Below are positions 1-64,000 of a DNA stretch of 64,000 nt, piece by piece. Origin of the DNA: Coptis chinensis. Taxonomy: Eukaryota > Streptophyta > Magnoliopsida > Ranunculales > Ranunculaceae. The number at the start of each line of letters is the position of its first letter. Position 1 is the stretch's first letter. Where the stretch lies: NCBI GenBank assembly GCA_015680905.1, contig CM027377.1, forward strand, positions 39,022,501-39,086,500. The letters run 5' to 3'. Position numbers and translations under genes: made by a program. The notes beneath the pieces were generated by a model. It was not told the origin of the DNA, searched no databases, and was given only the letters and a program-made list of their open reading frames with translations.

Positions 1-403
1 TTTGTAAACGAACCGCTAGGCATTTCATAGTATTACTCATTGTATATATGTTTATTGTAGATGATTGATTATTATGCATACATTAGCTTAGGTTTTAGAC
101 TTGATTACTCTATATGCATTGCTAGTGAGAGGTATAGTTAATTTAGAGCATGAATAAGGAAACAATAGTTTTATTTCTTAGTCGATTTTGTAGTATAGAT
201 GAAGTTTGTGAGTACCTTCCTTTGGAAAACTCTCACGAGGCTATAACTTCGTCCACTAGGGAATTCCTAGTGGTTTTAAGGCCTTGTTACATATGGTCAA
301 TGCAATCGACTCAGTAAACGAGTAGATAGAACTCCATTTTTGGTAACTTATTCTAATTTCTCATCTTTGCTTGAGGACAAGCAAAATGCTGTTTGGGGGT
401 GGT
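1..403 (+). mobile_element. 3' internal end of Athila-like LTR element A (partial)
   Basis: This non-coding stretch matches 42060-42468 almost base for base, and also matches the reverse complement of 45169-45600, so it is the 3' internal end of the same LTR retrotransposon family. Near its end it carries the pair of motifs usual for Athila-type elements: a TTGAGGACAAGC box (about 373-384) and the polypurine tract TTTGGGGGTGG (392-402), which primes plus-strand DNA synthesis and sits directly against the LTR start (TG at 404). The rest of element A lies outside the window. The family and boundary are secure; which complete element it belonged to cannot be said. Confidence 0.85.
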
Positions 404-1965
404 TGATAAGAGCCCAAAAGTGTAGTTTTAACCCTGTAACAGTCATACTTTTAGACCAATTATGTGAGTAATAATTAAGAGTTAATACTGATTACGTGTT
501 TTTATGCGTTCCAGGCTTCAAAGTCAATTATGTGCAGAAATGTGCCACTTTCATGAGATAAAGGGGCAATGGTTGGTTGCTAAGGAGTTCCGTGATTAAA
601 GGCCAAGATTCAAAAAGACAAAGCCTTTGTAAAGCCCGGTCAAAAGATGAAAAGTTGACGCGGGCAGAAACAGCACACAAAGTCAGCAGAACTTCCGAAG
701 GCCGTATCTATGGACTCAAACCTCGGAATTGGGCCTATCTTATGTCAAACGACCGGCTCGAAAAGAGCTTTCTAATGGTCTAAGCCTTGACCCAATCAGA
801 AGAGTAAAAGTGGATGAAAATTCTGTTGAAGCCAAATCCAGCTGAAGAGCCCTTTCCGGACTGAAAGAATTGGGTTTTGGGCCCGATTTTCCGGCCCAAA
901 ACATGGCGCCAAGCCCATGCACGATTTTTGGATCTGAAAGTATAAAAACAAAAGCTTGACTCTTTATTAATGGTAGATAGTTAGACCTAGATTAAAATTT
1001 TGATTAGTTAGCCTCCAGTAATTAGTTTTAGAACTTAGTTTTAGAATTTCAATTAGTTAATTAATTAGTTTTTCATATCTCGTTTTAGATCTAGTTTCAT
1101 GTTTAATTAATTACTTTAGAACAAAGTAGATTATTAATTTAGTATTTGAATCATTGTTTTATTATTCATTAGATTAATAAAATAGTGTTCTTGGTAATCT
1201 AGTTTCATTTTCCATTTACTTATTTAGTTTAATTCTTAGATTCAATTATTTGTCTTTATTAGATTGAATAGATTTTTGCATGAGTAGTTTCCACTTGAGT
1301 TTAAATAAGCAAAGTTTCAATCTTTATATCATGTCTTGTTCGAATTTGATTGGGAATGATAGCGTGATGATTCTCGGCTAAACCTCCATTAGAGGTGGTT
1401 GCGAAGCCTTGATGAAGGCTTGATTCGTGTTAATGTTGAATAGTCATAATTTCCTTTCCACTCTAGAAATGATTAGTTCACCATGAGAATGGGTGTAATC
1501 GTTCACATGCTAGTTATGAATTGGTAGAAATACCATGTGTAATTAGGGATTAGGAATAACCAGATTGTTCTGCGAAGCAGTTCAATTCGGATTACGACGA
1601 TTCGTCGTTAGCGGATTAAGTTGAGCTAAGGTGGAATCAATCCCCCTCTAACTCCTTATCATAGAATCGACGTAGTATTCCCATAGTTGTTTAAATAGTA
1701 GACTAGTTGCATCTTGTGGTTAGTTGCATCGTAGTCTAGTTATCATTTCATAAATCTCTCATTAGACTTAGAGTAGAGTAATTAGACTAGAAAAACACAA
1801 AGATCTTGGAAGGACTAGGAGTGGAACGAACTTCCTACTCCACTATATCTGTTCAATAGATCGAGAGTAGAACAATCTTTGATAAATTTAAGCATGTAAT
1901 TAAGTTTTAGTTTACTTACGTTTTGAGGTATTGTTCATTTCGTAGGTAAACTTTATTCTTTTTAT
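404..1965 (+). repeat. LTR 1 (3' LTR of element A), 3' end clipped
   Basis: Starts TGATAAGAGCCC directly after a polypurine tract and matches LTR 2 and LTR 3 along its length. The complete copies end ...ACATTTATCA; this one stops at about CTTTTTAT, so the last 8-9 bases are missing, and a few G-rich bases lead into the next LTR. The early part contains a short spurious reading frame (577-783) that recurs in each LTR copy and is not treated as a gene. The LTR would carry promoter and polyadenylation signals, but I do not place them exactly. Confidence 0.9.
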
Positions 1966-1971
1966 GTGGGG

Positions 1972-3540
1972 AGATAAGAGCCCAAAACTGTAGTTTTAAC
2001 CCCTTAACCATCATACTTTTAGACCAGTTATGTGAGTAATAATTAAGAGTTAATACTGATTACGTGTTTTTATGCATTTCAAGCTTCAAAGTCCATGATA
2101 TGCAGAAATGTGCCACTTTAGCGAGATAAAGGAGCAAAGGTCGGTTGCTAAGGAGTTCCGTGATTAAAGACCAAGATTCAAGAAGACAAAGCCTTTGTAA
2201 AGCCCGGTCAAAAGCTGAAAAGTCGACGCGGGAAGAAACATCACACAAAGTCAGCAGAACTTCCGAAGGCCATATCTTTGGACTCAGACCTCGGAATTGG
2301 GCCTACCTTATGTCAAACCGACCGGCTCGGAAAGAGCTTTCCAACGGTCTAAGCTTTGACCTAATCAGAGGAGAAAAAGTGGATGAAAAGTTTGTCGAAG
2401 CCAACTGCAGCTGAAGAGACCTTTTTGGACTGAAAGAATTGGGTTTTGGGCCCGATTTTCCGACCCAAAACATGGCTCCAACCCATGCACGATTTTTGGA
2501 TCTGAAAGTATAAAAACAAAAGCTTGACTCTTTGTTAATGGTAGATAGTTAGACCTAGATTAAAAATTTGATTAGTTAGCTTCCATTAATTAGTTTTAGA
2601 ACTTAGTTTTAGAATTTCAATTAGTTAATTAATTAGTTTTTCATATCTTGTTTTAGATCTAGTTTCATGTTTAATTAATTACTTTAGAACAAAGTAGATT
2701 ATTAATTTAGTATTTGAATCATTGTTTTATTATTCATTAGATTAATAAAATAGTGTTCTTGATAATCTAGTTTCATTTTCCATTTACTTATTTAGTTCAA
2801 TTCTTAGATTCAATTATTTGTCTTTCTTAGATTGAATAGATTTTTGCATGAGTAGTTTCCATTTGAGTTTAAATAAGCAAAGTTTCAATCTTTATATCAT
2901 GTCTTGTTCGAATTTGATTGGGATAGATAGCGTGATGATTCTCGGCTAAACCTCCATTAGAGGGGGTTGCGAAGCCTTGATGAAGGCTTGATTCGTGTTA
3001 ATGTTGAATAGTCGTAATTTCCTTTCCACTCTAGAAATGATTAGTTCACCATGAGAATGGGTGTAATCGTTCACATGCTAGTTATGAATTGGTAGAAATG
3101 TCATGTGTAATTAGACATTAGGAATAACCAGATTGTTCTGCGAAGCAGTTCAATTCGGATTACATCGATTCGTCGTTAGTGGATTAAGTTGAGGTAAGGT
3201 GGAATCAATCCCCCCCTAATTCCTTATCATAGAATCGACGTAGTATTTTCATAGTTGTTTAAATAGTCGACTAGTTGCATCTTGTGGGTAGTTGCATCGT
3301 AGTCTAGTTATCATTTCGTAAATCTCTCATTAGACTTAGAGTAGAGTAATTAGACTAGAAAACACAGCATGCGGAAGGACTAGGAGTGGAACGAACTTCC
3401 TACTCCACTATATCTGTTCAATAGATCGAGAGTAGAACAATCTTTGATAAATTTAGACACGTAAAATAAGTTTTAATTTACTTACGTTTTGAGTTTTATC
3501 GTTCATTTCGTAGGTAAACTTTATCTTTTTACATTTATCA
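1972..3540 (+). repeat. LTR 2 (5' LTR of element B)
   Basis: About 1.57 kb, near-identical to LTR 1 and LTR 3 (42469-43997). The first dinucleotide reads AG instead of TG (AGATAAGAGCCC), so one terminal base has changed. It ends ...TTTATCA and is followed at once by a primer-binding site, which makes it the 5' LTR of element B. Confidence 0.92.
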
Positions 3541-3542
3541 AA

Positions 3543-3555
3543 TGGCGCCGCTGCC
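3543..3555 (+). other. Primer-binding site, tRNA-Asp type
   Basis: TGGCGCCGCTGCC begins two bases after the LTR end. The Athila-group site complementary to the 3' end of tRNA-Asp is TGGCGCCGTTGCC, so one base differs. This is where minus-strand DNA synthesis would be primed. Confidence 0.85.
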
Positions 3556-4069
3556 ATCTTAGTTTCACCTTTAGCATTGTTTTCATAGTATAATTAGTTA
3601 TTTTTAAGTCCCATTAAACCCACCCACCCTTGTTTGATTCATACTGTGGTTGTCCGTTTCAGCATTGAAAAGTTCCTCGAAAAATTACATGGAGCGCACC
3701 TGCGCCCAAACGCCTGGAACCCTGAGCGCGACCTGCTGCCCAAACTGAGCACGACCCGCGCTCCAACACTGTTACTTGAAGTTACACGGAACTCACCTGC
3801 GCCCAAAGTGAGCACACCCGCGCCCTGAGCTGAATTTTGCCGGATTTCCACAGGTTTGATTCGAACTCCGATTTTTCAAGTTTTAGTGTGTTCTAACTTG
3901 TTATATACAATGAACACGCGTAAACAAGGCGCTATTCATAAGCGAAGCAAGGGCCTTGCAATCAGGTATTCCTTTCTTCCACACCGCGATCTCTGTTAGA
4001 GGTTTATACTAGTATATCGAGATTGTTTGGAGTGTTGGCGTGTTTAGGTAAGTTTGGTCTTAGCCTTGT
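3556..4069 (+). other. GC-motif leader upstream of gag
   Basis: Untranslated leader. Between 3692 and 3830 it holds an imperfect series of GAGCGCACCTGCGCCC-like units (clear copies at 3692-3707 and about 3792-3804, decayed ones between), each followed by CAAA or similar. The same 16-mer recurs upstream of ORF3 (10104, 10208), and related repeats occur in element C's leader (50929-51080). A short open frame over it (3634-3828) is a by-product of the GC-rich repeats. Confidence 0.7.
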
Positions 4070-5730
4070 ATGAGATTAAGGTCTGGTCGAACAAAAACAC
4101 CGAACGTAATTACACGACAACGTCAACAAACAAGTCTATCTAGTATACCACCCACTACATCTCTAGCTACTATTTCACACACACCACATGATATAATGCC
4201 TGAAGAAGGAGAGACTCCTCTCTCTGACTTCTACAAAGCCTTGAGCGATAGCCCCAAATCTTGCATCGTTCTAGCGGACCGATGGGGGGATTTCGAATCC
4301 CCAAATATTTTAATTTGTTACCCGCTTTTTTCATGGTTTAGACCATGAAAAACCTTATCGGCTACATCGTAGGATTGAACAAGTCCTAACAACAATCCAC
4401 CATCCTACGATCGGTCTTGGAACAAATTAAAACGAGGGTATTCCCTTTCACCTTAGCCGATAAAGGCGGTGTCTTGGTTAACCCAAAGCCTAATTCGTGG
4501 ACTCGTGGGCTAAACTTGTTCAACTGTTTATGGAACATTTTTACCCACCCCTAAAGACGGATGAGATGCTTTCCAAGATTCATTTCTTTCGACAAAATCC
4601 TCATGAATCATTTTCAGAGGCTTGGAATCGTTTCACCGATCTCCTTATAGAGTGTCCACATCATAACCTAGCGAAAGACACATTAGTTCGTGGCTTTTTC
4701 AAAGGACTTCTACACCACCATAAAGAAGTCTTTGACATAATGAATGGGGGTAGTAACGATATCCACCGCTCCGCTAGTTCTTCTAATACAGTTAAGGTCG
4801 CGGTATTTTTGAAATTAAACACGATCCCGAGCTTAAAACTCTAATCGAATCACTCACTAAAAAGGTAGAGGCCATTTCTGTTCAACAAAAGCCTATCCCC
4901 GTCATGAATGTAAATTCAAATCCATGTAGTTTCTGTTGGAGTCCTGAGCATCCCGACTCCCTCTTGTCCTATAATAGCCTATGAACAGGGCTTGTTCCAT
5001 TAATAGTGAACCTAGCCCCTTGGAGACAAAATCCCAACTTCGGTTGGAGAAATAACCAACACGCCACACCTCTAGGGTACAATAATCAATATGTTAGGCC
5101 AAACGACCGTTATAACCAAGCTCCACCCACGACAAGGGCGGTCGGGGTAATTATAATAATTATAACAACCAAGTGCAACCTCGACAAGGTCAAGCACAAG
5201 GTCAAGGTAGTTATAATAATTATAATGCTAATAGAGGTATCGTTCCGGTAAATAATAACTATCAAAATCCGCCCATAAATATATCACGCGAGATAGTTCC
5301 AGTCATACCACCCGTGACTACTACACCCACACAACCGGATCGTCTTGACACCTTCATACAAGTGAGCCAAAAACTTTTCCAAACCATGCCTCAATCTAAC
5401 CAACAACTTCTACAATCCGTTAATAATTTAAGCCAACAGTTGGCCCAAGATAAAGCCCAACCCAAAGGTGTGTTTCCAGGTCATGCAATACCTAATCCTA
5501 AAACAACAAACACGGCCTTTGAGGTAACCGATAATACTAGTAATGAATATGAAAATGTAGGTGAGCTAAATGCCATCACCACCGCTCCGGCAGTGGTTGA
5601 TAACAAAGTAACTATGTCTATAGTTACCCCACCAGTAGCCCCTACACCTGCTGTTTTACTAGATACCGAAATAGAAACTGAAGAGCCTACCACTGTAGAG
5701 GTACCAATTACAACACAACCTAAGAAATAG
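4070..5730 (+). pseudogene. Athila-type gag (decayed)
   Basis: Structural protein that packages retrotransposon RNA. The start MRLRSGR is typical of this group. The retrotransposon gag core lies at about 4400-4770: after a frame change, a segment with FPFTLADK is followed by SWAKLVQLFMEHFYPP, then an ESFSEAWNRFTDLL stretch and a CPHH motif. About 4920-4970 shows a decayed zinc-knuckle region with Cys-X2-Cys and His. From 5000 on it is Asn/Gln/Pro-rich. At least three frameshifts break it. The final stop TAG at 5728 corresponds to CAG in element D (about 63893), so gag and protease were originally one frame. The family assignment is firm; the protein is not functional as read. Confidence 0.88.
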
Positions 5731-6350
5731 AAAGCCAAGGTTAAACATCCAGGTGATACATATGCTAAATATAGAGAGAAACCACCGTTTCCACAAAAAT
5801 TAGCCATGTTAACTAGGGATACAAATTATGAGGAGATTAGGGGCGTTTTCAAGAATTTAACTATAAACCTTCCTTTCCTCGAAGCTATTAAAAAGCTACC
5901 ACACCATGCTATGTTTCTTAAGGAGTTGTGTACTACTAGGCGTAAGACCAATATACCAAAAGACACTTTTTTAACAGAACAATTCCCAACTCTATCTGAA
6001 CATAATGGAATTGTTAAGTACAAGGACCCTGGTCGTCCTACTGTACAATGCACCTTAGGAGATTCCTATACAACGACCGCGTTATTAGATATGGGGGCAA
6101 GTGTTAACTTACTCCTGTTTTATTTGTATAGACAAATAGGTCTAGACGAGATGCAACCCACTAAAATGATGTTGCAATTAGCTGATCGGTCTATTAAGTA
6201 TCCTAAGGGTGTGGTCGAAAATGTGCTGCTAAAAGTTCAGGAATTCTACTATCCGACTGATTTTGTCATCCTCGATACAGAAGTCGCTAACGACTTTGTC
6301 CCGATCATCTTAGGGCGTCCTTTCCGCAATTGCCGGTCGCTTTATTAATT
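5731..6350 (+). pseudogene. Athila-type aspartic protease domain
   Basis: Continues the gag frame. It opens with a Pro-rich linker ending KPPFPQKL, typical of the gag-protease border in Athila elements, followed by the conserved LPHHAMFLKEL block. The retropepsin active site is present as LLDMGAS (about 6085-6105; relatives have DLGAS, and the catalytic Asp is kept). Downstream are LQLADRS and the flap-side block PIILGRPF at about 6300-6325. Right after GRPF the frame shifts, giving an artificial end at 6348. The domain would cut the gag polyprotein during particle maturation. Confidence 0.88.
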
Positions 6351-7231
6351 GCGCGATGGTTCGATGTCCATGTCTTTTGGCCATCTTCTTTGTTGAAGTA
6401 AATGTTTTTAAAACAAAGACACATTTACCCGATTCGCCTATGGATGGAGAGGTTAGCATGATCGAGAGCTTCGCCGAGATTATTTCAACAACACGTTCCC
6501 GATAATCATATGCCCAAATTTCTTTCCTTTGGAAGTTGGACTCAACATTTTCATCCCTACACTTGTTGATACACATATTACGGATGAGGGCCGAGATAGA
6601 TGACTTTCTTAAAGATATAGAGGAGTACCATAGTAATGTGGATATGACCAATCTAGATGAGGAATTCGATGAGTTTCTTAGAGCAGGTGATGATTCACCC
6701 TATCAAGAACTACTTTTGCACAACATCCACCTCGACTCCCCTCATTCCACCCTTTCAAAGGAATCTCGAGTTTGCACTTTCGATCCTTTTGTTTCTCCCT
6801 GTGCTTCATAATTTTTTAAATCCACCTAGTAAACAAATACTTCAAAAAGACAAACCATTTGACACCTTCATTTTCAGACTTGAGACAGTCCCTACCTACA
6901 CCATGAATGAGTTTTGTGCTAAACCCACATCCTCATTGTTTACATACTTTCCTTCTACAACTTATCCATATCCACCATATCTTCCACAACCATTCACTTT
7001 TCCACACTTATTCACTAGGACACCCTCTCGTTCAAAGATGAAAAAGAAGGTGCATGATAGGTTACGTTATAGGTCTATCCGACTTCGATTTCAGTTCACT
7101 AGGTTGCGTCATAGGAAATCTTGGTGCTTGATTGTGTTTGGATATGTTTTCTGTGATACTTATTTATGGAATGATCCACAACTATTTCGATTGTTGATAT
7201 ATGATAAACTGCATGTTCATACATATGTTTA
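6351..7231 (+). pseudogene. Conserved C-terminal domain fused to protease, in place of pol
   Basis: In usual Athila elements the frame runs from protease into reverse transcriptase. Here, after GRPF, it runs into a different domain of about 290 residues. Its best copy is in element D (62399-63265); this copy has frameshifts near 6480, 6590 and 6780. Visible parts are an acidic segment (DDFLKDIEEYH, FDEFLRAGDD), a Pro/Phe/Tyr-rich stretch with many PP and YP pairs, a basic run (MKKKVHDRLRY...RHRKSW), and a hydrophobic tail ending near LFRLLIYDKL. No enzyme motif is recognised. It recurs in all four copies in the window. Function unknown. Confidence 0.7.
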
Positions 7232-7516
7232 GATAAAGTCTCGAGTATCGACTATAAATTTCGTTTTTTGTGTTTGGTGCATTTCCTTTCATTTCAGATA
7301 TTGGTGAGTGCACCATTAAGGTAACCGGGCCCTCCCTATGGAATGTGTGGCTATAAGTACCGGATCCTAAGTCCACGTTTAATATAATTCACGTTTTCTA
7401 CTCTTGCATGTTTTCTCGGATTTTTGAGTCATGTTTCTCTATGGGGTGAATTATGTCATTATTGCTTATTGTTTTTCTATATGTTAATCTGTATTTATAA
7501 ATAAAAAAAAAAAATA

Positions 7517-7598
<82 letters not shown>

Positions 7599-8390
7599 TA
7601 ATAAACATAGTAAGATAGGAAGTCTCGAATCGACTTTAAAAAAAAAAAAAAAAAATTCTAAACTCTGTTGTAAAAAATTTGTTTGGGGGTGGGGTGTTCG
7701 TGTTTCTATCCTAGAATGTTTTATGTCCCATTAGAGTTGCTTAGGCCATTTAATTGCATTCCGATTCCGGTTGACATAATCTATGAATTTAGAGTTCATT
7801 CATTCGCATAACTTACGTCATGCACGCACTTCGAGGCATTTTCTATTATCTTATATGTCATCCACGGTCAGAATAGATTGTTTTATGGATCATTGGATTG
7901 GAAATTCTCTCCTAATCATTTCCATATCTCATTCGCAAAAATCGGACCGGTAACGAAGCGGCAATGTTAGTTTGAAGTTGCGCTAAAAATCGACAAAAAT
8001 TCAAAAAATTCGAATTGGGCTTGGGCCCAACCCAAGACGCGACGGCGCAAATAAGACTAGCGCCACTTTGTTTCCACCAACAAGTCGCGTTCTTCACTTC
8101 TCCAAACCGCCATTAACAACCAACAAAGCTTCAAATCCTAACTAAAAAATAAAATTAAAAAGAAACCTAACTACACCACGCCACACATCCAAATCAATTT
8201 CAAATCTCTCAAAAACCTTTCCACCACCACCTCCAGCCTTTTGCAAAACCAAAACCACCAAAAATCCAAAGATTGGAACTGCCGATCCACCACCGCCACC
8301 ACCGCGCACCACCACCATTGTTGTTCCGGTGAGGTTGTTCCTCATTGCTTCCTACACCTTCTACAAACCCTAAATCGATACAAACTTCCA
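7232..8390 (+). other. Inter-ORF segment with polypurine-like site
   Basis: No coding signal. It contains a short GGGCCCTCCC block near 7327, an (AT)n tract (7521-7594), an A-rich run (7638-7655), and at 7678-7695 a polypurine-like TTTGTTTGGGGGTGGGG, much like the true tract before the 3' LTR although no LTR follows here. From about 8020 a leader precedes ORF2; its decayed GCGC-rich part at 8035-8065 aligns with a clearer GGGGCGCAGGTGCGC copy in element D at about 61660. Confidence 0.65.
7521..7594. repeat. (AT)n microsatellite
   Basis: About 37 uninterrupted AT dinucleotides following an A-rich run. It is absent from the corresponding place in element D (about 62100), so it expanded in this copy. 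Confidence 0.97.
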
Positions 8391-9444
8391 ATGGCTCAAA
8401 AGGCGGATTTTTGCGAGCAAGCATTTATTGGCGACGCGTCCGCTACCGTTTTCTGGTGATGAAATGATTAGTAGTGATTGGGAGTAGCTTGTGGTACTCG
8501 ACCGACGCCTTTTACCACGAAGAGTTAGTCCGACGATTTTACAACATGAGGGAGTTGGAGGGGAATAGAATTTTCGTTACGGTGGCAAAGAGGAGGAAGG
8601 AACTAACTGTTGGGTTGTTGCCTGAGATTCTAGGCATTTCGCCTAGAATCCATCTGGATGCCACGTTACAGGAGTCCCAATACAATGGGGTAGAGCCTTT
8701 GAAGAACGTGACTGTTACCAATAGGAGCTACAATACAAGCTCGCATTGTGTTCGCGGGCATCCCTCGGAACCAACCGGCATTTGGCTGCGACTCGATGGA
8801 TTGGTCGAGCGCCCTAGGGAAGGAGAAGGTCGGCGACATCGGTTCGAACTGCCTCCACATTCGTGGATACTCCAGAGCGTAAGTATGAGTTACGTATCTT
8901 GGAGTTTTTGCCTAACATGATTAGGGGAGTAGGGAAGTCTATTGCACCTCTCCCTATGTTGATAACCAAGATCATGCTGAAGTTGAGAGCGACTCCGACG
9001 TCTGATAGGATTTACCTCACCCTACACCGAAATCCTCGTATTTATAAGGATTGTGTCCAACGAGTTTGGAGGTTGCCTGAGGATAGGGTAGTCGACGAGG
9101 AGGACGTCGGAAATGAGAATGACTCGGAGGACGAAGAGGACTTGACATGTTTTGATGATGATGCCTTGGAAAGGTGTTGGTCAGATGCAGAACGCATGGC
9201 TGTGATTCATCGTGGCATGCGTTCACTCAATACTATCTGTGAAAACCTCTGGACTCGACAAGCTACTATCCACCATAACTTCGAGATTCGTACCCAGCGA
9301 GAGGATGAGCGGTGGGAACAGATGATGTGGCCGAAGCTAGAAGCTCGGCGCCCGATTCGAGCCGATATGCTTGCGCGCTTCCCACCTCAAAGGGATTCTC
9401 TTCCGAGGATACATCATCGAGGCACGTCGCCCGAAAGAATTTAA
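8391..9444 (+). pseudogene. ORF2, Athila ORF1 / plant 'transposon protein'-like
   Basis: Start MAQKADFCEQAF at 8391. A stop or frameshift at about 8455 and another near 8750-8860 break it. The core (8474-8720) includes YHEELVRRFYNMRELEG, then a segment with LTVGLLPEILGI, the pattern seen in Athila ORF1 proteins and the 'putative plant transposon protein' family. The C-terminal part (8863-9444) has an acidic run (VDEEDVGNENDSEDEEDL) and a charged, probably helical end. A second copy lies on the minus strand at 60346-61359. ORF3 downstream looks like a divergent paralogue. The function of this protein family is not known to me; the family call is moderate. Confidence 0.7.
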
Positions 9445-10162
9445 TGGTGCTGGCCCATCGGGGATTTCGGGGAGCCATCTCGGGCGTGTGCCCTCTGCTA
9501 CCAGTACCGATGTGTTTAGGGATAGTATAGCTTGATGATTTTTATTTGTAGTTTTATTATTGTTAGTTATTTTAATGTCAGTTTTAATTCGGTAATTTGA
9601 ATTTTGTAGTGAAATGTACTTTGAATGAAAATTTTAATATAATGCGGTTATTTTCATTGTGCGTGGTTGTTTAATATTGATCCCACCTTCCCAAATTGTT
9701 TGGGGGTGGTATTATCTGTTCCAGCATGATTTTTTTATGACCCTCATTTTTAGAAGTTATTTCGGAGTCAGGGTGAGAATATTGGCGATCTGGGCATATC
9801 TATGAATAAATATTGGTTAGGATGAAATCCCGATAAGTTAAGTAGTTTTATCCTAAATTCAACCTAAAAGATACTAGGGTTGTTTTAGAATCAAGAATAT
9901 GAGTTGTTTCCGTTTCGGGTTTGAAAATTTTAGTATGCCATAAAAACTTTCTGGCAACTTCCTGATTCGTTTTAGCAACTTAAAACCTATAAAAACTTCA
10001 TTCATTATACACTCACAACCCACACTACACCTAACTTCCATCACTCACCTTTCACTCCCACGTTTCCGGTTGTTCTTCACCATATTCAAAAATCAACACC
10101 TCGGAGCGCACCTGCGCCCTAGTCTCTGTCAGAAAGTTTGGTAAAAGCGGCATTGCCAAAAG
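9445..10162 (+). other. Inter-ORF segment with second polypurine-like site and leader
   Basis: Non-coding. TTGTTTGGGGGTGG at about 9697-9709 is a second internal polypurine-like site, again with no LTR behind it. After AT-rich sequence, a leader carries GAGCGCACCTGCGCCC at 10104-10119, identical to the gag-leader motif. Confidence 0.6.
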
Positions 10163-10689
10163 GTGGCGACTTCTGGCGCTTCAAACAATGGAACTCGAAA
10201 ATCATCAGAGCGCACCTGCGCCCTGACCTTCGTAAACACAAAAATTTCCAGTTTTCTGCGGGTTGTTCCCGGATCATTTGCAGCTGTTCCAGAGCATCGT
10301 TTTGAGATCACATCTCCTACAATAATACCGGAACAGTCTTTCGAAGATTTGTTCCAAAGCACTACTTATGGTGCTTGGTTTTTGGCGATCACATAACGTA
10401 GGTGGGAATCGCTTTTATGGTAAAAACCTGGCTTGAACTTTATTCTCCAACACTAGCATCTTATTTTTACGATAACTGCATTTTCTTTGAGAGACCAGAT
10501 GGAGAACAAGTGTTCTCCATCAACATTGATGATGAACCAATGGAAATTACCAGGTTCTTGCTAGCATTTGTTCTTGGACTTGCTATGCCCGCTGAAATAC
10601 AAGACCCATGGTGTTATTGGGTAGATAATATGTATGTCTAGTTTAGCTCGAGCCCATAGCATGAGGCATAAGTACCTTCTTATGCCTGT
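10163..10689 (+). pseudogene. ORF3, 5' part (interrupted by CACTA insertion)
   Basis: Two overlapping open pieces in different frames (10163-10396 and 10402-10641, then 10634 onward) read as one decayed gene. The second piece has the arrangement of ORF2: YFYDNCIFFERPDGEQVF, then EITRFLLAFVLGLAM, compared with RRFYNMRELEGNRIFV and TVGLLPEILGI. It therefore looks like a diverged paralogue of ORF2. The true start is uncertain because the second copy of the leader 16-mer (10208-10223) lies inside the first open piece. Coding resumes after the CACTA element at 28225. Confidence 0.55.
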
Positions 10690-11250
10690 CACTATACCAA
10701 AACAGGACATCCCTAACAGTCAGAAACCGTTACTAAAAATATTTGTAACGGTTTTTATGCGTCACAGTTTGGGCGTTGCTAATTCGTTATTAATATTAGT
10801 AACGGTTTATAACCGTTACATAATTATTTATTGTAACAGTTTCTAACCGTTACTAAAATATTTACTAACGGTTTTCTTTGCTCAATTGTATTGCTCTTTA
10901 GCAACGGTTTTATAAAATTAGTAACGCTTTTTGGTGTTACTCTTTTTTAACATCAGTAACGGTTTTATAACATTAGTAACGCTTTTTTGTGTTACTCTTT
11001 TTTAACATCAATAACGGTTTTATAAAAATAGTAACGCTTTTTTGTGTTACTCTTTTCTAACATTAGTAACGATTTTATAAAGTTAGTAACGCTTTTTTAT
11101 GTTACTATTTTCTAACATTAGTAACGCTTTTATAAAGTTAGTAACCCTTTTTTGTGTTACTCTTTTCTAACATTAGTAACGCTTTTATAAAATTAGTAAC
11201 GCTTTTTTGTGTTACTTATTGCAAAGCTTAGTAACGGTGAAGAACCGTTA
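10690..11250. repeat. CACTA left terminus and 55-bp subterminal repeat array
   Basis: After the 13-bp terminal motif come scattered GTAACGGTTTT motifs in both orientations, then six tandem copies of a 55-bp unit whose GTAAC boxes begin at 10921, 10976, 11031, 11086, 11141 and 11196. Each unit holds an imperfect inverted pair, GTAACGC and GTGTTAC, around a T-run. Subterminal repeats of this kind are the binding sites of TNPA-type proteins in En/Spm elements. Confidence 0.9.
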
Positions 11251-12350
11251 CAAAACTATTTCATATGTAAAAAAATATAAAATACCCCAAAACCACCCCC
11301 CCCCCCCCCTTTTTGGGAGACTACTTAACCTGCATAAAGATGCCCCCACTTATTGGGTATTTTACAATCGTCCATAATATAAACAAGAAATCTTACAAGT
11401 ACATCCAATCACATAATCTTTTATTAAAATAACATCACCAAAACGTCTTTCATAAATAGGACTTGCCACGAATGAAATACACACTGTTTTCCAAATCAAT
11501 GGGACTTGTCCTTAAACTCAAGCTCTCATATCATTTGTACAAAACTAGCACCTTCGGTAGGTTGTAAGCATCGGGGGATGACTTTGGGATGGTATCATCG
11601 AAAAAGTCCCTTTCATCTTATACACCAATAAATAAATAAATAAAAGGAGTCGAAAGCAAGTAGAAAACAAATATGTATATATAGATATATACTTATATCC
11701 TATTCTTAAGTAGTAGCTCCTTATACTCAAACTACGGAATTCAGAAAAAGAGTATGGTAGCATAATTCTTAAGTAGCGGTATGTTTTGTCCCTTCCAAGA
11801 GATCGGAAAGTTCAATTATTTATTTTCACTGGTCCAACAACCAAACTCACAAAAATGTGGCAACAGTGGTCTCATACTCCTAACAATATGAGCAATTCAA
11901 ACTCCAATAAAAACTGTTTCCACTTTGAGCAGTCTTCAAAGATCCTACTTTTGACTTCGTTTTGTGCCTTCGAGGAAAAAAAATATTTGACTTAAGGAGG
12001 TGTTCTCTCGTCTCATATACAACCCTACATACTCTATTAAATCCATGGGAAGAGTAAGAGAACAGTTCTATTGATTATTACTAAAGAAGCTCATGGAGTC
12101 CAAAAAAAGCTATATGCTGAAGATTACTGACAATTCTTTAAGGCTAAATAGCTAAACAAAGTAAACAATTGTTTAAGCTATATGCTGAAGATTACTACTA
12201 GTGTGTATCTACGGGTATGATCATACTATTTGCAACAATTCTTTAAGGTTAAATAGCTAAACAAAGTAAACAAAAAAAAACAAAATCATTCACAACAATT
12301 CTTTGGAGCTTTCAAGAAATTTTCGCAAACACGACACCTTATACAGCAGT
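11251..12350. other. CACTA interior, no gene recognised
   Basis: AT-rich sequence with a C14-15 run near 11295. A duplicated phrase, TTAAGCTATATGCTGAAGATTACT and its partner, appears twice around 12110-12200, and CAACAATTCTTT recurs at about 12230 and 12295. I see no protein family. Short open frames (11545-11763, 11786-11995) have no support. Confidence 0.5.
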
Positions 12351-12960
12351 TTATACTTGAGCAGATTCTAGAACGAGATTAGCGTATTTGTAAGTACGCA
12401 AAGAGAGTGCCTTGGTGTTTTCAATAATCTGTTCGCACTGCAAGTCGGATCGAGAGAAGAAAGGGAGTGAGTTGGAAAGGGCTAGCCGACAAAGGCGAAA
12501 ATGAATGCTTAGCGGGGAGGAACACCGGTTGAACACTTACACATTCACATGATTGGGTTCCATGACAACAGTTCCGACTTGGAATCAATCTTTCGTCAAG
12601 CTTTGAATTTCGCGACAAGATTCACTATCCATCTTTCAGCCTCGTCATAAGTCATATTCCACTTTTTCCGCAAGTGTTCTCGTGGGATGTAAATGAAAAG
12701 ACAGGATGAATGGACACTGAATTTCTGCGACGTCACAAATTACTAGATGAACAAAGTGAAACTAATTTACATATAAAACTGATTCTTCAAGTTGCATTTA
12801 ATTACCCTATATCAATGCACTGATGTATTTGCACTAAGTTTCAAATATGAAAAGACGGGCATTTTCGAGAAACTCATCCCTCAAAGGTACTGTAGTAAAG
12901 TTGCCTTCTTCAACACGTTTTCCCAAGAAAGGATCATTCAAGATAACCCGCACGCAGTCT
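12351..12960 (-). pseudogene. Captured fragment of eIF3 subunit e
   Basis: Read on the minus strand, 12960-12835 encodes VILNDPFLGKRVEEGNF and then VPLRDEFLENARLFIFET, strongly like the middle of plant eIF3e, a subunit of translation initiation factor 3. Next, about 12670-12560 is a frameshifted version of the following part (DEAERWIVNL, KIDSKS). After a CTTGCAG splice acceptor at 12438, the last exon (12437-12351) reads CEQIIENTKALSLRTYK and ends at a TAA. Order and spacing match the eIF3e C-terminal half, with introns retained, so the capture was of genomic DNA. Stops and shifts rule out a working product. Confidence 0.82.
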
Positions 12961-14909
12961 AGAGATTCAAAGGCAGAAAAATATTTCAGAGACATGCAGA
13001 AAGCAGAAGCATAAAATGCAACGTGAAACAATCACAAACACATAAAATAGCATCAAGCTTATGTAAAGATCACAGATGCATATCTTCTCCCCCACATGTT
13101 GGTATTCCAAGAAGTGATCGGAATTGCTTTACCCCGGGTAAGAGTATCACACGCCTGCTGAAACTAGTATGAGACTTGATGATGTGCATAAAGTAACCCT
13201 CCTCAATTTGTTCGAGGCTGTTCCACGCTCTCGAATCAAGTAGAGATCTCCGGTGAAGGTGTCATACGAGTTTGTGCGGGTTGAAGATCAGAAGTAGCGA
13301 AGGTTTTCGTGAGAGCAAAACTGGCTGAATGCATGACTTGTTGTTTCCCATTCATTTAGGCCAATATTGCCATGGATAAATGGAGGTGGGACTAAGAACC
13401 CAATTGTTTACAAAGGACTTTGTAAATTGTCGTGTTCTTGGGATAGTAATGCAAAATCTCGGTATACTCAAGGTCGATATTACCTACCGGATGGACGTAT
13501 TGAATCCTCGAGCTGTAGAGAATTGCTTGAGTTAATGATTCTAGATAACCAACTTATTCGAGGAAGATGCATCAAACTATTTGCAGCAGACCCCTACCAT
13601 ATTGGGATTCCTCGGTCATGGCGCGGCCGAGAAATCGGGCCGAATATAGAGAGCATTTTTTGCCAATCCCATGAGTAGTACAAGTTTGTTGTAGACAAAA
13701 CTGTTCATTGGCCGATGATATTACGAGTTCTCCTACTGCAATATACATAGATATTTCATTAACCTCCACAAATGTCAGTTCTCAAGTCTGCAGGTCACAT
13801 ATCCGTCTCAGTAGGACCTTTATCCCATTCCCATGCCCAGGCTTCCAAGTTAAGGGTCAACCCGTTGATGGACTTGAAAGCATATATACTCTAGATCACA
13901 AAAATTTACCAAGTCTACAAATGTAAAAAAAAATATACCGCAAGGCCGATGACAAGACGCACAATATTATTAGAACTATTCCAGTAAATTTGGACAATAT
14001 CCTTTGAATAATATGTCAAACGGTTTTGTTTGTTGGTCAAGAAGGAGCAAAATTACTATTGCTTGGAGCTGGGCTTCCTCCAGTTTGCATTTAAGCCATT
14101 TGGTGGCTGATTATGTGGCAACCTGGCTATATGCTCACGGCAGCTGCCTTGCAGGCTTCTATTTTTTGCGTAAGTAGAATAAGAATAAGCGTGTTTTCTT
14201 CGGCCTAGAGGTGCTTGAATCTGTTGATGTCAAAGGCAAAAAAGTTAGAACATAAATAATTTTAGCACCAGCACCTTCAAATAGAAGGAAAGAGCATCTA
14301 TCAAATAGCAGAGGACCACCCTGTTCTAGAAGTCTACAAGTGCAAATCATCAGGCCTTATATTCATCAAAGAGTGATACTTTAAAATTCTGAGCTAGAGG
14401 CTATTACTACCACGTACCACAAGAACGGATCGTTTTCCAGCTATATCGACTAAACTTGCACCAAACACAATAATCGAAAGAGCAGAACAAAATCTCATTT
14501 GTATTTTTAAGCTACTAAGCATATCAAAATGGTCTTTAAAAAGCACATTTCCAGTGGATTTAGTAAGCAAACAAGCATGCCTCATGGCGAAGCGGCGAAA
14601 GAATTGATTCAAGTAATAACGGACGTCATTACTATTTACTAGTCTAGAATATGTTGTTTTAGCAAAGAGATCATTCTAATACCATTACATACCCCTAACC
14701 AGAATAAGATCTCGATCGACTCACACTTAAGGAAACCGGAATTTCAACCAATCAGAAGTTCATAGACTAGTTGGCACTGAAGGATTTAGCTGGTAACTTA
14801 TGTTTTAAATGTCACCGCAATTTCCAAATTTTACAGACAAGATGATTTAAATATATGATAATGGAGTGTTAATAACTTAAAAAAGAAAGCAAGGAAAAGC
14901 ACCAATTAC
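12961..14909. other. CACTA interior, unidentified, possibly more captured DNA
   Basis: The longest open frame (13367-13678, plus strand, 103 residues) has a normal-looking composition, with segments such as GRYYLPDGRIESS and GIPRSWRGREIGP, but I recognise no family. Since the sequence on both sides is captured host DNA, this may be further gene fragments or introns. 14340-14909 sits just behind the pyruvate kinase splice donor and is probably its intron. I assign no function. Confidence 0.4.
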
Positions 14910-15043
14910 CTCCTTCCATTGGCCACATCTGTAATTTCAGCTCTAGTAGGCAGACCTGACTTGACAAGTGACTCCAAAACCTGTGTTGCCCAGATGACTG
15001 GAATGTGAGCAGCTCCACATATAGATATAATTTCTTCTTGAAT
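14910..15043 (-). pseudogene. Captured exon of pyruvate kinase
   Basis: Minus strand: [18 protein letters not shown], then [19 protein letters not shown] and TDVANGRR, a near-perfect match to the conserved C-terminal part of plant pyruvate kinase (glycolysis, phosphoenolpyruvate to pyruvate). The exon ends with a clean splice donor, GGAG|GTAATT, at 14910/14909. It is fused directly, without an intron, to the end of the FAR1-related fragment, in a different frame. Only about 45 residues are present, so no enzyme can result. Confidence 0.88.
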
Positions 15044-16388
15044 GTTACAGTGAAAACTGTCAATATATGCCTACAGAGAATGCCTGAAAATTCAAACGTC
15101 CGACAGCTGCAACTTGCTCTCATTTCAGGAACATTTAAGGTGACAATGTATGCCTTGTCGTCATCCTCAAACTTTGCTACCCGAAAAGTGCTAATTGCAC
15201 CATCCCCCTCAATTTTATTTGAAGTATAAACAAACGTTTCAACTAATTCATCTTGAAATTTTGCAATTATTTTCCTCGTGTACAAGTTTGCGGCTTGTTT
15301 CTCCATTGGGGTAGGAGTCTTCAGTACTGGTGTGGTGCAGATTGTCTCGAAATCCGCTTCAATTTCTTTCTCAAACCAATTTTCTAAAGCTCTTTCATCT
15401 CGGACGAAAAGAACACGGGCGGCGTGGTCCGTTGGTTAGCGTAACCATCAAAAATGAACTAACACTTTCATACCCTTGATTCATGGAGATTGCGGCAAAG
15501 AAAGTATCACGGAAATATCTGGGGCCCGGTGTCTACGAGCATTATACAAGGCCTGAAGCCAATCATTTTTCCTAAGATCATATTTGTCGACTAAAGAACT
15601 CCAAGATGATTCAAACTCCTCAATCGTCTCGGTCAAGTTGATGCACTTATAAAGTTCCCCTTGGAAAGTTGGATGGGTATGGCAGACATGACCAAGTCTT
15701 TCCTGACCTTCCCTTAAAATGTGCCATTTACAAATACAGTGGCGAGTTCAGAAAAACTTGAGCAAGCTGCTGCTCAGATAGCCCTCGGGTCTCCGATCTG
15801 TTGTTAGAGAAACAGAGCACGACCGGACATTGCTTCAAGCCAAGTCTTGAAGAGCCACAAAAGGAAGACTCGGACTCGTCAAAAAGATTAGAGCACAACC
15901 AAACGGCACCATCGCCGTGATGGTTCATACCGATGAATGGGCGTATGGAACCCGACATCTTGGTTAGGTGCGTACATAGTGTCAAAAGTAACAACATCCC
16001 CAGAGTGAATGTAAGCATTTCTTGACCTTGCATCTGCCCAAAAACATTAGTCATATGGCCCTCGTCGCCGAAGTTGCATTCGCGTAAAAAGAAGCCGGGG
16101 ATTCTCACCGCATACGCTTTGAAATAATCAAGAAGATTCCCGGCGTCTCTCCCAATGGTTTTCTTTACGTTAGAAGATCTACCATAACTTGAGGACCAGC
16201 ATTTCTCATTTGGGCGATTTGTTTCTGGCTGTGGGGAACATTCTGGCGGGCGATTTGGTTCGACAGAGACGCGGTTTCCATCCATGGACATAAACATGAC
16301 CCCATCGGAGGAAACTCCCACCCTCGATAAGTTTCAAAGAATGGTCTTTTGCTGCCCTCGCAAAATGCCTACGAGGTCTAAGGTAATG
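15044..16388 (-). pseudogene. Captured FAR1-related (FRS) gene fragment
   Basis: FHY3/FAR1-related proteins are plant transcription factors derived from MULE transposase. On the minus strand the pieces follow family order: the end of the FAR1 DNA-binding domain with RPRRHFARAAK and SSDGVMFMSMDGNRV, the transposase-like domain (KKTIGRDAGNLLDYFKAY, IGMNHHGDGAVWLCSNL, FDESESSF), a region with LVMSAIP/HPTFQ-type residues, [34 protein letters not shown], and the SWIM zinc finger [15 protein letters not shown]. At least six frameshifts occur. The N-terminal zinc-finger start is missing: the sequence begins in the middle, joined to CNOT9. It most resembles the FRS3/FRS5 branch, from memory only. Confidence 0.88.
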
Positions 16389-16409
16389 CACTTTAATATT
16401 ATATAAGGT

Positions 16410-16718
16410 AAAGGGAGCCAAATCCTGGAAAATCTCTCTTCTACAAAAGGATGAAATCAATTAATATTATATATAATTAAATAAAAAAGAAGTAAGTAAT
16501 TAAATTAAATAAAGAACCTTGGATAAATCAAGAAGAGCATTTTCACGAAGATCGGGATTACTCAATTCGGAAACCAATTGTTCAGCACAAGCCATTTTCT
16601 GCTCTTTGTCGGTGTTATTATTATTATTGTTATTGGAAAGAGAAAGAGCGGCAGCTGCAGATGAAAATGAGGATCGATTAAATGACACAACGAATTGCTG
16701 CTGACCCAAATTCGCCAT
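16410..16718 (-). pseudogene. Captured CNOT9 (RCD1-like) exons 1 and 2 (partial)
   Basis: CNOT9 is a subunit of the CCR4-NOT deadenylase complex. Exon 1 (16718-16518, minus) reads MANLGQQQ, a Ser/Asn-rich stretch, then MACAEQLVSELSNPDLREN and ALLDLSK, followed by a donor AAG|GTTCTT. A 77-bp intron (16517-16441) ends TTTTGTAG, and exon 2 gives REIFQDLAPF, which is the CNOT9 continuation. Homology stops there and runs within about 20 bp into the FRS fragment. The retained intron shows DNA-level capture. The start ATG and both splice sites look intact, so a chimeric transcript starting here is conceivable. Confidence 0.88.
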
Positions 16719-16738
16719 GCAAACCAAAAAAAACAAAA

Positions 16739-17770
16739 CTAATAATTATTGTCCTGTTGCAACATAAAACTCCCTAGATTTGTCAGCAACCAAGACTTAG
16801 CAGTGGAGGTTGGTGGAAGGTGGTAGAGGGGGAATATCTTACTTGAACGGATAGCAATGGAGGTTCTTCCGGTAATGTTGCTCGCCTTCATTGTCACCAA
16901 GACGGAGTCCAGAAATATCAGATGTTTGCTTAAGGCCGTCGTGCCTGGTGGCAGGAACAACTCTAGAATATAATCATCACATCCAGACAACCCAGTGTAA
17001 GTGCTACGTAAACAGATAGCAAAGCAGCTACTTAACCCAAACATGCGTGCGTAGTGTACCAAGGGATACTCACTTTTGCTCAACTGTGTCATATCACTAG
17101 AGAAACACGAGCTTTTTGATGAAAATGCCCTCCCACCAACCCCCGCCCTTCGTAGAAGTGATGCTCGACCAAGCGCCGCCAAAACCCACATGTGTCAAGA
17201 TCTACTACATAGAATGCTACATCGGTTGTTCACATGCAAACTTGCCCCATACAAACTTCCATCAAAGCTTTTGCAGCTCTTCTTCACACCACCACCACCG
17301 TCATTACACACCCCGCTATGCTTGCATGGAACCCGAGGTTTGAGCTAAAGTTAATTTATGGCTCTCGCATACCGTGGTCAATATTTGAAACATTTCCACA
17401 AGGGCATTTTGACGCACACCATTGCAGATCTGCTTTTAATGCATATACCTGTGAGTAGCAGTTGTAGAAGGAAAATAAGTATTTAGAATACAATGGCGTC
17501 TAACCTCAGAGCTTGGGTGATCCAACAATTGAACTCTTGATTTACACCGCGAAACAACTCAACTTGGGTCACTGAAAAGTAATGCGCAATGCCATAGCAA
17601 GAAACAATCATCGGATAAAATAAATTCTGCATTCTCCAGATGAACACACTTTGAAACACTAGTAAAATAGATAGATAGAGTAAAACCAACCTCAAGAGCT
17701 TTTTACGGACTTTATTATTGAGATTATCCCAAGTCTTCAAAAAATGCACATTCTCTATAACGAATGGCAC
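16739..17770. other. CACTA interior, possible captured fragments, not identified
   Basis: Upstream of the CNOT9 start on the minus strand. A minus-strand open frame of 150 residues (16739-17191) and plus-strand frames (17076-17458) overlap. One plus-strand stretch near 17360-17455 (YGSRIPWSIFETFPQGHFD, then AHHCRSAFNAYTC) has a protein-like composition and is followed by GTGAGT, a possible splice donor. I cannot name a family. CNOT9 promoter or 5' flank may be included. Confidence 0.4.
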
Positions 17771-19963
17771 TTTCTTATAAGTAGAGTTAAACTATTAATC
17801 ACATTAGACTTCATTTCTTATTGTCTTGCCTAACAAAATACTAGTTTAATCCAGATTACACGACTGCGCCAACCTAGTGATAGTCCTGAAACTGACACTA
17901 CAGTCTACAGACAGTGATACAATCCCATTGCTTGCTAAATTCATTCCAGAATACCAAACTAGTAACATACTAAAATGGTCAAGTCACCCATAAGTTGTCA
18001 GGTGTACAATGAAGCGATCCAACCGAGCCATTACCAAGACACTACATGAGTTACGTTCACACTTATAAAGCACTCAATGTCTAAATTACTAGAAGATCTC
18101 GCTCAAACAACAAACTCTCATTCATTTAACCGACACAATACATTATGAACAATATTCATACAATAAACAACATATCAAATAAGCTAAGAACCCAATCAAC
18201 AAATACAAGTTCAAAAATCCCAAGTAAATTTGTGATTCGAAAAGAAAAATCAATATATTTGATTCGAAATAACAACAATCCATTTGGAAAATAGATGGGC
18301 TAATTTCAAAGGAAAATGAAAACATGTATATTGAATTGAACCTGTCAAATCAATTGTATCCCAAGCTTGACTGATGAATCGAAACGTAAATTGATAGAAG
18401 AGTAATCAAAAGTAATAATCTACAAAGAAAACTGAAAAAATCATAATTAAAGCTTTTGGATTCTAACCTTAGAGATTGTAGGGTTTATGAGGAGTTAATC
18501 ACTGAAATGAGGTGATGAAAAAAAAAAGCTCACTACTTCTAGCAAACGAAAAGAGAACGTCGGATTTGAAGAAACTAAAGGGAATATATTGATACTTGAC
18601 CATAGATTGTGATTTGATTAGAATAGATTAGACCTTCAATCGCACAAACACAATCAATAAAACTATCTTTTTTTTTGTTGATATAAAAACCCATAAAAGG
18701 AAGAAAATTGAGACAAGGGGGTCACTTGAATAATTTTTGGAAAAACTGTCTAGGGTATTCTTGATTGCTCATGAGTAATTACTTCCCACACTCTAAACCA
18801 AGTACCTTGACACCATAGGGCATACATTTAGCATAATATTTAGGGGCAACTCACACTAACAAAGACATACCTTATTTAAGGTTAGAAGCAGTCAGAGACC
18901 ATACCACTAAGGATTGGATTCAAAATTGGTACCAACCAGGCTACCACTAGATAACTAGCCAGCAGATTCAAAACTTATGCAGTTTTCTTTCACTAACAAT
19001 GACAATATATTTGAAACCAAGAAAGCAATGATAGCTAATAAATAGATTATTAAAAAAAGGCTTATACTCAAGTAGCTAATTAAAACCAACAATGCATATA
19101 AGAAAGAGGTAACGTTTATGACACATTATACAAGTAATGGTGTTGCAAGTATTATTTTTCCACAAGAGCTTATGTGCACATCATAGAAACACAAGTAACA
19201 TTGAGTCTCCCACACACAAATATCATTCTTTTCTATAATAACAGTTAATAGTGAAAATGAAAAGAAGAAAAATAATATACAGAAAAGATGAAGGTGCTAC
19301 ACTTACATGGTTGGAAACCGAGCATTTATCCGCAACCAAGTGAGCTGAAGCTGCATGCAGCGTCATCTAAGAAATGATATTCAGAAAACGACAATATATG
19401 ACTCAATAATTCATAAGCGAAACTATAGAGATACGAGAAATAATACTACCCAACTATAGAGATACGACAAAAGAAACTAAACTAAGTTACAACATGTTAA
19501 GCAAAGACTAGTACACACCTTTAGTTCGAGAATCCCAACGTTCAATGGAAAAACAGTCCAAGGCTCCACCATCCTCCCTCCTCCTTTATCCGGGCTTGGG
19601 ACCGGCAATGCAAACCAATTATATTAATTTGCACAGGCGGAGTTAAAAATGGGTTAGGGCTTTCTTCAACCTACTAAGCAAACAAGCATACATACACTGC
19701 AATCAAATTTAATAAATAGATATAGTACGAACATATTAAAGTTAATACTCATCCATACCAAAAAAAAAGACCATAAGTTTGTCAAGTCACTATGACATCC
19801 ATATTAAACAAAAAACAAACGGCATTCAAAACATAAAGAAGCCAAACCATACTAAAAAATCCCAAGTTCAGAAAGTTTGCATATCCCAAACAACTTATTA
19901 AGAAAACTGCATCCTTGACTCGAGCCAAATTAAAGGACCTCCAGCACTAAAACCATCCAAAAA
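17771..19963. other. CACTA interior between captured fragments and TNPA
   Basis: AT-rich, no protein match. On the minus strand, 18590-18460 looks like a plant gene leader: a pyrimidine-rich run, CATAAACCCTACAATCTC with the telo-box AAACCCTA (about 18482-18490), then AAG|GTTAGAATCC, a plausible splice donor. This may be the captured 5' end of one more host gene. The remainder shows nothing I can support. Confidence 0.45.
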
Positions 19964-21709
19964 TCAAACTCCATCTTGGGGCCCATCGTAAACAAGAGCA
20001 TCACCAACCAAGACTTCCTCTATGTAGACCTTTTTTTCACCTGCGAGAACTTTTCTGCCATTGCAATCTCCAGCTGTCTCTGTCATGACATACCCCTTAG
20101 CAACCACTACACCATCCCTATCTAATAAGGATACATTTGGTGAAGAACCAAGCGCCCCGAAGGAGGATTCAAATTTGCAAACATATTCATCAAGTTTTGT
20201 TGAGTCGAAAGTGACGAAACGTAATTGGAACCGACTTGGTTTCTAGTGTTAGGCCGCACGGTTGTTGAGTAGTTGATGTTCCATTGTTTTTAACAGCCTT
20301 AAGTACATCCTGACACAATTTATAGTAACAATTGGTCATACATAATGAAATTGTATGCAAGAAAGCACAAGTGCAAACTGCAAACTCACCTTTAACACGC
20401 CTATGACATTAGATAAGGAAGACTTCATCTCATTCATTTCCCCCTTCAACTCAGAATTGGATGAAGAGCTTGCTTGCTGCAATAATGCCTTGGCAATACA
20501 CATGACGTTGCAATTGCTTCTTAGACTTGTTGGAGCTGATTCCACGTGTTCTACTCCCTTTGTCAGGCCCAAAGACTTCAGACAACTCATCATTATCGAA
20601 GTCTACTTCCATTACACTGCCCTCACCACCCGCACTTGCTTCTTTTCTTCTTTTATTAGAAGCCTCCACTTGTTCCTATATGAGTAATACATGCATAAAT
20701 TATGAGAATGGTATGCAAGTATGCAACATAACCTATATACAATACCAACACACAGGTAAGTTCAAGCTTCAATGTTATTAGAACTTACATAATGGGTTTG
20801 AGCGCTCGCTAATATAGTTCCATCACGACGCTCATGTCCTTTTTTCCAACTATCTACCCGTCCATGTTTTCTACTAGGATCTTCTTTATCCTACAAAAAT
20901 AATCCTTAAATAGTTGTTAGCATAAGGTGATAAGAAAACGTTAGTACAAGAATAGACACCTACCATTTTATCCAATTTATGGGCATATGTGCCCCCGCCC
21001 ATTAGTATGTCGATATATGTTCTTTTTGGCATTCTCAAGATTCTTTTTGCGTTTCTAGCTCTCACTTCAGCGGTACTCTCATTTTCGACAAACGCAGCCC
21101 AATGATTTGGATCCTTGCCATCCGGGCATGCTGCAATAGCTTCTTCCACGCCCCCGCACTTACGCAAAAAATCTCTTTCCGAAAGGCATACTTTTGATGA
21201 ACTTTTGGGAAAAGTCCTTTTCAACTTCTCGGCATGCCGTTGCTTGGGGAACATTAGGCTCAAATTCTTCCTACATGAACAAAGTGATGTTTGTTCATTT
21301 CATATTAAGTAAATTTCCACACATAGGGCTGGACAACATGTAGATATAGGATTGGAAAAACATACTAATTATCAAGAATAATGGATGCTATCATTGAAAT
21401 TAAAGTACATGTAAACCATACCATTAATTTGTTCCAGACATTATCCTTGAAGCTTCCATCTATTTTTCTCCAATCTTTGTAATGAATTGGAATACGAGCT
21501 CGAACATAAACTCCAACCTGGGTATTCCATTTGGCATGGTTAGGACCCACAGCGACGCCATCCTCATTGAACTCTATAGGTAACTTGGTAATCGTTGGTA
21601 AAGCTTCCGAAGGCTGAGATGTATGTGAGTCGGAAGTTAAATTATGAGATGGATGTGGGACTGAACTCGAAGGTTGGGAAGCAGTATGTTGTGATTGACC
21701 TGATGACAT
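19964..21709 (-). pseudogene. TNPA-like En/Spm protein (plant transposase Ptta/En/Spm family)
   Basis: In En/Spm elements TNPA binds the subterminal repeats and assists TNP2. Exon pieces on the minus strand: 21709-about 21420 with a Ser/His/Pro-rich start and AKWNTQVGVYVRARIPIHYK, DWRKIDGSFKDNVWNKL; 21263-20960 with RDFLRKCGGVEEAIAACPDG, HWAAFVENESTAEVRARNAKR; 20810-20660 and 20600-20390, charged and coiled-coil-like; C-terminus 20170-19964 with DRDGVVVAKGYVMTETAG and VLVGDALVYDG before the TGA. These fit the family's order. Frame breaks and introns are hard to separate by eye; whether any copy is intact is uncertain. Confidence 0.82.
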
Positions 21710-21933
21710 TATTAAATAGCCTAATATGACAAAAAAATTGTTAGAACAGAGAGGTAAAACTAGGATACCACAAAAAAAAAATGAAAAAGTTCAAAAGTAT
21801 ACATTTATAAAGACCACTCTTGATAATAAAAAAACATAACTCTCACCTAATTGCACAAACAAACTTCAAAATAGAAAAAGTAGAAAATGAGAAGTTTGCA
21901 TGCAACTAAGAATCTTAAAAATATCTAAGAATC

Positions 21934-24900
21934 TTAAAAATGTGATAATGCAACTATTACAATCAGGTTAGACTTTGCATCAAAGTTTCGCAAATTAGGT
22001 TGGTCCTCAAGAATAGATTGGAAGTCGGTTGGTGCATCTAGTTCATCAACTCGACTTGTCAATCGCCTAGGTGAATTTATCACTACCCACCAATTAGGAT
22101 TTCTCAAATCCTTTGAGTAAAATACTTGACTAGCCTCGGAAGCAAGAATCGCCGGCTCATCAATATACTGATCAACACTCTTTAGCCTATTGAGATTAAC
22201 CATCACCAAATTAGAATCTTGACAAAGTTTACAACCATTGGTCTTGTCCTCCACCTTCACCCAATTGCAATAAAAGACAACATGCTGGAAGGTCGTATAG
22301 TCCAGCTCTATTATCTGTTCGATAACCCCATACCACTTAGTCGATGCATCAATGGGATTTTTGTCCTTCCTACTTGACGTAAATGTAGTGATTGCATTCA
22401 TGCAAACACCACTGTCTTGTGTAGCAACTGTTTCATCATGCGACCTAGTAGAGAACACAAAACCATTAACACGATACTTTTTATACGTTTTAGCTTTGAA
22501 CAATGGTCCTTGGACAAATCGCCATAAGTCACAATTTGTGTCTTTTTCAGCCAACAACTGTGAAGTGAAAAAAAAAACGACAATTAGAAAGTTAAAAGTA
22601 CAAATTGTAATATCCTAGTAAACTAAATACATGAATAGAAGAAAACAATACCTTGTCATATAACCACACAATGAACTCAGTTTGTATCTCCACTTCTGTC
22701 TTTGCTATCCCTTTTCTTTTACCACGTGCACTTGCTTGCAAGGCACGATACTCACTGCAATTTGTTTATGCAGTTTGACATGACTATTTATTATGACTTT
22801 CTAGACTAGTAATTTCAAGTCAAATGTGTCAAAAAAGAAATCAAACCTATAATGTTCATCAAGCTTTTCGACGCCTAGTCGAAAAAAGAACCCATCTACG
22901 GATTTTTGTATCCATTGTTCCTTGCCTAGGGTCACGCTTTTACCCTCAAGTATAGGCCCCTCATCACAATACTCTCCATCTTCATCTAGAAACACCTCAC
23001 GAGTAGCTTTGTGATTTCCATCCCGTGAATTTGGCATGTACTCCATAGCATACCTAAATGATTCGAAACAATATAGGACTCTTAATAGAGCCTTCAACAT
23101 AGCGTTTATTGCTCGGAATATTTTTACACTCCTTCATTGCCCTATTAAAATAAACAAATCCAAAATTGTACTTAGTAGTTTCGATGATAATTGCCATTAA
23201 ATATGAAATAAAGGTAAAATTGTACATACCGTTCAAATGGATACATCCACCTAGGATACACGGGTCCACAAATCAGCCCTTCATCAGCCAAATGCACCAA
23301 AAGGTGGATGCTGATATCAAAAAAAGCGGTTGGAAAATACTTTTCCAACACACACAATGCCTCTGCTACCATGTATTTGGCAACTTGGATTTCCTTTCGG
23401 ATTAAGACTTTTGAACATAGGAGATTAAAGAATAAGCTAATCTGGTGAATAGCTCTACGCAAATCACGATGTTTTGGAAAAGCGTGTTGAAGCAAAACTG
23501 GAAGCAAGTAACACATAATGACGTGATAGTCGTGTGATTTCATTGTAAGCAAACCAAGAGGACTCAAAGTGACAACATTTTTTAAATTCGACAAAAAACC
23601 TGAAGGAAGCTTCAAGTTCTTCAAAATTGTGCAAAACTCAAGTTTCTCATCTTTATTCAAGACAAATGGGGCCATTGGTTTAACAGATCTCCCTGTGATT
23701 GGGTCTGTTTGCATCCACTGACCACTATGAATCCCCATTTTCTTCAAATCCTCTCTCGCTTTAACTGTATCCTTTGTTTTCTCTTTCTTGTCAAGAATCG
23801 CATTTATTATGTGTTCTGCCACATTCTTCTCATTGTGCATCACATCAATAACATGTCGAATCTTATGTTTCGGCCAATATTCCATTTCAAAGAGAATAGA
23901 CCTCTTATACCATGCTTCAGTAACTTCATAATCTTCATCATCTCCAATAGCAACCACATCTACATCATCTACACTCCGTTTGGCACCTTTTAATACTTTA
24001 CCAGGTACATAATGGACACGACTTAGCATTTTCTCAATTACTTCTCCCTTTAACCTTGGTGGAGGGGGGTTTAACTCTTTTGTCTTAAGTCCTAAGTACT
24101 TGCCCTGCCTAAATGGGTGATCAGATTTAAGAAACATCCGGTAATTTGTATAAACGATCTTCCTTGCATTCCCAAGATGCATAGACGGAGTTTCATCACC
24201 ACAAATAGGACAAGCTTTGTAACCATGTGTTACACGGTACCGATAAGTTACCATACGAGGTAAATCATGAATCCCCACATCAACATAGCCCTCAAAGTAA
24301 AGTGCTCTCTTTTGTACATGTCATAAGCTGCCACCCCTTCTTTCCATAACTGTTGTAACTCATCAACTAGTGGTTGAAGAAATACATCAATGTTTTGACT
24401 TCGGTGCCTTCGCCCCGGTATTAATAATGACATCATATGGAACTCAGATTTCATGCACAAAGGCGGAGGGAGATTATAAGGAACTATGTAAACAAAGGCC
24501 AACAATCGTAACAGTGGATTGAACTCCACGTGGATTGAATCCATCGGTTGCAATCCCAAGCCAAACATTACGCCCTTCCTTAGCAAAGTCCGGCCAATCA
24601 TCTTTACATGTCTTCCACTGAAGTGAATCGATTGGGTTTCGCGATATAATTCCAAGAAGGTGTCGCTCTATTGTGCCATGTCATTTCGCGCTATCCATGC
24701 TATTGTGTACAACCTCTTGAGTCTTGGAATCAAAGGAAAATGTCTCAATACTTTTCGCCTCTTTTGTTTCTTTCTTCCCGTTTTTCCCTCCTTCACTTTG
24801 TATCTAGGTGTTTCACATTGAGGACATACCGTTAAGTCAACTTCAGATCTTCCAATATAACATACAGTTGTTTTCGCATGCATCTATACACTTGGCTTTC

Positions 24901-25557
24901 ATTCCCAAATCTTTTAACATTGCCTTCATTACGGGATACTTTAAAGGCAACGTGTTTCCTTCCGCAACCATTTTCTTAACATGGACAAGAGCGCTGGGGT
25001 CACTTGTTTTCCGACCAATTATATTGCTTCTTCAAGTTTTGTAGGTCCACCACGCCGAGAGTTGTTATAGGAGCCTCGCATGAAGGGTATAATTTTTCTT
25101 CCGCTTTTTGTTTATATTCATTATACCTTTTACCCAAATCTGGTTCAAGAACATATGGTGGTTCCAAATCTTCCCCCTCACTTTCATCGCCTCCATTCAA
25201 AATCACCGCTAGCCCTTCATGTATGCCATAAGCAACGCCAACAAGATTCCCCATTCTAAGTCCTTCACCTCATCGTTTTTTTCTGATCTCGGTCTACCAT
25301 TCGATCCTTATATGGGTTCTTACCATGTAAAACCCATACACGTATATGTTGATTCTATACCATGCAAAATCAAATGTTTTCTCACTATATCAAACGGAAA
25401 CCTTTTCCTATTTCGCACTTATTACAAGGGCAAGGACACGTGGTCGATGTAAGGTCCTTGTCACTAGCAAATTGAATAAAATCCGACACCCTTGCTTGTA
25501 TACAATCCCAAATCTGTCAATTTCATTCATCCAATCCTTTGGAATTGGTTGAGACAT
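21934..25557 (-). pseudogene. TNP2-type CACTA transposase
   Basis: The catalytic partner that cuts the element ends. Minus-strand order is typical: transposase-associated domain from ATG at 25557 (PIPKDWMNEIDRF, then a CPCNKC motif and HLILHGIES); zinc-like CPQCETPRY at about 24810; TNP2 core 24655-23170 with HYVPGK and KACPICGDETPSMHL, KIVYTNYRMFL; DUF4218 region with CVLEKYFPTAFFDISIHLL and GPVYPRWMYPFERY at 23400-23230; DUF4216 region 22557-21934 with WYGVIEQIIELDY and VVFYCNWV. Several frameshifts (near 24270, 24660, 24890, 25000, 25440) break it. The C-terminal exons are largely open. Assignment is secure; activity is unlikely. Confidence 0.9.
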
Positions 25558-26736
25558 CTTGCAAAATAACTCCTTACACTACACCGTTTAGAATAAAATA
25601 AAATCTACACAAAATAGTTTAGAGGCAAAAGGATGAAAGTGACTTTGAGCTTGCAATATGACATATCTGACCACAACTATTTACTTAACTTCATTATACC
25701 AAATCAGGGAGTTCCTTCAATATGCAAGTCTAGTATAGGTAATAGCAGAGTATCATTTTTTTTCGGTAGAAATATCGGCAAAGTATCAAACCACTAAGGT
25801 AAGTATACTCAATATTTTAATCCAGTCACCATAACAAATTTGACAAGGAAACACTAAAGAAAAGTACAAACACTCGAGTTCACTCATGACAATGACGACA
25901 AGATATTTGTCCAAATAATGACATATAAGAAAAGATCTCTCAAAGTCAGTTTTAACACCATCGATTAGTTTACTTACCACAATCATTTTACTTGAAAAAA
26001 AACCATAGGATAAAACAACGATAATAACATGTAAACAGATAATAACCACAAAGATGCATTTCCACAAACAATCCAGAGACTCAAAAGAAGAGTTCAAACA
26101 GCATAGTATTCATATATTGAATAGTACTAATAGAGCATACCCATTACATGCCTGATTAAACCAACAAACTGAAACAGAGAACTAACAACTCCCAAAAACA
26201 ATTGTTTTTTTATGCCTGATTGTTATGTAATTTGCGTTTTTCTTGGTTACAAAATTATTTGCGTGAGTTTCTAATGGGCTTTGAATTTTATATTGTATGA
26301 ACTCAAATATAAATATTTGCGTGGGTTTCTGCTATGAATTTTATAATTTGCGTGTGCTATGAATTTTATATAATATTTGCGTGGGTTTCCTATGAATTTT
26401 ATATTGCCCAACTATGAATTTCCTACACTATGGGGGCATATGTGTGAGCAATGTCTACTTGCAGGCCCAAGTCCCCCCGTGTACTCATAGTTTAAATCCA
26501 AGTCCTCATTGCAAGAGATCAATTATCTATCACAAGTAAGGGAAGAAAAAGTAAAAGGGACAAACAAAGTAAAATAGTAAAGTGAAAAGATGGTCTTAAG
26601 TCTAAATACACTAAAGAACACCCACTGTAGAGAAATCTATTATATGGTCTTGCACTAGGTCATTGAATTTCAGTACAAAAACATCAAATCCTAGGCTCTC
26701 TGATCAAAGTTTCTTTAGAAGAAAGGAAACGTACAT
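25558..26736. other. 5' region of the CACTA transposase gene, with short repeats
   Basis: Non-coding. From about 26240 to 26425 an imperfect repeat of ATTTGCGTGGGTTTC...CTATGAATTTTATA occurs about five times; the same unit returns at 27240-27345. The TNP2 promoter should lie between here and the right terminus. Open frame 25786-26097 has no family support. Confidence 0.5.
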
Positions 26737-26894
26737 ATGGGTGTTGCAGGGACTTTGGAATATCTTTCTAGTTCGCTAAGCAGTAACCATGAAAAGAGCA
26801 AGAAAAATAAACTATTGCAAACTGGGGAACTTATGGTCAGTATGGACTGTGATGGGTGTGAGCTTAAAGTTAAGAAAACCCTCTCTTCTGAAAG
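26737..26894 (+). pseudogene. Captured first exon of a HIPP (heavy-metal-associated isoprenylated) gene
   Basis: HIPPs are small plant metal-binding proteins with an HMA domain and a C-terminal isoprenylation site. This exon starts MGVAGTLEYLSSSLSS, a hallmark of the group, then KKNKLLQTGELMVSMDCDGC, giving the metal-binding M-D-C-D-G-C motif, then ELKVKKTLSS. It ends at GAAAG|GTATCT, a good splice donor at 26894/26895. The second exon with the rest of the HMA domain and the CaaX tail is not found downstream. It lies opposite in strand to the other captured pieces and upstream of the transposase, in the promoter side of the element. Confidence 0.88.
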
Positions 26895-27719
26895 GTATCT
26901 CTACTACTTAACCCCTTAAAATGTATTTGCATATATAAAGCAGCGCATATGATACATAATATGGTTGTACTCAAAACAACAAACCATATGATAGTGGGTA
27001 TAGGTTAGAATATAATAGGTAGATTGAGCAAATAGTATACTAACACAGGCTATTGTATACGAAACTGACATGTAAGGACTCGGAAGCACAGGGACCGTGA
27101 ATAGGACATATACTCACCATCGAAGCAGAATTTAGGATATCGCAGCGGCGCAATGGGATGAGATTCGCATACTCCCAATTTCAAGTCAAGTAAACGGGGA
27201 AAGAATTCCCAATCTTTGTCTGAATGAGGGAGATTCAATACTTGCATGGGTTTCCTGCTATGAATTTTATATTTGCGTGTGCTATGAATTTTATATAATA
27301 TTTGTGTGGGTTTCCTGCTATGAATTTTATCTCTCAACTCAAATATTTTGAACCTGCTTTTCTCCAGCTTTTCTTTTATTTTTTGATCTCTCCTTAACTG
27401 GTTTGATGGTGTACAAGGAAAACTAAAGGTCTCGTACACTAGGCTTCAGTATATTTTAGCATAACAAGTTCAGTAATGCCTAAGGTGCTTGTTTGGCATG
27501 CTTCAACAGCACATACTTCTCAGTAGTGTGTGTCAGGTGTACATGGATGGATAACCAAGAAAACTTATTTGAAGAACACAAGATATCAAATAAAAATCAA
27601 AAATTTTTGTTGTATTTCAAAATAAATATCATACCTTTGAAGCAAACTAGCACCGAAATTACTTGCAATGGTGGATTAAACACCTAGAGGAGTGTGAAAA
27701 AAAAGCATAAAAGTGGAAA
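26895..27719. other. CACTA interior, repeats, no gene
   Basis: Begins as the likely HIPP intron. Contains three further copies of the GGGTTTCCTGCTATGAATTTTAT unit (27240-27345). Minus-strand open frame 27050-27439 is largely made by these repeats and is not supported as a gene. Confidence 0.5.
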
Positions 27720-28221
27720 TTAGTTAATGAAAAAAAAACATAAAAAGCATAAGAAGAAGGAAAAGGAAGAGAAAAACTACCGGATGCCTGCGGTGGTGGT
27801 AAGAAGTGTTGTTTGGTTGAGAGAGAGAGAGAGAGGGATGTCGGTGGTATGGCGAAGTGTTTGTTTGTTTGGTTGAAAAACAGGGGATGAAAAAATATAA
27901 AAGAGAGAAGAGAGAAGAGAGAAGAGAGAAGAGCGCGGTTTTTTTTTCGCCCAAAATTCTAATTTTCGATTTTATTTAGTTTCTATTATATATATATATA
28001 TTTTTTTAATCTAGTTTTTATTATCTTAATAACCTTTACGGTTTTATGTCAAAACAAAACTTTATAAATACTTTACAAATTAATTCTCAAATCGGGGAAA
28101 ATTAACTAACACATTATTTGCAATTTTAACACTAAATAAACGTTAGGAACTTAGTTACGCCTAAAAAGCGTTAGTAAACAAAAAAAAGTGTCGTTCTTCG
28201 ATTTTTGTTTTTGGTGTAGTG
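27720..28221. repeat. CACTA right subterminal region and terminus
   Basis: GA-rich low complexity (27820-27835, 27901-27937), then T-rich sequence with inverted copies of the left-end motif: TTTACGGTTTTA at about 28035, AGTTACGCC and AAGCGTTAG at 28150-28175. The terminus reads GGTGTAGTG, followed by TGT target duplication. The repeat array is much thinner than on the left. Confidence 0.85.
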
Positions 28222-28224
28222 TGT

Positions 28225-28388
28225 TCTAATTTCCGTATTATGCTATGTTTCTTTCCTATTTTTGTACACGTTTTCACGGATTGGATTACGGCGACATTAA
28301 TCGCGACCCACCAATAGTATTATTCGATCTTTCCGTGCAATGATTTGGCAAAGGGTGGAGGATACAACCTCATCAGGTTGCACCCTAC
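28225..28388 (+). pseudogene. ORF3, 3' part after the CACTA insertion
   Basis: Resumes exactly after the right TGT. A frame with CNDLAKGGGYNLIRLHPTPPP ends at TAA about 28386. Its relation to 10163-10689 is positional; I cannot confirm a shared frame because several shifts intervene. Confidence 0.45.
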
Positions 28389-29712
28389 ACCCCCGCCGTA
28401 AGTGGGGCTTAATATGTTAGCAATAATAGATGATAAATAGCGGGAAGCCCGGCAAATTATCATGGCATGGCAGATCGCTGAACTAACCTCACTTCTTTAT
28501 AGAAAAGAGGATGAGGAAGATGATGAATAAAGCGGGGAGATAAGGTAAGTTTTAATTCTAGTTAGTGTCCGCTTATGTCCCAAGCAATTTGATTCTTGTT
28601 AACCCCATAATGGGTGGAACTCTTATAGAGTTCGCGTCGGTTTTATATTAGTATGTTTTAACCTTGTTTTGCAGATGTTCCAGAATTTCACGCGTTTCCA
28701 TGGTATTTTTCTACCCTCTTTATTTAAATGCTTTGAGGACAAAGCATGCTTCTTGTTTGGGGGGGGGGGGGGCATAGAAACACGTGTAATTAAGGCATCT
28801 GCTAGGATATAAATATGTATAATATGCATTTGTTTTCTAGTTAAAATTTCAAAAAAAATTCAAAAATATAAATAAATAAGTTCATGCTATACACTTAGGA
28901 ATATTGGTATTGTTTTATTTCTCTGTGCTCTTAATAATCTAGAAGTCTCACGTAGCTTTTGCATTAGAATAATTTTTAGAAACTTAAGTTAATATGTAGG
29001 TAATAATCTTTGCATCTATCTATAAATATATTACATGAGTATCTATGATTGTTAGCAACAAGTTTCTGAACTCTAGGCTAAAGTACTTATTTTACAAATC
29101 CTGTAAGAATATAGCCTAAAGCCTTATATGAGTGGAACATTTGAGAAATAAACACAAGGGAGAAGTAAAACCGGATAGAGAAATCACACATCCACTTGCT
29201 TGATCACTATGCCATATCCTTAGCTTAAAATTTAGGCCCTTTTGGATCGATATAGCCGTAAATTCAAACCTATGAATTATTTTCCGCTTAGTCAGCCCCT
29301 CGAGCCTTTCTTTAGCCTTTCATAAACCACAAATCTTTTACCCCTGTTACAAAACAAAAAAAATAAAAAAATTCAACCTACCCAATTTAGATAAGTCTGA
29401 GATTAGAATGAGGAAGAAAAAGAAGAAGAAAACCCGCGGTAAACAAAAAGTTAGTTAATTGCTTGAAAAAATAAAGAAAAGAAGTTTTCATCCAAAGAAA
29501 AGAAAAATAAAAATAGAAATAAAATAAAAACTCCAAAAAAAATAGAATAAAAGGAGTCAAAAGCCAAAGAAAAAGAAAAAAAAAATGGCTAAGGATGGAA
29601 ACAAAGTGTAGAAGCAAAAGTAAATAACAAGGTTTTATCTAGTTACATAATATGAAGACTCTATTATCTCAGACTTGTCCTTTCTGAATATCCATTTCCT
29701 TCCTTCTTAAAC
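28389..29712 (+). other. Element B 3' region, first part, with polypurine-like G-run
   Basis: Non-coding. A TTTGAGGACAAAGCA box (28732-28746) is followed by TTGTTT and a run of 14 G (28759-28772), a third internal polypurine-like site that has grown by slippage. 28773-29712 matches the reverse complement of 45830-46900 (element C) and 57270-58330 (element D). The A/G-rich section at 29390-29600 gives a spurious minus-strand frame. The Tat element inserts at 29712/29713. Confidence 0.75.
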
Positions 29713-30190
29713 TGTTTCGACCAAATATGATCAAAACACCAAGTGTTGATGAAAAGACGAAGAACGTAGAAAAGTAATTAGAAAAATGATGGTGATCGGG
29801 GAATGATGAGATCAGACCTTGCGGGTTGCCTACGCACTCCAAATTATCGGTGGGATCAAGTCTCAAGAACGTAGTTTTGAATGAAAAATAGTTTGGTATT
29901 TATATAGGTAGAGTAGAGAGTCCTTGTAGCTCAAGTATTCTTGTAGCTTGAGTCATTGGATAGAATATAACTCTCAACCGATAATTATCTCTTTGATAAG
30001 AAACGAACCGGACATAAATTAACGACATTAGTGGCAAGCCATGTGGCTAAGGTTCAGCCTTAGACACATGAGTTAATGAGCCCGCATCGATTCATGGTAT
30101 CGAAATTGGGCTTTAGCCCCGCCGATTAAAAACGAATAAAGTGGAGATTCCTACCAATAAACGTTCGACACGTAGGTGGGGGTCGAAACA
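29713..30190 (-). repeat. 3' LTR of the Tat/Retand-type element
   Basis: 478 bp, near-identical to 41346-41827, differing by small indels and scattered substitutions, which implies a moderately recent insertion. Terminal inverted repeat TGTTTCGACC / GGTCGAAACA. Confidence 0.96.
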
Positions 30191-30204
30191 CCGCCCCTCT
30201 TTGG
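30191..30204 (-). other. Polypurine tract of the Tat/Retand-type element
   Basis: On the minus strand CCAAAGAGGGGCGG immediately precedes the LTR start TGTTTCG; this is the expected position and composition for the plus-strand primer. Confidence 0.85.
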
Positions 30205-31392
30205 CATGCGCTAACAAAGTTCATATGGTAAAGAAGAAAAAAAAAATGAGCGTAATGTATAATGAAGTGTCGCTCGAAAAGAAATAATTGGAAAAATTAA
30301 TCAAAAAAAAAAATTTGTGAATTATCGTGAACGAAATAATGTCAAACTAACGTAAACGGGACGCAATGTAGTTAAATAAAAGATGACCGAAAATGCACAG
30401 AAAAAAATAAAATATGCACAGAAATAAAATTGCAAAAAAAATTCGATTGGCGAAAACCGTACCGAACGCGTCACGTAATAATACAAAATTTGAATTCGAC
30501 AATGCGTGCCAACGGAATAGCGAAACTTGGATTATACCGTTGAAAATTAAATGTAGGGGCAGTTTAGTAATAATAGTAATAAAAGGAAGTTAAATAGGAA
30601 TTGGACTCAAAGTGTTCGGATGAGATAAGAATTGAGAGTAGAGATGAAGTTGGAGTTGGAGAAGAATCCCACCAACACTGGAAAACCCGCTCATAATCCT
30701 ATATAAGTGCTGGGGCCGCATATCCCAATCCAGAAAAAACAATGTACGCTCATCCAACATAACAAACGTAGGCAAGAGAAGTTTTGATGTCGCATAAAGC
30801 TCGTCTTCTTCCGTATTACTGCTGCTTTTGAACGTTGTGTGCCATCTTCCATCGAACAGGCACTTGTTCAGCTCATCTTAGATTTTCGGTAATTAAAACT
30901 TTACTCCTTATACTCCTTGTATTGATCCCATCAAACCGTACTTATGTCTAGGTTAAAACTCCACACCTTGATAGCACTAGGTATAACCATCCTCTTAACC
31001 TTATCACAAGGAGGATTCAACCTGTCTAGGTGGGGAAAACACTAAGCGGTGGTGCTGATTTTCGTGGGTCGTTTCCATCATCAGCGAGCATGTGAAAAAG
31101 AAATCTCGCGTCTTTGCCCATAGAGAAAACGACCTTACCTTGGCTTGTAAGGGTTGAACATAGGTGGCGACAAAAATAAAAAATATATTAACTTTTTTTT
31201 TTTTTTCGGTGAGAAAGACGGTGAGAAATAGATATTGACGATGGCGCTCATACTGACAAAAATATATCACCTGTTGAACATAGTCTCATATTTTTCTATC
31301 TCGGTGAGAAAGAGATACTGACAAAAATATCACCGACAAAAATATATTAACATAGGTGAAGACCTGCTGGAGAAGATGGTGAGGAAGAGATA
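30205..31392. other. 3' region of Tat element between LTR and antisense gene
   Basis: No protein family. Read on the plus strand this is upstream of the antisense gene and may hold its promoter: a TATATAAG at about 30700 (CCTATATAAGTGCTGGGG) lies about 700 bp before the first coding piece. Around 31190-31400 a phrase GATATTGACGATGGCGCTCAT occurs twice (about 31230 and 31390), with other local duplications. Confidence 0.45.
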
Positions 31393-33824
31393 TTGACGAT
31401 GGCGCTCATGTTCAAATTTGATGTTAACAAATATGATACGGTGCATCGCCAGTTAATGAAGGGCACCGTACCTGCTCTTTTTAATATGGCCAAAGTGTAT
31501 CCGGAACTAAAATTACAAAGCATGATACGGTACCGTGCCAGCCAAGGAGGGGCACCGTACCTGTGTTGCCTTGATATGACCCGGTTCACCCTTGTGGAGC
31601 TAGTGCATCTGGTTTTTGAGCTATCTGACCCGGTTTTTTTTTTTAGCAGGTAGAAATGACTGTATTACACGGATGAAAGATAATCGAGAAGAAAAAAAAA
31701 ACTCGATGACGATCGGAGACTTGGTGAGGTGGAAAGAAGGTGACAAATACAACGACTACCTGAAACCGCGTCGATGGTCGCTTAAGGAAATACAGAAAAT
31801 ACTAGGACTCGAGAAATTTGAGATGGAAGAAGTGTACGAATTTAAAATGAAAGTCGAAGAAGATGAAGTAGTAATGGCTTACACACAATTAAATTGCAGG
31901 AATACAATTCCGTTGAACAAAGAAATTGCGCAATTATTGGAGTGGTGGCAAATTGCACCGGGACAACTGCCAATATAGTTCTGGTTAATCTTTACGAGAG
32001 CGCACCGTTTACAAAATGAATTTAACAGAAGGTTTGGGGCTCAAGAAATCTTCGCGTTGATATGACCGAAAGCCATACTGATGAAAGGGTACATAAAATT
32101 TGAAGTTGAATTCAAGGATTCAAACAGAACTTTTAAAGGGTTCCCAAAAGTATACACCGGATGGGATAGATTTCTATACCGCTTGCGAGGGAAGTGGAAT
32201 CCGACAGAGTTTAAAGTGCCGAACAAATTTCGAGGTAAGCCAAAACATAAGTATTGAAAATTGTACAACGAGTAAACTGTTGACTGACACGAGCTATTTT
32301 GTGTCTAACAGAAAATGCGAGTACACTACCAAACATTGAATTGGACAAGGAAGTGGATAACAACCTTCGTTTCTTCTTTCATGAATGTTCTGACGAAAGA
32401 TTGGTAGATCTGAGCTATTTCGATGATATTGTTGATTTCCAACACTATAGGGGTATTGAACAACAGCTCGATAGGTCCAAGGAGACACATAGTGAAATGG
32501 CGAAGAAGAATAAGATTCTCATAAATGCAATATTTGGCAGCGATAGCAATAGTGAAAAAGAAGATGGAACAGAATTAACACAGCGAGAATTAGTGCTGAG
32601 CTTGCCAAACACAAATAGCAAATTGTACAAAAGAAGATGTTCCACAAGAAAACAGGCGAACGGAGACCAAGAGAGACAACCAACGTTACAATGTATGATG
32701 CCTCGAGGGGACGAGACTACAATGCACAAAACAGCCCAGACGAAATAAAGTACATTCTCAACACAAAGAGGAAAAGGTATGTACCGTAGAAAACATATAT
32801 ATGTAAAAGTGTGGGGAGATGTAATATCTCGCTCTGGTTTGGTATATATAGGAAACGAATGGCGGGGAAAAAGAACTAAACCGTGATACTTACAAAAGAT
32901 AGTGCAAATAAGAACACAAAGTCGGTGAAAGAAAACAAACGGCAAAACAAAATGGGGAGCAAAGAATCCAACCACCACCGGAAAGTAACCGTCGGGGTAA
33001 TACTACTCATGGAGGAAAACCACGTAATCTGTTAATAAAGAAGTGGACCGTTGACTTTTACTATTGCGTTAGGACGGTAAAGAAATTTATGTCCAACACT
33101 AAACCGATGAAATTGGTAGATGAAGCAAAGATGTTCAAGTCTGGACGACGAAGCGAAGGTATCGCCAGAGACCACGCCAATGGAGGGGCTCGAAAAATAT
33201 CAAAATTGTGACCAGAATACGGAGAACATCGGAGAATATGACAGAGCAGTGTCAATGATTTTCGATACTATGAACCAGGTATGATAGTATTTTTTTTTTA
33301 TCATTTATTGCAAACTTGTGTTTAATTCTGAAAGATTGATGAAAACAGATATTTTTCGCCGCAGGTTAAAACGGCGGTAGTACGGGCCAAAGAAATTCAT
33401 GAAAAAGTTGCGAAGAAAAGTATCGATCCGAATGAAGTCAATGCCGTAGAAGAAATAGAGAAAGTGAAAATACTCAACCGAAAATTGGAAGAGGCAAACA
33501 AAGCGTTAAAGTTTAAACCAACAGCAGAGAGTTAGAAGAAGAAAACAAAACTTAACCGGTTGGACGGAAGAAGCCGAGAAGAGATCGTACGAAGACTTTG
33601 GGAAAGCCTGTGAGATAATGGAAGAACACAAACACTTAAAAGCAGATGTGATAGAATTAAAGGCACTCGTGGTGACCAAAGATCAGGAACTTAAACGCGC
33701 AAAAAAGAGGGAGAAAAATAACAAGTTTAATGACAGATTTAAACGAGCGGCTCGGCCAAAATCACGCGTGCAAATGGCACTTTGTGAATCGTCCGTGAAG
33801 ACAATTGACGAGAGACTTTAATAG
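31393..33824 (+). pseudogene. Antisense intron-containing gene of the Tat element (putative gypsy-type extra ORF)
   Basis: Runs opposite to gag-pol. Coding pieces in order: 31393-31610; 31671-32234, with RWSLKEIQKILGLEKFE, LLEWWQIAPGQLPI, then after a stop/frameshift at 31976 VYTGWDRFLYRLRGKWNP; 32312-32776; 32852-33278; 33365-33824. Three introns with GT-AG ends fit between them: 32235-32311, 32777-32851, 33279-33364 (77, 75, 86 bp). The C-terminal half is charged and coiled-coil-like (KILNRKLEEANKAL, KADVIELKALVVTKDQELKR), and a basic KRKRKRMAGKKN at the second junction resembles a nuclear signal. The pattern recalls the 'putative gypsy type transposon' family (GW-F-x-R..W block, then coiled coil). 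Extra ORFs in either orientation are known in Tat elements. This copy has stops. Confidence 0.72.
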
Positions 33825-34239
33825 AAACGGGAGATGAACTAGAACGCGGAGAAGATGAATTACAAAGATTTGTAACGAAGTTGTATATGCTAAAAGTTTG
33901 TAAGGAACCATTGGATTTGCCCAAACCAATGATCATGTGATTTTGGCGTTTGTAATACCATAGAGCTAAAAATTCTTTTTGAATAAAAATAAAGTATGTG
34001 TTGGCAATTGAATATCATTGTGATGTCGATAACATACCCGTGGAAAATTGACAATGTTGTTGAATTATATAGATGACACCTAAATAGAATGAAACGCCCC
34101 AATGCTAACTTTAAGCTTGCAAAATTAGATTGAGCTTAAAAATGCTCCGACGGGTAACCCCGAAAAACGAAACGGCGTAACGCCGCAGAGATGTTGACAT
34201 AGCGGAGAAAAACGACACTGCCGCCGCGTAAAATCGTTC
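33825..34239. other. Tat 3' region, nothing recognised
   Basis: No gene or repeat unit seen; leads into the tandem array. Confidence 0.4.
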
Positions 34240-34990
34240 AATTCAATTTAGACTAACGAAATTAAATGTAATGCGTTGGCCGATTTTGTTGTAGCGATAA
34301 TACGACTAAGCGCGAAGCGTGCGTTTCAACTTAGGATCGCCAAAATTAAACGCGTGGTAATTTCGCCGATTTTGTTGGAGCGATAGTAACGATTAAGCGA
34401 AAAAAGCGTTCAACTTAGATTGACGAAATTAAACGTGGTAATTTTGCCATTTTGTCGGAGCGATATTAACGACTGTTTAAAAGCGTAAAAGCTGTTCGAT
34501 TTAGACCGACGAAATTAAACGTTGTAATTTCGCCGATTTTGTTGTAGCGATAGTAACGACTAAGGTAAAAGCGTTCATCTTAGGATCCGATTTAAATTAA
34601 ACGTGGTAATTTCGCCAGATTTTGTTATAGCGATAGTAACGACTAAGCGAGCGTAAAAGCATTCAACTTAGACTGATGAAATTAAACGTGGTAATTTTGT
34701 CGATTTTTTGTAGCGATAGTAACGACGCTTTGGCGTAAAAGCGTTCGACTTTTAGGGACCGACAAAATTAAACGTGGTAATTTCACGATTTTGTTGTAGC
34801 GATAGTAATGACTAAGCGAGCGTAAAAACGTTCAACTTAGACTGACGAAATTAAACGTGGTAATTTCGCCAAATTTTGTTATAGCGATAGTAACGACTAA
34901 GCGAGCGTAAAAGCGTTCAACTTAGATCCATTTAAATTAAACGCGTGGTAATTTTGCCAGATTTTGTTGTAGCGATTATAAGGTTCGCTA
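34240..34990. repeat. Tandem repeat array, about 83-bp unit, in Tat 3' region
   Basis: About nine diverged copies of a unit containing AAATTAAACGTGGTAATTTCG, then GATTTTGTTGTAGCGATAGT, AACGACTAAGCGAGCGTAAA and AGCGTTCAACTTAG. Units are about 78-90 bp. It lies between the integrase end (minus strand) and the antisense gene's 3' end. Tandem repeats in the 3' untranslated region are a known trait of Ogre/Tat-type elements and can seed satellites. Confidence 0.9.
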
Positions 34991-35381
34991 AAATCAAAAT
35001 TATACCATTGGAACTGAAGTGAAAGAACTGCTTCTTTATTGATTACCGAGTCTTAAAAAATGCAAAGATAACAACAGAAAATACATGCCTGAACTAGAAA
35101 CAAACTAAATATTGTATTATTTTATTTCTCCAGGATAACAGAAAAACACAACTAAAATCTACTTATAGAACTTGCGCAGATGAAACGCATTCCACAGCTT
35201 ATTGAGAACATTCCCATCTAAATCTCGGAGAAAATAATATCCTTTGGTGGGGGTGGTGATCTATGATGTATGGACCTGTCCAGTTTTCTCCAAATTTACC
35301 AGAATCTATCAACCTCGTCTTTCGACAGAGTACCCAGTCATCTTTCTCAAACACTTTAAGTCGAACTTTCTTATCATATTT
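34991..35381 (-). other. Region just downstream of integrase
   Basis: On the minus strand this should be the integrase C-terminal tail: pieces such as DDWVLCRKTRLIDSG (35345-35290) and a KFGENWTGPYI-like phrase (35300-35270) are readable in broken frame, typical of the end of Ty3/gypsy integrase. The rest is untranslated. Confidence 0.55.
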
Positions 35382-36390
35382 TCATTTCATATCAACTTGA
35401 TAATGAATTAACTGTTGAAGACTAATATCTCTTGTCTCATCTATCAAGGCTTTGGCTTGAGCAAGTGCTTGATCATTCGACTCCAATTCCACGTTAGAAG
35501 TTCGTGTGGTTGGTGCCATCAACTCTGTAGGCAAGACCGCTTCCATACCGTAAGCAAGATTAAACGGAGAAAATCCAGTTGAATGCTTAGGTGTGGTTCC
35601 ATAAGCCCACATAACCGTAGGAAGTTCCTTAACCCAATTTCCTTTGGCCTGTTGAAGTCGTCGCTTGAGCATTGCAAGAATGGATTTGTTAGTAGCTTCA
35701 GCTTGTCCATTAGCTTGAGGATGGTATGGTGCCGAGAAATTGTGATTAATCCTCAAGTCAGAACAAAATTGTCAAATTTCTTCATCATCAAATTGTTTGC
35801 CATTGTCGAAAGTCAATGATGTTGGAATACCGAAACGACAAACAATGTCTCGCCATAAGAATTTTTTAACATCTGAAGCATGGATCTGGGCTAAGGGCAT
35901 AGCTTCAGCCCACTTGGTAAAAAATAATCGCCATGGTAAAGTAAGAAACTCTTGCCGCCAGAGCTTTGCAAATGGCCAAGGGCTCAAGATTGGATGAAGT
36001 TCTGTTGCTGGTAGATTTCCCATATTAGCATATTTCTAACAAGGAATACACTTCTCAGACAAACGCTTAGCATCCTTTTGCATGTACGGCCACCAGTATA
36101 CTTGTGTCATTACTCTATGAGCTAGACTTCGCCCCCGGGAGTGGTTCCCACATAGGCCTGAATGAATTTCCGCCAGGACGAGCAAACCTTCACTCTGGCC
36201 GGAGACAATGAAAGCATAGGGTTAAGACTTGTGCCTTTGGCGATAAAGTTGCAAATGCATCGCTCAAGTCGATATGAGACAATATTTCCAAGCATCGCGT
36301 TTGACACGATCACCCACTTTATGATTGGGAGGCAAGATGTGATCATGTAAATATGTGATATAAGGAAGACGCCAATCCTTTTCGTCACAA
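35382..36390 (-). pseudogene. Integrase domain (Tat/Retand-type)
   Basis: Inserts element DNA into the host. N-terminal zinc-binding part at about 36180-36030: EIHSGLCGNHSRGRSLAHRV, then YWWPYMQKDA and CIPC (HHCC pattern). Core at 35930-35400: FTKWAEAMPLAQIHASDVKK, FGIPTSLTFDNGKQFDD (second catalytic Asp), then SAPYHPQANGQAEATNKSIL (catalytic Glu) and STGFSPFNLAYGMEAVLP. The first catalytic Asp lies in a degraded stretch near 35960. Frame changes at about 35770, 35990 and 36120 inactivate it. Confidence 0.9.
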
Positions 36391-38672
36391 GGTGTATGGA
36401 AAACTTAGCTCTATATCAAGAACCTTTGGAGCATTGTCAGCTTCATGATCGTCGTCGGTATGGACCGAGACAATATCATTGACAAGATCATTGTGGTCAT
36501 CTGATAGCATAAGTTGTGGATCAAGCGTTTTCTCTACAATGATAGCTTGATTATCAAGATCACGCTTGCGCTTCCGAGTTAGCACAGGAGATATCAAATT
36601 GGCATGACGTGATTCCTCAGAAAATGTCTTGATGAAAAAACAACTCTGAGTGATGTACATATCGCGCACATCCTCGATGGACAGATCGATACTCGGTTCC
36701 TTTTGAAATTCAATGGTAATCTGGCGAGGCTTATCTGACTTAACTGCCGCGGATAAATATATGAGAGAATCCACATGTCGCACGTCATGACGCGGACGTT
36801 ACACAATACTGATAGAATCAAAATTTCGAGCAATCCGATGAATTAAGTCCACATAAGCCTCCATTCTATCGTCACGAGCTGCATACGATCCACCAAACTG
36901 GCTAGCGACTAACTTAGAATCTGTGAATAATTGTAGCTTAGTCGCCCCCAAGTGAAGAGCAAAGGCGCTAAGCCGCGCAAATGATAACCTTTCACTTTCG
37001 GCCTCATTATTTGAAGCGTCAAAACCCAAACGCACTGACTTCTCAATTTTTTCTCCATTCGGTTGCAAGATTATACACCCAATACGGGAGCCATACTTAT
37101 TATGCGAAACATCAGTGTAAACAATCCAACAATCAGCAGATACATCTGATAAGTTTGGCAAATCATCATCCCTGAGAGGTAATGGCGTGTTATCGATGAC
37201 ATTCTCTTCGTCTAATAATGCGTCAGACATAAGAATATCCTCAATTGGAAAATCAGCCATTAGCGAAGCCAAAGCTTGTCCTTTCTCAGCTGTGCGAATT
37301 TCAAACACAATGTTATAAGCGCTAAGGTAACTTTCCCATTCTGCGAGGCGACTTGATTCCTGAGCATTGCGAAAAAGCTTTTGCAGTGGATATTCCATAT
37401 AAACTTTGACGACTTCGGCCCCGAAAATAAGGTTTAAGACGTCGGCAAAGATGAACCAAAGCCAATGCAATTTTCTCCACTCGAGAATATCTTGTTTCAA
37501 AGTAGTTATAAGAGTCTTGCTAACAAAGAATATAGGACGCCCATCGCCACCGTTGATAAATAAAGGCGGCACTTACGGCGATGATCGTGGCGGCTAAATA
37601 CGAACCTATAGGTCCCCGCAAAGCTGTCGGACCGGCAAGAACCGGAGGTTGGACTAAGTATGCTTTCAAATGACGAAATTCAAGTTCAGTCCTCCGGCCC
37701 AAATTGACGCGTCTTTCAATGTATGGAAAAAGGACGGCATCGATCGTAATACGAGAGATAAAGCGATTTAGGGCAGCCGTGCCGCCCCGTAAGTTGTTGA
37801 ATTTCTTTCTTTGACGTCGGAGAAGGCATTTTAAGGACAGCTCGAATCTGATCCGGATTTGCTTCAATTCCGCGTCTAGTCATCATGTATCCTAAGAATT
37901 TACCAGATGATAAACCGAAAGAACACTTAGCCGGATTCAAACGGATGTTGACATTGGAGAGTCTGTCAAAAACAGCTTGCAAATCAGTAAGATGATCAGG
38001 TGCTTCTGTAGATTTGACAACCATGTCGTCGATGTATGCTTCGACTGTCTTTCCAAGTAGGTCAGAAAAAATAGTGTTGACTAGCTTTTGATATGTGGCT
38101 CCAGCGTTTTTCAAACCGAAAGGCATTACCTGGTAACAGTAAATGCCTTGGTCTGTAATGAATGTAGTGAACTCTTGGTCCTCAATGAATAACGGAATCT
38201 GATGATAACCGAATAAGCATCCAAAAAGACAAACACCGAAAACCGGATGTCATCGACCATTTCGGATATATGAGGCAATGGATACGATGAACGGACAAGC
38301 CTTATTGAGATTTGTGAAATCAATACAAACACGTAATTTGCAGTTCTTTTTAGGCACTCGCGACAACATTTGACATCCATGTTGGATAAGTCACAGCCTT
38401 ATAAAGTTAATGACAAAAGAGACGGTCGATTTCGTCTTTCACTTTCATCTTTCTATCGGGGCCATCCTTCGGGGCTTTTGTCGAACTGGTTTTGCATTAG
38501 GATCAATGTCGAAGTTTATGACAAGCCACCAGAAGGATCTATACCCGTGCATTTGCTCTATTCGCCAAGCAAAACACATGATTATTTTTCCGCAATAACA
38601 AAATAAGCTCTTGTCTCTCCTCTTTCCGAAGTTCGGCTGAAATAAAAGTAGTCTCTTCGTGGAGTTTGCCAA
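36391..38672 (-). pseudogene. Reverse transcriptase and RNase H (Tat/Retand-type)
   Basis: Copies element RNA to DNA and removes the RNA. RT from about 38640: FDIDPNAKPVRQKPRRMAP, a decayed LDAYS block near 38220 (second-metal Asp kept), MPFGLKNAGATYQ at 38126, and the catalytic AYIDDMVVKS at about 38020, then FLGYMMTRRGIEANPDQI. A connection follows (37700-37250). RNase H at 37160-36820: VYTDVS, the ASNNEAE glutamate and LFTDSKLVASQ, so its Asp-Glu-Asp triad is visible. Further linker continues to 36391. Frameshifts near 38130, 38400, 37720 and 37560. Two RNase H-like regions occur in some Tat elements; I see only one clearly. Confidence 0.9.
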
Positions 38673-38718
38673 TTTGAACTTCTAAAAGTGGATCGATCGT
38701 CGGGGTCCTTCAACATTT

Positions 38719-39680
38719 CTATTGGCAGAGTAAACCGAAGGTCCCGGATGTCTGAATTGCTATTTGACGGCGTTTGAACTCTCGAATAGTTCGGCCCAAC
38801 AACTTCAGATTTCTTATAATCATCGAGAACATTGTCGCGGGCAAATTAGAGATGGTTGTTTGATCGCAAGACCTTACGGACTTTTTATTGAATGAGAACT
38901 TGATGGCTTGATGATATGTTGAGACGATAGCTTCCATATAATTAATCCAATCTCGACCAAGGATGACATTGTAAGGGGATTTATAATCCATCAATAAGAA
39001 ATCAATATTGACTTCCTTCTCGCATAAGAGTGACCGGAGAGACACCTTTCCAACGCGAATGAGTAGCGGTACCATCAAAACCAACGATAGCGGGGGGGTG
39101 ACCAAGTTATCAATAAAAGGAATACCGCGATAACACCTTAAAACATGACGCTTAGTTGAACTACCGATTGTCGATCATTATATCGTTGTACACGATACGG
39201 TGATATAATGCATTATCACGACAACATCATAATAAGGAACATGCACGCCCATTAGATCTTGGTCAGTGAAACATAATGGTTGATCTTCAATAGTCTCCGT
39301 GCGAAAACATTCCACGAAATTGATCCCGTTAACTTCGTACAAATTAGACAGATATTTGACTTTAGAACGAAGAGCAGTTTTCCACTGAGTATTGGACAAT
39401 GAATCAATGATGGCATGTCCAACCTTAATGACATTGTGATCAGTGATAGTTAAAGCTTGAGTTGTTACTTTCTTCTGCACATATTGATCAAGTTTCCCAT
39501 TCTGCACAAGCTTTTCAATTCTTCCCCGCAAAGACCGACAATTCTCCATCTCATGACCATAATCATTATGAAATTTGCACCATAACTATTTATCGCGAGT
39601 TGTTTTAGTGTCGTCGCGCAAGGGAAACGGCAGAGTGAGCAGACTCTTATCCTTGATTTTGTCGTAAACTGCCGCATATT
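38719..39680 (-). pseudogene. Protease domain (Tat/Retand-type)
   Basis: Minus strand: a gag-side block NCRSLRGRIEKLVQNGKL (39550-39480), then FTDQDLMGVHVPYYDVVVI (39270-39200), which precedes the active site in this lineage. The catalytic DTG is not readable, because the sequence around 39180-39140 is frameshifted. Downstream, the diagnostic YNVILGRDWI and STYHQAIKFSF are clear (about 38970-38890). The protease would mature the gag-pol polyprotein. Broken here. Confidence 0.82.
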
Positions 39681-40944
39681 TGGTATTAAGCGGAGTTAAT
39701 TCAAAATCAGTAAAAGGCTTTCCAGTCCTGCTCGTGGAGTCTTCTTTCTTATACGGGGCTTCGACCGGGTTCTTTGTTGATCAAAAGTCGGATTCTTCTA
39801 TTTATTTTGTCGATCATTGAAATCCTTTCCTTTATTATCTTTGTCATGAGAAGTTTGTTGAAAGTGTACCGCGGTCGCCTTCAACATTGATAAATTGTTG
39901 AACTCACCGGTATAACGACGCCGGAAGATGGAATATCCCGAACAAGAGAGTTGTATAACCCATCTTTATCAAACAAGATAGCTTCTTTAAAAGCGTAAGC
40001 CACCATTAGATCGGATTGCTCAAAAATCTCAACTACAGCTTGGCGGAAACGAGCGATAAAACTACGGAGAGTTTCCTCACGTTGTTGCTTGATGTTGAAA
40101 AGAACTTGGACTCTATTTGGACGTTTGAGATTATGATGAAAACGTCTTGAAAACTTTTCGGTTAAGTTCTTGAACCGACGAATAGAGCGCGAAGGTAATT
40201 CGCTAAACCATACCAACGCTTCCCCTTTTAATGTAGAAGGGAAAAGTTTGCATTTTAAAGCATCATCACCTCTCGATAAAACCAGTTTATTTGTGAAATT
40301 AATCACATGAAGCATAGGGCAACCCTCGACATCATCATATTGATCAAACTCTGGTTGTTTGAAGTTTTGTTATGAGTAGCCCTTTGGACGGCGAGAGAAA
40401 ATTTATCCAAAATACCATCTTCAACTGCCAGATTTTCTAGTGTCTATTCAAAAGGATCGCTGTCCAGAAGAGCTTTTTTAATCATTTCTCTGACACGGTG
40501 AGGAGTCATCAGATCCGTATCTGTTGGATCGTGATCATAGTCACGATAACGCCTATGGGAGCGAACAGAACGAGAAGAAAACGATGAAGATTCATTATTT
40601 CCATGTCGAGATGATTGTGGATGGTACATTGGGCTTTCAGTACGATAATGTTCGGAATGATAAGAACTGCGTTGCTGAAGTGTTTCACCATACTGATGGT
40701 TCCGATCATGAGTGCGATCATTATTCTGTTCGCCACTCGAATTCCTCGGGACTTGCCGATAATTTGTAGGATCGTGGGGTGCATTCGGACAATTATTAGC
40801 AGTACCTTGCCTACCGAGAACGTGACCAAGTGGGTGGAGATTTCTCGGTGGAGGTCGGGGAATTCGTCGCCCATTACTCTTAACTCGTTGATGGTCGCTA
40901 ATAATATCGCTAATCTCATCCTCACCACTTAAACGATCCAACAC
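39681..40944 (-). pseudogene. Gag (Tat/Retand-type)
   Basis: N-terminal part 40944-40444 is Arg/His/Asn/Ser-rich and ends LMTPHRVREMIKKALLDSD, a recognisable Tat-lineage block. Core 40315-39881: KCKLFPSTLKGEALVWFSEL, then SIRRFKNLTEKFSRRF and ETLRSFIARFRQAVVEI, the retrotransposon gag pattern. A frameshift separates the two pieces near 40370, and another lies at 39900. The C-terminal linker to protease is decayed. Confidence 0.88.
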
Positions 40945-41326
40945 ACTATTATGTCGTTGGCGTGTGTGACGTTGTGGTGTGACGGATACAACATCATCTC
41001 TGCGAGTGGAGCCGCCGCTTAAGATGACGCTTTGTAGTAATTATTCGCGTTATGGACGGCCTTTAACTTTTGAAGAAGTGCTTCTCAAGACATATGACTT
41101 ACATTATCCGCATTAGATATTGGAGAATCGTCAGAGGCAATAACCTCACGCTGAATAATTTGGCGCATTGGTGGAACGACAGTATTAGAAGGTATTATGC
41201 TGTCAGCACCAAGTTGTCCTTGACCGTCATGTTCGTGATGATCGTTAGTAATCACATCGGGACCTTGAGCTCTTCGAGTATGTGTCATAACTTTCGCAGA
41301 ACGTGATCGAGGGTGTAGTATAAGAA
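40945..41326 (-). other. 5' leader of the Tat/Retand-type element
   Basis: Between primer site and gag on the minus strand. It includes short charged open pieces that may be the true gag N-terminus (41306-41085), but no start is certain. Confidence 0.5.
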
Positions 41327-41341
41327 CCGTAGACGGCGCCA
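41327..41341 (-). other. Primer-binding site of the Tat/Retand-type element
   Basis: On the minus strand TGGCGCCGTCTACGG lies four bases after the 5' LTR end. The TGGCGCCGTCT form is usual in the Tat lineage. Confidence 0.85.
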
Positions 41342-41345
41342 ATTA

Positions 41346-41827
41346 TGTTTCGACCAAATATGATCAAAACACCAAGTGTTGATGAAAAGATGGAGAATGT
41401 AGAAAAGTAATTAGAAAAATGATGGTGATCGGGGAATGATGAGACTATACCCCTTGCGTTGCCACGCACTCCAAATTATCGTGGGATCAAGTCTCAAGAA
41501 TGTAGTTGAATGAAAAATAGTTTGGTATTTATATAGGTAGAGTAAAGAGTCCTTGTAGCTCAAGTATTCTTGTAGCTTGAGTCATTGTGGATAGAATATA
41601 ACTCTCAACCGATAATTATCTCTTTTGATAAGAAACGAACTGGACATAAATTAACGCATTACATTAGTGGCAAGCCATGTGGCTAAGGTTCAAATTTTAG
41701 ACACATGAGTTAACGGGCCTGCACATCGATTCATGGTATATAAATTGGGCTTTAGCCCCGCCGGTTAAACGAATAAAGTGGAGATTCCTACCAATGGACG
41801 TTCGCCACGTAGGTGGGGGTCGAAACA
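41346..41827 (-). repeat. 5' LTR of the Tat/Retand-type element
   Basis: 482 bp, partner of 29713-30190, TG...CA ends, followed outside by target duplication TAAAC. Confidence 0.96.
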
Positions 41828-41832
41828 TAAAC

Positions 41833-42468
41833 CATCTCCTAATCCCCCAACACCTAATAAAGATCTCCAACTCAATTAGGAATAGGTTAGTGTGATAGTA
41901 AAGTGGCAGATGTGTTTGATTGACTCCAACTTCCCTTGTTGTCATTGAGATTTAAGGTAAAGTGTGCCCACCGCACAATCGGAGTAGCTTAAACTTGAGT
42001 GGAAAAATCGAGTGTCAGATCTTGACTATTATTGTGAGAACCTACTTAAGGACGCTTATTCGAAGTTTGTAAACTAAACTCGCTAGGCATTTCATAGTAT
42101 TACTCATTGTATATATATTTATTATAGATGATTGATTATTATGCATATATTAGCTTAGGTTTCGACTTGATTACTCTATATGCATTGCTAGTGAGAGGTA
42201 TAGTTAATTTAGAGCAGGAATAAGGAAACAATAGTTTTATTTCTTAGTCGTTGTAGTATAGATGAAGTTTGTGAGTACCTTCACTAGAAAACTCTCACGA
42301 GGCTATAACTCGTCCACTAGGGAATTCCTAGTGGTTTAAGGCCTTGCTGCATATGGTCAATGCAATTGCACTCAGCGAAACGAGAGTAGATAGAATTCCA
42401 TTTTTGGTCACTTATTCTAATTTCTCATCTTTGCTTGAGGACAAGCAAAATGCTGTTTGGGGGTGGTT
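41833..42468 (+). other. Element B 3' region, last part, with polypurine tract
   Basis: Continues B after the Tat insertion. Matches 1-403 and, reversed, 45169-45800. Non-coding. Carries the TTGAGGACAAGC box (42435-42446) and polypurine tract TTTGGGGGTGG (42456-42466) directly before LTR 3. Confidence 0.9.
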
Positions 42469-43997
42469 TGATAAGAGCCCAAAATTGTAGTTTTAACCCT
42501 TTAACCATCATACTTCTAGACCAATTATGTGAGTAATAATTAAGAGTTAATACTGATTACATATTTTTATGCATTTCAGGCTTCAAAGTCCATGATATGC
42601 AGAAATGTGCCACTTTAGCGAGATAAAGGAGCAAAGGTCGGTTGCTAAGGAATTCCGTGATTAAAGGCCAAGAGTGAAGAAGACAAAGCCTTTGTAAAGC
42701 CCGGTCAAAAGCTGAAAAGTTGACGCGGGCAAAAACAACACACAAAGTCAGTAGAACTTCCGAAGGCCGTATCTTTGGACTCAGACCTCGAAATTGGGCC
42801 TACCTTATGTCAAAACGACCGGCTCGGAAAGAGCTTTCCAATGGTCTAAGCCTTGACCCAATCAAAAAGCAAAAGTGGATGAAAATTCTGTTGAAGCCAA
42901 ATCCAAATTTGAAGAGCCCTTTTCGATTCGAAGAATTGGGTTTCAGGGCCGATTTTTGGCCCAAAACATGGCTCCAAGCCCATGCACGATTTTTGGATCT
43001 GAAAGTATAAAACAAAAGCTTGACTCTTTGTTAATGGTAGATAGTTAGACCTAGATTAAAAATTTGATTAGTTAGCCTCCAGTAATTAGTTTTAGAACTT
43101 AGTTTTAGAATTTCAATTAGTTAATTAATTAGTTTTCCATATCTTGTTTTAGATCTAGTTTCATGTTTAATGAATTACTTTAGAACAAAGTAGATTATTA
43201 ATTTAGTATTTGAATCATTATTTTATTATTCATTTTCCATTTACTTATTTAGTTCAATTCTCAGATTCAATTATTTATTTTTATTAGATTGAATAGATTT
43301 TTGCATGAGTAGTTTCCATTTTAGTTTAAATAAGCAAAGTTTCAATCTTTATATCATGTCTTGTTCGAATTTGATTGGGATAGATAGCGTGATGATTCTC
43401 GGCTAAACCTCCATTAGAGGGGGTTGCGAAGCCTTGATGAAGGCTTGATTCGTGTTAGTGTTGAATAGTCGTAATTTTCTTTCCACTCTAGAAATGATTA
43501 GTTTACCATGAGAATGGGTGTAATCGTTCATATGCTAGTTATGAATTGGTAGAAATGCCATGTGTAATTAGGGATTAGGAATAACCAGATTATTCTGCGA
43601 AGCAGTTCAATTCGGATTACAACGATTTGTCGTTAGTGGATTAAGTTGAGCTAAGGTGGAATCAATCCCCCCCTAATTCCTTATCATAGAATCGACGTAG
43701 TATTTTCATAGTTGTTTAAATAGTCGACTAGTTGCATCTTGTGGGTAGTTGCATCGTAGTCTAGTTATCATTTCGTAAATCTTTCATTAGACTTAGAGTA
43801 GAGTAATTATACTAGAAAACACAACATGCGGAAGGACTAGGAGTGGAACGAACTTCCTACTCCACTATATCTGTTCAATAGATCGATAGTAGAACAATCT
43901 TTGATAAATTTAGACACGTAAAATAAGTTTTAGTTTACTTACGTTTTGAGTTTTATCATTCATTTCGTAGGTAAACTTTATCTTTTTACATTTATCA
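42469..43997 (+). repeat. LTR 3 (3' LTR of element B)
   Basis: 1,529 bp, TGATAAGAGCCC...TTTATCA, closely matching LTR 2. Internally about 40 bp shorter: a stretch around TAATAAAATAGTGTTC present in LTR 1 and 2 is missing near 43230. Confidence 0.94.
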
Positions 43998-44013
43998 ATT
44001 GTAAAACGTAGTG

Positions 44014-45168
44014 TGATAAGAGCCTTCATCAAGGCTTTAGGCTATATTTGATAACAAGTGCACATTATTCGAGTTTTATTAAGGCATCAAATGTTTTATA
44101 ATCTATATTGCGTGTTAATGTGCACTTGATAAACATAAAAACAGTAGAAATATTAAATATTAAATATTAAATATTAATGTTAACAACATTATATTAAATA
44201 TTAAATATAATGAGTAAGGATTCGTTCCACTCTTAACTGTCTAGACTTAAATTGAATTCAACTAATCAAACCCAAAAGGAACAATGGTGAGAGTAATGAT
44301 TTGATGTGAAATTTCTATACTACCATTCCCAACACAAGAACAATAATAAGAACATGTCATTATGGAATAAGTAATTAACTTTATAAATCTAATAGAACAA
44401 TAAGAACAAGATATGATTGAATAAATAACAACTACTTATTAATCTAATGAACAATAAAAACAATGATTCAATACTCAAGAAATAAATTAATTAATTAATG
44501 TAAAACTAAATAATGTAAAACTAGATCTGGATCTAAAAACTAATCTCTAATGGCTACTTTCTACCTAACCTAATTTAACTACCTAACCTCCTTTTCTTTT
44601 TTTTAACAAAGAGTCAAATTTTTGTTTTTATACTTTCAGATCCAAAAATCGTGCATGGGCTTGGAGCCATGTTTTGGGCCGGAAAATCGGGCCCAAAACC
44701 CAATTTCTTTAGTCCAAAATGGGCTCTTCGGCTGCAGTTGGCTTCGACAGATATTTCGTCCACTTTTGCTCCTCTGCTTTGGTCAAGGCTTGGACCATTG
44801 GAAAGCTCTTTCCGAGCCGGTCGTTTTGACATAAGATACTCCCAATTCTGAGGTCTGAGTCCAAAGATACGGCCTTCGAAGTTCTCACGACTTGTGAATT
44901 TTTTTTACGCGTGTTGACTTTTCAGCTTTTGACCGGGCTTTACAAAGGCTTTGTCTCTTTGAATCTTGGCCTTTATTCACAGAACTCCTTAGCAAGCGAC
45001 CTTTGCTCCTTTATCTCGCTAAAGTGGCACATTTCTGCACATAATGGACTTTGAAGCCTGAAATGCATAAAAACACATAATCAGTATTAACTCTTAATTA
45101 TTACTCACATAATTGGTCTAAAAGTATGATGGTTAAGGGGTTAAAACTACAGTTTTGGGCTCTTATCA
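44014..45168 (-). repeat. 3' LTR of element C
   Basis: Starts (at 45168, minus) TGATAAGAGCCCAAAACTG like the B LTRs, and ends ...GGCTCTTATCA at 44014. The last 200 bases are unlike the B LTR and contain runs of TTAAATATTAAATA (44150-44215). It sits 16 bp from LTR 3, so the two face each other tail to tail. Confidence 0.82.
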
Positions 45169-47756
45169 AACCACCCCCAAACAGCATTTTACTTGTCCTC
45201 AAGCAAAGATGAGAAATTAGAATAAGTGACCAAAAAATGGAGTTCTATCTACTCGTTTATTTGAGTGTGATTGCATTGACCATATATGCAACAAGGCCTT
45301 AAACCACTAGGAATTCCCTAGTGGACGAAGTTATAGCCTCTCGGAGAGTTTTCCAGTGAAGGTACTCACAAACTTCATCTATACTACAACGACTAAGAAA
45401 TAAAACTATTGTTTCCTTATTTATGTCTCAATTATCTATACATATCACTAGCAATGAATACAGAATAATCATATCGAAACCTAAGCTAATATATGCATAA
45501 TAATCAATCATCTACGAATAAATATATATACAATGAGTAATGCTATGAAATGCAGTAATAGGTCCGTTTCTGAAACTTTGGAATAGCGTCCTTAAGTAGG
45601 TTCTCACATAAACGTCAAGACAAAAATCACTCTGATTTTTCCACTCAAGTTTTGTTGCTTCGGTGTGCGATTGGGCATACTTTACCTTACAATCTCAATG
45701 ACACACAAGGAAGCCGAAGTTGATCAAACACATCTGCCACTTACTATCCCACTAACCTATTCCTAATTGAGCTAGAGGTCTTTATTAGGTGTCATGGGAT
45801 TAGGAGATGGTTTAAGAATGAAGGAAACGGATATTCAAAATGACAAGTCCGAGATAATAGGGTCTTCTATATTACGTAACTAGAGAAAACCTTGTTCTTT
45901 TGTTTCTGCACTTTGTTTCCATCCTTAGCCTTTTTCTTTTGGCTTTTCGACTTTTTTTATTCTATTTTTGGAGTTTTATTTTATTTCTATTTTTTCTTTT
46001 TCTTTTTTTTTTCTTTGGATGGAAATTTCTTTTCTTTTTTTTTTTCAAGCAACTAACTAATTTCTGTTTTACGTGTTTTTCTCTTCTCTTTCTTCACTCA
46101 TCCTATTCGGACTTATTCTAAAATGGGTAGGTTGATTTTTTTTTTTTTTTTTATATATATATTTTGTTTTGTTTTTTGTAATGGGTAAAGGAATTGTGGT
46201 TAATGGAAGGGCTAATGAAAGGCTCGATTAGCTTTTACTAGCGGAAAATATACTTAGGTCAGAATTTCTAGCTATATCGATCCAAAAAGGGCCTAAATTC
46301 TCTTAGGACATGGTATAGTGGTCAAGCAAGTGGGACGGTGATTTCTCTATTCGAATATACTTCTCCCTTGTGTCATTTCTCAAATGTTTCACTCATATAA
46401 AGCTTTAGGCTATATTCTCACAGGATTTGTAGAATAAGTACTCTAGCCTAGATTTCATAAACTTATTGCCAAACAATCATAGATACTCATGTAATATATT
46501 TATAGATAGATGCAAAGATTATTACCTACATATTAACCTAAGTTTTTAAAAACTATTTCGATGCAAAAGCTACGTGAGACTTCTAGATTATTAAGAGCAT
46601 AGAGAAAGAAACAATACCAATATTCCTAAGTGTATAGCATAAACTTTTTAATTTTTATTTTTATTATTTTTTAAGACAAATAATACGTAATATACAACCT
46701 AATATGTGCTTAACATTTACATCGTGGTTTCTATACCACCCCAAACAATTTGGGAGAAGTGGGGGTTCATGAAACAATTCAATAGCACAATTAAATTATG
46801 TAACTAACTAATTTTTATAATTTTTAACATTTTATAAATAAAAGTGCATAATTTACATCCTAAAAGTGTCTAATTTTTGCAAATGTTTCTATCCCACCCC
46901 CAAACAATCAACGCTTTGTCCTCAAAGTGTAAAGAGATAAGGAAAGAATTTACCATAGAAACGTGGCAAAAATTGCATGCACTGTAATGTAAAATATTGT
47001 AAAGATGATATGATAATATGAAGCACAATTAAACTGGTAGATACTAACTAAACACAAACTCTTTGGAGTAAATATATGACAGGCTTAGGGTGGCAATATG
47101 ATTTGAAATGAATACCAAAAATACCACCCCCCAAACAAAAATTGGAAAACTCTTTTTAAGTTTGAAAATTTTGTTTGGCCTAAACTCTAGAAAGTTGGTA
47201 TTGTTCGAAAACTTGGGTCTTTTAAAGTCGATTCCTAGACTTACTAATATATGTTTATGTTTTTACTTTATTTAGTTTTTATATGTTTGATTTTTAGAAA
47301 ACAAAACAAAATTACGATAAAGAAATAAAAATGAAACTCACTCCATGAGAAGCACTACTCAATCCACGAGAAAAAGTGCAAGAGATAAATGCGTGAGTCA
47401 TATGAAACGTAGACTAAGAATCCGGACACTTACAACCACTCACCCTAAAAGGAGGGTCCGGTTGCCTTAATGGTGCACTCCCCATAACATAAGATTGGAA
47501 TTGAGTACACCGAGGAATAAAATGAGTATTTTATAGTTAGATACTCGAGACTTTATCTAATATATATGTATTAAAATGCATTTTACCATATATCAACAAT
47601 CGAAAAGTTGTGGGTCTTTCCACAAATAATTAACATGGAATGTACCATCAAACGTAATTAAGCACCAAGATTTCCTATGACGAGCTTAGTGGAATGAGAG
47701 CAAAGCCTTATAGATCTAAAACCTAATCGAAAGCATACAGTTTCTTCTTTGTCCTC
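45169..47756 (-). other. Element C 3' region with repeated polypurine-like sites
   Basis: Non-coding. On the minus strand the true polypurine tract and TTGAGGACAAG box sit at 45170-45215. Further G-rich TTTGGGG-type sites lie at about 46735-46755, 46895-46915 (with its own GAGGACAAAGCG box) and 47125-47140. The T-rich section 45890-46150 gives a spurious plus-strand frame (45900-46121). Confidence 0.8.
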
Positions 47757-48370
47757 CTACGGAAGGGGATGCCAAGTAAATGAACGGAGAAAATTGATGG
47801 GTGTGGAAGATATATAGGATGTGGATAATTTTGAGAAGGAAAAAATGGAAAAAAATGAAAAAAGTGTCGTGGTTTGTCCTTTGGGTGTTACTTCTTCACC
47901 AGTTGGTTTTAGATAGTTATGAAGCATAGGAGAAACGCCAAGGTCAAGTACAAACTCAATGGTTCCTTGAAAAGGTAGAGGGCGAGGAACATTCGTGATG
48001 AAAGGTGAATGAGTGACATGAGGATGTGAGGTGGGTGAATGGTGTTCAACTAGTGTTCTTAGGTCTATATCATCAGAGGCCTTGAGATATGCAAGACATT
48101 CCTTAATAGGTGGGTAAGAAGAATCACTAGGATAGAGGGCAAAAAATTCTTCTCCCGTCATGGCGTCAAAAGATGAATGGATGTCAATAGGAGAGAATCT
48201 TCGAGGCCAAAAAGAAGGGTTGCAAAAAGAGTCGAAGGAAATCCTCCTTGATGTTATCTACATCTAGGAGTAGAAATTGTGGATCCTTGTCTTCTTCCAT
48301 AAGAGGGTATTCCATTGGTGTGGGGACTAAAGTGTCACCGCACTAATGTGAGGTACAAAACTCTCAATGG
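47757..48370 (-). pseudogene. Element C, conserved C-terminal domain (decayed)
   Basis: Minus-strand counterpart of 6351-7231. Recognisable parts: HVTHSPFITNVPRPLPFQGT, IEFVLDLGVSPMLHNYLKP, then further down (47700-47580, frameshifted) the basic RTKKKLYA and the PQLFRLLIY-like tail. It diverges strongly from the B/D-outer type in the acidic middle but keeps the ends, which suggests the domain was maintained for some time in both subtypes. Confidence 0.65.
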
Positions 48371-49020
48371 ACTTCACTTCCCTTCTACAGGAAACCTAGT
48401 TGTCCCTATTTTTGTCTAAACATGTTAACTTCTACAAAAAGATTTCCAAAAGAAAGAGTCATTGAGCCATCCCGACAATTGATTTGGGCATCAAGGTTGC
48501 CAAGAAAGGACTTCCTAAGATGATGGGAATGGAATCATGAGCAACTTCGTGTCAAGAATAACAAAGTCGGCCGGATAGTAAAAATCCTGAACTTTAACGA
48601 GAATATTTTCAACTACACCCTTGGGATACTTAATAGAACGACATCGCTTAACTCGCAAAGTCATTTTGGTTGGTTGAAGTTTTGTTAGACCTAGTTGTTT
48701 ATATAAATAAAAGGGAGTAAGTTAACACCGCCCCGTGTCTAATAAAGCAGTTGTTATGAAGGTATCACCTAAGGTGCATTGTACAGTAGGACGACCAGGG
48801 TCCTTGTACTTAACAATTCCGTTATGTTCAGATAAAGAGGGATATTGTTTAGTTAAGAATGCTTCATGGGGTATGTTGGTTTTCCTCTTCTTGGTGCACA
48901 ACTCTTTTAGAAACTTAGCGTGTCCAGGTAGACTTTTTATAGCTTGTAGAAAAGGTAGGTTTATAGTCAAATTTTTAAACACTTCCCTAATCTCATCAAA
49001 ATTCTCATCCTTTTAAACAC
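48371..49020 (-). pseudogene. Element C, protease domain (second subtype)
   Basis: Minus strand: LPFLQAIKSLPGHAKFLKEL, KKRKTNIPHEAFLTKQYPSL, then TALLDTG with the catalytic DTG intact at about 48730, after which the frame breaks. The sequence differs from the B type (TRRKTNIPKDTFLTEQF), defining a second subtype shared with 60145-60345. Confidence 0.85.
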
Positions 49021-50680
49021 AACTAGTCTTTTGGGATATGGTGTTTTATCTATTATTTTAGCGTAAGGGATAAAAGTATTATTAGTCTTTGCTTTATCTC
49101 TAGCCGCTTTCCATCTAGGTGTCCATATTGGAACCTCTGAGGTGTAGGGTCTTCACTTTCTATTATTGGGTCTTGTAATGTTTTCCCTTTTGGTTGTGGT
49201 TTAACGGGTACTTCTACGTTCTAGTGGTCTTCAGTTCCTATTATAGTATTTGGTATGGTAACATTTTTAGTTTATGGGTAAACTTTAGGCATAGTCACTT
49301 AGTTATCAACGCAACGAAGGGCGGGGTAGTGCCCCTGTAGGTCCCTTGGTTTATATTACCATTCTGATAAATACCTTTTATTTCAAAGGCGGTGTTTGTT
49401 GACTTAGGATTAGGTAAATCGCTTGATTTGGAAACACGCCGGTTTGGTTATTATTTTGGTTAGAAGACATGTCAATAACCTTTGGCACAAAGACCGCATC
49501 ATTTGCATCGTTTGTTTGTTTCATCATATTAGAGTTTTGATCATGTTGATCTTTCATCAAGTTGGAGTTTTGTTGCATAATTTGATTTTGTTTCTCCAAC
49601 AAGGTCACTACTACTTTGTATGTAGATGGTTGTATTGGAATTAAAGCTTGTTGCGCGTTCATGTCTTGATGTTGATAGTTCGGGTTATGGGTACTAAACC
49701 TCTATTCTGGTCACCTAAGTTCCCTTGTCCTTGATGTTGAGTTAACTGGTTGAAGTGTGATGGTTGTGGTGGTGTTTGTGCATAGACAATAGGACAATAG
49801 AAGTCGGAATGCTCAAGACTACAACAGCACATTACAACGAAAGTAGAGTTAATGTTCATGGACCGGAGTGGGTTGTTGTTGAACGAGATGGCATCTACCT
49901 TTTTTAGTGAGGGCATCGCCAAGAGTTTTAAGCTCGGGATCATATTTAACCTCAAGAGAAGAAGAGAGGAGCGGGAGGAATCGTTACCTCCCAATTGTTG
50001 TTCTTCTTAGATTGATCTTCTAAGAATTTATAAGCCTCCAAGGCTCCTTTACTAAGAAAACTACCCCCATTCATGATATCTAGAACCTCCTTATGATAAT
50101 GTGAAAGCCCTTGAAGAAAGCACGAACAAAGCGTGTCTTTCGCAAGATTATGATCTTGGGCATTCAATGAGAAGATCGCTGAAACGATTCGTGCCCTCGA
50201 AAAGGATTCATGAGGATTCCGGGCTGAAGAAATGAATCTTGTGAAGCATTTCATCTGCCTTGTGGTGGGTAAAACTGTTCCATGAACAATTGAACAAGTT
50301 GAGCCCATGAGTCCACAGAGTTTGGCGTTTGGGCAAGTTAATCAAGACGCCGCTTTATCGGGTTAAGGTGAAAGGAATACCCCGGTTTAATTTGTTCCGC
50401 ACTAACCGTGGGATGGTGGAATGTTGTTAGGACTTGTTCAATCCCACGATGTATGCCGATAAGGTTTTTCATGGTCTAAACCATGAAAAGCGGGTAACAA
50501 ATTAAAAATATTTGGGGATTCGAAATCCCCCATCGGTCTCGCTAGAACGATGCAAGATTTGGGGCTATCTCCAAGGCTTTGTAGAAGTCGAGAGAGGAGT
50601 CTCTTTCTTCAGCCATTATATCGTGGTGTGTGTGAAATTCTTAGATAGGTGTGTGGTATTTATGTCTACGAAAAGCAAGC
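49021..50680 (-). pseudogene. Element C, gag (decayed)
   Basis: Minus strand: the phrase NLLPAFHGLDHEKPYRH at 50500-50450, the gag core around 50340-50080 with NPHESF and HNLAKDTL, then LSHYHKEVLDIMNGGSF, zinc-knuckle region with C-SLEHSDFYC near 49820, and a Gln/Asn-rich end with LEKQNQIMQQNSNLMKDQ (49600-49560). Several shifts and stops. Confidence 0.82.
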
Positions 50681-51909
50681 CTGATTATACTAGAATTAAA
50701 ACTCCTCTGACAAAAGAAACGAGGAGTGGAAGAAGGGAATACCTGATTGGGTCCTTGCTTTGCTTATAAATAGCGTCTTGTTCACTCGTTTTCAGTGTAT
50801 ATAACAAGTTAGAACACTGAAACACTTGAAAATTGAAAATTTGAATCAAACCCGGAAATCCGCAAAATCGGTGGCGCGAGCGCGCGCTTCACTTGGGTGT
50901 AGGTGCTTTCGGTACAAATTCGAAGTTCAGTGTTTTGAGCGCCGGTCGCTTTCGGTATGCAGGTCGCTCAACTTCCAGTGTTTTGAGCGCAGGTGCGCTT
51001 GCTTAGGCCACGGGTCGCGCTCAACTTCCAGTGTTTTGAGCGCAGGTGCGCTTGCTTAGGGTGCAAGTCGCGCCTCAGGATTTTCAAGTTTTAGGCCTTT
51101 TATCGTACTCCAAAAAATTTGAAATTTTAACAGTAATTTGCTAAGACGTCTATCAAGTTTCCTGTAAAAGTTCAGATAAATCGGAGATATGAAAGTCCCT
51201 CTACTGCCCTGCAAAGTTTGCAAAACAGTTTTCAGACACAATACAAACAACCGAATGGTTAACCCATCAAAACAAAGCCAAAAATTTCCAAAGTTTGACT
51301 GGAGACTTCTGACAGATACTACTTGTTTTTGTAAAAACTTTAGAGCAATTGGAGTTCTACAACCTCTCCTTATCAGCTGGTGTTCCAGATATTAAGTGTT
51401 TGCAACACTATAGAAACACACTGGAAACACTCTACTATTTAGGAGGTCAAAACAAATCAAAAACTCGTCAAATTTTTACTACAAACTCCTGACATAGGAT
51501 AGATACTCCAGTAAAAATTATAGAATTTTTAGAACTCCCTAAGTAACCTTACTTGTCTGTTTTTCAAGAACATACGGTGTGAAAACTGAAATACAGTACT
51601 GTAAAGATCGTATGTTTTTCACAAGGTAAACCAACTTTGAAAAATCTGAAAATATTCCAGTAAATCAACAACACATTAAATATTATGTCTGAAAATTTTC
51701 AGAATTTTTGAAAATTTAGAAATACCTTCACAGCAGTGTTTTTCTCTGTGAATCCGCAGCCCCTATGCCTAAAACAGTGAACAGTTCCGAAAATTCAAGA
51801 AATAAGAATGAAAAATTAAAAGGGTGGGTGGGTAGAGAATAGGGGATTGCCCCTTGGATTCAAGGAATTGAATTCTTGTCTTGAACGAGATTAAGATGGC
51901 AGCTTTATT
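50681..51909 (-). other. Element C 5' leader with GC-rich tandem repeats
   Basis: Untranslated. 50929-51080 holds three tandem units (starts at 50929, 50977 and 51030) with AGTGTTTTGAGCGCAGGTGC and a GCTCAACTTCC spacer, the same GCGCAGGTGCGC theme as in element B. 51080-51830 is AT-rich with no gene. The primer site is lost: AAGCTGCCATCTT at about 51893-51905 (minus) corresponds to what follows the primer site in B. Confidence 0.75.
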
Positions 51910-52893
51910 TGATAACCCGTAAAAACTCAATTAGATTACTCTAACCTTATTCTTACGGTATCAATAATTTATTTCCTACTCTCACATGTATATTCATGCA
52001 ATATATAGAGTACGGAATCGTTCCACTCTTAACTCTCAAGACTTAAACAAATTCAATTGAACAAACACAAAGAACAATGGCGAGAGTAATGTGTTATGTG
52101 AAATTTCTATTCTACGATTATACTACGAATTCAATTTATACTAACAAGACGCGATAATTCAAATAACAAGGTATGAACTAAAATGATTCAATGATAAGGA
52201 ATTAGGGGGGATTTGAATCTACCTTAACTCGACTTAATTTACTAACGATGAATAGTCGTAATCCGAATTGAACTACTACGCAGAACAATTAGTTCTTCCT
52301 AATCCCTAGTGTTCATGGTAATCTCTACCAACTAACATCTAGCATGTGAAGTATTCAACCCCATTCCCATGGTGGACTAATTACTTCTAGAGTTGAATGG
52401 GAAATTACGACTATTCTACGCTAATCGAAATCAAGCTTCATCATGGTTTTTCAAGCCCCTCTAATGGAGGTTTAATGAGAATCATAAGACTATCATTTCT
52501 CATGGAATCTAAACAAGACATAATATAAAGATTTGAACTTTACTTGTTTAAACTCAATTCAAACTACTCATGCAATAATTGAATTAAACTAATAATGACA
52601 AATAAGTAAATCTAAAGATTTAAGCCAATAAATAAATGAAAATGAAACTAGATTATGAAGAACTAATTAACTTTATTTATCTAATGAATAGCAATAACAA
52701 TAATTTAATATCGGGAATTTAAGGCAAGAATAAAACTAATTAATTAATCTAAAATTAGATCTAGTATATTCATGGTTAATGTGCCATCTTAAAAGGTGTT
52801 CTAACTTGTTCGGGTTTTATTTTAGAACATGTGCACTTGAATAATGTGCACTTGTTATCAATATAGCCTAAAGCCTTGATGAAGGCTTTATCA
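51910..52893 (-). repeat. 5' LTR of element C (atypical start)
   Basis: 984 bp. The 3' part matches element B and D LTRs in reverse; it ends GGGTTATCA next to the leader. Its start, TGATAAAGCCTTCATC at 52893, is not the usual TGATAAGAGCCC: roughly the first 500 bp of the LTR are replaced by about 100 bp that match, inverted, the outer end of the 3' LTR at 44014. Confidence 0.75.
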
Positions 52894-55819
52894 TACCATC
52901 GATGAAGATAGGTAAAATACATGTTCAAATACAAGAATGTGCTTTTAATGTTTTCTTAGCCGAGCGCCGCATTTGCTTATGAATTTGGTTGAAGTAATCA
53001 AATTCAACACATTGCTCTATAAAATTCGACACTAAAATACCCATTTGCCGCCATTAATGGTAATCTCTAGGCCGGTAATGGCGCCGCGAAGAAAACGTCC
53101 GGACTATGATTCAACTCCGCTTTTGTCAGGTTTTGTGGTGATGTGGGTTAGTGGTTGGTTATGGTTGTCGGTGGTTGATTTTTGAGTGCTTGTGGTGCTG
53201 ATTTTGAAAGCCGGCGTTGGGGTGGCGGTAAAAGCTTGCACCGGGTCCATTAATGGCGCTTCCCCAAACACCGCAAGAATATAGTTTTGAACTATGTTTG
53301 GTCGATTTTGGTGGTTGAACTCTTGTGCTATGACTTTGTATTGCTTGGTTTGATGTTGGATTGGGTGGGGGCTGTCGAGTGGAGCTTGAAGAACCATTAA
53401 TGGCAGCCCGAAATTATTTCCAGATCTAGTTTTGGAGAATATGGGGTTTAAGAGTTGAGGTTTTAGCTTTTAGTAAAGTGGTAGGGGTTGTCGTGGGATC
53501 AAAACCGTGGGCTTGGAATGGGTGGTCGAAAGTGGAGGTCGGTGGGTGGTCGATCCGGTGGTGGCGGGTTGGAGAAGATGACGGCTCAGGCTTGGGCCCG
53601 GGTCGGTTCGCGTTCTTGAGCCCTAGCTTGTTTTGTTTGGGCCGCACTAATTTATTTAGTCTATGGGCAGTTCATTTGTTGTTGGTCCGATTCTATTTTG
53701 TTTTGATTGGGTGGGATTCAATTCAATGGGTCGAACCCATTTATGTTTTTGGACCAGTTTAATTAGTTTTCTTTGGGCGGTTTCTAATTTATGTGGGTCG
53801 GTCCTTATGTCCCCATTTGGGTCGTGGAATAAATAAGTTGGTTTTAGACTTTTGGTTCTAAGGTTTGGGCTTGTGGGTCCAAACCACTACCTTAGTCATG
53901 AGCCCACGAGCCATGTATTATTAACCTTAGCCATGAACCATGGCTATGACCCTGAACATGTCGAACATGGAAACGACAGTTTGACTTTGACAATGACACT
54001 TTGACTTTGACCATGACGCGTTGACTTTGACTTTGACCATTGACCGTTGACTTTGACCATGATGTGTTGATTTTGATTTTGACCATGACGTGTTGACTTT
54101 GACTTTGACCATGACGTGTTGATTTTGATTTTGACCATGACGTGTTGACTTTGACCTTTGACCTTTGACTTTGATCGTTGACCGTTGACTGTGGAATGTT
54201 GACTTTTTCCAGTTTTTCTCATATTTAAGAATATGGACAAATATAATAATAAAATATTGTCAAAATTATATAACGCTGTTTGTCATTATCTAATTAAGAT
54301 TTGACGTGAGTAGTGTAAAGCATACATATATCGGGCTTTGATTGTGGACTGTGGGATTTGCTTTAATTGTGCTACATTTTATGTTGTAAATTGTATGGAC
54401 AAATCAAATGCTAAAATGCTGTAGAAGCTTCAGATAAATTTGGTTGTCGTAAGATTCAGGAAAGATTTGACGTTGATGTCGTATATTTTGACACGGACAG
54501 ATAAACTTTGGAGATATAATATTCCTAATACGCTTATAAGAATGTATGACACGCTTGAAACAATTGTGACACTATGTAATATGTGGGATATATATATTGA
54601 ATGCAATAGTTTTGGAGACATAGATTTATGTATAGACACTCTATTATTTTATCCGTGAGATGCTAGTAGAGTATTTGTAGATATTTTCCCACCTGAGTGT
54701 GGTGAGTGCAATAATATATTGGCACGGAAAGAATGAAAGTGGTTATAAGATATATTCGAGATATTTCTAAATATTAGGGCTTAGTGCAATAATGTATTTG
54801 ACATGCACGCGATATAGTGAAATGATTATGAGTCATAAAGGTATGACACTGAATAAATTCACGAATCTAAAATCCTAGAACTTGACTACCACAACTCACG
54901 CGGATTTGCCCCGTGTGGGCATACGTGATATGATTGGCCCTGTGTGTGGTGTATATATAAGATGTTGATTAACCCATGTGTTGGCAATCGATTTAATAGT
55001 GGCTTGATTATTCCGCTCGCAAAATAGAACAAGACGCTGATATTTTATGCCAATAGTGGCATAGTATTTACATAATGGCTTTCGTGGTAGGGTTACCCGG
55101 TGCGCTGCATCCCCGCCAGGTAGTTACGCACTGAGTGGTACATTATGTGCGGGGAGGCATGGATGTACATGTTCGGCGCCGGGGAAGTGATTATGGTAGC
55201 CGTGGAAACTAGGTAAGACATAGATACGACGCGGATTTTAGGGACACGAAAGAAAGCCTTAATTAATATAATTATGGTAATATGTTTGGTTGGTTATTTG
55301 TTTAGTTAGAACCTAAGCGCTTCCGGATGGAGGAACTACATGCCTTATTTATGATGCATATAGTTTGTTGTGTGGTTAGTGGGAAGTTAAGGGCCTCGAG
55401 GAACTACCCCGCCTTAATTATTGTACTTAAGGATGTCAGATAGTCGTTGAAAGTTAAGGTGCCTCATGGAGGAACTAACCGGCCGCATTGGGATTGTGTA
55501 TATATATATGTATAATTATATGTTGTATTTAGAGCTACTCACACCAAATTTTTTTATAATGTCAACGAATTTGCATGTTTGCTTATCGGTGTGTTCATTA
55601 AATAAACATAGTTGATAAGTATTGATAGGTTTAGTGTCAAGAAGATTGGTTGTTACTGTGGCTCAAGGCAATACGATTTCAAGATAGGCCTTGTTTTCCT
55701 TTGAGGTGATATAGATTTTCGGGTTGAGATAAGGTTATTTGCATTTTCATTTGTAAATTTTTGTAACGGAGATGACTTTGTTTAAGTTGAAATTTTTATT
55801 GGTTTTAATTATCCGCGAT
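52894..55819. other. Unassigned segment between elements C and D
   Basis: No family recognised. 53104-53647 on the minus strand has two Pro/Thr/Gln-rich open frames separated by a short gap (97 and 73 residues) without known motifs; the phrase CATTAATGGCGCC or similar recurs about four times at 53050-53410. 53980-54204 is a TTGAC array (separate entry). 55325-55480 has three GGAGGAACTA phrases about 70 bp apart. It is probably another degraded LTR element that truncated D's LTR, but I found no LTR pair. Confidence 0.4.
53980..54204. repeat. TTGAC-rich tandem array
   Basis: About twenty TTGAC cores in 225 bp, built from TTGACTTTGACCATGACGTG-like units, with a higher-order period near 52 bp in the middle. 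TTGAC is the core of the W-box bound by plant WRKY factors. Minus-strand frames over it (53892-54240) merely translate the repeat. Confidence 0.9.
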
Positions 55820-56896
55820 TCTCTACCAACTAACATCTAGCATGTGAAGTATTCAACCCCATTCTCATGGTGGACTAATTACTTCTAAAGTTGAATGGGA
55901 AATTACGCATCATTCCACGCTAATCGAAATCAAGCTTCATCAAGGTTTTTCAACCCCTCTAATGGAGGTTTAGCCGAGAATCATAAAACTATCATTTCTC
56001 ATGGAATCTAAACAAGACATAATATAAAAGATTTGAACTTTACTTGTTTAAACTCAATCTCAAACTACCATGCAATAATGAATTAAACTAATAATAACAA
56101 ATAAGTAAATCCAAGGATTTAAGCTAATAAATAAATGAAAATGAAACTAGATTATGGAGAACCATTAACTTTATTTATATAATGAATAGCAATAACAATA
56201 ATTTAATAATCAATTTAAGGCAAGAATAAAAAAACTAATTAATTAATATAAAACTAGATCTATAACTAAGGTTTAATGGCTACTTTTCTTATCCTAATCT
56301 TAATTTATTTTCTTAACCTAACTATCTACCATTAACAAAGAGTCAAGCTTTTGTTTTTTATACTTTCAGATCCAAAAATCGTGTACGGGTTCGGTCGTTT
56401 TGGGGCCGTAGAAGTGGGCCCAAAACCCAATTTCTTTAGTCTAAATGGGCTCTTCAACCGCAATTAGCTTCGACAAATGTTTCGTCCACTTCTGCTCATC
56501 TGCTTGGGTCAAGGCTTGAACCATTGAAAAAGCTCTTCCCGAGCTGGTCGCTTTTGACTAAGGCAGGCCCAATTCGAGGTCCGAGTCCCAAGATATGGCT
56601 CACTAAGTTCTCACGACTTTGTGCACCGCTTTCTCGTCATGTGGACTTTGACTTTTCATCTTTTGATCGGCTTTGCAGAGGCTTTGTCTTCTTGAAAATT
56701 GGCATTTAATCACATAACTTAGCAACCCAACCTTTGCTCCTTTATCTCGCTAAAGTGGCACATTTCTCACATTACAATGGACTTTGAAGCTGAATGCATA
56801 AAACACGAATCAAGATAACTCTTACTTATTATTCACATAATTGGTTTAAAAAGCACGATTGTTATGGGTTAAAACTACAGTTTTGGGCTCTTATCA
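55820..56896 (-). repeat. 3' LTR of element D (end truncated)
   Basis: On the minus strand starts TGATAAGAGCCC at 56896 and matches the C and B LTRs, but breaks off at CTCTACCAACTAAC (55820), about 400 bp short of the normal LTR end. Confidence 0.88.
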
Positions 56897-59166
56897 AACT
56901 ACCCCCTTAAACAAAGATTTTGCTTGTCCTCAAGCAAATATGAGAAATTAGAATAAGCCGCACCAAAACGGAGTTCTAACTACTGCTTCGTGAAAGCGCG
57001 ATTGCATTTACCATATCTAATAAGGTCTTAAGCCACTAGGAATTCCCTAGTGGACGAAGTTAAAGCCCTCGTGAGAGTTTTCCAACAAGGTACTCACAAA
57101 CTTCATTTATACCTGGCAAACCACTAAGAAAAAAAAACTATTGTTCCTTATTCATGTCTCAACCATTCATACATCTCTACTAGCAAATGAATAAGAATAA
57201 CCAAGTCAAAAGAGCTAGAGGTATTTATTAGGTGTTCTTGGGGATTAGGAGATGGTTTAAGAATGAAGGAAACGGATATTCAAAAGACAAGTCCTGAGAT
57301 AATGGGGGTCTTCATATTAATGTAACTAGAGAAAACCTTGTTCTTTTGCTTCTACACTTTGTTTCCATCCTTAGCCTTTTTCTTTTAGCTTTTCTACTCA
57401 TTTTATTCTATTTTTGGAGTTTTTATTTTATTTCTATTTTTCTTTTTCTTTTCTTTTCTTTGGATGGAAATTTCTTTTCTTTTTCTTTTCTGAAGCAACT
57501 AACTAATTTCTATTTACACAGGTTTTTCTCTTCTCTTCTCTTCACTCATCCTATTCTCAGACTTATTCTAAAATGGGTAGGTTGATTTTTATTTATTTTT
57601 TATATATATATTTTCTTTTGTTTTTGTAATAGGGTAAAGGAATTGTGGCTTATGGAAGGGCTAATGAAAGGCTCAGTGGGGCAACTAGCGGAAAATATAC
57701 TTAGGTCAGAATTTCTAGCTATATCGATCCAAAAAGGGCCTAAATTCTCTCTAAGGACATGGCATAGTGGTCAAGCAAGTGGACGTGTGATTTTTCTATT
57801 CAGAATATACTTCTCCCTTGTGTCATTTCTCAAATGTTTCACTCATATAAGGTTTTAGGCTATATTCTCACAGGATTTGTAGAATAAGTACTCTAGCCTA
57901 CATTTCAGAAACTTACTGCCAAACAATCATAGATACTCATGTAATATATTTATAGATAGATGCAAAGATTATTACCTACATATTAACCTAAGTTTCTAAA
58001 AACTATTCTAATGCAAAAGCTAACATTGAGACTTCTAGATTATTAAGAGCATAGAGAAAGAAACAATACCAATATTCCTAAGTGTATAGCATAAACTTTT
58101 TATTTTTATTTTTATTATTTTTAAGACAAATAATACATAATATACAACCTAATATGTGCTTAACATTTACATCGTGTTTCTATACCACCCCCAAAACAAT
58201 TTGGGAGAAGGGGGTTCATGAAACAATTCAATAGCACAATTAAATTATGTAACTAACTAATTGTTATAATTTTTAACATTTTATAAATAAAAGTCGTGAA
58301 TTTACATCCTAAAAGTGTCTAATTTTTGCAAATGTTTCTATCCCACCCCAAAACAATCGAACGCTTTGTCCTCAAAGTGTAAAGAGATAAGGAAAGAATT
58401 TACCATAGAAACGTGGGCAAAAAATTGGCGCATTCATAACAGAAATATTGTAAAGATGATATGATAATATGAAGCACAATTAAACTGCGTACTAACTAAC
58501 ACAAACTCTCTTTGGAGTAAACATGACAAGCTTAGGGTGGCAACATGATTTGAAATGAATACCAAAATCATGCCACCCCCAAACAAAATTGGAAAACTCT
58601 TTTTAAGTTTGAAAATTTTGTTTGGCCTAAACTCCGAAAGTTGGTATTATCACGAAAACTTGGGTCTTTTAAAGTCGATTCCCTAGACTTACTAATATAT
58701 GTTTATGTTTTTATTTTATTTAGTTTTTATATGTTTGATTTTTTAGAAAAACAAAACAAAATTACGATAAAAGAAATAAAAATGAAACTCACTCCATAGA
58801 GAAGCACTACTCAATTCGAGAAAAAGTGCAAAGAGATAAATCGTGGAGTCACATGAAACGTAGACTAAGAATCCGACACTTACAACCACTCCTCCAAAAG
58901 GAGGGTGCCTTAATGGTGCACTCCCATAACATAAGATTGGAATGGAGTACACCGAGGAATAAAATGAGTCTTTTATAGTCAGATACTCGAGACTTTATCT
59001 AATATATATGTATTAAAATGCAGTTTACCATATATCAACAATCGAAAAAGTTGTGGGTCATTCCACAAATAATTAACATGGAATGCACCATCAAACAGAA
59101 TTAAGCACCAAGATTTCCTATGACGTAGCTTAGTAAAATGAGAGCAAAGCCTTCTAGATCTAAAAC
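56897..59166 (-). other. Element D 3' region with polypurine tract
   Basis: Matches element C's 3' region throughout. True polypurine tract (GGGGGTAGTTTGATAAG, minus) at about 56897-56915 with a GAGGACAAGC box; internal polypurine-like sites near 58185, 58345 and 58575. About 300 bp next to the LTR (57200) are missing relative to C. Non-coding. Confidence 0.8.
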
Positions 59167-59800
59167 CTAATCGAGCATACAGTTTCTTCTTTGTCCTCCT
59201 ACGAAAGGGATGCCAAGTAAATGAACGTAAGAAAATTGATGGTTGTGGAAGATACGTAGGATGTGGATAATTTTGAGAAGGAAAAAATGGAAAAAAAATG
59301 AAAAAGTGTCAGGTGGCTTGTCCTTGGGTGTTACTTCTTCACCAGTTGGTTTTAGATAGTTATGAAGCATAGGAGAAACGCCAAGGTCAAGTACAAACTC
59401 AATGGTTCTTTGAAAAGGTATAGGGCGAGGAACATTCGTGATGGAAGGTGAATGAGTGACATGAGGATGTGAGGTGGGTGAATGGTGTTCAACTAGTGTT
59501 CTTAGGTCTATATCATCGAGAGGCCTTGAGATATGCAAGACATTCCTTAATAGGTGGGTAAGAAGAATCACTGGGATAGAGGGCAAAAAAATTCTTCTTC
59601 CGTCATGGCGATCAAAGAGATGAATGGATGTCAATAGGAGAGAACTTCCTTGGCGAAAAGAAGGGTTGCAAAAGAGTCGAAGGAAATCCTCCTTGATGTT
59701 ATCTATACGCTAGGGAGTAGAAATTGTGATCCTTGTCTTCTTCCATAAGAGGGGTATCTACTAGTGTGGGGACTAAAGTGTCGGCGCACTAATGTGAGGT
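59167..59800 (-). pseudogene. Element D, C-like half: C-terminal domain
   Basis: Minus strand, near-identical to 47757-48370: HVTHSPSITNVPRPIPFQRT, IEFVLDLGVSPMLHNYLKP, then a Phe-rich stretch. Frameshifts at about 59520 and in the basic tail. Confidence 0.7.
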
Positions 59801-59899
59801 ACAAAACTCTCAATGGACTTCACTTCCCCTTCTACAGGCAAACCTAGTTGTCCCTGTTTTGTCTAAACATGTTAACTTCTACAGAAAGATTTCCAAAAG

Positions 59900-60345
59900 A
59901 AAGAGTCATTAAGCCATCCCCAATTGATTTGGGCATTGGCGGTTGCCAAGAAAGGGCGCCCTAAGATGATGGGAATGGAATCATGAGCAACTTCGTGTCA
60001 AGAATAACAAAGTTGGTTTGGATAGTAAAAATCCCTGAACTTTAACGAGAATATTTTCAACTACACCCTTTGGGATACTTAATAGAACGATTGGCTAACC
60101 GCAAAGTCATTTTGGTTGGTTGAAGTTTTGTTAGACCTAGTTGTTTATATAAATAAAAAAGGGAGTAAGTTAACACTTCCGTGTCTAATAAATAAAGCAG
60201 TTGTTATGAAGGTATCACCTAAGGTGCATTGTACAGTAGGACGACCAGGGTCCTTGTACTTAACAATTCTGTTATGTTCAGATAAAGAGGGATATTGTTC
60301 AGTTAAGAATGCTTCGTGGGGTATGTTGGTTTTCCTCTTCTTGGT
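59900..60345 (-). pseudogene. Element D, C-like half: protease domain, 5' truncated
   Basis: Minus strand: KKRKTNIPHEAFLTEQYPSL, KYKDPGRPTVQCTLGD, then an active-site region disrupted by a 4-bp insertion (TALFIRHGS). The N-terminal part and all gag are missing because the sequence joins ORF2 of the B-like half at about 60345. Confidence 0.82.
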
Positions 60346-61359
60346 TTTCCTCAGAAGGAGAATCCCTGTGAGGTGGGAAGCATGCAAGCATATCGGCTCG
60401 GAACTGGCACTGAGCTTCTAGCTCATCCTTCATCTGTTCCTACCGCTCATCCTCTCGCTGGGCAGTACGAATCTCGAAGTTATGGTGGATAGTAGCCTGT
60501 CGAGTTCGGAGGTCTTCGCAGATAGTATTGAGTGAACGCATGCCATGATGAATCATAGACATGCATTCTGCATCTAACCAACACCTCTTCAAGGCATCTG
60601 CATCAAAACATGTCAAGTCCTCCTCGTCCTTCGAGTCATTCTCATTTCCACCATCCTCCTCGTCCTCTACCCTATCCTCAGGCAACCTCCAAACTTGTTG
60701 GATACACTCCTTATAAATACGAGGATTTCGGTGTGGGGTGAGGTAAATCCTATCAGACGTCGGAGTCGCTCTCAACTTCAGCATGATCATGGTTATCAAA
60801 ACAGGGAGAGGTGCAATAGACTTTCCCACTCCCCTAATCATGCTAAGCAAAAACTCCAAAATGCATAACTCGTACTTCTGCTCGTGGAGTATCCATAGAA
60901 TGTGGAGGCAGTTCAGACCGATGTCGCTGACCTTCTCCTTCCCTAGGACGTTCCGACCAATCCAATGAGCTGCAGCCAGCTGGTTGGTTCTGAGGGATGC
61001 CTAGCGAACATAATGCGAGCTTGTATTGTAGCTCCCATTGATAACAGTCGCGTTCATCAAAAGCTCTACCCCATTATATTGGGACTCCTGTAACGTGGCA
61101 TCCAGATGGATTCTAGGCGGAATGCCTAGAATCTCAGCCAACAACCCAGTAGTTACTTCTTTCCTCTTTTTTAGCCATCAGAACAAAATTCTACTCCCAT
61201 CCAACTCCCTCGTGTTGTAAAACCGTCGGACTAACTCTTCGTGGTAGAAGGCGTTGGTGGAGTACCACAAGCTATTCCAATCTCTACTAATCATTTCATC
61301 ACCGTAAAATGGCGCGAAGTAAATGCTTCCTCCGGCAAAATTCGACGTTGTTGAGCCAT
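60346..61359 (-). pseudogene. Element D, B-like half: ORF2, 3' truncated
   Basis: Minus-strand copy of 8391-9444. Start MAQQRRILPEEAF at 61359, then YHEELVRRFYNTRELDG, AEILGIPPRIHLDATLQES, an open stretch 60859-60440 with KSIAPLPVLITMIMLKLRAT and the acidic DEEDGGNENDSKDEEDL. It is cut off near the end at the junction with the C-like protease (60345). At least four shifts. Confidence 0.75.
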
Positions 61360-62398
61360 TGGAGTATTTGAAATGTAGTGGGGAAGCAATGAGGGACAAC
61401 CTCACAAAAAAATGATGGTGGTGGTGGTGTGGTGGCGCGGCAGCGTGAATTTCTTTATTTTTCGGTGGTTTTTGGTGATTTAACTTGGTAGAGGTGGTAG
61501 TAGTACGGTTTTGAGAAGATTTAGAGTGGGTTTAGATGTTTGGCGTGGGTGTAGTTAGTTTTCTTTTTACTTTTTATTTTTGGTTTAGGGTTTGAAGCTT
61601 GTTTGCTTGTTAATGGCGGTTTGGAAGGATGAAGATCGCGACTGTTGGCTGAAACAAAGGGGCGCAGGTGCGCGCGGGTTGGGCCCAAGCCCAATTTGAA
61701 TTTTTCGAATTTTTGTCGATTTTTAGCGCGACTTCAAACTAACATTGCCGCTTCGTTACCGGTCCGATTTTTGCGAATGAAATATGGAAATGATCAGGAG
61801 AGAATTTCCAATCCAATGATCCATAAAACACTCTATTCCGACCGTGGATGACATATAAGATAGTGGAAAACGCCTCAAAGTGTGTGCATGACGTAAGTTA
61901 TGCGAACGAATGAACTCTAAATTCATAGATTATGTCAACCGCAATCGGAATACAATTAAATGGCCTAAGCAACTCTAATGGGACATAAAACATTATAGGA
62001 CGGAAACACGAAGACCCACTGAAACAAATTTTTACAACGAGTTTAGAAAATTTTTTTTTTTTTTTTTTAAGTGGGTCTTTTAAAGTTAGATTCCCGAGAC
62101 TTCTTAGATTACTATGTTTATTATTTAATATTTGTTTACTTTTATAAGGAAAAACAATAAGCAATAAGGACATAATTCACCCCATAGAGAAACATGACTA
62201 AAAAATTCGAGAAAACATGCAAGAGTGGAAAACGTGAATTATGTTAAACGTGGACTTAGGATCCGGTACTTACAATCACACACTATATAGGGAGGGCCCG
62301 GTTACCTTAATGGTGCACTCACCAATATCTGGAAATGAAAGGAAATGCACCAAACACAAAAAACTGAGTCGTTTATAGTCAGATACTCGAAACTTTAT
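61360..62398 (-). other. Element D inter-ORF segment
   Basis: Reverse complement of 7232-8390. Holds the clear motif GGGGCGCAGGTGCGCGCGGG at about 61658-61677. The polypurine-like site is decayed (about 62015-62030), and the (AT)n tract of B is absent, replaced by a T17-18 run near 62050. Confidence 0.7.
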
Positions 62399-63265
62399 CT
62401 AAACATATGCATGAACATGTAATTTATCATATATCAACAATCGAAATAGTTGTGGATCATTCCATAAATAAATATCACAGAAAACATATCCAAACACAAT
62501 CAAGCACCAAGATTTCTTATGACGCAACCTAGTGAACTGAAAGCAAAGTCGGATAAACCTATAACGTAACCTAGCATGCACCTTCTTTTTCATCTTTGAA
62601 CGAGGGTGTCTGTGAATGAATAAGTGTGGAAAAGTGAATGGTTGTGGAAGATATGGTGGATATGGATAAGTTGTAGAAGGAAAGTATGTAAACAATGAGG
62701 ATGTGGGTTTAGCACAAAACTCATTCATGGTGTAGGTAGGGACTGTCTCAAGTCTGAAAATGAAGTTGTCAAATGGTTTGTCCTTTTGAAGTATTTGTTT
62801 ACTAGGTGGATTTAAAAAATTATGAAGCACAGGAGAAACAAAAGGATCGAGTACAAACTCGAGATTCCTTTGAAAGGGTGGAAGGAGGGGAGTCGAGGTG
62901 GATGTTGTGTAAAGTAGTTCTTGATAGGGTGAATCATCACCTGCTCTAAGAAACTCATCGAATTCCTCATCTAGATTGGTCATATCCCCATTACTATGGT
63001 AGTCCTCTATATCTTTGAGAAAGTCATCTATCTCGTCCTCATCCATAGTATGTGTATCAACTAGTGTAGGGATGAAAATGTTGGAGTCTGAACTTCCAAA
63101 GGAAAGAAATTTGGGCATATGATTATCAGGGAACGTGTTGTTGAAATAATCTCGAGCGAAGCTCTCGATCATGCTAACCTCTCCATCCATAGGCGAATCG
63201 GGTAAATGTGTCTTTGTTTTAAAAACATTTACTTCAACAGCAAGATGGCCAAAAGACATGGACAT
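62399..63265 (-). pseudogene. Element D, B-like half: C-terminal domain, longest open copy
   Basis: 288 codons without a stop on the minus strand, the best-preserved copy of the domain that replaces pol. Order: MSMSFGHLAVEVNVFKTKT, a block just after the protease; acidic EIDDFLKDIEDYHSNGDM, LDEEFDEFLRAGDDSPYQEL; FQRNLEFVLDPFVSPVLHN; a Pro/Tyr/Phe-rich stretch (YPYPPYLPQPFTFPHLF); basic SKMKKKVHARLRYRFIRL; and the tail RHKKSWCLIVFGYVF, YLWNDPQLFRLLIYDKL. The Met at 63265 is internal: the ancestral frame came from protease, and a one-base insertion near 63303 disconnects it. Function unknown. Marked pseudogene because it lacks its own start context. Confidence 0.72.
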
Positions 63266-64000
63266 CGAACCCTCGCGGCAATTAATGAACGCGTTGGCGG
63301 TTGCCGAGGAAAGGGCGCCCTAAGATGATCGGACAGAGAGTTAGTTAATTCTTCGTATCGAGGATGACAAAATCAGCCCGGATAGTAGAATTCTGAACTT
63401 TTACCAGCACATTTTCGACCACACCCTTAGGATACTTAATAGACCGATTAGCTAATTACAACGTCATTTTAGTGGGTTGCATCTTGTCTAGACCTATTTG
63501 TCTATACAAATAAAACGGGAGTAAGTTAACACTAGCCCCCAGGTCTAATAACGCAGTCGTCGTATAGGAATCTCCTAAGGTGCATTGTACAGTAGGACGA
63601 CCAGGGTCCTTGTATTTAACAATTCCATTATGTTCAGATAAAGTTGGGAATTGTTCTATTAAAAAGGAGTCTTTTGGTATATTGGTTTTACGCCTAGTAG
63701 TACACAACTCCTTAAGAAACTTAGCATGGTGTGGTAGCTTTTTAATAGCTTCGAGGAAGGGAAGGTTTATAGTTAGATTCTTGAAAACGTCCCTAATCTC
63801 CTCATAATTTGTATCCCTGGCTAATTTTTGTGGAAATAGTGGTTTCTCTCTATATTTAGCATATGTATCACCTGGATGTTTAACCTTGGCTTTCTGTTTC
63901 TTAGGTTGTGTTGTATGCGGGTACCTCTACGGTGGTAGGCTCTTGAGTTTTCTATTTCGGTATCTAGTAAAATAGCGGGTGTAGGGAGCTCTTGGTGGGG
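63266..64000 (-). pseudogene. Element D, B-like half: gag end and protease (runs off window)
   Basis: Minus strand: from the edge, gag C-terminal linker, then KKQKAKVKHPGDTYAKYREK with CAG where B has its TAG stop, the LPHHAKFLKEL block, TNIPKDSFLIEQFPTL, active site LLDLGASVNLLPF with catalytic Asp (about 63540), ended by TAA at 63456 where B has CAA. Downstream residues FYYPG and ILGRPFL are readable after the stop. Confidence 0.85.

Follow-up and report, generated by a model that had tools for sequence, protein, structure and literature searches.

According to the sections of the reports drawn on here, the soybean CACTA element Tgm-Express1 contains pieces of five unrelated host genes with retained introns (PMC1947982), and many CACTA captures were described for wheat chromosome 3B, including one gene present in two CACTA families, from which the authors infer recent DNA exchange (PMC4290129). 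Likewise, Pack-CACTA (Pack-TYPE) elements are presented as shuffling coding DNA between CACTA ends and are sorted as elements without a transposase match; tandem insertion followed by aberrant excision was proposed as their mechanism (PMC8903248, PMC13317346). In Chenopodium, captured gene pieces are described within the 5' region of CACTA elements, with one gene type per element (PMC8978399). Moreover, the capture of reverse-transcribed spliced mRNA during break repair is documented for mouse zygotes with CRISPR breaks (PMC4516963). The route by which CACTA elements gain genes is still debated.

The window analyzed here, i.e., the whole 64-kb stretch of DNA, contains a 17.5-kb CACTA transposon (10690-28221), which very probably is a decayed En/Spm-type element with a mosaic interior, built by template-switching repair and exchange between copies and families. 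Its 13-bp left terminal inverted repeat CACTATACCAAAA (10690-10702, plus strand) and its right counterpart CACTACACCAAAA (28209-28221, minus strand) differ at one of 13 positions, and the target-site duplication TGT is found on both sides (10687-10689 and 28222-28224). The single 17.5-kb element with intact target-site duplication reported in the initial annotation was thus recovered. No other CACTA-starting site within at most one mismatch of either end was detected in the 64-kb window. Both terminal repeats are also present in the copies A, B and H, the left end being 96% identical to that of the sister CACTA H, and 3-bp target duplications were observed for all four elements with both ends read (window TGT, A CAC, B AAA, H ACT). 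Ends starting with CACTA, the 3-bp duplication and a tnp2-type transposase assign the element to the CACTA (En/Spm) class. Host coding DNA between its terminal repeats, with seven parent loci located, corresponds to the definition of Pack-CACTA, while its transposase similarity departs from the Pack-TYPE definition as worded in the relevant section of PMC8903248.

On the minus strand, the TNPD transposase gene (21937-25269) features Transposase_21 (1.9e-28), DUF4218 and DUF4216 matches, with the coding sequence split over alternating frames. Frame changes within the domain deprive the window copy of the intact transposase frame of an autonomous element. Furthermore, four additional copies showed no minus-strand frame above 420 aa, so that none of the five copies checked, including that of the window, holds a long transposase frame; assembly errors could account for some of the frame breaks. 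Open frames at 19964-21790 (minus strand) presumably represent the second, TNPA-like transposon gene, a name given from the expected position; a Pfam search of these frames returned no match. Subterminal repeats (TAACGGTT and AGTAACG; 10714-11260), including a 55-bp tandem repeat (10898-11238), are crowded at the left end. Diverged forms were recognized by eye in the last 500 bp of the element, where the longer motifs counted had zero exact occurrences. An Rfam scan of the whole window at gathering score gave 0 matches.

Pieces of five unrelated host genes had been named in the initial annotation, and all of them are real: alignment within the same 936-Mb genome located a parent for each, in addition to domain or structure matches. 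The eIF3e piece (12229-13095, minus strand) comprises C-terminal exons, two introns and a 3' part with 89% identity to its parent (C1:54.194-54.1975 Mb), and its joined exon pieces match PDB eIF3e chains (E 1.5e-9). The pyruvate kinase piece (14615-15045, minus strand; PDB 8e-9, Pfam PK 1.3e-9) consists of an exon (14909-15040) and an intron, the piece being 97.2% identical to the gene at C6:93.41 Mb and 98.8% to its duplicate at C7:51.59 Mb. A second pyruvate kinase piece, overlooked previously, originates from upstream of the N-terminal exon (19238-19450, minus strand; 100% identity to J 7912-8124). The FAR1-related fragment (15043-16395, minus strand) encodes MULE (5e-11) and SWIM (6e-11) domains, contains about seven frame changes as counted by eye, and is 93.9% identical to a 761-aa open frame at C9:83.83 Mb. 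For CNOT9, the 5' end was identified (16411-16756, minus strand; PDB 2.7e-6), namely the ATG exon, an intron and the start of exon 2, with 97% identity to C4:55.286 Mb. Exon 1 of a HIPP gene with its donor splice site lies on the plus strand (26641-26929; Pfam HMA 0.003, below its cut-off; PDB Os01g0507700 2e-4) and is 94.9% identical to C4:18.264 Mb over 26695-26929. The parent exons read are open frames; the whole-gene check covered the FAR1 frame.

In agreement with the arrangement described initially, eIF3e, pyruvate kinase, FAR1 and CNOT9 follow each other head-to-tail downstream of the TNPA region, all on the minus strand that also encodes the transposase. Two further donors, an NLP (NIN-like protein) gene and a TFIIIC-subunit-like gene, raise the total to seven. 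Additional donors were sought by Pfam in 10 more open reading frames and eight joined-frame reads of unexplained stretches, none of which exceeded the cut-off. For 27053-27445 only chance-like PDB matches were obtained, and similarity to further dispersed loci was seen for two unnamed stretches, 17716-18470 and 18837-19238.

Six loci with all seven donors were found. Copies of this type reside at C4:16.75, C6:55.95, C7:49.84, C7:68.12 and C3:79.49 Mb, and a deletion derivative at C1:72.37 Mb; the latter had been considered as an intermediate, a role that was rejected. In those three copies of this type that were read at both ends, the target-site duplications are distinct. Element copies with cargo subsets (eIF3e and pyruvate kinase only; other subsets) also exist. 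The R element (C2:42.0 Mb) harbors part of eIF3e, pyruvate kinase, the stretch 17709-19480 and HIPP, with no match to FAR1, CNOT9 or NLP. At eight F-type loci, eIF3e is cut at 12889-12898 and FAR1 occurs without the pyruvate kinase exon; in the three of these that were read, a longer FAR1 piece directly follows the eIF3e cut. Divergence of CNOT9 from its parent amounts to 2.3% in the window and 2.6% at C1:72.37 Mb, and to 5.6-7.4% in copies A-D and F. Trees of the individual segments disagree, and later exchange appears to blur the order of steps. The sister copies suggest that another transposon family was the source of part of the cargo, and the window element itself probably did not capture all of it.

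Microhomology of 6, 2, 3 and 2 bp was observed at four junctions. The fifth, between FAR1 and CNOT9 (16393-16410), contains a 13-bp filler templated locally, the 13-mer TTAATATTATATA recurring at 16461. Judged from the sequence, these features would be as in template-switching repair. The same FAR1-CNOT9 junction and filler are present at a free-standing chimeric locus, G (C7:97.15 Mb), and it is possible, albeit less likely than not, that both pieces were first fused at such a locus and then taken up en bloc. G has the 2-bp CNOT9 deletion seen in the window and copy A and absent from the parent, its FAR1 has diverged from the parental sequence by no more than 1.1-1.6%, and 20 kb of sequence revealed no CACTA end belonging to the window element's family. 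However, since the margin of the NLP cassette (16797-16852) is present there too, G may represent the remnant of a CACTA element with NLP or a later derivative.

The NLP piece (16868-17715, minus strand; GAF_NLP 8.8e-53 on joined frames) includes the GAF exon, an intron and an upstream part, and is 89.6% identical to its parent at C3:122.332 Mb. Together with this parent, the NLP loci at C4:31.50 and C4:107.73 Mb form a set of three that are free of stops across almost the entire domain. Within the adjacent linker (16757-16867), the part 16797-16867 is common to another CACTA family. An element with different ends, N1 (C1:8263472-8271113; terminal repeat CACTACAA, target-site duplication GTT/GTT), also holds the NLP cassette; its right end was chosen among four TAGTG candidates by the flank agreeing with the left flank. 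The cassette is longer in N1 (parent 523-1688 vs. 523-1355), and the boundary 523 is common to both. All eight element copies compared (three N-type and five window/F-type) share a TGA stop (17230-17232) and insertions of 9 bp and 3 bp that are absent from the parent, which points to one capture of NLP followed by transfer between CACTA families. Both insertions keep the frame, leaving the stop as the only clearly disabling change; an earlier reading of the 9-bp insertion as frame-breaking was rejected, as were NLP-only loci as intermediates within the same family, given the different ends of N1. Some of the shared differences may have arisen on the parent's own lineage, or they may stem from an undetected paralog that served as donor. 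Scans of viral contigs for relatives of NLP and the transposase confirmed none.

The TFIIIC-subunit-like piece (13090-14231, plus strand) matches its parent (C3:85.119-85.122 Mb) with 91-92% identity exon by exon. The donor name is putative and only weakly assigned. The stretch 13337-13675 gave chance-like PDB matches, and the likeness to TFIIIC emerged from genome comparison. The first block of the parent locus contains a frame change. Two parental introns, a 1217-bp GT-AG and a 98-bp GC-AG intron, are exactly missing from all five copies aligned (window, A, B, C and D), each of which contains both exon joins; in copy B, the sequence spanning the joins shows no difference from the spliced parent. 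Given the precise absence of both introns, the source of the piece was apparently spliced RNA and not chromosomal DNA. Alternatively, a retrocopy without introns at another locus might have been captured as DNA; 40 of the 68 candidates for this piece were scored. The match stops at 14231, and no poly(A) tail or A-run precedes the point where the older element resumes. An internal cDNA piece need not carry such a tail.

It is quite unlikely that a single CACTA lineage acquired all seven pieces in separate captures of chromosomal genes and that families exchanged nothing. CACTA gene capture is established, as far as the cited parts of PMC1947982 and PMC4290129 go. Introns or splice sites are kept in the eIF3e, CNOT9, pyruvate kinase, HIPP and NLP pieces, and capture from DNA, as claimed in the initial annotation, stands for the four of these it had named; the FAR1 parent, a single open frame, is uninformative in this respect. 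However, the intron-free TFIIIC-like piece does not fit, and independent capture is largely contradicted for NLP by a CACTA element whose ends differ but whose cassette has the same parent boundary, stop and two insertions.

Even less probable is a nested origin of the block, with a Helitron, Pack-MULE or hAT carrier, or several of them, inserted into the CACTA element. Helitrons frequently contain multiple gene fragments that point the same way. Five of the seven donors lie on one strand here, a bias that is not unusual by a binomial estimate made by hand. However, the donor pieces abut or nearly so, and the element shows a 3-bp duplication and no hairpin plus CTRR end bounding the gene-piece block. 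In a consensus scan, in which absence is not proof, a single Helitron-like 3' end was detected within the element, inside FAR1, and none downstream of the block. Similarly, none of four pairs of inverted repeats with 8-11-bp duplications inside the element bounds the block in a consensus scan for MULE/hAT elements. Finally, the cargo is very unlikely to be a functional chimeric gene under selection: the shared strand, several kept splice sites and the splicing of Tgm-Express1 pieces into transcripts, as described in the part of PMC1947982 used here, would fit, but the NLP, FAR1 and eIF3e pieces contain stops and frame changes, FAR1 differs by 6-9% between copies, and CHG-type C-to-T decay was evident in the six copies measured. 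In FAR1, C-to-T changes affect 10-17% of CHG sites vs. 1-2% of CHH and 1-11% of CG sites, and because of this concentration clock dating in years is unsafe.

Under the favored reading of a repair-built mosaic, an older lineage would have carried eIF3e, the two pyruvate kinase pieces and HIPP. A FAR1-CNOT9-NLP block, its NLP part derived from a different CACTA family, may then have replaced about 3.2 kb between the pyruvate kinase exon and 17.7 kb. In the lineage of the window copy, the FAR1 tail would have been lost, fusing FAR1 to pyruvate kinase, and the spliced TFIIIC-like cDNA stitched in beside eIF3e; the completed element would subsequently have spread to six further loci of its type, one now a deletion derivative. 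Repair presumably proceeded by strand annealing with template switching; which way the transfer ran, in what order some of the steps occurred and that mobilization took place in trans are likewise inferred. Beyond this locus, we lean towards a shared cargo pool, in which CACTA families that differ in their ends hand cassettes to each other while breaks are repaired, spliced RNA copies being incorporated by the same process. If so, one transposon can assemble exons of many genes, most of them not captured by itself. Counting the fragments of an element can also exaggerate how many captures it made itself. With seven parents, subset elements and readable junctions in one genome, order, template (DNA or RNA) and route become directly testable.

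Compared with the described systems, as far as the sections cited cover them, the element resembles Tgm-Express1 in its CACTA ends, unrelated host-gene pieces and kept introns. Tgm-Express1 is a 5.7-kb element composed of pieces, whereas the window element spans 17.5 kb and possesses a broken transposase gene and seven donors, one of them RNA-derived; unlike Tgm-Express1, it was followed across sister copies and into a second family. The wheat 3B account, in the part considered, describes no seven-donor element, and exchange is backed here by a shared stop, insertions and boundaries. In contrast to the Pack-TYPE mechanism, donor-donor joins with microhomology and templated filler were found, and, unlike in the Chenopodium elements, the main block lies downstream of TNPA. 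The TFIIIC-like piece would parallel the mouse zygote case, in which spliced-RNA sequence fills a DNA break and no transposon is involved. Gene-fragment CACTA elements are already known; new are a mosaic history that can be traced and a piece derived from RNA.

Donor genes were identified in the window through open frames and joined exon pieces, and their presumed source loci (parents) were sought across the 936-Mb host genome (116 contigs, denoted C1, C2 and so on). The five donors named in the initial annotation matched eIF3e, pyruvate kinase (PK), the MULE and SWIM domains of a FAR1-related gene, CNOT9 and, weakly, HIPP. A parent was located for each of them: eIF3e at C1:54.19 Mb (89%, both introns included), PK at C6:93.41 Mb and, as a duplicate, at C7:51.59 Mb (97–99%), FAR1 at C9:83.83 Mb (93.9%; a 761-aa frame with FAR1, MULE and SWIM domains), CNOT9 at C4:55.29 Mb (97%) and HIPP at C4:18.26 Mb (95%). 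The exons read at these loci, as distinct from whole genes, are open. A second PK piece (19238–19450) matches DNA upstream of the PK N-terminal exon at 100% identity. The HIPP-bearing segment is bounded by imperfect direct repeats (26278–26402 and 27237–27330, about 92% in their best part). A further HIPP locus, C9:27674542–27675065, matches window 26407–26929 at 96.8% and, because this match is longer than that of the parent, is perhaps another element or relic carrying HIPP.

Two donors had been missed. A NIN-like protein (NLP) gene piece lies at 16868–17715 (GAF_NLP, 8.8e-53 in joined frames), and its parent at C3:122.33 Mb holds a stop-free 332-aa frame. The other piece (13090–14231) presumably represents a TFIIIC subunit; this name is weakly backed, with E-values of 0.39–0.88 against the C-terminal ends of yeast tau138 and human GTF3C1 and a better-scoring unrelated match (0.019). 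Its three blocks matched at C3:85.12 Mb, where they are separated by gaps of 1217 bp (ends GT-AG) and 98 bp (GC-AG), and the joined parental exons keep a single reading frame through both joins. The exon-exon joins were seen in the five element copies aligned, one of which (sister copy B) shows zero differences. The missing introns together with these joins argue that the piece was derived via spliced RNA. As a caveat on the parent, the first block of the C3:85.12 locus contains a frame change, and this locus was chosen with 40 of 68 candidates scored. The earlier claim of capture from DNA is supported by retained introns or splice sites for eIF3e, CNOT9, PK and HIPP, but does not extend to the TFIIIC-like piece. 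Five donors lie on the minus strand and two, including the TFIIIC-like piece, on the plus strand.

The CACTA element itself (10690–28221) has the ends CACTATACCAAAA and, on the opposite strand, CACTACACCAAAA, with TGT on both flanks. The 3-bp duplications match in all four elements with both ends read (window, sister copies A and B, and sister element H). Its minus-strand transposase gene matches Transposase_21, DUF4218 and DUF4216. Since the tnp2 domain runs in alternating frames (profile 5–47, then 53–127, then 127–211), this gene reads as broken in the window copy, barring assembly errors; minus-strand frames in four other copies reach at most 420 aa. The surrounding DNA consists of nested retroelement copies, which we take to be gypsy-type and Athila-like. 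Several diverged copies (roughly 70–94% alike, both orientations) occupy 1–10689 and 28222–64000, and the CACTA seems to have inserted within one of them. Outside the element, a tandem array of about 86-bp units with CGCTACAACAAAA-like motifs (34242–34976) may represent the subterminal repeats of a different transposon.

Genome matches numbered 39 for PK plus FAR1, 25 for NLP, 27 for CNOT9 and 34 for HIPP, as well as at least 48 for the TFIIIC-like piece and its neighbours (40 of 68 candidates scored), at least 41 for eIF3e (40 of 66) and at least 42 for 17.7–19.45 kb (40 of 77). Judged by position, pieces of all seven donors occur at no fewer than six loci (the window, C7:49.84, C4:16.75, C6:55.95, C7:68.12 and C3:79.49 Mb); C1:72.37 Mb is of the same type with 14903–16379 deleted. 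Four of the five other loci were read as 20-kb stretches (copies A to D): B is collinear with the window element along its entire length, most of the transposase region is missing from A, C carries extra DNA inserted near 24.4 kb, and D was followed to about 26.9 kb.

Copies with subsets of the fragments, proposed initially as a means of ordering the captures, were indeed found. F-type elements (at least eight loci) have eIF3e cut at 12889–12898 and contain FAR1, with the PK exon absent; in F, F2 and F3, the ones that were read, FAR1 runs beyond the window junction. Element R (C2:42.0 Mb) combines part of eIF3e with PK, the 17709–19480 stretch and HIPP; in place of FAR1-CNOT9-NLP it contains about 3.2 kb of different DNA. 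Elements X and H also bear PK, and X has eIF3e too; FAR1, CNOT9 and NLP were absent from the parts read of both. The whole TFIIIC-like piece occurs at seven loci or more. From these subsets, eIF3e, PK and HIPP were probably acquired before the FAR1-CNOT9-NLP block, and the TFIIIC-like piece late. Element H (C9:46504864–46517513) is a 12.65-kb CACTA with TSD ACT, inserted into a retroelement of the type seen in the window; no donor other than PK matched in it. In element F (C2:78.56 Mb), a 1.3-kb insertion (7719–9007; ends TAGGGGTGGG, 8-bp duplication CTACGAGG), by eye hAT-like, separates FAR1 from CNOT9.

NLP also occurs at loci without CNOT9 (N-type). One of these elements, N1, is 7.64 kb long, ends in CACTACAAC / CACTACAAT and is flanked by GTT/GTT; its right end was picked out of four candidates on the matching flank. 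Judging by its ends, N1 belongs to another CACTA family, and over its full length its sole match to the window element is 16797–17715. N1 carries parent bases 523–1688 and the window-element family 523–1355. Three N-type and five window/F-type copies (window, A, B, D, F) were compared, leaving out K and C (NLP match of C only 74%). Both groups differ from the parent in 97 alignment columns, 65 of which fall outside the parent's match; inside it, 22 substitutions and 10 inserted bases are shared, with 4 N-only and 12 window/F-only columns. A TGA stop (17230–17232) and frame-keeping 9-bp and 3-bp insertions occur in 8/8 element copies and are absent from the parent. The simplest reading would be a single NLP capture, handed from N-type to the window-element family; part of the shared differences may sit on the parent branch.

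Exact overlaps were observed at the junctions eIF3e/TFIIIC-like (6 bp), TFIIIC-like/older element (2 bp), PK/FAR1 (3 bp) and NLP/older element (2 bp), and fillers at FAR1/CNOT9 and CNOT9/NLP. An overlap of two bases can be expected by chance, one of 6 bp hardly. A 13-mer of the FAR1/CNOT9 filler recurs 68 bp off within the CNOT9 intron, against an expectation of 0.016 copies per strand across the window. Overlaps and filler fit junctions that would have formed through template switching during repair synthesis; in mouse zygotes, breaks are reported to take up spliced mRNA (PMC4516963). The 97 bp at 16756–16852 recur with 92% identity on the small contigs C28, C37 and C51. A CNOT9-FAR1 fusion (C7:97153778–97155670) has a 441-aa open stretch with FAR1 98.4% identical to the parent. 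It shares the FAR1/CNOT9 junction, filler and 2-bp CNOT9 deletion with the element; no CACTA ends of the window-element family were found within 20 kb.

FAR1 diverges by 5.2–7.8% from the parent and 5.8–9.2% copy to copy, the transposase stretch by 2.0–3.6% copy to copy. In six copies, FAR1 C-to-T changes affect 10–17% of CHG, 1–2% of CHH and 1–11% of CG sites, a bias as would be expected of CHG-methylated, silenced DNA. The closest copies differ by segment, above all in CNOT9, which suggests that exchange between copies probably continued later. Nothing in these sequences supports a functional product of the cargo.

By title and start of abstract in mostly open literature, no CACTA with seven donors or a spliced-RNA-derived piece was recognized, which is not proof of absence. 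Soybean Tgm-Express1 is described as holding five donors in 5.7 kb (PMC1947982). For Pack-TYPE elements, tandem insertion plus aberrant excision has been proposed as mechanism (PMC8903248, PMC13317346), and in wheat, a captured gene common to CACTA families was interpreted as recent exchange (PMC4290129).
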